A stretch of 35,495 bases of DNA, taken from assembly GCA_017465845.1 (NCBI GenBank), contig JAFTVH010000082.1:1-35495 (forward strand), in the 5' to 3' direction. Below the pieces are notes generated by a model. That model was given only the letters and a program-made list of their open reading frames with translations. It searched no databases and was not told the origin of the DNA. The translations under genes and the position numbers were made by a program. Positions 1 through 35,495 of this stretch are shown piece by piece; positions within the stretch are counted from its first letter, which is position 1, and every line of letters begins with the position of its first letter. Source of the stretch: Lachnospiraceae bacterium. Its GTDB lineage: Bacteria; Bacillota; Clostridia; Lachnospirales; Lachnospiraceae.

Positions 1-714
1 AGTAGGCATAATCCATGGTATATTTACATACCATATAATTTTAATCTTTCCTGCGCCATCGATTTTGGCTGCATCTAAAAGTTCTGATGGAACTCCCGCC
101 AACCCGGCAATATAAATAATAGCGCTAAATCCAAGTGACTGCCATTCACCGCTCCAAACATAAATATCAGCAAAATATTCTGGAATTGTCATAAAATCTT
201 GACTCTCCCCACCCAAAGCTTTAATAATTAGATTAAAGATTCCTGTTTCATCCTTAAAAAACAACGAAATCATGGAACACACTACTACTGTCGATAAGAA
301 ATAGGGCATATAACTAATCATCTGCACGGTCTTTTTAAATTTTTGATTGCGCAATTCATTCAACAGCAATGCAAATATAATGGGGCAGGGAAATGTTGCC
401 AAATTATACACACCTATTATTAATGTATTTTTAATTAGCATGCGAAAATTGGGCTGTTTCACAAACTTTAGGAAATACTCAATGCCCACCCAATCACTTC
501 CCCAAATTCCTTTTTTGGGTGAAAAATTCCGAAAGGCAATCTGAACACCATACATTGGTTTATAATTAAAAAGAAACAGATATATAACTGCAGGAAGCAA
601 AAGAATAAAGAGCTGCCAATTCCTTTTCCAGAGTTTTTTCATTGATAACCGCTTTACTTTAGCCCCCCATTTTTGTTCTCTAGAACACTTATATTCTCTC
701 TGTTTGATTTGCAT
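1..714 (-). CDS. Sugar ABC transporter permease, LplB type (partial, 3' end missing)
   Basis: Reading inward from an ATG at 714 gives 238 codons open to the window edge, so the C-terminus is cut off. AGGAG sits a few bases upstream of the ATG. After a basic N-terminal tail (about residues 1-33) comes a hydrophobic segment (35-50), further membrane segments, and near the cut end the EAA loop of ABC permeases: GVPSELLDAAKIDGAG at 207-222, which docks on the ATPase. The family is the LplB/UgpA-type permeases that import oligosaccharides or glycosides with a lipoprotein binding protein, here encoded just upstream at 797-2617. The second permease of such systems would be expected beyond position 1. 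The substrate cannot be read from the sequence. Confidence 0.9.
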   Translation of the reverse strand, partial: MQIKQREYKCSREQKWGAKVKRLSMKKLWKRNWQLFILLLPAVIYLFLFNYKPMYGVQIAFRNFSPKKGIWGSDWVGIEYFLKFVKQPNFRMLIKNTLIIGVYNLATFPCPIIFALLLNELRNQKFKKTVQMISYMPYFLSTVVVCSMISLFFKDETGIFNLIIKALGGESQDFMTIPEYFADIYVWSGEWQSLGFSAIIYIAGLAGVPSELLDAAKIDGAGKIKIIWYVNIPWIMPT

Positions 715-741
715 ATTTTGTCTCCTTTCTTAAACAGAAAA

Positions 742-782
742 GGCTACCGCATAATATCCTTGTACATTATTATGCGATAGCC
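742..782 (-). terminator. Terminator-like hairpin between binding-protein and permease genes
   Basis: The arms GGCTACCGCATAATA (742-756) and TATTATGCGATAGCC (768-782) form a 15-pair stem with an 11-base loop. One pair is C/A on the plus strand but becomes a G-U wobble in minus-strand RNA. TTTTCTGTTTA follows on the minus strand. The position between binding protein and permease fits partial termination or 3' end protection, which gives more binding protein than permease. Confidence 0.7.
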
Positions 783-796
783 ATAAGCAAAAGATG

Positions 797-2617
797 CTAC
801 TGCTGCATGCTATAAATCTGCTTATAAATATCTAACAAGTCTTTGATTCCTAATGCTTCTAACTCCTCTACGAACTTATCTGTTTCAGAAAGAGAACGTT
901 CTCCGGTAATAAACAATGCAACCTGTTCTCTTACATACGGTGCAATTACAGTTTCCAAATCAGCCATCTTTACTGATGTAGCATCATCTAAATAATAAAT
1001 GACAGGGAACGTTTCTGTCTGATAAGGCATCAGATTTTGTTCCGTAGAATAATTTAACCAGTCTGAACTATTAAGATCATATACCTTTTTATCAGCCATA
1101 TTTCCACCTTGAGAATTTGCTAATCTTGCACGAGACTCTGTAAGGTTATATGCACCAAAACCAGGCATGAATCCATGTATATAGAAAATGTAGTTACTCC
1201 ATTCGCTCAAGCCTTGTGGTAAATCGTTCGGATGAATATTCCACTTTTGTGTCTCAGGATTCCACTTAGACTGAAGATACTCATCAGTATCCCATTCTGA
1301 ACCTTCACCATATCCGCCCCAGAATGCACGACAATAATCATCTGTATTATTGAAGAACATATCAGCTATACGCATGCACAGTTCAGGATACTCGGTATCC
1401 GCAGAAATCACAAAGTTACCAACACTACAAGCACTTGGGCTATACATTTCCGGTTCTGTCTGCCATTCACTTGTCAAAGGAATACAAGACACCCAATTTT
1501 GAAATTTATTTTCCTTATCGGAATATTCGGAATAAGCAGCCATATTACTCGACATATCAGAAAAAACTGCCGTCTGTCCGCTGGTAAGCTGAGAGTTAAT
1601 ATCTGTACCACTAATTGTAAAATAATTAGGATTAATAATACCATCTTTATAATATTGATTCATCAGCTTTAAGAAATTCTGATATACCTCCATATCGTAC
1701 ACCGGAATAACAACTTCGCCATCACGCAAAGTTGGTCCAAATCCATAACTATATCCATTATTCATTTTAACAAGTCCGACATCATTCATTACATACCCGA
1801 ACGCATTAAGTAAGTAATCTGTACATGTTACGGTATCCATGCTACCACCTATCGGATATATATTTTCACTTCCCACACCACTTAGATTTGCTTTTTTAAT
1901 AGCATACATGGTTGATGTAAAATCATCCAAAGTCTGTGGTATTTCCAGCTGAAGCTCATCAAGCCAAGGCTGGTAAATATAAATTCTCATAGCACTACCA
2001 CTGTTTTCTGCCGGATCTCCATTTAAAGAAGGCATACTATAAATATGACCATCTCCTGCCGTACAAGCCTTCCTAACTGAATCAGAGAAATAGTGCAGAA
2101 TATTGGGTGTCAACTCTTCATTCATATATTCATCCATTTTTAGGAACATTTCTTCTTGCTGACCATATTTTACAAGTTCTGTGGTAGAAAAGCTCAAATT
2201 CCACATCAGGTCTGGCAACTCTCCGGAAGACATAAGAAGAGATTTTTTCTCAGCTAATGCACTTGTTTCAATGATTTCTACATTAAACTCCAGATTATAT
2301 TTTTCTTTCAGATACCAAGACAACCAAAGATCATCCCACTCTCCATGACTCGGCTGCATTACAACTGCCAGATTCAATTTAATATCACCGGCATATTCAT
2401 CTTTAATAACAGGATATGCGCTGTCCATATTTAAATACTCAGGATACTTACTCTCCTCTACAACTGTTGCCTCAGATGTTTTCTCACTGCTGGTCTGAGT
2501 ATTCTGTGTTTGCTGACTTTCCTTCTCATTGCTTACCGGTGCTTTCTGACAGCCTTGCAGCAATGTGGTCAATGCTAACATCAGTGCTAACATTTTTACA
2601 ATTTTTCTCTTTTTCAT
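797..2617 (-). CDS. Extracellular solute-binding lipoprotein (LplA-type, sugar ABC transporter)
   Basis: A 606-residue secreted lipoprotein. The signal peptide ends in the lipobox LLQGC, with lipidated Cys23, followed by a Ser/Thr/Gln-rich linker (about 24-57). The mature part has the layout of family 1 extracellular solute-binding proteins of the large LplA type, which present oligosaccharides to an LplB/YtcP permease pair; the adjacent permease gene supports this. An AGGAAGAAAGGAA purine run precedes the ATG. A promoter-like element lies at 2734-2762, and a terminator-like hairpin follows the gene at 742-782. The AraC-type regulator upstream at 2843-4978 is probably its regulator. The ligand is unknown. 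Family assignment is firm. Confidence 0.9.
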   Translation of the reverse strand: MKKRKIVKMLALMLALTTLLQGCQKAPVSNEKESQQTQNTQTSSEKTSEATVVEESKYPEYLNMDSAYPVIKDEYAGDIKLNLAVVMQPSHGEWDDLWLSWYLKEKYNLEFNVEIIETSALAEKKSLLMSSGELPDLMWNLSFSTTELVKYGQQEEMFLKMDEYMNEELTPNILHYFSDSVRKACTAGDGHIYSMPSLNGDPAENSGSAMRIYIYQPWLDELQLEIPQTLDDFTSTMYAIKKANLSGVGSENIYPIGGSMDTVTCTDYLLNAFGYVMNDVGLVKMNNGYSYGFGPTLRDGEVVIPVYDMEVYQNFLKLMNQYYKDGIINPNYFTISGTDINSQLTSGQTAVFSDMSSNMAAYSEYSDKENKFQNWVSCIPLTSEWQTEPEMYSPSACSVGNFVISADTEYPELCMRIADMFFNNTDDYCRAFWGGYGEGSEWDTDEYLQSKWNPETQKWNIHPNDLPQGLSEWSNYIFYIHGFMPGFGAYNLTESRARLANSQGGNMADKKVYDLNSSDWLNYSTEQNLMPYQTETFPVIYYLDDATSVKMADLETVIAPYVREQVALFITGERSLSETDKFVEELEALGIKDLLDIYKQIYSMQQ

Positions 2618-2703
2618 GTTTTTTTCCTTTCTTCCTTTACTAAATTTCTACAACTTTTGATTCTTTTTCTACTTTTCCTTCCTCTTGCCTCCTTACTTTT
2701 TTT

Positions 2704-2725
2704 GTTGCGTTTTCCCTCACGCAAC
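2704..2725. promoter_or_regulatory. Inverted repeat at the start of the transporter leader
   Basis: GTTGCGT (2704-2710) and ACGCAAC (2719-2725) form a perfect 7-bp stem with an 8-base loop. It begins about two bases after the predicted transcription start of the promoter at 2734-2762. On the minus strand it is followed by an A-run rather than a T-run, so it is not an ordinary terminator. It could be an operator for the AraC regulator or a 5' end stabilising stem. Confidence 0.45.
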
Positions 2726-2733
2726 CTAAGATT

Positions 2734-2762
2734 ATTTTAGAGGTCAATGGGCAAAGCATCAA
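2734..2762 (-). promoter_or_regulatory. Predicted sigma-A-like promoter of the transporter operon
   Basis: On the minus strand TTGATG (2762-2757) and TAAAAT (2739-2734) are separated by exactly 17 bases. Each box is close to the consensus. It lies about 120 bases upstream of the binding-protein ATG, in the only gap available, and a hairpin follows the predicted start directly. Confidence 0.5.
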
Positions 2763-2842
2763 TCTTGTTGTTTTCTTTAAAATATGTTTTTTATATCATA
2801 GGAAAAAAAGTATATTTTCACTCCAAAAACAATATTGCATTT

Positions 2843-4978
2843 TTAAATATCAATACCGTCTATTGTATTTTTTCTGTATTTTGCAGGAGTAACACCAACT
2901 ACTTCGCGGAATAACTTAATAAAATAAGAAACATTTCCATATCCCACTTTTTGGCACAATTCTGCCACAGGAATGTCCTCCTGCCTCAGCAACACTTTTG
3001 CATATTCAATTCTAAGATAAATCAAATAATCTCTGTATAATTTCCCCGTGCGTATTAATATTGCCTCTCGCACCGCATCTGTACTGGTGCGTAACTCAGT
3101 AGCTACCTTTTCAATAGAAATATCATACTCAGAAAAATGTTCATTAATATATTTATATATTTGATTTACCTCATGCTCTTCCAGTTGACTCCGAAGTGCT
3201 TTATAACATCCGCAAAATTCATGAATGAGTTTTTTTGCAGCATTTTCAAAATCTTTTACACTTTTTGCAGAAACAACTAAACTAATATTCGTTTTTGATA
3301 CTTCCAGCCTATACTTTTCACCTAACCGCCTTATCCCTCCAAGAAAATCTGCCAAAATGTATTGCAGCATCAACATTGATACCGAATTTCTACTGAGTTC
3401 CTCTACAAATCCTTCCAACCTCTCTACTGCCATCTCTTCGTTTCCATTATCTAAAGCTAACCAAATTCTCCTTAACCCCTCGGCATTATATACAAAACTG
3501 TATGAATCATTAATATTATGCCGCTTTTTTTTGCTACTTTGAATATCATCCATGCTCTCTAACCAAGAGGCAGATACATTTCGCAACGACTGATATGTAT
3601 TTCCAACTCCGATGATCGGCTTATAAGAAAAGCTTTCGGCTACATCCCTAATCGTTTCAACAAGATTATCCTTTGCAGCCTCTGTATGTGCGCTACAGAT
3701 AACATTTAAAAGCTTCTTTTCCAAACTACAAACAGTATAAACGTACTCTTTTTCATTTTTATCCGGGACCTGCTCCAGTTCCTCCTGCAAATCAATCAAA
3801 AATTCTATCGGCATCTCCCTTTCGTCTTCGCACGAAATACTGATTACACAATAATATGGACCTGGCAAGCAAATCTCTGCATTATCCAAATAGGAGAGTG
3901 CCTCACCAAAAGTATCATTATTCATTACCATGCATAAAATCTGATCACGGATTATTCTTTGTTTCTTCTGTATCTGTAATTTTGCTTCATTATTGCTCTG
4001 AATCACATCTCCCAATATATTGTCAAGTTCTTCTAACTCATTCACATAACTTCCGACGTCTTTTGAAACCTTCTTTCGATACTTTTCTGCAATTATTTTT
4101 ATGGGCTCAAAAGCTCTTTTAGCGAAAATATTAGCAATAACAAAAATAAGAAGTATATCTGTTAATACCAAAAAAACTAACACCAAAAACAATCCGCTAT
4201 TAATATTATAATTTTTTTCTGGCAGAAAACAAAAAGTGTAATTTCCGTTCTTCGAGATGGATGTAACTACATGTTTATGTTCCGGCAAACATGACGTTTC
4301 CCTATTTGAGTATAAAGCGACTTCCTTTTCATATAACTCCATCGAACCATTCATTTCACCTCCTGCAATCCGGAATCGTTCTTCTAGTGCACTCTCCTGA
4401 ATAACAAACCCTAAAATAGCAATGTCCCACTCATCGCCTTTGTTTACTTTTAATGGAATAAGCACATATATCTCATTAAATGCACGTAACACTTTTGGGT
4501 CACCACAAATTTTTGTAATATCTTTTTTTAACACATTTATTACATCGCGAAACCATTGTTGGTCTTTCTCATTTTCTGACTTAGTATTCAAAAACACAGA
4601 AAAATCTATCGTCTTACCTCCGGAGGTATAAATCCATTCTTCTCCGTAATCAAGAAAATAATCTTCTGTCAAGGCTATATAATATTTATATTGTTTAAAA
4701 GTTTCCAGCATGGATAATTTTTTTGCTATATCAGCTTTAAAGTAATAAGGCTGAAATTCATAATTGGATACAATTCTCAATGCCACTTCTTTCATCATCT
4801 GCAACTGTGCTTCCCATTCCTGCATTACCCGTTCTGCTTTTTCTTGTGCGTATTTTTCTTCTGCAGCCTTTTCATTTCTGTAACTGATATAAAAAAACAC
4901 AATACTCAACGCTACGCAGCAAACAACTGCTACGCTCAAAAAAGAAATTCGAAGCGGATTATTTTTTCTTACTTTCAT
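2843..4978 (-). CDS. Membrane-anchored AraC-family transcriptional regulator
   Basis: 711 residues from the ATG at 4978. That start is chosen over one 24 bases upstream because GAGGAAGG sits about 10 bases before it. Layout: transmembrane segment (about 10-32), extracytoplasmic sensor region (about 35-260), second transmembrane segment (about 261-286), cytoplasmic middle region, and a C-terminal AraC DNA-binding domain (about 605-711). The two helix-turn-helix units include ISIEKVATELRTSTDAVREA and VGYGNVSYFIKLFREVVGVT. Regulators of this build are typically encoded beside LplA/LplB sugar transporters and are thought to sense a ligand outside the cell and bind DNA directly. The transporter lies immediately downstream on the same strand, so it is the likely target. 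Its own leader carries two inverted repeats. Confidence 0.9.
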   Translation of the reverse strand: MKVRKNNPLRISFLSVAVVCCVALSIVFFYISYRNEKAAEEKYAQEKAERVMQEWEAQLQMMKEVALRIVSNYEFQPYYFKADIAKKLSMLETFKQYKYYIALTEDYFLDYGEEWIYTSGGKTIDFSVFLNTKSENEKDQQWFRDVINVLKKDITKICGDPKVLRAFNEIYVLIPLKVNKGDEWDIAILGFVIQESALEERFRIAGGEMNGSMELYEKEVALYSNRETSCLPEHKHVVTSISKNGNYTFCFLPEKNYNINSGLFLVLVFLVLTDILLIFVIANIFAKRAFEPIKIIAEKYRKKVSKDVGSYVNELEELDNILGDVIQSNNEAKLQIQKKQRIIRDQILCMVMNNDTFGEALSYLDNAEICLPGPYYCVISISCEDEREMPIEFLIDLQEELEQVPDKNEKEYVYTVCSLEKKLLNVICSAHTEAAKDNLVETIRDVAESFSYKPIIGVGNTYQSLRNVSASWLESMDDIQSSKKKRHNINDSYSFVYNAEGLRRIWLALDNGNEEMAVERLEGFVEELSRNSVSMLMLQYILADFLGGIRRLGEKYRLEVSKTNISLVVSAKSVKDFENAAKKLIHEFCGCYKALRSQLEEHEVNQIYKYINEHFSEYDISIEKVATELRTSTDAVREAILIRTGKLYRDYLIYLRIEYAKVLLRQEDIPVAELCQKVGYGNVSYFIKLFREVVGVTPAKYRKNTIDGIDI

Positions 4979-5022
4979 ATAGTTGGCACCTTCCTCTCTC
5001 ATCTTCTAAAGACTGTTTACCT

Positions 5023-5043
5023 GTTATTTGACAGGCAAATAAC
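5023..5043. promoter_or_regulatory. Small perfect hairpin in the araC-type gene leader
   Basis: GTTATTTG (5023-5030) and CAAATAAC (5036-5043) form an 8-bp perfect stem with a 5-base loop, about 45 bases upstream of the chosen start codon of the AraC-family gene. There is no T-run on the minus strand. Its role is unknown: an operator or a leader RNA structure. Confidence 0.4.
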
Positions 5044-5060
5044 TTTTCCCTAAGCACTAA

Positions 5061-5107
5061 CTAAGTCGGGCAGATAAGCACCATATGTACCTGCCTGCCC
5101 GACTTAG
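5061..5107. promoter_or_regulatory. 13-bp perfect inverted repeat in the araC-type gene leader
   Basis: CTAAGTCGGGCAG (5061-5073) and CTGCCCGACTTAG (5095-5107) are perfect complements around a 21-base loop. The repeat starts about four bases after the predicted transcription start of the promoter at 5118-5146. No T-run follows on the minus strand and only a broken one on the plus strand. It may be an operator, a leader structure, or the processed 3' end of the Dlt-like operon transcript that runs in from 5262. Confidence 0.5.
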
Positions 5108-5117
5108 TGACACACTT

Positions 5118-5146
5118 ATTTTAAAATACCAAAAAGAAAATTTCAA
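5118..5146 (-). promoter_or_regulatory. Predicted sigma-A-like promoter of the AraC-family gene
   Basis: On the minus strand TTGAAA (5146-5141) and TAAAAT (5123-5118) are separated by exactly 17 bases, in the gap between the lipoprotein gene and the AraC-family gene. It would give a leader of about 130 bases containing both inverted repeats. Confidence 0.5.
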
Positions 5147-5261
5147 TCCAATCTTCACATTTTCCACAAAAGCAATATTTTCCAAGAAAAAGCACATTTA
5201 TAAACAACGTAACCGTTCCAAAACAGACCTTCTTCCCCTACAAACACTACACTGTTCTTCT

Positions 5262-5903
5262 TTACAAAACGTTAGACACATATTCAATAGCTTCAATCAC
5301 GCCATCCTTTACAATGAAGCGCAGTTTCATATCATCCTTTTCATAAATCATCAGATTTTCTTCCACCGTGCACTCCGTACCATATACCTGCTCCAGCTTC
5401 TCTCTGCTGTCGCCGATAGCCACTCCTTCTACTGTGGTTACAGAGTCATCTTTCAGAATAACGGAAGAAATATAGTCTTTATCCTTACCGGGATACGTAT
5501 TGATTTCAAATCCGCTGTAGGTATAGATCTTGTCCAGGCCTTCGAATGCGCAGCTGGCAGCTTCAAAATAGGACAGAGGCTCGCCAAGTGCCTCAATGAT
5601 CGGTGCCGCCTCCGCATCCATTTCTATCACGACATCCTTGCTGATAAACGCATAACCTTTATAGCTTTCAGAAGCTGCATTCTCTGCCTTTGACTCCTGA
5701 TTCTGATTTTGATTTTGGCTCTGATTTTCATTTTGGTTTTGATTCTGACTTTGACCGGCGTTCTCCTCTTTCTGTGACAGATTCGTGGAATTGTTCACTT
5801 CCCCGCTGATCACATTTTCACTTTGCCCACATCCTGTCAACATTGCCAAGATCATTCCCGTTACCACTATCACATTCGCCTTTTTCATATTTATCTTTTT
5901 CAT
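5262..5903 (-). CDS. Lipoprotein of unknown function with Gln/Asn-rich linker
   Basis: 213 residues from the ATG at 5903, chosen because GGAGGAG lies just upstream of it; an ATG at 5915 precedes that ribosome site. The signal peptide ends in MLTGC (Cys25 lipidated). A low-complexity Gln/Asn/Glu linker follows, encoded by imperfect hexanucleotide repeats around 5698-5754, then a folded domain of about 130 residues. This contains GVAIGDSREKLEQVYG, a pattern seen in small BLIP/SmpA-like or DUF4309-like lipoproteins; that resemblance is only suggestive. It is the last gene of the Dlt-like operon, 14 bases after the SGNH gene, so it probably works on the outer face of the membrane with the acyl-transfer machinery, perhaps as a sensor or acceptor chaperone. 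Confidence 0.75.
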   Translation of the reverse strand: MKKINMKKANVIVVTGMILAMLTGCGQSENVISGEVNNSTNLSQKEENAGQSQNQNQNENQSQNQNQNQESKAENAASESYKGYAFISKDVVIEMDAEAAPIIEALGEPLSYFEAASCAFEGLDKIYTYSGFEINTYPGKDKDYISSVILKDDSVTTVEGVAIGDSREKLEQVYGTECTVEENLMIYEKDDMKLRFIVKDGVIEAIEYVSNVL

Positions 5904-5917
5904 ATTCTCCTCCATTT

Positions 5918-6958
5918 TTACTGATTATTTTGAAGAGCTTCCAACTGCTCATCGCGGTCCTGCTCGTAGAATTTCTGCTTTTCCTGCCAGCGAAGCACTA
6001 ACTCCTGCTCGTCCCTGCGGTCGGAAAGCCCCACTTCTTCTTTCAGTACCTGACCAAAATAACGGGTAATCTTCTCTGCACCCGACAAGTTCAGGTGAAG
6101 ACCGCCGTCATAGGTATCTGTACTGAAATCAAGACCGGTCTCTTCTATCAGCTTCAGGAAGTTAATATACATCAGATTATTTTCTTCTGCATAGTCTTCC
6201 ATCTGCTGCTCCCACTCGTCGTACCAATAAGGGTACAGACTGGGAGCCTTTATCAGAATCAACTGAATATCATTCTCTTTGCACAACTGTGTGATTTTGT
6301 CCAGATAATCGTATGCATTGTCACCAAACTGATAGTCAGCCAGCACTTTTCCTCCCGGAACATTTTCAGCCGGCTTCACATCCACTCGCATATAGTAACC
6401 GTTGTGGGATACTTTCTTGGTCCGAAACATGTACTTCAGATCATCTGCCGTCAGCTCGCTCCAACGGGAGTGATATCTGAGAATGGGGAACACGTAGTCC
6501 AGGAAATGTTCCTCCTTAGTCATGGAAGCCTGTATGGACTTCACTTTGGACATGGACCATTTCATTCCCTCCAGGGTCATCCTGTTATAAGCCTCTTTCT
6601 GCGGCTCGTTATATTTCATGGCAAGCACATTGAAGACCACTACCTCCGGCTTTTCATACCTAAGGGTATCCTCCAGCAGATAATAGGACTGCCAGATAAG
6701 CTGCTGGGCACTTCCTCTGATATAACTGTTGATTCCATACTCATCCCACAGCACATTGGGCGAAAAATTTTCATAGACTTCGCAGTCTCCGATAAAGATC
6801 ACATCATGGTCTTTCTCTTCTTCATAGTATTCGGCGATCAAAGCACCTTCTATCACATCCGTCACATATTTGGGCATAAGCAGCTTCTGCAGCAGGTATA
6901 AGCTTATCAGCACAACCGCTATGGTACATACAGCCCTGCCTATTTTCACTTTTTTCAT
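5918..6958 (-). CDS. SGNH/DltD-like extracytoplasmic transferase with Cys at the nucleophile position
   Basis: 346 residues: an N-terminal membrane anchor (about 8-28), then an outward-facing SGNH-hydrolase-like fold. Block I reads FIGDCEVYENFSP (55-67), with Cys59 where the family has the catalytic Ser of GDS. A block III-like Asn is at 110 (VVFN). Block V is DGGLHLN, giving Asp284 and His288 of the triad. AGGAGG stands before the ATG. In dlt and alginate-acetylation systems the MBOAT partner hands an activated group to a DltD or SGNH protein, which transfers it to the polymer. This gene directly follows the MBOAT gene (12-base gap) and fits that role. The Ser-to-Cys change leaves open whether it works through a thioester or is a non-catalytic partner. 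Confidence 0.85.
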   Translation of the reverse strand: MKKVKIGRAVCTIAVVLISLYLLQKLLMPKYVTDVIEGALIAEYYEEEKDHDVIFIGDCEVYENFSPNVLWDEYGINSYIRGSAQQLIWQSYYLLEDTLRYEKPEVVVFNVLAMKYNEPQKEAYNRMTLEGMKWSMSKVKSIQASMTKEEHFLDYVFPILRYHSRWSELTADDLKYMFRTKKVSHNGYYMRVDVKPAENVPGGKVLADYQFGDNAYDYLDKITQLCKENDIQLILIKAPSLYPYWYDEWEQQMEDYAEENNLMYINFLKLIEETGLDFSTDTYDGGLHLNLSGAEKITRYFGQVLKEEVGLSDRRDEQELVLRWQEKQKFYEQDRDEQLEALQNNQ

Positions 6959-6970
6959 AATGACCTCCTG

Positions 6971-8563
6971 CTAAAACTGGTTATAGATAAACTGGCTTGC
7001 ATCATAGCCCACACCGTAGGCTCCCATAAGAAGGATACAGAGGAACAGCCCAAACCATATGGCGAATCTCACCGGGTATGATTTTACTGCAATCTGTGTA
7101 CGGACACTTTCTCTTCTCTGCATCAGACTGACTGCTATCAGCAAAATGGTTCCTGCCGCCAGAATCACATAATCCAGGCCGCTTAATCCAAGCAGAAGCA
7201 GGGAACCGTCCCACAAAATCTGCCAGTTCCATTCGGTAAACATGGTTCCGAACATTTTAAAAGTCAAAGGCACATCCCTGTAACAGTCGAACATTCGAAG
7301 GCAGCTCATCAAAAGCACGGTCCTGATGACCTGGAACAATCTGAAAGCAAATTTATCTTTTATATGGAAACGGTTATGAAAGCGCTCATACAAGGGCTCC
7401 AGCTCCTGAGAAATCATAATGACTACCCAGTTCCCCAGTCCCCACACAATAAAGTTCCAGCTGGCTCCATGCCAGATACCGGTAGCAAACCATACCACAA
7501 AGGAAGAAAGATATACCGGTAACCGTTTTCCGATGACGTCTCCGAAATGGGCTTTGGTAAATCTGGCAAACTTTAACATAGGCTTACATACTGATATGGG
7601 ATAAAAAATATAATCCGTGAACCAGGTACCCATGGTAATGTGCCATCTTCTCCAATATTCCTTGATGGATTTGGAAAAGAACGGACGGTTGAAGTTCTCT
7701 GCCATTTTGATACCTAAAGTCTCGGCAATACCGATGGTAATATCGATACCGCCCGTAAAGTCCGCATACAGCTCCAGCGCATAGAAGAGCATTCCCACAA
7801 ATACATAGGCACCTCTATAGCTGTCAGCATCTCTGATAATGGTATTCACTGCTGTCAGTATCCTGTCGGCGATGACCATTTTCTTAAAATATCCCCACAG
7901 AATCCTCTGCAGGCCGCGACAGACCGTATCTGCCTGAAAGCGATGCTCCGAAAACAAGCCCTCCTTCAGGTCGTTGAAGCGGCTGATGGGTCCCTGAACA
8001 AGCTGCGGAAAGAAAGAAATAAACAGCGCCAGTTTAAAAGGATTCTGCTCTGCCTGCGCCACACCGCGGTACACATCGATCAGGTATCCCACAGCCTGGA
8101 ACGTATAGAAGGAAATTCCCATAGGAAGCGCAATGTCCCAGAAATCCAGCTGATTATTGCTGCCGGCCCATTTCATCACAGAATTGACGTTGCTGATGAC
8201 GAAATTAGTGTATTTTACCACGGCCAAAATTCCGATATTAAAAAGCAGACAGACGAGCAGACATTTCCACTGCCTGCTCTTCATTCCTGCCTTGTAAGCT
8301 TTCTTCTCTTCTTTGGAAAGAGACGTTTTATTTTCTTTTATGTATACGCTCTGCTCTTCTGCGATTCTACCGATGTGACGCGCCGCCAGATACACCGTAA
8401 CAGTAGTCGTCAGAATGTAGATCAGATACACCGGGTCTGCCAGGAAATAAAACAGATAGCTTGCCGCAAGAAGCAGTATCCACTGCTTCTTCCCCGGTGT
8501 CAGATAGTACGCCGCAAACAGAATCAGAATAAATCCGATAAATTCATAGGATGTAAAAAGCAT
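6971..8563 (-). CDS. MBOAT-family membrane O-acyltransferase (AlgI/DltB type)
   Basis: 530 residues with about ten hydrophobic segments, a normal length for the AlgI/DltB/PatB branch. Diagnostic motifs are present: GISFYTFQAVGYLIDVYRG (149-167), FFPQLVQGPISR (184-195), EYWRRWHIT with His308, and IWHGASWNFIVWG with the conserved catalytic His365. Members take an acyl or D-alanyl group from a cytoplasmic carrier and move it through the membrane to an extracytoplasmic acceptor. The carrier gene ends 5 bases upstream and the SGNH partner starts 12 bases downstream, so the three form a transfer relay. The group carried is set by the adenylating ligase at 8802-10322. Confidence 0.93.
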   Translation of the reverse strand: MLFTSYEFIGFILILFAAYYLTPGKKQWILLLAASYLFYFLADPVYLIYILTTTVTVYLAARHIGRIAEEQSVYIKENKTSLSKEEKKAYKAGMKSRQWKCLLVCLLFNIGILAVVKYTNFVISNVNSVMKWAGSNNQLDFWDIALPMGISFYTFQAVGYLIDVYRGVAQAEQNPFKLALFISFFPQLVQGPISRFNDLKEGLFSEHRFQADTVCRGLQRILWGYFKKMVIADRILTAVNTIIRDADSYRGAYVFVGMLFYALELYADFTGGIDITIGIAETLGIKMAENFNRPFFSKSIKEYWRRWHITMGTWFTDYIFYPISVCKPMLKFARFTKAHFGDVIGKRLPVYLSSFVVWFATGIWHGASWNFIVWGLGNWVVIMISQELEPLYERFHNRFHIKDKFAFRLFQVIRTVLLMSCLRMFDCYRDVPLTFKMFGTMFTEWNWQILWDGSLLLLGLSGLDYVILAAGTILLIAVSLMQRRESVRTQIAVKSYPVRFAIWFGLFLCILLMGAYGVGYDASQFIYNQF

Positions 8564-8568
8564 GATAC

Positions 8569-8799
8569 TTAATCCTCATCTTCCAGTTCCTGAATCAGTG
8601 CATATAAAGCCTCTGCGGAATTAAAGTTCCGGGGAATGATCTTCTCAGCGGTAATTACCACATCAAACTGATCCTCGATTTCTGCAATGATGGATACAAT
8701 GTCAAAAGAATCCAGGATCTTGTCATCGATCAGGCTATCGCATGTCTCAAAATCTACCTCGGGGTGTAAGTCTCTTAAAATCTCCAATAATTCTTCCAT
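8569..8799 (-). CDS. Acyl/aminoacyl carrier protein (DltC-like)
   Basis: 76 residues, the usual size of DltC and free-standing acyl carrier proteins. The phosphopantetheine attachment site is in KILDSFDIVS, with Ser31 as the modified residue; the DSFD form is closer to DltC-like carriers than to the DSL of fatty-acid carriers. It is strongly acidic, as expected for this family. It starts 2 bases after the stop of the adenylating ligase that presumably loads it, and is followed at once by the MBOAT gene that would unload it. It acts in the cytoplasm. Confidence 0.93.
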   Translation of the reverse strand: MEELLEILRDLHPEVDFETCDSLIDDKILDSFDIVSIIAEIEDQFDVVITAEKIIPRNFNSAEALYALIQELEDED

Positions 8800-8801
8800 T
8801 T

Positions 8802-10322
8802 TTATTTTTCCTTTCCTGTCTGATAATTTTTCTTTAAGGTTACTCTGTCAATTTTACCGTTTGCGGTAAGAGGCATTTGCTCCAGTCTGATAATGCGGTT
8901 GGGAATCATGTAACGGGGCAGCTTCTCCTTCAGAAGCTCTGCCAGGCTCTTTTCCTCCATCTCACCCACATAGTACAGAACAATCCTGCCTTTTATTTCA
9001 TCATATATGCAGCCTGCCATTTTGATATCAGGCAACATATTGACATTCACTTCAATCTCTCCCAGTTCAATGCGGTGTCCCATATGTTTGATCTGGTAGT
9101 CCTTTCTGGATACAAATACCAGTTCCCCATATTCATTGTACCGCCCCAGGTCTCCGGTTCTGTAGATCAGCTCCGGATATGCAGTGTTCAGAGGATTCTG
9201 CACGAACACTTCATTGGTTTTGGTAAAGTTGTTATAATAGCCCAGCGTAAGGGATGTACCACGGATACAGATTTCTCCGGGCTCCTCGCCTGTGGCGCGC
9301 TCATTTTTTTCATTCAAAAGAATGATCTCTGTATTCTTAAAAGGACGTCCGATAGGAATCGCTTCCTTATCTTCAAATTCTCTTTCTACTTTATAGTAGC
9401 AGCACATGCCTGTCCCTTCTGTAGGCCCGTACAAATTGGTAAATTTGGCTTCCGGCAAAGCTTCTTTCCACCGTTTAAACTGCTTGATCGGGAAGACTTC
9501 ACTGCCGAAAGCCACGGTGCGTAAGTATTTCGGAACAATGGTCCTGAAGGTTCCGAATGCTGATATCATCACCAGCGCAGATACTACCCAGCAGACTGTA
9601 TTAATCTGATGTTCATTCAAAAATTCTACCAGCTTTACCGGGAACATAAACAGTTCCTTAGGAATCAGATAAGTCGTAGCACCAAATTTTAACGTAGGAT
9701 AAAGCTCTTTCAGGCAGGCGTCAAAATAGAGTGGCGTCTGATTTCCGAATACCGTATCCTCATTAAACTCCAGCACCTCACAAAGCTGCTCAATATAATC
9801 GATTACCGATCTGTGGCAGGCTACAACACCCTTGGGTACGCCGGTGGAACCCGATGTAAATACAATATAAATGGGATCGGTATCGATGGTCTTATCATAA
9901 ATTTCTTTCAAAGCAGCCTCATCAATCTCTGTGTCGCAGATATCGTCATACAGCACTACTTCTCCCGCAAACTCCAGACTCTCTGCCTGCTCCTTTGTCT
10001 TCTCATCACAGATGATCAGTTCAGGCTTCACATTCTGTAAGATCAGCTCGATTCTGCTTCTGGGCATTTCCTCGTCAATGGGAACATAAAAATCTCCGCC
10101 CTTGATGACTCCGAAAAATGCGGTGATTTCTTTGGGATGCTTGTTCATGAAAACCACTACCGGCTTTCTGCAAATTCCCTTTTTATGTAAAAATGTGCCA
10201 ATAGAACGGCTTTGATCATAAACCGCTTTAAATGTCAACGCCTCTTTGTCATCCGCAAAGGCAATCTTGTCAGGTTTTATCCGGACGATATTGTCCAGAT
10301 AGTCAAGTACATGATTCTGCAT
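8802..10322 (-). CDS. DltA-like amino-acid-adenylating carrier ligase
   Basis: 506 residues, the length of stand-alone DltA-type adenylation enzymes. Core motifs: ATP-binding loop IVFTSGSTGVPKG (153-165); A4 region FDACLKE with Asp201, the usual anchor of the substrate amine; YGPTEGTG (298-305); YRTGD (387-391); and catalytic Lys490 in LTANGK. The reaction is ATP-dependent activation of an amino acid and thioester loading on the carrier encoded next. Asp201 argues for an amino-acid rather than fatty-acid substrate. In DltA a Cys in the FCGE stretch lines the D-alanine pocket; by my eye alignment the matching stretch here is FGSE (272-275) with Gly273, so the pocket may be larger or of different stereochemistry. 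GAGGAG precedes the ATG. The racemase gene ends 24 bases upstream. Confidence 0.9.
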   Translation of the reverse strand: MQNHVLDYLDNIVRIKPDKIAFADDKEALTFKAVYDQSRSIGTFLHKKGICRKPVVVFMNKHPKEITAFFGVIKGGDFYVPIDEEMPRSRIELILQNVKPELIICDEKTKEQAESLEFAGEVVLYDDICDTEIDEAALKEIYDKTIDTDPIYIVFTSGSTGVPKGVVACHRSVIDYIEQLCEVLEFNEDTVFGNQTPLYFDACLKELYPTLKFGATTYLIPKELFMFPVKLVEFLNEHQINTVCWVVSALVMISAFGTFRTIVPKYLRTVAFGSEVFPIKQFKRWKEALPEAKFTNLYGPTEGTGMCCYYKVEREFEDKEAIPIGRPFKNTEIILLNEKNERATGEEPGEICIRGTSLTLGYYNNFTKTNEVFVQNPLNTAYPELIYRTGDLGRYNEYGELVFVSRKDYQIKHMGHRIELGEIEVNVNMLPDIKMAGCIYDEIKGRIVLYYVGEMEEKSLAELLKEKLPRYMIPNRIIRLEQMPLTANGKIDRVTLKKNYQTGKEK

Positions 10323-10346
10323 CTCCTTTACTCTCCTCTATTCTTT

Positions 10347-11066
10347 TTATTGTTTACCGGACAACAGTTCATATTCCGGCTTCAGTTTTCCACAAGTCAT
10401 GACAGCTTTTCTGGCAAGTACTTCCATGACATCAAGATAGCTGTCACTTAAGGGAAAATCTCTTTTGATCAGGGAGAGTTCCGTGCAGGCTAATAGTATC
10501 ACCTGTGCTCCCCGGTCGAAAAGTTCCTCCGATACCCGGTAAAAGCTGTCCATCTCGATTGCTTTTCCTGCTTTTACATTATCATAAATCAGGCTCATTA
10601 CCTTATCCTGGGATGCGTTTGACGGAATAATTGCCTCAATCTGGCACTCCGAAAGCGTCTGCTGAAAAAGTCCGCTTTCTATGGTACCGTTGGTAGCCAT
10701 GATGCCTGCTTTGCTAATTCCCTGCTGTTTTAAATAATCTGCCGTTTCTACTATGGCATTGATTACAGGAATACCGATTCCTTCTTCCAGCTGTCTGTGA
10801 AAATAATGTGCCGTAATACAGGGGATTGCCAGTATTTCTGCTCCCTGCTCTGCCAGTTGCCTGCCAACCTGAATCATGCCAGGCAAAGGACTTTCTTCAC
10901 TTTGCCCCAGAATGTATCTGGTTCTGTCCGGTATCTGGGGCTTGCTGTGAATCAATATCTCCATATGCTCCTGATCTATACCGGCTTGGCTCATCTGGGT
11001 GAGCAGCTGGAGAAAGTAGACTGTTGCCATGGGACCAAGCCCGCCTATTACACCTAATACTTTCAT
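10347..11066 (-). CDS. Aspartate/glutamate racemase family protein
   Basis: 239 residues from the ATG at 11066, which gives the N-terminus MKVLGVIGGLGPMAT typical of the family; an ATG 24 bases earlier has no ribosome site, and the chosen one has only a weak AGGG. The two active-site cysteines are both present: Cys83 in AIPCITAHYF and Cys194 in LLACTELSLI. Family members interconvert L and D forms of aspartate or glutamate by two-base catalysis without cofactor. The Asn that usually follows the first Cys (CNT) is Ile here, so a different side chain is possible. Its place directly before the adenylating ligase suggests that it supplies a D-amino acid to that pathway rather than to peptidoglycan synthesis. 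Confidence 0.9.
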   Translation of the reverse strand: MKVLGVIGGLGPMATVYFLQLLTQMSQAGIDQEHMEILIHSKPQIPDRTRYILGQSEESPLPGMIQVGRQLAEQGAEILAIPCITAHYFHRQLEEGIGIPVINAIVETADYLKQQGISKAGIMATNGTIESGLFQQTLSECQIEAIIPSNASQDKVMSLIYDNVKAGKAIEMDSFYRVSEELFDRGAQVILLACTELSLIKRDFPLSDSYLDVMEVLARKAVMTCGKLKPEYELLSGKQ

Positions 11067-11113
11067 ATTGTTATCAACCCTGTTTCTCATTTGGATTGCG
11101 CCAAATTATCGCA

Positions 11114-12730
11114 TTAATTTACGGTCGGATACTGATCGTGGTCATAATTATGGGAATTATAGTGCTGCGCCGAATACTCCATCAACTGTACATCCGTCCA
11201 CATAAATATGGTAGGGTGGTCTTTTCTCGGGGTGGTGTCAAAATGATACCATCCGTCACCGATATCCACCAGATTCCAGTAATGCATAGTCTTAGCCGGA
11301 ATCTTTTCAATATCCATGTTGGTGATACCTGCTCTTGTCAACAGTACTTTCGCCGTACATGCATATACATAACAATCGCCTTTACCAAATACAAGACCTT
11401 CGTAGGCTCCCTGAATCCAATTTATCTTTTCCGAATGATTAATGTACGAGATATGGCTCATATTGTAATTATAGATAGCCTGTACTTTTTCCAGGGCTGT
11501 CATCTCCGGTTTAATAATCTTAGCCAGAACTGCATCTGCCAGTTCATTTACCTGCTCTTCCGTATACAGTTTAGGGTAAACTGTAACCGTAATGGTTTTG
11601 GACGTTATATTACCTGCCAGATCGGTAGCCGTATAGGTCACCTGGTAACTGCCTTCCGCATTCAGATTGACAGTACTGCTGTCAATGTCCAATGTCAGTC
11701 CTTCCTCGCAATTGTCGGTAACCTTTATGTTCTTTTTGTAAGAAACCGTATCACCCACTACAAGCTGGATATTACTTATCCCTGAGATGACAGGTGCCTG
11801 TGTATCTGCTTCCAATGTAAGAGATGCAGTCATCACCGTCTCATTGTTTCCCTCATCCTTAAGGGACAATTCCACCTCCTGAGTACCGATGAACGTCAGG
11901 TCCGGCTCCTTTATAAAAGTCGCAGACACTGACGTGGCATCCTCTACAGATACGATAAATTCCTCCGCACTTCTTGGTACCAATGCATATCCTGACACAT
12001 CCTGCACCTCTGCCCGAGGAGCCACGGTATCTACTACATGAAGCACAGGCTCATAGCTTCTGTCATCAGCCACAATGGTCACTTTATAATCTGTCACCGT
12101 ATTCATATTGAGGGCAGCCATATCCGTAACAAATTCAGCCTGATGCGCTTCCACCACGAACTCTTCTAAAGTCGGCGGTTTACTTCCGGCTTCCACGGTC
12201 AGTTCTTCTATCACCTGGGCGATATAAATTTCGGACTCGATTTCCGTGATATTTTCACCCTGGTCTGTCAGCCGCACAGTCACCTTCTGACTTCCTGGCT
12301 GTGTAAAATCCGGTTTCTTTACAAAAGCTGTCATCACTCTGGTGGCGTCCATGATATCTGTTACCAAATCCTCAGCAACGCAGACTTCACCCATCTGCAG
12401 TTCCACCGTCACAGCCTGCGCCTGTGGCGCTATCGTATCTTCTATATATAATGTGGCTTTATGGGTGAACCACCCTGATTTTACCACAATCTGATAGGTT
12501 CCCGGTACTGTAATATCAAACTCCTGGCTTTCCTCGGTAAAGAATGCCTCGGCATTCCCATCCTTCATAAAATTAGAAGGCAGAACATTAACGCCGGCCT
12601 CCACCCGGCAGACCTTGTAAGCCAGACTGTCGATATAAAACCATGCACTAACTCCGGCTGCAGTGAGAAGCAATAATATCAGACATAGGATAAATTTCTT
12701 GGATTTTTTCTTTTTTCTTACTGTTTTCAT
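11114..12730 (-). CDS. Membrane-anchored transglutaminase-like protein with Ig-like repeats
   Basis: 538 residues. A basic start and a transmembrane segment (about 13-32) are followed by several Ig-like beta-sandwich repeats, the last with GSYQVTYTATDLAGNITS (360-377), and then a C-terminal transglutaminase/cysteine-protease-like domain (about 390-515). Its triad is complete: Cys453 in GKGDCYVYA, His483 in TMHYWNLV, Asp498 in WYHFDTTP. Such proteins act outside the membrane on cell-wall peptides or surface proteins. It begins a transcription unit: a strong terminator lies upstream at 12839-12886. A TATAAT at 12744-12739 stands only 8 bases from the ATG, with no good -35 box and no clear ribosome site, so promoter and start are uncertain. 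The racemase gene follows after 47 bases, placing this gene at the head of the Dlt-like operon. Confidence 0.87.
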   Translation of the reverse strand: MKTVRKKKKSKKFILCLILLLLTAAGVSAWFYIDSLAYKVCRVEAGVNVLPSNFMKDGNAEAFFTEESQEFDITVPGTYQIVVKSGWFTHKATLYIEDTIAPQAQAVTVELQMGEVCVAEDLVTDIMDATRVMTAFVKKPDFTQPGSQKVTVRLTDQGENITEIESEIYIAQVIEELTVEAGSKPPTLEEFVVEAHQAEFVTDMAALNMNTVTDYKVTIVADDRSYEPVLHVVDTVAPRAEVQDVSGYALVPRSAEEFIVSVEDATSVSATFIKEPDLTFIGTQEVELSLKDEGNNETVMTASLTLEADTQAPVISGISNIQLVVGDTVSYKKNIKVTDNCEEGLTLDIDSSTVNLNAEGSYQVTYTATDLAGNITSKTITVTVYPKLYTEEQVNELADAVLAKIIKPEMTALEKVQAIYNYNMSHISYINHSEKINWIQGAYEGLVFGKGDCYVYACTAKVLLTRAGITNMDIEKIPAKTMHYWNLVDIGDGWYHFDTTPRKDHPTIFMWTDVQLMEYSAQHYNSHNYDHDQYPTVN

Positions 12731-12838
12731 ATGGTTCCATTATACTCTCATTTTATTTTTTATCCAGAGGTTTTTCCTAAAATTGTGAATATTCGCCAAA
12801 GAATTCCTAAGTTCTAATGTCTGTCTGTATCTCCCTGA

Positions 12839-12886
12839 CAAAAATATTCCAAACCAGATGCCTTATAAGCATATGGTTTGGAATAT
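12839..12886 (-). terminator. Rho-independent terminator of the kinase/VWA operon
   Basis: ATATTCCAAACCA (12844-12856) pairs perfectly with TGGTTTGGAATAT (12874-12886). An inner ATGC/GCAT extends the stem to 17 pairs with one mismatch. In minus-strand RNA it is followed by a U-run (plus-strand A-run at 12840-12844). It lies 31 bases after the zinc-ribbon gene and separates that operon from the transglutaminase operon. Confidence 0.85.
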
Positions 12887-12916
12887 CAACAAATTACCCT
12901 TTTCTTTTTCCTTACG

Positions 12917-13435
12917 CTACACTAATTTGTGACCGCAGCTTGTGCAGAATTTATTACCCTTACCGATAGGTTTATTACAATTCGGACACGTACTGTTCGA
13001 TTTCTTTTTCATGAAAGGTTTTTTCGCAACCTTCTCCTCTTTCTCGGCAGGTTCTGCTTCTTCCTTTGCCTCATTCTGCATAACTTTCTCACCGGATTGT
13101 GTTTCCGTCGACTGTATCTCCTTCACATTTTCTTCCGGTGTATCAACCTGTGGTTTCTCTTGTGGCTCAGCTTGTGAAGCCTGCTCTTCCGATGCCTGTT
13201 CAGGTTCTACAGGTATCCGTTTTCTGAACTTGCGAATGCCAAGAGCTACCATAATAACTGCTGCAATCAGGAAAATCCAGTAAAACCTGGCTATCTTTCC
13301 CAACGTTGCATCCGTAAACAGCAGATTGATTCCCCATATTTTCGAGTACAACCACACACCTGCGGCAGCCAACAACACTCCAACCAGAATGATCAGAATT
13401 CCTTTTACTTTATTAATAATATTTGCTTTTTTCAT
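12917..13435 (-). CDS. Small membrane protein with C-terminal zinc ribbon
   Basis: 172 residues. Two hydrophobic segments (about 12-31 and 50-67) form a hairpin, followed by a charged Glu/Gln/Pro-rich linker (75-145). At the very end is a CxxC...CxxC zinc ribbon: Cys150, Cys153, Cys164 and Cys167, within CPNCNKPIG and FCTSCGHKL. The ribbon should lie in the cytoplasm. Proteins of this build are common in Clostridia and mostly uncharacterised. AAGGAGG precedes the ATG by 9 bases. It is the last gene of the kinase operon, 14 bases after the VWA gene, and a terminator follows. It may be an adaptor for the kinase or the VWA protein; no enzymatic motif is seen. Confidence 0.8.
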   Translation of the reverse strand: MKKANIINKVKGILIILVGVLLAAAGVWLYSKIWGINLLFTDATLGKIARFYWIFLIAAVIMVALGIRKFRKRIPVEPEQASEEQASQAEPQEKPQVDTPEENVKEIQSTETQSGEKVMQNEAKEEAEPAEKEEKVAKKPFMKKKSNSTCPNCNKPIGKGNKFCTSCGHKLV

Positions 13436-13449
13436 TTAGACCAGCCTCC

Positions 13450-15633
13450 TTATGGAGTTTCTCCCATCCAGGAACCACCTATCTGCCAGAAATAGTCAGC
13501 AAGCGGTGTTTCTCCCGTTTCATTTTCAATATCCTCATATGGTACCCCCACATGATATTCTCTCTCTGCAAATGCATCATTGACATCTACCGATACATTG
13601 ACTACTCTGCTGTAGTTATCGGGATCCATGACTACAGTAAACTGAATAATATAGTCATTTACCATATATTCACCAATTGCAGAATAGATTTCACCCAGCA
13701 CTTCACTGGAGTCTGCCTGTATAAACTTACCGCCGCAGCTGGTAGCAATATAGCTGAGATACTCAGTATCAGCTCCTCCGAAACCTATGGTGTATACATA
13801 AATATTCTTACGTTTCAGATCCTCCAGTACTGCATCAATTCTGCTGGCATCACCATCGGCACCGTCAGATAAAAGTATAACAATTTTCTTACCGCTTTCT
13901 CCTTCCAGTTCTATACCTGCCTGCTGAAGACCAAGATAAATGCTGGTTCCGCCACCGTCATAGATGGAATTGATTCCCTGTAAAATAGGTGTTCTGTTAT
14001 CAGATATCGGAGCAACAACTTCTGCCCTGTCATCAAATGCCACCAGACCAATCCTGATATCATCTTCTACGCTCTTAACAAAGTTAGCAACCGCCTTCTT
14101 GGTATCTTCAAGAGGAGACCCACTCATACTTCCGCTTCGGTCTACGACAAGGACTACTGACATCTCCTCATCCTTTTCAATTTCCGCTTCATCCAGTATC
14201 TGAAAATCACTGATTGGACTGTTCATTTCCATGATGGAGAAGTTGCTCTTTTTCAGCTTTTCCTCTAATTCCATTGCCACATTGACAGTAACACGTACTA
14301 CCGGGAAATCTGTTGCATCGATTTCACGTATGATCAGACCATTATATAATGCATCCAGAACATCCAGCATAAACTGGTAAAAGTTATCACCGGCACCATA
14401 GTAATAATAGCCATTGTCTACGAAATTGAGCAGTTCTGTAATTCGATTCCAGATAATATCTATGGTTATGTTCTCCATATCAAAGTAAGCCGGCTTATCA
14501 ATCTGACCATTTTTCATCTGATAAAAAGTTACAAAGTCTTCCATCAACATCGCGGTGGGTTCAATCGTATCATCATCAGTCTCTTTAATGACTTCAACAA
14601 GAAGTTCCTTTGCTTTCTCGTCCTCTTTTGCCTGATAATACAACTGCGCCAGTTCTATCTTATATGCAACAGTATCTCTCTCTGTTACAGGAGTAGTTGT
14701 TTCGATAAAGTTAATGGCTCTGCGCACAGGCTCACTTTCAATAGTATCTTTCTTCGTCTGGATCTGATTCTCCAGTCCTTCCATCTGATTAGTCAGTTTC
14801 AGTTTTTCTGCTTCTGAAGCTGTTTCCTGATATTTTACATTCAGTTCATTCAGCTTATTCTGCAGCTCATACAGTTCCTCGCGCAGTTTAGCAATTTTGC
14901 TGTTCTGGTCATCCAGATATGCTCCCTGCTTTGCAATGATATTTGCCAAAAGGGCTCTGTTTTCAAAAGTTTTGTTGGAATTAAATGCTTCCGTAGCCTT
15001 ATCCAGTGCCTTTGTAAAATCACCGGTCTGGATGGCATATACTGCCTGCACTTTCTGGGAAAGCATGGAATTATCCTTTTCCAGTTCTACTAATGTCTCG
15101 CTGCTGATGCTCTGAGATGACATCATATCCAGCATAGCCTGAATATTAGCACTGTTTTTCTTAACATCAATGCTGTTCTGCACCTGAAGCAATAAGCCCA
15201 ACAGTTTTTCTCTTGTAGAAGTCTTCAGCTGTTCATATTGCTCGTAGTACGTACTCTCTTCCAGAGCAGCTTCTGAAGTCAGAAACTCTTCCAAAACTCC
15301 CTTCGCCTCTGACAGTCTTGCATCACTTTTCTTGGCAAGATATCCTTCTGCATAACGGATTCCGGTCTCGTAATCACTCTGAAATCCAGCTGCCAGCACA
15401 AGCAGTTGTCTGGAAATATCATTTTCCTTCATCTGTTCACACTGGGCTGCAAGGATTCTCCCCTGCTCATAGTCACCCAACTCCAGCAGCTTGGATGCCA
15501 CATAGTTCTGCTGCTGAACCAGTGTCTCCGTTTTGTGAGAACGGACGAATGATGTAATCAGAATGGCTGCAGCAATCACCAGGACTGCCACAATGATTCC
15601 TATGATGAGCTTCGTCAATTTATTCTTTTTCAT
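13450..15633 (-). CDS. Membrane-anchored von Willebrand factor A (VWA) protein with helical stalk
   Basis: 727 residues. A transmembrane segment (about 9-29) is followed by an alpha-helical region with TPR-like and coiled-coil character (about 35-350, strongest around 245-300). A VWA domain occupies roughly 490-660. Its metal-ion-dependent adhesion site is intact: DRSGS (Asp498, Ser500, Ser502), Thr563 in GGGTSIY and Asp590 in LLSDGADGD. A short beta-rich tail follows; there is no LPxTG sorting signal. VWA domains bind protein partners or ligands through the metal. The start overlaps the stop of the preceding gene (ATGA), with GGAGG upstream, so the two proteins are translationally coupled and may form a complex at the membrane. 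It could be a surface adhesin or a scaffold for the kinase system. Confidence 0.87.
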   Translation of the reverse strand: MKKNKLTKLIIGIIVAVLVIAAAILITSFVRSHKTETLVQQQNYVASKLLELGDYEQGRILAAQCEQMKENDISRQLLVLAAGFQSDYETGIRYAEGYLAKKSDARLSEAKGVLEEFLTSEAALEESTYYEQYEQLKTSTREKLLGLLLQVQNSIDVKKNSANIQAMLDMMSSQSISSETLVELEKDNSMLSQKVQAVYAIQTGDFTKALDKATEAFNSNKTFENRALLANIIAKQGAYLDDQNSKIAKLREELYELQNKLNELNVKYQETASEAEKLKLTNQMEGLENQIQTKKDTIESEPVRRAINFIETTTPVTERDTVAYKIELAQLYYQAKEDEKAKELLVEVIKETDDDTIEPTAMLMEDFVTFYQMKNGQIDKPAYFDMENITIDIIWNRITELLNFVDNGYYYYGAGDNFYQFMLDVLDALYNGLIIREIDATDFPVVRVTVNVAMELEEKLKKSNFSIMEMNSPISDFQILDEAEIEKDEEMSVVLVVDRSGSMSGSPLEDTKKAVANFVKSVEDDIRIGLVAFDDRAEVVAPISDNRTPILQGINSIYDGGGTSIYLGLQQAGIELEGESGKKIVILLSDGADGDASRIDAVLEDLKRKNIYVYTIGFGGADTEYLSYIATSCGGKFIQADSSEVLGEIYSAIGEYMVNDYIIQFTVVMDPDNYSRVVNVSVDVNDAFAEREYHVGVPYEDIENETGETPLADYFWQIGGSWMGETP

Positions 15634-17108
15634 TCCGTATCACCTCCCAGATTCAGAAGATCCACATCGATTCTGGTCAAATGCGGGTAAACACTGCGCA
15701 CTGCTTCCGGATTCTCAATCGGATTGTCCCGAAGCATCAGTACCTGAAGGTTCTCAAGTCCGGACAGACTGCTGATATCCTTGATATCGTTGTTGTACAT
15801 CCACAGCTGTTTCAACCGGATCAGCCCGGAAATCGGTGTCATATCAGAAACCCTGTTGTCCGCAAAATCCAGATACTCCAGATTAACCAGCCCTGAAACT
15901 GCCTGAATATCACCAATCTGATTGCCCCATATACCCAGAGATGTCAAATTGACAAGACCAGACAGACTACTGATATCCCGGATATTATTCCATCCCAGAT
16001 TCAGTTTCATCAGACCTGTGAGACCTCTTAAAGCCTCCAGATCCTGTGCAGTCAAATCGTTTCCTACCAGTGACAGTTCTTTGACAGAAGCACATTCTGC
16101 CAGGCCACCAATGTCCAGACCCGGCTGATATACGGCTACCACACGCTCCAAGAACGGCATATAACGCAGATCATTTAAAGTAGAAATCTGACCTTGCGCA
16201 TAGAGAGAATATCCGTAACCATCCACAGAATAAGTGTCTTCTTCCAGGTAAACATTACGGGTATCTTCACTGTCACCTACGGAAGTTCCTACAATATACA
16301 GTTCTGTTATCTGTTCAATATCATCATTATAAATAGGTTCGCTATAGGGAATCTGCAGCTTGTTGCGGATAATCTGTTCGATCAACGGCTCTTCCAATTC
16401 TACCAGAATATCCTGAATAGCAATATCATACTCATACACTGCAATGTCACTCTGGTATCCTGTAGTGTTAATTGCCATAGCTTTTATAGTTGTAATACCA
16501 TTGCGCAGGATAAGAGGCTTATCGTATACAGAAGACTCGGCTGTAGGCTCTGAACCATCCACTGTATAGTAAATCGTCTGTTTTTCCTCAGATGGTATTA
16601 ACTCCACCTGAATTCTTTCCTTGTATTCTCCGCTTGAGTGATTCACCGTGGGAGGTTCCGGACGAGTCACATAGTACAATTTATCGATGACCTCATCATC
16701 CACCTTCTCTACAGCTTCTTCCAGCAAATCTCTGGCTTCATCCAATTTCTGCTGACGTATATAAATATCAGCCAGTTTTTCATAGACATCAGCCTGTAAA
16801 TCATCCATTTCCAGCATATTCCTGTACACTGCTTCCGCATAAGTGAACATATTGTTGGAATCATAGGCTTCTGCCAGACCAAGGTTGGCCTCCTTGTTCT
16901 TTTCATCCACATCCAAAGCCTGTCTGTAGGATGCAATAGCCTGCTCATAATTCAGCTCCGACAAGTAACGATTACCAGCAGCAATACAGGCCTTCACTTC
17001 TACTGACTTCTGATACTGCAGATATCCGACGAATGCTGCCACGACCAGGACTACCGCACAGGGGACACCCAGCACAAGAAGCTTGTGCTTTCTCCAAAGT
17101 TTCTTCAT
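15630..17108 (-). CDS. Membrane-anchored TPR, chitobiase-like and leucine-rich-repeat protein
   Basis: 492 residues: transmembrane segment (about 11-31); tetratricopeptide repeats (about 36-135) with AIASYRQALDVDEKNKEANL; a chitobiase-like beta domain (about 150-228) marked by TIYYTVDGSEPTAESSVY; then internalin-type leucine-rich repeats (about 340-480), for example LVNLTSLGIWGNQIGDI. The topology puts these domains outside the cell. LRRs of this kind bind proteins. AGGAGG stands 6 bases before the ATG. The gene lies 10 bases after the small membrane protein gene and overlaps the VWA gene by 4 bases. Combined TPR, LRR and VWA partners behind a kinase suggest a multi-protein surface assembly. 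No catalytic motif is seen. Confidence 0.85.
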   Translation of the reverse strand: MKKLWRKHKLLVLGVPCAVVLVVAAFVGYLQYQKSVEVKACIAAGNRYLSELNYEQAIASYRQALDVDEKNKEANLGLAEAYDSNNMFTYAEAVYRNMLEMDDLQADVYEKLADIYIRQQKLDEARDLLEEAVEKVDDEVIDKLYYVTRPEPPTVNHSSGEYKERIQVELIPSEEKQTIYYTVDGSEPTAESSVYDKPLILRNGITTIKAMAINTTGYQSDIAVYEYDIAIQDILVELEEPLIEQIIRNKLQIPYSEPIYNDDIEQITELYIVGTSVGDSEDTRNVYLEEDTYSVDGYGYSLYAQGQISTLNDLRYMPFLERVVAVYQPGLDIGGLAECASVKELSLVGNDLTAQDLEALRGLTGLMKLNLGWNNIRDISSLSGLVNLTSLGIWGNQIGDIQAVSGLVNLEYLDFADNRVSDMTPISGLIRLKQLWMYNNDIKDISSLSGLENLQVLMLRDNPIENPEAVRSVYPHLTRIDVDLLNLGGDTE

Positions 17109-17118
17109 GTTCTACCTC

Positions 17119-17244
17119 CTACTCCTCTTCCATCCTTTTAAGAAGCTTTTTTCTCTGCCTGCGGAACACCGGGACCAGAATTAATATCAACAGGAAAGAG
17201 ATACCCATTCCTGCCAGTCCGCCGAAAAATAAAATATCACCCAT
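17119..17244 (-). CDS. 41-residue single-pass membrane protein
   Basis: A short gene with all the signs of being real: AAGGAG 6 bases before the ATG at 17244, a 9-base gap after the kinase stop, and a stop 10 bases before the next ATG. The peptide begins MGDILFFGGLAGMG, has one hydrophobic segment (about 3-26) and ends with a strongly basic then acidic tail, RRQRKKLLKRMEEE. It therefore probably sits N-out with a cytoplasmic tail. No family is recognised. Position between kinase and effector genes suggests a regulatory or assembly peptide of that membrane complex. Confidence 0.75.
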   Translation of the reverse strand: MGDILFFGGLAGMGISFLLILILVPVFRRQRKKLLKRMEEE

Positions 17245-17253
17245 ATGTACTCC

Positions 17254-19578
17254 TTACTCTGCCAACCAGCCTTTAACTACAACTTCATCATAAACCTGAT
17301 ACAGATATTCCATTTCCATATCAATCTCACTCTTTGTTCCGGATTTCCTGTAAAGCTCATCACACTTATTAAAATAGCTCTCAAAGTCGTGATAATCTCT
17401 CTGTTTTGTATCCAATGATGCCTGGCCGTCAATTTCCAGGAATGCCAGCCTCTTGTATATCAGATAATTGTCGGTATACAGCTTATCGGCTTCTAACAGG
17501 CAATCTTCAGCCTCTTCATATCTTCCAAGACTCTGCAAAAATACTGCTTTATCCAGCCACTCTACCAGTGTCCCGAAACCTGAAGTAATGATTTCATCCA
17601 AAGCTTTTACTGCCGCTTCTGTGTAAGCCGTATCTTGCGTCAGCTGCCCATAATCACCATACACCTGTGCCATACGCTCCAGTACTAAAAGTTTCTTATC
17701 GGCTGCCAGATTACGACTTAAATCTTCCAATAATGCAATTCTGTCAGGATAAGCTGACTCACCATAGCCTTCGCCCAGAATTTCATCCAATTTCAGCCCT
17801 GCACTGAGTTTCACATAATCATCACCACTGGAACTGAAACATTCCTGAAGGTAATCCACTGCTTTTTCATAATCCTTCTCAAGACCGGCAATTTCTCCCT
17901 GTAAAAGCAGGATACTGTCATTTCCCAGTCCTTTGGCATTAGCCTGAATGAGGCACTCTCTTGCCTGTTCCAGATTGCCGCTTCTCGCAAGTGCAATTCC
18001 GTAATCTCTGTAATATTCCGGGACACTGCTGTCTAACAAAATAGCTTTTCGGTATTCACCGACTGCCTCCGTATACAATTCCTGCTCCAGATAACAGCTG
18101 CCGGCCAGATAATAACTTTGGCTCATCTGAGCGCTTTCCTGATACAGTGCATTATTCAGGATATTATCTTCCAGATATGCAATGGCTTCCACATATTGTC
18201 CCTGATTGTAATATTCTGATGCTACACCCAGTTTCTCAGTCAGTCCCTCCTCCGAGCGCATGCCCCAACCGATATAGGCAGCTCCGGCGCTTCCCAGGAA
18301 AAGCACAACCAGAATCACCAGGAAAAGGTCCTGTTTTCGAAGCAATCTCTTATATCTCTTGGTAGATTTCATCAGCTGCCTCATAGCAGTTAACAGCTGT
18401 GCAGCATTCTGAAAACGCTTCTTAGGCTGCTGTTCCATACCGTGCATCAGAATGTATGCAAAAGCATCATTCACAGAAGGCATCAGGTCTTCTATCGGAA
18501 CCTGTTTTTCATAACAGGGCGCAGGTTTCTTACCGGTGAGAATATGATACATCGTTGCACAGGCGCTGTAGATATCGCTTCTTTCATCTACCTTCAGCCT
18601 GGAACCGTACTTCCTGGTCAGTTCGTCTACAGATGGTCTGGAAGCAGGTTGCTGCATTGCCGTTACAGGAGAGGCTGCCTTCTGCTCCTTCTTTGAAAGC
18701 TTCCCCTTCTTCTCTGGAGCTGTAACGGCTACATAAGCCACTTCTGTTGCGTCATCGTCTAAGACCACCGTCCTGTCATCGTCAATTTCAGTTCTGTCAT
18801 CGTCAATCTCAGTTCTGTCATCGTCAATCTCAGTTCTGTCGTCATCGTTTGAGACCTCTGTCCTGCTGTCGTCAATCTCGGTCCTATCATCAGCGTCCAC
18901 CACAGTTTCGATTTCCGTCCTGTCATCATCCGTCGCACGATATGACTCATCACTTTGAGATACACTGTTCTTTCTTTCCTGCTGTTTCCTGCGACCTCTC
19001 AACTCCATCTGTATCAACTGCTCTACAGGCGAGTAAGAAGGAGAATATCCGATTGTCTCATCTTCTCCTCCACCCTGCAGCACCGATACGTTGAAATCAA
19101 TCAGGCAGATATTATTCTGTGGTGTCAACATCAGGTTAGCTGGTTTGATATCGCTATGGATAATATGCTGCTCTGAGTTATGCAGATATTCCAGTACCTC
19201 CGCCAACTGTCTGGTCCACTTAATGACTTCTTTCTCGGAAAATACCCTGCCTTCATTTAACAACTCTTGGAATGATTTTCCTTCGATAAATTCCATGACT
19301 GTGTACACTTCATCCTCATAGGCCCAAAAGTCCACGATTCCGGGAAGATATGTATGCTTCAGGCTCATGAGAATCTTCATCTCACGTTCACTGCCAATGA
19401 TACTGACTCTGTCACTCCTTATTTTCTTTAAAACCACTTTCCTTTTCAGACGTTTGTGAATACCCTGGTAGATAATTCCACCGCCTCCGGAATTGATAGG
19501 TTTAATTTCATCATAGTTTTCATTCAGTTTTTGCAGGAAATCTTGTTTATCCCTGTAATCTTCTTCCATTTTTTTCAT
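17254..19578 (-). CDS. Membrane Ser/Thr protein kinase with acidic threonine-repeat insertion and extracytoplasmic TPRs
   Basis: 774 residues. Kinase N-part: Gly-rich loop NSGGGGIIYQG (29-39), Lys51 in VVLKKI, a helix C Glu near 66, catalytic loop HSDIKPAN (141-148, Asp143) and metal site DFN (161-163) in place of DFG. The activation segment ends GYSPSYSPVEQ (177-187). The domain then resumes only at DERSDIYSACATMYHILTG (331-349), the helix F region. Between lie about 140 inserted residues with tandem DDRTEID units (217-280). A transmembrane segment (about 416-438) leads to an outside TPR region (about 445-760). Canonical one-component Hanks kinases place PASTA domains there instead. The ATG lacks a strong ribosome site. 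It heads a five-gene operon; the FHA and PP2C partners are in the neighbouring operon. Confidence 0.93.
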   Translation of the reverse strand: MKKMEEDYRDKQDFLQKLNENYDEIKPINSGGGGIIYQGIHKRLKRKVVLKKIRSDRVSIIGSEREMKILMSLKHTYLPGIVDFWAYEDEVYTVMEFIEGKSFQELLNEGRVFSEKEVIKWTRQLAEVLEYLHNSEQHIIHSDIKPANLMLTPQNNICLIDFNVSVLQGGGEDETIGYSPSYSPVEQLIQMELRGRRKQQERKNSVSQSDESYRATDDDRTEIETVVDADDRTEIDDSRTEVSNDDDRTEIDDDRTEIDDDRTEIDDDRTVVLDDDATEVAYVAVTAPEKKGKLSKKEQKAASPVTAMQQPASRPSVDELTRKYGSRLKVDERSDIYSACATMYHILTGKKPAPCYEKQVPIEDLMPSVNDAFAYILMHGMEQQPKKRFQNAAQLLTAMRQLMKSTKRYKRLLRKQDLFLVILVVLFLGSAGAAYIGWGMRSEEGLTEKLGVASEYYNQGQYVEAIAYLEDNILNNALYQESAQMSQSYYLAGSCYLEQELYTEAVGEYRKAILLDSSVPEYYRDYGIALARSGNLEQARECLIQANAKGLGNDSILLLQGEIAGLEKDYEKAVDYLQECFSSSGDDYVKLSAGLKLDEILGEGYGESAYPDRIALLEDLSRNLAADKKLLVLERMAQVYGDYGQLTQDTAYTEAAVKALDEIITSGFGTLVEWLDKAVFLQSLGRYEEAEDCLLEADKLYTDNYLIYKRLAFLEIDGQASLDTKQRDYHDFESYFNKCDELYRKSGTKSEIDMEMEYLYQVYDEVVVKGWLAE
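18770..18844. repeat. 21-bp tandem repeats encoding DDRTEID
   Basis: Three tandem 21-bp units at 18770-18790, 18791-18811 and 18812-18832 (the second and third identical, the first with two changes), plus a partial fourth. Each encodes one seven-residue DDRTEID unit. Degenerate copies continue to about 18930. The period is a whole number of codons, so copy changes keep the kinase frame. Confidence 0.9.
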
Positions 19579-19632
19579 ATGCCGCTTTCAACTCTCTTTA
19601 ATTATTTTATAAAATCTCTACCAAAGACTCTC

Positions 19633-19661
19633 TTGCTTTTTTTCAATAAATGACTTATAGT
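19633..19661 (+). promoter_or_regulatory. Predicted promoter of the plus-strand CxxC membrane gene
   Basis: TTGCTT (19633-19638) and TATAGT (19656-19661) are separated by 17 bases, 33 bases upstream of the ATG at 19694. The gap is shared with the divergent kinase operon, for which I found no convincing promoter. Confidence 0.5.
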
Positions 19662-19693
19662 ATGAGAAAGTCAAAACACTTAGGAGAAAATCT

Positions 19694-20176
19694 ATGGAAA
19701 TTAATATAATTTGTTTCTTTATACTTTTTGCATTTTATGTACTTGGCGCCTATGCTACCACTGACATCCTTCGTCTGCTTAAAGGAAGCACAACCTCTGT
19801 AAACGCCAAAGACTGTTACTGCCCCATTTGTGGCTATCGAATTCCGTTATACGATCAGATTCCCATTTTTTCCTATCTTAAAAACAAAGGGAAATGCAGA
19901 AACTGCCATTCACAGATTCCTTTTTCTGACCTTTTTCTGGAAATCTTTATTTTCCTAGGCTGCTCCATAATTACAGCAGCATGCTCCTTTTCTTGGATAG
20001 GCTTTGGACTTAGCATCGCATTCTATGAAAGTACCAAGCTGTTCTACATTATTCGAAAAGGTGCCAGAGAAGACCATTTTCTGTCCAATCTGTTAAAATC
20101 TCTTTTGAATAATCTGGTATGGTTCGTTCTTCTTGCATGCCTCTTCCTGATTCTTAAACTTGTCCGGTTTTCTTAG
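19694..20176 (+). CDS. Stand-alone prepilin-peptidase N-terminal (CxxC) domain membrane protein
   Basis: 160 residues, the only plus-strand gene. An N-terminal membrane segment (about 4-22) is followed by the zinc-binding module found at the N-terminus of many type IV prepilin peptidases: CPIC (43-46) and CRNC (68-71), around the characteristic YDQIPIFSYLKNKGKCRNC. Two or three more hydrophobic segments follow, but neither catalytic aspartate motif of the A24 peptidase is present. AGGAG lies 7 bases before the ATG. The A24 catalytic domain is encoded separately at 23869-24528 and lacks this module, so the two may together make up one split peptidase. It could instead have become a separate chaperone-like protein. 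Confidence 0.8.
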   Translation: MEINIICFFILFAFYVLGAYATTDILRLLKGSTTSVNAKDCYCPICGYRIPLYDQIPIFSYLKNKGKCRNCHSQIPFSDLFLEIFIFLGCSIITAACSFSWIGFGLSIAFYESTKLFYIIRKGAREDHFLSNLLKSLLNNLVWFVLLACLFLILKLVRFS

Positions 20177-20331
20177 AAAAATACATCGGGTTCTAAATGC
20201 GAAAATAGAACCGCAGTATTAACAGCGGAGATGTCCAGCCAGGCTGTTACCCCTTGAAACCACTCCCTGATTTCTCTGATAATCAGCGCTGAAGCCATCT
20301 CTCCCTGCTCCATTCCTCCGATTCCATCGCA
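20173..20331 (-). pseudogene. Remnant of a second PP2C phosphatase gene
   Basis: Directly after the PP2C stop (20334-20332), and in the same frame, 52 codons remain open down to a stop at 20175-20173. They begin CDGIGGMEQGEMAS, which matches the metal-binding motif of the intact neighbour, CDGIGSFSQSEIAS. The match continues through WFQGV against WFDGV. The rest of a phosphatase is missing on both sides. A 15-bp near-direct repeat (20305-20319 and 20335-20349, one difference) spans the junction and could be where a deletion or gene-conversion event occurred. An internal ATG beside GGAGG could still allow a 46-residue peptide. Confidence 0.7.
20189..20212. terminator. Weak hairpin between convergent genes
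   Basis: GGTTCTA (20189-20195) pairs with TAGAACC (20206-20212) around a 10-base loop, 13 bases after the plus-strand gene. In the minus direction ATTTTTCT follows after a few bases. It could serve as a weak terminator for the Tad operon. There is no T-run on the plus strand. Confidence 0.3.
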
Positions 20332-21069
20332 TTACTGCTCCATTTCTCCCACTACCTGCAAAACAGCGCAGGATATGTTATCTTTCTCATTCCGTTCCAT
20401 TACAAGATCAACTAACTTGCGACAAATTATTTGTATCTCTTCATTTCCGGATACCCCCCTGAATAAATCTTTTACGTCCTCATAAATAAGCTTTTTGTAT
20501 AAACCGTCGCTTCCTAAGATAAACACATCTCCCGCATTTACATTGCCATGCTGCATGTTGACATATAGTTTTCTGTTTTTACCGATATAGTTTACCAGCA
20601 GTGTTTTTTCTCTTCCTCCTATCAGTTTCAACACAACTTCATCCTGAGTCATTCGAAATAACCTGTCCTGTAAGCAATAAATCCTACTATCTCCCACATG
20701 GAAAATGAAATATTCGAAATCATAAACAAAAATCAATGACATAGTGCAGCCAATATCTATATGAGTCTTTTCACAGTACTCATAAACTAATTCATTTAGT
20801 TCCTGTATAGTCACTTCTAAATCTAAAATCAAATCTGCCTTATTGATCGGCCTTGGGAAATTTCTTCCAACACCGTCAAACCAGTTTAAAATTCCTGTAG
20901 TTACCATCTCAGAAGCTATTTCACTTTGCGAAAAGCTGCCTATACCGTCGCATACACAGGCCACTGCAAGAACCTTTTCTCCCACGGTCATGCAGTCACA
21001 TATTACGCTGTCCTGGTTCTTACTCCTGCAGTTTCCTCTATCCGTCACACACCCAACATTCAGTTTCAT
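20332..21069 (-). CDS. PP2C-family protein phosphatase
   Basis: 245 residues, the usual size of bacterial PP2C/Stp phosphatases. The metal-ligand aspartates are in place: Asp20 in KNQDS, Asp41 in VCDGIG, Asp127 in HVGDSRIY, Asp188 in LGSDGLY and Asp230 in KDNISCAV. It is soluble and cytoplasmic and would remove phosphate from Ser/Thr residues on targets of the kinase at 17254-19578. It is the last intact gene of the Tad operon, 19 bases after the FHA gene, so pilus machinery, phosphate reader and eraser are co-transcribed. A fragment of a paralogue follows in frame. Confidence 0.93.
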   Translation of the reverse strand: MKLNVGCVTDRGNCRSKNQDSVICDCMTVGEKVLAVACVCDGIGSFSQSEIASEMVTTGILNWFDGVGRNFPRPINKADLILDLEVTIQELNELVYEYCEKTHIDIGCTMSLIFVYDFEYFIFHVGDSRIYCLQDRLFRMTQDEVVLKLIGGREKTLLVNYIGKNRKLYVNMQHGNVNAGDVFILGSDGLYKKLIYEDVKDLFRGVSGNEEIQIICRKLVDLVMERNEKDNISCAVLQVVGEMEQ

Positions 21070-21088
21070 GCAGCATTCACGCCCCTAC

Positions 21089-22489
21089 TCAACAAACTTT
21101 GTATGTAATTTTCTGATTTTTTGAGATCGTGATTCTGTCACCCTGTTTAACCGTATAAGGCATATTGGCTACCAGTAATTCACCATTTAGCATAGTTCCA
21201 TTTCCTGAACCCACGTCAACGATCATGTACTCTCCACCGTTTTTCTCTATCCTAAAATGCCTTCTGCTGATAAAAGAAAAAGATGCATCAAAATTATAAT
21301 CAGCTTGTGCATTTCCTGCCTTATCATATCTTCCCACAGTTGCATGCCCTCTACTCAAATCAATTTCAACGTATTTGGGGAAATGATAACCTCTGTCCTC
21401 TTCCAACTGCAAAGTCAGCTTTCTGGTATCACTCTCGGAAGGTGTAATATAATCAATAACGGTAGCATCATAACCATCCGCATATTCATTTCCTGCTTTC
21501 ACCGGTATCTCTGTTTCGTCCACTTGAAAGCTTCTGGATCTCCCGAATGTTTCCTGAACCGGTTTCTGTGAAGGCGTTACATCGACATTACTTTTACCGC
21601 CTCCTAAAATTCCTCCCAGGAATCCTTTCGCAGGCTTATCTTTTACCGGTTCCTTTCCCACTTTAATGGGCTTTTCCTTTTTTTTGTTTTTATCTTTCTT
21701 CTTAGGTTCGTCATCAACTTCCCCAAATAAATTATTAATTAAACTTCCCTTTACATCCTCTTTTCCAAACTCTCCCTTTACAACGGGAGTATCAACCGGT
21801 GCACTCTTAACTTCTGCCTGGTTGTTCTCTTCCGGCTTTCCGGTATTCCATATTTTATTGTTAACAATTTCCTTATTAATATTTATCGGGGATGTTTTCT
21901 TACTTTCTTCTCTCTTCGGTTCCACTGGTTGCTTAACTGAAACATTACTGTTCTCTCTTGCTTCATGTGTTAAGTAATCAAGAACTGATACAACACTTAT
22001 ATTCTTTTCTTTTAAGTGACGATAAAGATTCATTACATATACAGGATCGTCACTAAGATTTATATTTAAGACAAAATCCCTGAAGAAATTCAGCACATCT
22101 TCTTCACTTTGAGTAAATTCACTATCCGGAATATATATGTATCTGATATTGGAATAATCTTTTCCCACAATAATATGTTTTTTGTCTAAACAGAAATTGT
22201 GGTAATCTAAAAGCCAGTCATTACATACCTTAAATGGATATATCATATTTTCCAGCAGTATGAGAAACTCCCTTTTTGTCATGCTCTCCGGAAGATATTC
22301 CAGACGTGTTCCTTCTCCCATTTCATATTTTACTTCGATTTCTCCGTCTATATTAACCATTTTGACCGGCAGCAAAAAATCCGGCAGATCCTGTTTGATG
22401 ACCTTTACTGCTATATCATCCAGTGTACTGGCATCCTCAATCGTCATTTTTGCATATGTCTTGCTTCCAATTACAACATCATTCAACAT
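21089..22489 (-). CDS. FHA-domain phosphothreonine-binding protein
   Basis: 466 residues from the ATG at 22489, chosen because AAGGAG lies 7 bases before it; an ATG 18 bases earlier precedes that site. The N-terminal domain (about 1-180) resembles the DUF6382-type region often paired with FHA in Firmicutes. A long charged, probably disordered linker follows (180-365), Lys-rich around 260-290. The C-terminal FHA domain (about 370-466) has GR (386-387), SRRH (408-411), and GNGTMLN (429-435), the residues that grip phosphothreonine. No transmembrane segment is present. A DATVID motif at 341-346 could be an autoregulatory phosphosite. It likely reads phosphothreonines made by the kinase and links them to the pilus machinery. 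Confidence 0.92.
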   Translation of the reverse strand: MLNDVVIGSKTYAKMTIEDASTLDDIAVKVIKQDLPDFLLPVKMVNIDGEIEVKYEMGEGTRLEYLPESMTKREFLILLENMIYPFKVCNDWLLDYHNFCLDKKHIIVGKDYSNIRYIYIPDSEFTQSEEDVLNFFRDFVLNINLSDDPVYVMNLYRHLKEKNISVVSVLDYLTHEARENSNVSVKQPVEPKREESKKTSPININKEIVNNKIWNTGKPEENNQAEVKSAPVDTPVVKGEFGKEDVKGSLINNLFGEVDDEPKKKDKNKKKEKPIKVGKEPVKDKPAKGFLGGILGGGKSNVDVTPSQKPVQETFGRSRSFQVDETEIPVKAGNEYADGYDATVIDYITPSESDTRKLTLQLEEDRGYHFPKYVEIDLSRGHATVGRYDKAGNAQADYNFDASFSFISRRHFRIEKNGGEYMIVDVGSGNGTMLNGELLVANMPYTVKQGDRITISKNQKITYKVC

Positions 22490-22521
22490 ATAAAATCTCC
22501 TTTTCATCCTGTCTGTCAGAT

Positions 22522-23859
22522 TTAAAACAATTCGAAATACTTTAATGTCAGTACTTGATAACTACCCATATCTGTTTCAACTATTGCAGCTCCTTCTATA
22601 AATGGATATGCCTGTACATATTCCGGTTCTATGACCATGTCGTTATATCTATTGATATAACCCCATTTTCCGCCATATTCCACAGCTCCCAGATTGCATG
22701 AAAAGGATTGTGCATCTCCATACTGATAATCTACAATCATTTCAGCTTTGCCATTTGCAAATCCCCACATTCCGTTTTCGTTGGCAACTGCATATAAACC
22801 GCCTTCATACCCTTTCGCTTCCGCAAATCTTGCCTGATACAGCTCTGTACCTTCCTTGTTCACCAGGAAATAACCTTTTTCATCCTTTACCATGGCATAA
22901 TTTCCTGTAAACACTTTTCCTCTGCTGTTTACTGCGACATCTGTATAGATATAATCTGTAACCGGTTTTAATGAAGCAGACAAAATTGCCCATTTTCCTG
23001 CTTTTTGAACTACATATAAACCATTGTCATTCATGTAAACATAATCAAAAGCTTCCTCTGACAACAATTTAAAAGTGCGGGAATAAATCTGATACTTTCC
23101 ATCCTTAACCCCCACAATGGCAGAAGAAGAAATATCCGTAACAAGATCAAGACCATTCTTATCTACAGCATTCCAATACCCGTTTTTATCAATCAGAGTA
23201 TATACCCCATCTAACTTTACTACTGCATATCCGTCGCAAAACCGTGTTGCTTCTTCATAAATGAAATCCAGCAATGCACTGCCATCTCCCGCTACATATC
23301 CCCACTTATTACCATCATAAGCCGGAACCAGCCAATTGTCTGCCGGCTGCTTTAATTCAGGCAGATTAATCGTTCTTGCCTTATTTGCATAAATGATCTG
23401 CTCTTTCATCTGAATCATTTCTTCTGAATCAAAAAGCTCTATACCACTTTTTAATACATTGATTGCTTTTGTATCCCTTCCATTTTCGATATACAGATCA
23501 GCAAGCACCTTATATTCGTTCTCCGCTGCTTTTCCATCTTCAATCCGCGCAGCAATCAAATCATAGTATTCATCCATCATTCCTGCTTCTAAATAAATAG
23601 AAACAAGTTCTGTCTCCAACTCCTGATTCTTCTCCGTACTATAATCATTTATGGCTGTTTTATAATTATTTACTGCACGAATATATAACTTATCCTCTAA
23701 ATAAGTCTTAGCAGTCTGTATTAATGCAGCCTGCTCTTTTGCTTCCTGGTCTGCAGTCAATGTAACAAATGCGCAAAGCCAGCTTACAGCCAGCATCGCT
23801 ATGACCAGCAAATTAATAGTGCCCTTTGTTTTTTTTACAATATTGCTTTTTCTTGCCAT
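22522..23859 (-). CDS. Membrane-anchored TPR and WG-repeat protein
   Basis: 445 residues: transmembrane segment (about 14-33), TPR-like helices (40-160), then a beta-rich region of WG (KWG) repeats (about 178-440), with NKWGYVAGDGSALLDF, GMWGFANGKAEMIVDY and GKWGYINRYNDMVIEP as clear units. The repeats probably face outside. WG repeats form propeller-like or solenoid binding surfaces, with no known enzymatic role. The gene sits 9 bases after the prepilin peptidase and 32 before the FHA gene, so it is part of the Tad operon. Its architecture (anchor, TPR, beta repeats) parallels the TPR/LRR protein of the kinase operon, which suggests that the two are related parts of one envelope assembly. 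Confidence 0.87.
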   Translation of the reverse strand: MARKSNIVKKTKGTINLLVIAMLAVSWLCAFVTLTADQEAKEQAALIQTAKTYLEDKLYIRAVNNYKTAINDYSTEKNQELETELVSIYLEAGMMDEYYDLIAARIEDGKAAENEYKVLADLYIENGRDTKAINVLKSGIELFDSEEMIQMKEQIIYANKARTINLPELKQPADNWLVPAYDGNKWGYVAGDGSALLDFIYEEATRFCDGYAVVKLDGVYTLIDKNGYWNAVDKNGLDLVTDISSSAIVGVKDGKYQIYSRTFKLLSEEAFDYVYMNDNGLYVVQKAGKWAILSASLKPVTDYIYTDVAVNSRGKVFTGNYAMVKDEKGYFLVNKEGTELYQARFAEAKGYEGGLYAVANENGMWGFANGKAEMIVDYQYGDAQSFSCNLGAVEYGGKWGYINRYNDMVIEPEYVQAYPFIEGAAIVETDMGSYQVLTLKYFELF

Positions 23860-23868
23860 GATTACTCG

Positions 23869-24528
23869 TCACCCCACAAAGTATGTAATAATCAGTCCTA
23901 TATACAGAAAAGGTACAAATGGTATTTCATCTTTACGTGTCAGCTTCTTCCTCAACAACTGGAAAACAGAAAACAAAGCACTTATCAGACAGCCATAAAA
24001 CACAGTACCCACCACATACTCACCTGTTAAAATCAACCCCAGCAGTAAGGAAAGCTTTACATCGCCACTTCCTAAACTTCCCCTGCTGAACAGGTACACC
24101 AAGCCAAATGAAATCAAACAGAATAAAAAACCCAGTATCATAGATGGTAGCATCTTGATAAGAACATCGATATCTTTCACTCCCTGAAAGCCTGTTTCCA
24201 GGAACCCAAACAGCAGTAAAATCAATAAAATCCTATTCGGTACGATTCTTTCCCACAAATCAGTCATGCAGATAATTGTCATGATTACCAACGCAGTATA
24301 CAACAATCCGAATAAATAGCCATCCAACAAGTCCGCATGATATTCATACCAGATTTTCAAAACTGCACACTCACTGAAAAATACTGTTACTATTTCCGGC
24401 ACAGTCCGGAAAAATTTCCGGTTTCTATTCTGTTCAAACTCAAAATATGGTTTCTGCCACTGTAATATCACTATATACAGTAACGGCAGGCTTATCAGCA
24501 TAACAGCCAATATTACATAATCTTTCAT
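23869..24528 (-). CDS. Prepilin peptidase, A24 family catalytic domain only (TadV/CpaA-like)
   Basis: 219 residues, polytopic. Both catalytic aspartates of the aspartic prepilin peptidases are visible: Asp90 in MTDLWERIVPN and Asp156 in LGSGDVKLS (GxGD motif). It cleaves the short basic leader of Flp pilin and TadE-like pseudopilins at the inner face of the membrane. It lacks the N-terminal CxxC/methyltransferase part, as TadV-type enzymes do; a protein with that part alone is encoded at 19694-20176. It starts 10 bases after the TadE-like gene in the Tad operon. Confidence 0.9.
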   Translation of the reverse strand: MKDYVILAVMLISLPLLYIVILQWQKPYFEFEQNRNRKFFRTVPEIVTVFFSECAVLKIWYEYHADLLDGYLFGLLYTALVIMTIICMTDLWERIVPNRILLILLLFGFLETGFQGVKDIDVLIKMLPSMILGFLFCLISFGLVYLFSRGSLGSGDVKLSLLLGLILTGEYVVGTVFYGCLISALFSVFQLLRKKLTRKDEIPFVPFLYIGLIITYFVG

Positions 24529-24538
24529 GTTTTACACC

Positions 24539-25357
24539 CTACTTTTGATAATGTACGCCGTCTCCATCCAGCCATGCCGGAATCGCACAACGCTGAACAA
24601 CATGAATTTTCGGTTCTTTAAAAAATAATCTAAAAAAGAAAACTTCCAAATCATACTCTACAACCATGTCGATCATTCTGTATTCAGAATCCGAAAACAA
24701 CTTGCTGTTACTGAAATCTAATCCTTTCATACCATTTTCCACACCGGCAGCCTTCAGATATTCATCCGCCGTCCTGGGATTTGATGGTGAAAAACCGGCA
24801 TCAAGATAATTAGATACCATACCGGAAGCAACCGCCCCCAGAAGAAGGCTTTTAAGCTCAGCCTCCAGGTTCTCTATGCCAAAATAAACAATATTTCTTA
24901 TCAGATCCTGTGGATCACTGATCAACACTTTTCCGGATTCCAGTGCCGCCTTTGCCGATTGTAAAGTAGCTTCTCCTTGCGACAGTACATTATCTATATC
25001 ATTTCCAAGTTCACTCCAGCCATTACTCCCCACGCTTGAAGCACTGCTTTCCAACGAACTCAGCTGATTCAGAAATGCTGTTGTTTTATCAATAGTGTCA
25101 TCCAGTTCTTGTGTTTCCCTGTCAATATCTTCCTTTAAACCGAGATCCGCACTTCTAATACCCAATGCCTCATAGAAATAGGTATATGATGCCAGTTCAC
25201 TTCCGGCCTGGTACATTGCATATTGCACCTTATTATGTACCATAAAAACATTAATAAAAGAAATAATTCCCATGACAACAAGGATAAATGGCACCAGACT
25301 AAGGACGGCTTCTACTGTTATCATACCTTTTTCACAGCTTCTATCCTGTTCTTTCAT
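24539..25357 (-). CDS. TadE-like pseudopilin
   Basis: 272 residues from the ATG at 25357, preceded by AGGAAAGG; a GTG 24 bases upstream would overlap the previous gene. Near the N-terminus is the prepilin-like junction KGMITVEAVLSLVPFILVV, with Glu five residues after the Gly, as in TadE/Flp prepilins. It continues into a hydrophobic helix and a long extracytoplasmic part. Cleavage would be by the peptidase encoded next (10-base gap). TadE-like proteins are minor pilins or assembly factors. It is longer than usual for TadE (about 150-200 residues). Confidence 0.85.
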   Translation of the reverse strand: MKEQDRSCEKGMITVEAVLSLVPFILVVMGIISFINVFMVHNKVQYAMYQAGSELASYTYFYEALGIRSADLGLKEDIDRETQELDDTIDKTTAFLNQLSSLESSASSVGSNGWSELGNDIDNVLSQGEATLQSAKAALESGKVLISDPQDLIRNIVYFGIENLEAELKSLLLGAVASGMVSNYLDAGFSPSNPRTADEYLKAAGVENGMKGLDFSNSKLFSDSEYRMIDMVVEYDLEVFFFRLFFKEPKIHVVQRCAIPAWLDGDGVHYQK

Positions 25358-25370
25358 TTCTCTGCCTTTC

Positions 25371-27926
25371 CTAATAACCACGTATTACTGAATACCCGTA
25401 AGAACCGTTATCCAGCTTCTGTATTACAGCACTTGTGTCGGTTCCCGAAATAAACAGATTGATAAAATTCTCCGGAACAATGACAAATTTTAAATTCACT
25501 TCACAAGTACTTTTGATTGCAGTGACCGTATTTGCCATCTTAAAATCCAATGTTCCCAGCGTATCCTTATCATTCTGACTCTGGTTTACATTCAGAGTGA
25601 TCAGATTCGACGTTCGGTCAAGTAAATCATCTTCATCCACAATCAGGCACATTATCACATACATATAATCCTCATAGGATAGTTTGATGTCATCGCTCTC
25701 TTCGCCTTCCGGTAATGATATCCCCAAAAACGAAGCTATTGAACTTATAGCCGTCATATCTCCTAACTGACGTTTGCAAAAAACAACATCCTTTCTCTCT
25801 TTTAAATCATCCCAGTCAGCCACTGTTTCCAATGTAGCTACTGTCATGCGTAATGCTCCGCTAACAGCTACTCTGACCAGAGGTGCTGCAGCTGCTCCCA
25901 CACCTGTTGCCGCGACAGCCTCCGCAGCAGCATTTGCAATACTATTGATTGCCTTATTAACTTCTTCAACAGAATATGTAGAAATAAAATTTGTAGTCAT
26001 ACGTATTCCACAGATAATATTTCTTGTATAGTTCAGATTATCCTTAGATTTATTATAACCGCCGATCAGATATTCAAGTTCTGCACCGTATAAGTAATTG
26101 ACATCCTTAGACATTTTTACTTTTGTCAGGCTCACATCGTAATATTCCTCGTCCTGACCACCATTGTCCGTTTCTGATGACACTACCTCCGTCACATTAT
26201 TCCCTGATTCTTCTTCATCCTCCTCCGGTTTCTCTATTCCGGATACTCTGCTGGAAAACATTCCAAAATTATATGTAGTCAATAAGAATTTCCCGACAGC
26301 TCCATTTCCTAAAGAGGCAAGGGATGCCCCACCCGAGAAGCAATCAGACACATCCGGTACTTCTGCACTGCTCGCCGGCTTCTTCAATTGACCTGCCAAT
26401 GTACTCGTGATGTCTCTGGCCTCTGTAGATTCATCTCCTTGCAATGACTTTTTAGCTTCTGCTTCTACCTTTTCCGCATTTTCGATTTTCTTATCGGCAG
26501 CCTTCTTATCTCCATTGGCATTGGTATCACTTTTTTCACATAACTTTACCAATTGACTGTAGAAATCGCTTTTATCATCCTGGAAATCATACCATTCAAA
26601 CGAAATTTTCGCATCCCAGTCATATTTCCTTTGATCTCCATCCAGAAGATTATCCTCTACCTTTTTTAATGCATCGGTCTTTACATCCCACTTATCTTCG
26701 TTATCACTGTCTTTCTCAGGATCCTTGTTAGTATATAGCAAATTTACTGTTTTTTTAAACTCATCTGCTATCTTGGTTATTTCTTCCAGACCCGCAATTT
26801 CCTGGGTTATACCTTCCCGTAAATCCTTTGAGCAGGTTTGCAGCGTTCCTTTCAGACTCTCTATCTGCTCCTCAAGAGTATTTAACACATCCTCCAGGTC
26901 TTTAGCCACCTTGTCCAAATCCTTCACTTTGCCCTTAACCTGACCAAATTTTATTTTTTGGGAGGTTGCATCCAAAGAATCAGCCCACCCGGAGAACTTA
27001 TTCCTAAGTTCTTGTTTATATGCACCTACATCCACATATTGTTTTGCCAGCTCTTCTGCCTGCTTTCTTTCTGCTTCTGTCACTTGCGGAACTTTAATTT
27101 CCTTTGCTTCGAACTCTTCTCCCGCTTCTTCTGCTTTCTTCTTTGCTTCTTCCTGCTCCCTGACTTTTTGCTCGGCTTCTTCTATCGATCTCAAAAGTTC
27201 TATTGCATCATCAATCTTTCTTCTGTTATCTAAATAGTTTATATATGCCTTATACTTGTCACTGTCATATACTTCCTTTAACAATTTCGAATAGGAACTA
27301 TATTTATTACTACGTTCCGTTAAATACCCCGGATAATCATTGATACACTTCAGAATCGCATAATACTCATCAATCTTTCCCAAAACTTTAGCACTGCTTT
27401 TCGTAATTTCCGCACGTTCATCGGCTGCATCCATATCTGAAGACATAGAGTCAAACTTACCTAAAGTTCCTAAGATATCTGCCTCTGTCAGCAGTTCTTC
27501 AATTACCCTGAATTTCATAAAGTCACTGATCTGCGTCATAAGGACATTATTATTGGAAAGGCTTGCTCCCGCTACTTTCGTATAGGAGACATCTATCTCC
27601 GCTTCCTTATAAGGCATAAAACCATCCAGATCCTCATTATCTCCATCAGGGATAAAGGAATACTTCGTGTACTTTGCCAGATTTTCAATCGCTTCCAGCC
27701 CTTCTTTATTTTGTGTTACTGAAAACAATCCATATAATTCTTTCAGAAGATTATCATACTCACTTAAGACAACTTCTCCATAGGAATCTGCTGCCATTGC
27801 CGCCTGGGAACTATATAATTTTAAGCGAGCAACATCTACCATAGTTCCGGTACACGTTACCACCGGTACCATGATGAGCGTAACAAATACTGTAATGATT
27901 CCTCTGTTCTTACGCCGTTTTCTCAT
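25371..27926 (-). CDS. Large DUF5702-like Tad-locus protein (TadG-like position)
   Basis: 851 residues from the ATG at 27926, chosen because GAGGGG precedes it; an ATG 48 bases upstream lacks a site. The N-terminus has a basic stretch, then RGIITVFVTLIMVPVV and AARLKLY-like residues (VDVARLKLYSSQAAMAAD), the pattern of DUF5702/TadG-like proteins with one N-terminal transmembrane helix. A long Glu/Lys-rich coiled-coil region follows (about 190-420), then a Ser/Thr/Asp-rich part and a C-terminal domain with YLYGAELEYLIGG. The bulk is outside the membrane. In Gram-positive Tad loci this large protein takes the place of TadG, possibly as an anchor or tip component. The reading as pseudopilin-like is inference. 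Confidence 0.82.
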   Translation of the reverse strand: MRKRRKNRGIITVFVTLIMVPVVTCTGTMVDVARLKLYSSQAAMAADSYGEVVLSEYDNLLKELYGLFSVTQNKEGLEAIENLAKYTKYSFIPDGDNEDLDGFMPYKEAEIDVSYTKVAGASLSNNNVLMTQISDFMKFRVIEELLTEADILGTLGKFDSMSSDMDAADERAEITKSSAKVLGKIDEYYAILKCINDYPGYLTERSNKYSSYSKLLKEVYDSDKYKAYINYLDNRRKIDDAIELLRSIEEAEQKVREQEEAKKKAEEAGEEFEAKEIKVPQVTEAERKQAEELAKQYVDVGAYKQELRNKFSGWADSLDATSQKIKFGQVKGKVKDLDKVAKDLEDVLNTLEEQIESLKGTLQTCSKDLREGITQEIAGLEEITKIADEFKKTVNLLYTNKDPEKDSDNEDKWDVKTDALKKVEDNLLDGDQRKYDWDAKISFEWYDFQDDKSDFYSQLVKLCEKSDTNANGDKKAADKKIENAEKVEAEAKKSLQGDESTEARDITSTLAGQLKKPASSAEVPDVSDCFSGGASLASLGNGAVGKFLLTTYNFGMFSSRVSGIEKPEEDEEESGNNVTEVVSSETDNGGQDEEYYDVSLTKVKMSKDVNYLYGAELEYLIGGYNKSKDNLNYTRNIICGIRMTTNFISTYSVEEVNKAINSIANAAAEAVAATGVGAAAAPLVRVAVSGALRMTVATLETVADWDDLKERKDVVFCKRQLGDMTAISSIASFLGISLPEGEESDDIKLSYEDYMYVIMCLIVDEDDLLDRTSNLITLNVNQSQNDKDTLGTLDFKMANTVTAIKSTCEVNLKFVIVPENFINLFISGTDTSAVIQKLDNGSYGYSVIRGY

Positions 27927-27989
27927 TTTTCCCCTCATTCTGTGATTATCACATTTTCTTCCATCTAAGATCATTTCTCGTATATTCCA

Positions 27990-28661
27990 CTACTCTACGC
28001 CAAGAGTCTTCTTCATTTCTCCGTATAATTCACCGAATTTACTTGCAAAATTCCGGGCGAGCTCTCCCAATTTTGTATCTTCAACAATATCTATTGCATA
28101 ATCCACGTTACGGATCATGTCATCATGATCTATGACATTTACCCGTGCAGCGGCTGAAATTTCATATTCATTATCAACACCTAATATACTGAAATCTATC
28201 GGTGCATCTACTATCTGTGTTGCTGTCACTTCCAACTGTTTGAAAATCACATAATTGGAATAGTCAACTGTTAATGTCAAATTATCGTCAAACAACATAT
28301 TTCCTGCCACAGACCGAAAATATGCTTCAAAAGCATCTTCATCCCCCAGGTTATGTCCATCGCCGAACAACCCTCTGTATGGATTCAATGGCTCCGTTGC
28401 TGAATAGGAATTTCCGCTGGCCATAGAACTCTCCTCTGTCAGGGTATATTCCAATGTATTGTTTTTGGTCACATAAGTATCTGTTACCGTATTCTTGTAA
28501 TAAACAAGCGTTGTCTCCAGGCATGCCTGGAGATTCGCCCTTTGGAACATGAAGAGGGACAGATACAATAATAGAATTACACTAAGAATAGCAATGGGTA
28601 AAATAATAGTGGCTTCTACTGCTACTGAACCACATTCCTTTCTACTGTTTTTCTTTTTCAT
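27990..28661 (-). CDS. TadE-like pseudopilin
   Basis: 223 residues from the ATG at 28661, with GGAGG about 11 bases upstream; a TTG codon overlapping that site is rejected. The N-terminus has basic residues and then ECGSVAVEATIILPIAILSV, a prepilin-type cleavage junction with Glu five residues after the Gly, leading into one transmembrane helix. The remainder is extracytoplasmic with no recognised domain. It is the first of two TadE-like genes flanking the DUF5702-like gene. An exact 20-bp palindrome lies inside its coding sequence at 28514-28533. Confidence 0.85.
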   Translation of the reverse strand: MKKKNSRKECGSVAVEATIILPIAILSVILLLYLSLFMFQRANLQACLETTLVYYKNTVTDTYVTKNNTLEYTLTEESSMASGNSYSATEPLNPYRGLFGDGHNLGDEDAFEAYFRSVAGNMLFDDNLTLTVDYSNYVIFKQLEVTATQIVDAPIDFSILGVDNEYEISAAARVNVIDHDDMIRNVDYAIDIVEDTKLGELARNFASKFGELYGEMKKTLGVE

Positions 28662-28723
28662 TAATAACTGTCCCTCCAATGCCTATTTGATGGCTTACTT
28701 TAATATATTTTTATATTGTATTA

Positions 28724-28957
28724 TTATAATCCATCAGCAGTAAACTCTGAACTAAAAATTGTATCCATGATGCCTTTTAAAAACGCTTGCAACCTATCCC
28801 AGAAAACTCCAATAAGCAGGACAACGATCAACAAAATAATGATTGTTGCTACAACATTAGAAACTCCCCTCTCGGAAGACATGAAATTTCTAAAGCTTTC
28901 CTTTACTTTTGCCATTTTGTTCTGAGCACCGATTACCAAATAATCAATTGTATTCAT
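28724..28957 (-). CDS. flp: Flp1-type type IVb major pilin
   Basis: 77 residues. After a short leader (about 1-30) comes ERGVSNVVATIIILLIVVLL, a hydrophobic polymerisation helix of the Flp1 family, followed by a small C-terminal part of about 25 residues. It lacks the classic Glu five residues after the cleavage Gly (Asn-Val-Val there instead), as usual in the Flp1-like group. AGGAGG precedes the ATG. It is the likely main subunit of the pilus. An AT-rich inverted repeat overlaps its last codons and the following gap (28688-28736). Confidence 0.88.
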   Translation of the reverse strand: MNTIDYLVIGAQNKMAKVKESFRNFMSSERGVSNVVATIIILLIVVLLIGVFWDRLQAFLKGIMDTIFSSEFTADGL

Positions 28958-28999
28958 CTACCTCTTCCTCCTTTATTCATTTATTATTAACCTGTCTGT

Positions 29000-30091
29000 C
29001 TAAAAACTGAAGCCAGACATGGCAGGTACAATAATCACAACCAAAATACCAATAAACATCAGCATTGTAGGCACAAACAGCTTGTTTTGTACTGCTTCGC
29101 CCATTCGTCTTGAATTATGTTTCTTATCCAGCCAACACTCTGCATTGATTGCCCTCAGATTATCTGCAAGATTTGTATTACCTTCAACATAACTCTTACT
29201 GATAACCGTTATCATTTTATCCAGATATTTATTACTGCAGCGACACTGCAGATGAATAAGAGCCGCCCCCACAGATTCAGACTGATGCATTTCTTTTACT
29301 ACTTTTTGTAATTCCAGATATATAGTAGTTTCACCACTATTGGCAGTCTCTTCAATGGCCTTAACTATATTCATACCGGCCGTTGTCAGTAATGCCAGCT
29401 TGGATATAGCATTGGGGAAGTCTCTGTCAATTGCGTCCTGCCTTTTCTGTGCTTTCACCCGCAGACCGTCATATGGAATGTACCCCAATAACAGCATACC
29501 TACGAAAGCAACTAAAGACAGAATAAGCACACTGTTCATATCTTTTCCCATTGCCATCATCACCAAAGCCAAAAAGATTGCCAAAAAAACACCTATAAAA
29601 GCATAGGAAAACAGAGATGCAATAATATAATAAGCATATATATAAGAATTCTTTCTATCGCCGGTTTCCTGACCTCTTTCCAGTTCTATGTATCCCGAAT
29701 GTTCACAACTGTCTGTCAACTTACGGAACATGTCACTGTCCGCATTCACTTTTAAATCTACCAGCAACTGGTATCCGAACAATGCAATTCCATCCACCAG
29801 TGAAAAAGTTCTTCCAGACAGGTACTCTTCTTTTTTCTTTTCATAATCGGAAATCTGTTTATCCCATCCCTTAACTTTTTTAGCAGCTTTCTTTTCTTTG
29901 CAAGTATGGTATTTTGCATTATTCTTCAAAAAAATTTCCTTTTTTTCTTCTATATCCTGTCTTGAAAACTTGTTATTCCAAGCTTTCGAAAGCACCAGCT
30001 CCGCAGCCGCTGACCGGTTTCCTTTGCCCATCTCTATCATAAAGAACACTGCTAACAATGTCATAAGGACTGCCAAAATCAATACTGCCAT
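29000..30091 (-). CDS. tadC: Tad inner-membrane platform protein TadC (type II secretion F family)
   Basis: 363 residues from the ATG at 30091, preceded by AAGGA; the frame is open further upstream only through a TTG inside the previous gene. A membrane segment lies at the N-terminus (about 2-20), with a pair near the middle (about 170-215) and a C-terminal one (FVPTMLMFIGILVVIIVPAM). The conserved GspF/TadC helical region is before it, with ISKLALLTTAGMNIVKAIEE and ALIHLQ. With TadB it forms the platform on which the CpaF ATPase drives pilin polymerisation. It follows tadB after a 7-base gap. Confidence 0.88.
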   Translation of the reverse strand: MAVLILAVLMTLLAVFFMIEMGKGNRSAAAELVLSKAWNNKFSRQDIEEKKEIFLKNNAKYHTCKEKKAAKKVKGWDKQISDYEKKKEEYLSGRTFSLVDGIALFGYQLLVDLKVNADSDMFRKLTDSCEHSGYIELERGQETGDRKNSYIYAYYIIASLFSYAFIGVFLAIFLALVMMAMGKDMNSVLILSLVAFVGMLLLGYIPYDGLRVKAQKRQDAIDRDFPNAISKLALLTTAGMNIVKAIEETANSGETTIYLELQKVVKEMHQSESVGAALIHLQCRCSNKYLDKMITVISKSYVEGNTNLADNLRAINAECWLDKKHNSRRMGEAVQNKLFVPTMLMFIGILVVIIVPAMSGFSF

Positions 30092-30098
30092 TTTCCTT

Positions 30099-30875
30099 CT
30101 ACACCTCGATTTCTGTTGCCTTTGTCGCAATCACATAAGATGCAAACGTACAAATTACGCCAAAAGTTGCTGACAAGCGACCTGTTAATGTCGTAAATAA
30201 CGAATCCATAAGCCCACCGCCCATAGATGACATCATCAGTACCAATATCAATGGAAGAACCAGCATCATATAAGCTTCTGATTTTGCTGAAGTGATTGCC
30301 GTTTCAATTTCCATAGTGATTTCTACCTTATCTTTAATTATTTCATGGGTCTGCGTAATAACATACCCAAAATCACTGGTCTTTCCTTCAATGGTAGAAT
30401 ATATTGTAGCAAAACTGATAATGTCATCAATTTCACTTCTCATTCCCAATTCACGAAAACCTTCTTTCATGGGAATGCCTGCTCGCTCATAATCTGACAC
30501 AATCAGTGCAATTTCTCTTACAATATCTGCTTTTTCATTAAACATCATCTCCAATTCCCTCAGGGAATCTTTTACGGCATTTTCCATAGATCGTCCGCTA
30601 CCACCACTGATAGATATAGAAATAATCTCCAAGAATTCATTAAATTGCAACCTTAATTTATTCTGTCGTTTCTTGGTAACAGATTTGGAATAATTTCGCT
30701 CCTGCGGAATAGCAATCAGCAGCCCTCCGATAATCGATACGGGCAAATATCTATAATAAACAAACAAAATAGCTGCTATTGCAACAGCAAATACAAAATA
30801 TGCCAAAACATGCTCTATTTTTGACATATTGCACTCGTAATATTTAATTCGTATCTTATCCTTATTCTCCGACAT
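30099..30875 (-). CDS. tadB: Tad inner-membrane platform protein TadB (type II secretion F family)
   Basis: 258 residues from the ATG at 30875, with GGAGG six bases upstream; this start overlaps the end of cpaF by 14 bases, indicating translational coupling. Two N-terminal membrane segments (about 20-52) are followed by the type II secretion F helical domain (QFNEFLEIISISISGGSGRS and ERAGIPMKEGFRELGMRSEI) and two C-terminal membrane segments. It is the partner of TadC and contacts the ATPase in the cytoplasm. Confidence 0.9.
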   Translation of the reverse strand: MSENKDKIRIKYYECNMSKIEHVLAYFVFAVAIAAILFVYYRYLPVSIIGGLLIAIPQERNYSKSVTKKRQNKLRLQFNEFLEIISISISGGSGRSMENAVKDSLRELEMMFNEKADIVREIALIVSDYERAGIPMKEGFRELGMRSEIDDIISFATIYSTIEGKTSDFGYVITQTHEIIKDKVEITMEIETAITSAKSEAYMMLVLPLILVLMMSSMGGGLMDSLFTTLTGRLSATFGVICTFASYVIATKATEIEV

Positions 30876-32157
30876 TTTCTTCCTCCAGATAATCATAGAT
30901 ACCAGCCAGTACAAACTTATCCTGATTGATAATTTTATTTTTTGTACGCTTAAGGCTGCCAGATACTTTCTTCAGCGTCGTATTACTGTCTTCCTCAAAT
31001 TTATAGATAGGATTCAATATGATTTTTCCGTTTTCATATCCCACAACTTCCGTAATTTCCATACATTTTCTGGAAAAATCACGCAATCGGGAAAGATGGA
31101 TTATGTAATCTACCGCCGATGCAATCTGCATACGAATTGCCTCCAACGGAAGATCAGCGCTGCCTGTTAAAACCATGGTTTCCAGACGACTCAGCATACC
31201 TTCCGGAGAATTTGCATGACCTGTAGAAAGACTGCCGTCATGGCCTGTGTTCATAGCCTGGAGCATATCCAATGCTTCTTCTCCTCGTACCTCACCGACG
31301 ATGATCCTGTCAGGGCGCATACGAAGAGACGCTTTTATAAGATCACGTATTGTAATTTCTGTAGCTTCCTTCGAATTTGCCTTCTTAGTTTCCATTCGAA
31401 CCAGGTTCGGTATATTTTTAATCTGTAACTCTGCTGAATCTTCGATTGTGATAACACGTTCCCATGGCTGAATAAAATTAGACAATGCATTCAGGAATGT
31501 AGTCTTACCGCTGCCGGTACCTCCTGCCACAAACACATTATGTCTGGAGGATACTACTTTCTGCAGAAAATCTGCCACCTCAGGTGTTATGGATTTATAC
31601 TCCAACAGTTTCTCAATCGTCATAGGATTCTTAGAGAATCGTCTGATAGTAACAGTAGCACCATCAAGCGCAACCGGAGGAAATACAACATTGACACGGG
31701 AACCGTCCTCCAGTCTTGCATCGACAATAGGATTACTTGCGTCAATGGTTCGGTCCATCGCATTTACAAACTTTTGAACGATCCGCACCAGGTCATCATT
31801 ATCCTGAAAATGCTCTTGCAGCTTCATCAGCTTTCCGGCTTTTTCTACAAAGATAGTATCATATCCATTGATCATGACCTCCGTGATATCCGGATCTGTA
31901 ATAATCTTTCCCAGGATTCCCAAGCCTTCCACAGACTCAAGTACCGTGAATTTCAATGAATTCTTGTCTTTAAATGACAGATTCAGATAATACTGATATA
32001 ACTGACTGTCATTCTCTTTAGCCCAGAGTATTCGTTCCTTTATCTTCTGAGCAATGAGCTCTTCTATTTCTTCATCAGTATACTCTCTGATTCTGCTGGC
32101 ATCCTGGATTACCTGTTTCAGGACGGCAACTTCACTCATGAAATAATTATTGTCCAT
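30862..32157 (-). CDS. cpaF: Tad pilus assembly ATPase CpaF/TadA
   Basis: 431 residues, full length for the family. Motifs: Walker A AGGTGSGKTTF (211-221), Asp box ITIEDSAEL (237-244), Walker B/VirB11-type RIIVGEVRGEE (284-294) and His box GSLSTGHANSP (308-318, His314). The N-terminal domain contains ITEVMINGYDTIFVE and the RRFSK loop. This hexameric cytoplasmic secretion ATPase powers polymerisation, and in some species retraction, of Flp pili. AGGAGG precedes the ATG and the gene follows cpaE by 13 bases. Confidence 0.95.
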   Translation of the reverse strand: MDNNYFMSEVAVLKQVIQDASRIREYTDEEIEELIAQKIKERILWAKENDSQLYQYYLNLSFKDKNSLKFTVLESVEGLGILGKIITDPDITEVMINGYDTIFVEKAGKLMKLQEHFQDNDDLVRIVQKFVNAMDRTIDASNPIVDARLEDGSRVNVVFPPVALDGATVTIRRFSKNPMTIEKLLEYKSITPEVADFLQKVVSSRHNVFVAGGTGSGKTTFLNALSNFIQPWERVITIEDSAELQIKNIPNLVRMETKKANSKEATEITIRDLIKASLRMRPDRIIVGEVRGEEALDMLQAMNTGHDGSLSTGHANSPEGMLSRLETMVLTGSADLPLEAIRMQIASAVDYIIHLSRLRDFSRKCMEITEVVGYENGKIILNPIYKFEEDSNTTLKKVSGSLKRTKNKIINQDKFVLAGIYDYLEEENVGE

Positions 32158-32170
32158 TCTTTCGCTCCTC

Positions 32171-33217
32171 CTATTTCATAAGTAAACTCATATCAATTGT
32201 ATCCTTTGCAGAAATTAACTGAATAATATTCTTTAACGGCTGATTTCCATAATTATGTACACTTCCAATGTCCGGAACAGACAAGATATTTGATGCTTTT
32301 ACATTACCTTCCACTAAATTTGAAATCTTACACATTTTTCCTGCATATTCACGAACAAGTGCCTGCTGTGCAAACATATCCATTTTCCTGGAAGGAAGTT
32401 CTCCCGATCTATCTACCACAACAATATTATCCGCCTGTTCAAATACAGCTTTTCCAATACCATCCATGCTGCTTTGCATATCAACAACGACTACATCACA
32501 GCTTCCGCATTTTCTGATTTTATCTACAACATCAAACATCTCTTCCTGTGAAACTGTATTGTAATCTACAAATCGTTCAAAACCTTCAATATAGGATATG
32601 TTATTGAAGCCCTTCTTTATGATTCCTTTTAATTTTAATTGAAAGCTTGCATTCTCACCTGCAGATTCAATCAAAACAGTGATTCCTTCAGTTTCTTCCG
32701 TATGAGCATTAACAAGTGAAGAACTGTCTAATTGCTCCATACTTAAGAACAAAACATTTTTTCCATAAGCTGAAAGTTTATTTGCCAATGCCAGAGCTAT
32801 TGTCGTCTTCCCACATCCTCCAATCGGAGAATATACTGCTAATATCTTTGTTCTTTGGGAATTATCAAAGTCTGCCAGATATCCTGCTTTATCGGCATAC
32901 GCCTTTATAACCTCTTTATATATTTTACTGACTCTTTGATATTTAATTACTTTATCACAATCTGCGTATAGTCCGGCATTTCGAGCCTCTTCACTATATA
33001 AGCACATCGAAAGCTTTGTATTATAGAATGAAATTTTCTTCTCGCTGATATCAGGATCAAACAATACAATATCAAAACGTTTCGTCTGAAGTGCCTGTTC
33101 TAAACGATCAGCATTCGTAAACATGGAAACCGATAAATCTTCATAATCCTCCAAAACTTCTACTAATCTCTCCAAATAGTCTCTATTTACGTCTGCAATG
33201 GCAACCGAAATATTCAT
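32171..33217 (-). CDS. cpaE: CpaE/TadZ-like P-loop ATPase with receiver-like N-terminus
   Basis: 348 residues. The N-terminal part (about 1-110) has the alternating strand/helix look of a response-regulator fold: ISVAIADVNRDYLERLVEVL and FDIVLFDPD. The MinD/ParA-type ATPase domain starts around 124, with the deviant Walker A SPIGGCGKTTIAL (130-142), and VVVVDMQSSMDG as Walker A-prime/B region. TadZ/CpaE proteins place the Tad machine at its site in the cell. It is the first gene of the Tad operon, about 75 bases after a strong promoter-like element, with AAGGAA before the ATG. Confidence 0.9.
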   Translation of the reverse strand: MNISVAIADVNRDYLERLVEVLEDYEDLSVSMFTNADRLEQALQTKRFDIVLFDPDISEKKISFYNTKLSMCLYSEEARNAGLYADCDKVIKYQRVSKIYKEVIKAYADKAGYLADFDNSQRTKILAVYSPIGGCGKTTIALALANKLSAYGKNVLFLSMEQLDSSSLVNAHTEETEGITVLIESAGENASFQLKLKGIIKKGFNNISYIEGFERFVDYNTVSQEEMFDVVDKIRKCGSCDVVVVDMQSSMDGIGKAVFEQADNIVVVDRSGELPSRKMDMFAQQALVREYAGKMCKISNLVEGNVKASNILSVPDIGSVHNYGNQPLKNIIQLISAKDTIDMSLLMK

Positions 33218-33293
33218 ATTCCTTTTCCTTCCGTTTTCATATTGCTATTTTTACAATGCATTTATAAAAATTTTATTAATATTTTCAAAAGGA

Positions 33294-33322
33294 AGTATAA
33301 CACAATTTTCATTCTATTACAA
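33294..33322 (-). promoter_or_regulatory. Predicted sigma-A-like promoter of the Tad/phospho-signalling operon
   Basis: On the minus strand TTGTAA (33322-33317) and TATACT (33299-33294) are 17 bases apart, with AT-rich sequence around. It gives a leader of about 70 bases to the cpaE start. No other promoter-like gap exists in the twelve genes down to 20332. The rest of the 33218-33485 gap shows no gene; a weak AAGATT/AATCTT hairpin lies near 33360-33390. Confidence 0.6.
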
Positions 33323-33485
33323 GACCTTTTGGATTTTGAGCTATTTCAATATTATTCTACAAGATTTATTCCTTCATGCAATCTTTAGGTTTTTATTTTA
33401 CCGAATAATTATGATCGGTCATATACCTATTTCCGAGAGGAAGGTTGTATATCTTCTGCCTGACTTCTTTGTATACAGTATATTA

Positions 33486-34718
33486 TTACTTATCCTTCGC
33501 CTTCCTAATATCCTCACCCGTACACTCTTCCTCAGAATACCTGGCTTTCTCATACACCTTAGCCAGTTCCTCACGTTCCATGGCCTTGCCGCACTCTTTA
33601 GCTGTCAGCTTCTTTAAGAATGCCGGGCTTCCGTCCGTCACCAGCTTCATCCTGGCAGCCCAGACCTCCTTCTTGTACATCCTGCGAATCCGTTCTCTTG
33701 TACTCAGGAATTCAAATAAGGGCTTTCTTTCCTTCCGAAAACGCTCCACTTCACACTTTTCCCTGACATCATTGACTTCATCCGGTTCATCCTTATCTTT
33801 GTCAAGGGTCTGTTGGAAACGATTATACAGAAAAGCAACCAGGGCATAGATTGCCCACAGGCAAAGTGCAATCAGAACCACATACACCAGCACGATAACG
33901 ATTTTCTCCAGGACAAGCCAGAACATCGACGGCTCCGCATCCTCAACCGGCATCCATCCTGTATCCTGCTTAGGCACGACTTCCTGTTCCTCCATCGGTA
34001 CCTCTTCTGTCACTTCCCGGCCTCTGAGGAGAAGCCTGAGCAGCCAGATCAGAACCATTTTGAGAACCGAAGCAATCTCACCTACCCAGCCGATATCAGA
34101 GGTCAGAAGCAGCACAACCATGACTGCAGCCGAGAAAATGATTACCAGCGTGATACCGCTGCGGAACATTTGCTTTTCAGGAATACGCCCTTTGCTGCTG
34201 TCATTGACTATCATAAAGTGCAGATACTGCTCCAGGTATAGCTGTATAAAATACAAGCCAAGAAAAATAATAACAGGCGGCACATAGTAGCTTTCCCATT
34301 CCCGGTTTCCCTGGTAATGCTGCAGCAGGAGTCCTACACCTGCGATTCCCACCGCCGCTGCAGGATTTAAAACTCCGTCAAGACGATCTTCTGTCTTAAT
34401 TCTCAGATAAAAGGAATACGCCACATATCCGGCGCCCAGAACCATTAGCGCCATTTTCTCTATCCAGGCTTCAGAGGGCACCATGATAAGAAAAGCAAGC
34501 GGCAGTACGTGGCTGATAACGAATATCAGAAAATGATTGCTGTATCTGCGCACTATGCCAAACAGCAGAGGCACCAGACTTACCAGTACCCATTTCCACA
34601 ACACCGGTCGGTCAGCCCCGATCACTCCCAGAATCGTCACCACGATCAAGAATAAAATCCAGTGGTTCATCTGGGTCACCAGCAGCTCCTGCAACATTAA
34701 TATCCTATCTTTTTTCAT
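33486..34718 (-). CDS. Multipass membrane protein with DUF4129-like C-terminus
   Basis: 410 residues from the ATG at 34718, which overlaps the DUF58 stop (ATGA) and has GGAGG 8 bases upstream. About eight hydrophobic segments (to roughly residue 220 and again near 265-300) are followed by a cytoplasmic basic C-terminus resembling DUF4129: RERIRRMYKKEVWAARMKL and LAKVYEKARYSEEECT. In the common MoxR/DUF58/transglutaminase locus the matching protein carries a transglutaminase core between the membrane parts; here that core is absent. It is probably the end of that locus, which extends beyond the window. Confidence 0.8.
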   Translation of the reverse strand: MKKDRILMLQELLVTQMNHWILFLIVVTILGVIGADRPVLWKWVLVSLVPLLFGIVRRYSNHFLIFVISHVLPLAFLIMVPSEAWIEKMALMVLGAGYVAYSFYLRIKTEDRLDGVLNPAAAVGIAGVGLLLQHYQGNREWESYYVPPVIIFLGLYFIQLYLEQYLHFMIVNDSSKGRIPEKQMFRSGITLVIIFSAAVMVVLLLTSDIGWVGEIASVLKMVLIWLLRLLLRGREVTEEVPMEEQEVVPKQDTGWMPVEDAEPSMFWLVLEKIVIVLVYVVLIALCLWAIYALVAFLYNRFQQTLDKDKDEPDEVNDVREKCEVERFRKERKPLFEFLSTRERIRRMYKKEVWAARMKLVTDGSPAFLKKLTAKECGKAMEREELAKVYEKARYSEEECTGEDIRKAKDK

Positions 34719-35495
34719 ACCGAATCCTCCCTGACCGGCATCCACCGCACATGAGACTCCACCCATTCAGGCAGCTGCGGGCGCTCTTTTCCCCAGATTG
34801 GATAGAACCAGACGTAGTCCCCGCCCATTTCATCATATTCCTGCAATAGTGTCAAATAATCGCTGTATGCATTGGGCGATACCAGCATGGTCTGGGTTCC
34901 CTTATTCTCTGTCAGCAGTTTTTCCCAAAAAGTCTCTTTAAAAGGCACAACCGGTTTCGTGGTATCCACTCTGGCCAAAGCTTTATAGATTCTGTCCATC
35001 TGACCGCTGCCTGCACCTGCTTCGATACTCAGGATTTCTCCATTTAAGATATCCACACCATTGCCGTATACTGCAATACGAATCCCCTGTCCTAAGAAAA
35101 ACTGCGCTATACCTGCCACGATGCGGAAAGACATCTCCACCGCATCTTCTTTTTTCAGGATACCTGTATCCTCTATATTAAAGAAGATACGAATGGTCTG
35201 CAGTGAGGTGTAATTCTTCTGGTTGACTTTTAAATCACCTGTTCTGGCAGTTGCTTTCCAATTCACGCTGCGCATATCGTCGTAGGGCTGATATTCTCTG
35301 ATTCCACGGTATTCAAAGGGGTCCTCCAGAAGATGCCTTTTGGTCAGGATTTCTCCGTTCAGTTGCTGCAGCGACTGCCGGAACTCGGGACTGGAAAAAG
35401 GCCTCGGATAGACATATAGATAACATCCCTCGTGCCTGGTTTCCACCATTTCCGTTGTCAGAAAAAGATCAGCCGATACCAGGTCGATTCCAAGG
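34715..35495 (-). CDS. DUF58 protein (partial, 5' end missing)
   Basis: The frame is open to the window edge, so the N-terminus lies outside; an internal ATG at 35449 is not the likely start, because the residues before it (GIDLVSADLFLTTE) still look like the DUF58 beta region. The diagnostic motif is present: EYRGIREYQPYDDMRSVNWK followed by ATARTGDLKVNQ, and a VWA-like domain follows. DUF58 proteins are usually encoded with a MoxR AAA+ ATPase, expected upstream beyond 35495, and act in envelope-related chaperone or assembly functions. The stop overlaps the next gene start by 4 bases. Confidence 0.88.
   Translation of the reverse strand, partial: LGIDLVSADLFLTTEMVETRHEGCYLYVYPRPFSSPEFRQSLQQLNGEILTKRHLLEDPFEYRGIREYQPYDDMRSVNWKATARTGDLKVNQKNYTSLQTIRIFFNIEDTGILKKEDAVEMSFRIVAGIAQFFLGQGIRIAVYGNGVDILNGEILSIEAGAGSGQMDRIYKALARVDTTKPVVPFKETFWEKLLTENKGTQTMLVSPNAYSDYLTLLQEYDEMGGDYVWFYPIWGKERPQLPEWVESHVRWMPVREDSV

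Follow-up and report, generated by a model that had tools for sequence, protein, structure and literature searches.

Introduction

In FHA domains, an Arg and a Ser bind the phosphate and an Asn binds the peptide. In eukaryotes, the acidic SDTD repeats of MDC1, which is not a kinase, bind the FHA domain of NBS1 once they are phosphorylated, and the autophosphorylated insert domain of receptor tyrosine kinases, located between helices D and E, serves as a docking platform in a pTyr/SH2 system. Among bacterial kinases, PknG is a non-HRD kinase, and PknB is an HRD/DFG kinase whose phosphorylated activation loop recruits GarA. The PknB and GarA chains are found together in PDB entry 6i2p. PMC8546545 describes Thr autophosphorylation sites in a disordered N-terminal segment of PknG that anchor the FHA domain of GarA/OdhI, and a motif in the N-terminus of GarA/OdhI itself, ETTS, that is phosphorylated by PknG after docking; an effect of FHA docking of about 45-fold is reported there for PknG. 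The juxtamembrane segment of PknB interacts with FhaA, as cited in PMC12077195. In the T7SSe and T7SSj clusters, a membrane kinase is combined with a PPM phosphatase and a DUF6382-FHA protein, and the module names for T7SS subtypes c-j include TscD, TseD and TsjD as well as TseJ and TsjJ, with a predicted TPR domain in TsjD (PMC11217815). A word search of the main text of PMC11217815 gave no mention of a kinase insert, disordered segment or loop. In the T6SS, the threonine phosphorylation pathway PpkA-PppA-Fha operates through the binding of Fha to pThr14 of TssL (PMC3953482).

Here we describe a membrane kinase with a split catalytic domain, encoded in a 35,495-nt stretch of DNA from a Lachnospiraceae bacterium (the window). 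PknG, with TPR repeats, a non-HRD motif and a disordered multi-Thr docking segment, resembles the window kinase, which has HSD, TPR and a candidate array. However, the docking sites of PknG are in an N-terminal extension whereas those proposed here are inside the kinase fold, and PknG governs metabolism whereas the window kinase adjoins pilus genes. In Mycobacterium PknB, an FHA protein is likewise captured by part of the kinase once phosphorylated, as we propose for the window kinase, but the sites are in the activation loop or the juxtamembrane segment, and HRD/DFG contrasts with the H[SGC]D/DFN found in most of the window's family. The window insert contains a tandem array, in contrast to PknG, for which such arrays are not mentioned in the available sections of PMC8546545. 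The T7SS modules are tied to type VII secretion and the window module to Tad pilus genes. In the T6SS, a kinase, a phosphatase and an FHA protein likewise control a secretion machine (PMC3953482), but that system is proteobacterial, and there a component of the machine carries the docking site, outside the kinase domain. That parts of a kinase can recruit FHA proteins is already known from PknG and PknB; the intradomain place, the arrays and the pilus setting distinguish the present candidate.

Results

The window kinase scored 112.8 bits against the Pfam Pkinase profile (curated cut-off 31.7), and by this score and its catalytic residues it is a Hanks-type Ser/Thr kinase. The match before the insert covered residues 22-188 (profile 1-169), and residues 320-412 alone gave a weak match to profile 173-245 (E 0.058). 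L044, a relative without an insert, gave one unbroken match (profile 1-240). The catalytic residues K51, E66, D143, N148 and D161 were invariant in alignments A1 and A2, as were D335, Y337, G349, P385 and R388 after the insert in alignment A1 (12 kinases). HSD replaces HRD and DFN replaces DFG, in line with most of the family, and TxT was not conserved in the activation loop. Membership of the PknB/PASTA family was rejected on HSD, DFN and a score of 100.8 bits for NCBIfam PknB_PASTA_kin, below the cut-off of 450.

Table 1. Features of the kinase-phosphatase-FHA module and its surroundings in the window
Feature	Coordinates	Strand	Remarks
Membrane Ser/Thr kinase, 774 aa	17254..19578	-	Intact 774-codon ORF
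Split kinase domain in the 774-aa kinase	residues 22-187 and 331 to about 405
Candidate single transmembrane helix of the kinase	about residues 415-436		Hydrophobic stretch, read by eye
TPR region	C-terminal part of the 774-aa kinase
Intradomain insert, residues 188-330 (143 residues)	18589..19017	-	Between SPVEQ and helix F
Array of 8 DRTEI-like units, residues 219-280	18739..18924	-
21-bp tandem repeat within the array, amplified recently	18773..18840	-	3.2 copies, 97% matches
PP2C-type phosphatase, 245 aa, presumed eraser	20332..21069	-
DUF6382-FHA protein, 472 aa, presumed reader	21089..22507	-
FHA domain of the DUF6382-FHA protein	about residues 383-467		R393, S414, N436 present
Pre-FHA linker, residues 326-357, two motif copies	21437..21532	-
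Tad/Flp pilus genes adjoining the module, presumed client	23869..33217	-

The initial annotation had placed an insert of about 140 residues between SPVEQ and DERSDIYS, and this was confirmed: the APE-like SPVEQ occupies residues 183-187 and DERSDIYS, at helix F, begins at 331. The location given, 18600..19050, was close to the actual coordinates (Table 1). The insert appears to be a disordered, repetitive loop that splits the kinase fold. The Thr residues of the eight DRTEI-like units are 221, 233, 240, 249, 256, 263, 270 and 278, and the number of TEIE (one, T221) and TEID copies (four, T233, T249, T256 and T263) agreed with the initial annotation, with looser copies at T225 (TVVD), T240 (TEVS), T270 (TVVL) and T278 (TEVA). 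Recent tandem repetition at the DNA level was found only in the 21-bp part of the array, and five of the eight units had codons unlike those of the tandem copies and unlike one another's. Over the 28 unit pairs pS was 0.85 and pN 0.16, but pN is biased low because the units were chosen by their residues, and this Ka/Ks-like count is selection-biased and hence carries no weight as proof.

A protein-level scan of the genome's contigs gave only one weak relative, and the other relatives came from a wider genome search. Of the 68 kinases that could be parsed (the window's counted), 40 carried an insert of 42-168 aa at this position, in the window's family and seven other families, and the alignment of relatives that had been suggested as a check shows that the insertion site is conserved. 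This count leaves out ORFs of at most 250 aa (e.g. L049|19292) as well as L100|2112, L112 and L143, where the insert ends could not be parsed, and of the 25 family kinases that have no insert, four or more are ordinary kinases that the tree places apart from the main clade (L058, L065_11615, L110 and L120_3). The insert sequence changes fast between relatives, and between the window and L036 it was 32% identical compared to 68-69% for the flanking kinase, while one Thr motif keeps recurring. Apart from that of the window, the tandem arrays were identified by eye, and the motif-bearing repeat units differ between the inserts of relatives and are unrelated.

The motif was defined as an acid at -3..-1, Thr, [DEQTVS] and [ILVMF]. 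It was found in 30 of 40 inserts compared to 10.0 in shuffles, with none of 3000 shuffles reaching 30, and in 58 copies compared to 12.3 (4.7-fold), although shuffle counts overstate independence because the rows share ancestry. L142 and L146 are of the same genus and thus not independent rows. There was no enrichment when Thr was exchanged for Ser (16 copies vs 13.3 in shuffles), Ala (8 vs 8.4) or Gln/Asn/Gly (14 vs 16.5), and the reversed motif gave 9 copies vs 12.3, showing that the motif is oriented. In a clean hold-out of eight class-level inserts from the seven other families, retrieved only after the pattern had been fixed, the motif was present in seven compared to 1.5 expected from shuffles (0/5000 shuffles). 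An earlier set of 11 inserts (L099-L124) had the motif in nine, reached by 6 of 5000 shuffles, but was not a clean hold-out because these inserts were known before the pattern was written. A looser pattern, T[DEQTVS][ILVMF], defined post hoc after the clean hold-out, occurred in 33/40 inserts vs 19.4 in shuffles.

The initial annotation had instead emphasized Asp or Glu at +3 from the phosphothreonine. This rule was rejected as a conserved feature, since T..[DE] was present in 23 of 40 inserts compared to 26.9 in shuffles and in 15 of 28 pre-FHA linkers compared to 14.3; the total of 65 copies in the inserts, against 52.5, was reached by 74 of 3000 shuffles. In the window insert there were eight T-x-x-[DE] sites, and the +3 acid alone was only weakly beyond chance because the shuffle mean was 3.5 and 596 of 20000 shuffles gave at least seven. 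The fuller motif had nine copies there, whereas 20000 shuffles averaged 0.8 and never exceeded five. The recurring feature is an upstream acid together with [DEQTVS] in the +1 position and a hydrophobic residue in the +2 position. Ten of the 40 inserts were without the motif, among them the conspicuous tandem arrays of L037 (SHTVAYD) and L107 (SDVTEREQTF); others showed weaker T patterns, e.g. EDRTVTV in L041, and those of L049 and L105 were seemingly empty of a Thr pattern. None of the 25 insert-less kinases had the motif at that site, a weak control because the linkers there are only 6-25 aa.

The FHA protein that had been reported nearby is a DUF6382-FHA protein with a Pfam FHA score of 54.4 bits (cut-off 20.7), and its FHA domain has retained R, S, N and T. 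Among 28 partner FHA domains, R was conserved in 22, S in 17 and N in 22, and the phosphate-contact Ser was replaced by Gly in nine and by Asp in two. The motif copies in the window linker are VDETEIPV (T332) and YDATVIDY (T349), and 19 of 28 pre-FHA linkers in neighbouring FHA proteins contained the motif compared to 4.3 in shuffles. By this Thr motif, the window linker is a candidate GarA/OdhI-like switch segment with predicted phosphorylation. The FHA domain matched GarA/OdhI PDB chains at E 2e-4 to 6e-4, but orthology to OdhI/GarA was rejected (27 bits for the NCBIfam OdhI equivalog, cut-off 200). In a search for kinship of DUF6382 with kinase or pseudokinase folds, its profile had no credible match among PDB sequences (best E 0.44), and its alignment (A3) compared with the kinase alignment (A2) gave an hhalign probability of 0.8%.

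A single-FHA protein was encoded at the fetched locus for 29 of 40 insert kinases and was not found there for 11, of which seven have loci that reach 6 kb or more to either side (L039, L049, L059, L102, L103, L105 and L108); at the L049 locus, FHA occurred only in a very large ORF. Kinase and FHA motifs from the same locus resembled each other somewhat more than those of cross pairs did, a likeness that 339-367 of 20000 permutations reached (29 pairs). With the core motif on both sides (20 pairs, a version devised after the clean hold-out), 175-206 of 20000 permutations reached the own-pair likeness. The rank of the own FHA linker was 14/21 for the window, 21/21 for L048 and 18/21 for L043 and L109, and the pairing is thus only modestly specific.

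The pilus gene products include a prepilin peptidase (Peptidase_A24), a DUF5702 protein, a TadA-type ATPase (T2SSE) and TadZ, and a TadE-like protein slightly under the Pfam cut-off. The genes that we call TadB, TadC and TadE1 were named presumptively, from their position. The order of genes in the pilus module was mostly kept in L036, L038 and L052-L055.

Discussion

We consider it reasonably likely that the insert, once autophosphorylated, serves as a docking array for the FHA protein and imitates the GarA-like phospho-switch of that protein. The conserved site, the motif specific for Thr that inserts share with FHA linkers, the neighbourhood and the catalytic and pThr-binding residues are all seen in the sequence; with the PknG precedent they partly support the docking array of the initial annotation, whereas the lack of conservation of its +3 acid rule speaks against it. 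The ten inserts that lack the motif, the 11 insert kinases without a single-FHA protein at the fetched locus, the modest specificity of pairing and the replaced phosphate-contact Ser in some partners count against it as well. The kinase would phosphorylate Thr residues of its disordered insert, whether in cis or in trans, and these sites would then capture the adjacent protein by its FHA domain, perhaps in several copies if the insert projects beside the substrate lobe. Docking would carry the FHA protein to the membrane-bound active site, where the same motif in its linker (T332, T349) would be phosphorylated. The phosphorylated linker may then occupy the FHA pocket, so that the FHA protein leaves the kinase as in the GarA/OdhI switch, and PP2C would reset it. 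The probable client is the Tad pilus machine encoded alongside, which would place the pilus under control of this cycle.

The insert sits directly after the activation segment, where it could be an autosubstrate or pseudosubstrate loop whose own consensus blocks the active site in cis until it is phosphorylated and so tunes the output. FHA binding would be unneeded, and one kinase acting on both insert and FHA linker predicts the same motif in each from its specificity alone. Many bacterial kinases favour Thr, and the Thr bias is therefore compatible with such a loop. Ser was wholly unenriched, however, so a pThr reader fits no less well than a kinase preference does, and a loop of this kind does not by itself explain the multiplication into arrays of unrelated units; we regard it as rather unlikely. 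Less likely still is an array that docks another reader, such as a large secretion ATPase with FHA domains of its own, an FHA protein from another locus or the phosphatase. The insert kinases of L048, L049 and L099 do adjoin very large FHA ORFs (1.5-1.7 kaa), presumably EssC-like secretion ATPases in line with PMC11217815. In L048 and L099 the small FHA protein has a degraded pocket and a linker without the motif, the window's genome has three further FHA matches, and there are the 11 loci without a single-FHA protein. Against this, the adjacent FHA domain in the window keeps its R, S, N and T and its linker bears the motif, and FHA and PP2C genes adjoin the kinase in L036, L038 and L052-L054 as well.

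Finally, the insert could be a neutral, acidic and disordered spacer that is resized by replication slippage and carries a functionless Thr motif. Part of the array is indeed a recent 21-bp tandem repeat, inserts diverge far faster than the flanking kinase, and two arrays (L037, L107) lack the strict motif. Yet the motif is Thr-specific, oriented and enriched in inserts and likewise in FHA linkers, and it reappears both among repeat units that are unrelated and across other families, which makes a neutral spacer highly improbable.

The insert might, with a fairly low probability, even be an ancient prokaryotic counterpart of the receptor-kinase insert domain. The copy number of its tandem pThr array would then set the number of FHA proteins per kinase, the mimicked switch motif would compete for the same pocket, length would tune load-and-release or cluster FHA at the pilus base, and unrelated units would have evolved repeatedly for one purpose.

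To our knowledge, little is known about bacterial FHA targets and kinase substrate choice except in mycobacteria. In the present case, a single short Thr motif connects the writer with the reader in many genera and allows docking and switch sites to be predicted with no more than the sequence. The motif suggests that Tad pili in these bacteria are under threonine-phosphorylation control, like the T6SS and perhaps some T7SS, and its location in the kinase domain would give a bacterial case of the docking-insert principle of receptor kinases.

Position of the insert and catalytic type

The Pfam Pkinase profile matched the window kinase over residues 22-188 (profile positions 1-169 of 263), and residues 320-412, when tested alone, gave a weak match to positions 173-245 (E 0.058). 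The match was unbroken in L044, the locus of a relative without an insert (positions 1-240), and it broke at positions 168-169 in three more insert kinases, from the relatives' loci L036, L048 and L107. The break, together with the whole match in L044, places an insert of 143 residues (188-330) between the APE-like SPVEQ and helix F, where the initial annotation had proposed a long interruption of the kinase domain.

The lysine, glutamate, aspartate, asparagine and aspartate of catalysis were invariant in alignments of 12 and 25 sequences. Among 70 parsed kinases, DFG was replaced by DFN in 59 and by DYN in 6, and HRD was in most cases replaced by HSD (32), HGD (23) or HCD (4); the insert kinases of L136 and L137 retained HRD. 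The activation loops listed for the parsed kinases contained no conserved TxT. Kinases of the non-RD type are not known to depend on phosphorylation of the activation loop, and thus the PknB route, where GarA is recruited by an activation-loop phosphothreonine, would be closed to these kinases.

Features with coordinates in the window and in fetched loci (G000, the window's own genome)
Feature	Location	Strand	Details
Kinase ORF	17254..19578	-	774 aa
DUF6382-FHA protein	21089..22507	-	DUF6382 at residues 21-169
Split prepilin peptidase, A24_N_bact gene	19694..20176	+	E 1e-14; between PP2C and kinase
Split prepilin peptidase, Peptidase_A24 part	23869..24528	-	E 2e-12; among Tad genes
Small lipoprotein-like ORF	5262..5915
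Low-complexity Gln/Asn-rich repeat in that ORF	5689..5754	-	NQNQNENQSQNQNQN
L048 kinase	L048:6731-9319		N-terminal zinc ribbon
Second DUF6382-FHA protein, own genome	L056:5190-6386 (G000:C18)		beside TadB/TadC-like genes
TIR_2-FHA fusion, own genome	L057:9162-10052 (G000:C128)		TIR E 1.7e-8; FHA E 2e-13

The insert across relatives

The window protein had matches, mostly distant kinases, in 198 of 200 family genomes. The close kinase family (profile of alignment A1, E 1e-60) was found in 50 of 397 family and 13 of 391 class genomes, counting the own genome in both and with some genomes incomplete (the window's assembly has 201 contigs and is 85% complete). From the family, 58 stretches were fetched (3 from the window's own genome) and 57 used, and 12 were fetched from the class. 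Conservation of the insertion site was borne out by this comparison: 40 of 68 parsed kinases, window included, had an insert of 42-168 residues at the same site, and 28 had only 6-25 residues there. Eight class-level inserts came from seven other families. On a kinase-domain tree built with the insert left out, its distribution took at least 4 changes vs 21.8 for shuffled labels. This fits an old insert that was lost a few times; with a midpoint root only, a single origin stays a possibility. The window kinase and its nearest relative, in L036, were 68% identical over 249 kinase-domain columns, with 68-69% identity in the flanks of the insert and 32% within it (110 aligned positions).

A threonine motif in unrelated arrays

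The window insert held eight DRTEI-like units (Thr 221, 233, 240, 249, 256, 263, 270 and 278), and a recent 21-bp tandem repeat accounted for the middle of the array only. A charge-hydropathy rule classed the insert as disordered, as it did 29 of the 40 inserts. Judged by eye, the inserts carried tandem arrays of unrelated units: DDRTEID in the window, DLDDTDIAW in L036, SHTVAYDREKGETV in L037, GYAGADSDSTQVD in L038, QETVLLHEDPSDKTVPMPGAGI in L039, SDVTEREQTFPD in L107, EDRTELLREEAD in L099 and, in another family, DTAATELVDTDATALL in L137. A strict motif (an acid at -3 to -1, Thr, [DEQTVS], [ILVMF]) occurred at least once in each of these arrays except those of L037 and L107, and nine times in the window insert vs 0.8 in shuffles (maximum 5 in 20000).

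Of the 40 inserts, 30 contained the motif vs 10.0 in shuffles, with 58 copies vs 12.3 (0 of 3000 shuffles reached either value). Controls with Ser (16 vs 13.3), Ala (8 vs 8.4) or Q/N/G (14 vs 16.5) in place of Thr, or with the motif reversed (9 vs 12.3), showed no such excess. Per threonine, the motif was found at 50 of 256 in 32 family inserts vs 59 of 1030 elsewhere in the same proteins, which are mostly folded sequence and hence no matched control; in the 25 family kinases that lack an insert, it was absent from the corresponding linkers, which are short. The pattern was fixed before the eight class-level inserts were fetched, and seven of these contained it vs 1.5 in shuffles (0 of 5000). 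In contrast, the +3 Asp/Glu rule for phosphothreonine sites, which the initial annotation had put forward for the window insert, did not hold as a family feature: T..[DE] was present in 23 of 40 inserts vs 26.9 in shuffles, with a slight excess of copies only (65 vs 52.5).

The neighbouring FHA protein

A single-FHA protein was encoded in the fetched locus of 29 of the 40 insert kinases (28 such proteins altogether). Among the other 11, four loci ended at a contig edge and seven extended at least 6 kb per side (L039, L049, L059, L102, L103, L105 and L108). The motif was present in 19 of the 28 FHA linkers (the stretch leading into the FHA domain, 80 residues at most) vs 4.3 in shuffles, with no enrichment for Ser (7 vs 6.2) or Ala (7 vs 6.3). 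The window linker has it at T332 (VDETEIPV) and T349 (YDATVIDY), and its FHA domain has R393, S414, N436 and T438 all present; these pocket residues were kept in 22 (R), 17 (S), 22 (N) and 28 (T) of the 28 partner domains.

Insert and linker of the same locus resembled each other modestly more than did those paired across loci, at a level of about 1-2% by permutation and with shared ancestry not removed (367 and 339 of 20000 permutations for 29 pairs, 206 and 175 for 20 pairs). Among the best pairs were DEATQID/EDATQID (L040), DDRTELL/DDRTILV (L100), DDKTEIV/NQKTEII (L136), TDIA/TDIG (L036) and EDSTEVK/EDTTEMA (L121); pairing was poor in L048 (rank 21 of 21), in L043 and L109 (both 18 of 21) and also in the window (14 of 21).

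L040 (genome G135) encodes two insert kinases from different branches beside one DUF6382-FHA-like protein, and only the more distant kinase gene (9635) shares the exact ATQID with the FHA linker. The zinc ribbon of the L048 kinase is followed by a further Thr-pattern run (NETLLLQSEGQENG...GGTVPLW), so possible docking sites may lie at its N-terminus as well as in the insert. In the small FHA protein next to this kinase, the residues of the pThr pocket are lost.

On the minus strand of the window the order is Tad genes, WG-repeat protein, FHA, PP2C, kinase, LRR/TPR protein, vWA protein and zinc-ribbon protein; a single gene on the plus strand lies between those for PP2C and the kinase. This order was kept in L036 from TadE through the zinc-ribbon protein, and its Tad-to-kinase part mostly in L038 and L052-L055. 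A vWA-FHA protein adjoins the insert kinase of L043, and very large FHA ORFs adjoin those of L048, L049 and L099. The insert-less clade (L044-L047 and L104) adjoins two-FHA proteins, read by eye as ABC-transporter fusions, and small FHA proteins with T-V-[FL] before the FHA domain; the N-terminal segments of these small proteins contain EATVFL, EPTVF, DPTVLL or DATVLL. Since a Thr motif precedes FHA beside kinases without an insert, the linker motif seems more general than the insert.

DUF6382 was found in 384 of 397 family genomes. The window domain had no credible solved relative by sequence, and a distant kinase-like fold is a hunch (hhalign probability 0.8%). In the own genome, contig C185 has an FHA match of equal score and frame length to that of L056, and thus the assembly may contain the L056 region twice.

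A possible role in FHA docking

FHA domains recognise phosphothreonine, and the Thr-not-Ser signature therefore fits an FHA reader; the motif common to insert and FHA linker agrees with one pocket and one kinase. A Thr-preferring kinase could also leave the signature, as would suit an insert that is purely an autosubstrate, which we consider unlikely. That another reader recognises the insert is less likely still, and an insert without function, to be set beside the 58 motif copies vs 12.3, is the least likely of all.

Searches of the open-access literature, by title or the start of the abstract, found no FHA-docking insert in a kinase domain, a weak absence, and nothing that joined a kinase insert with a bacterial FHA domain and phosphothreonine. 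DUF6382 appeared there in one paper, on T7SS (PMC11217815), which was also the relevant one among the papers listed for Tad, FHA, kinase and phosphatase together; the words insert, disordered and loop do not occur in its main text. PMC12077195 cites an interaction between FhaA and the phosphorylated juxtamembrane segment of PknB. Among known systems, PknG comes closest in its logic: a disordered N-terminal extension is autophosphorylated at several threonines, which anchor GarA/OdhI via its FHA domain, and the kinase is about 45-fold more active towards OdhI than towards a bare peptide (PMC8546545). We favour, with moderate confidence, that the insert serves FHA docking, with putative phosphorylation, putative binding and a putative effect on the pilus.
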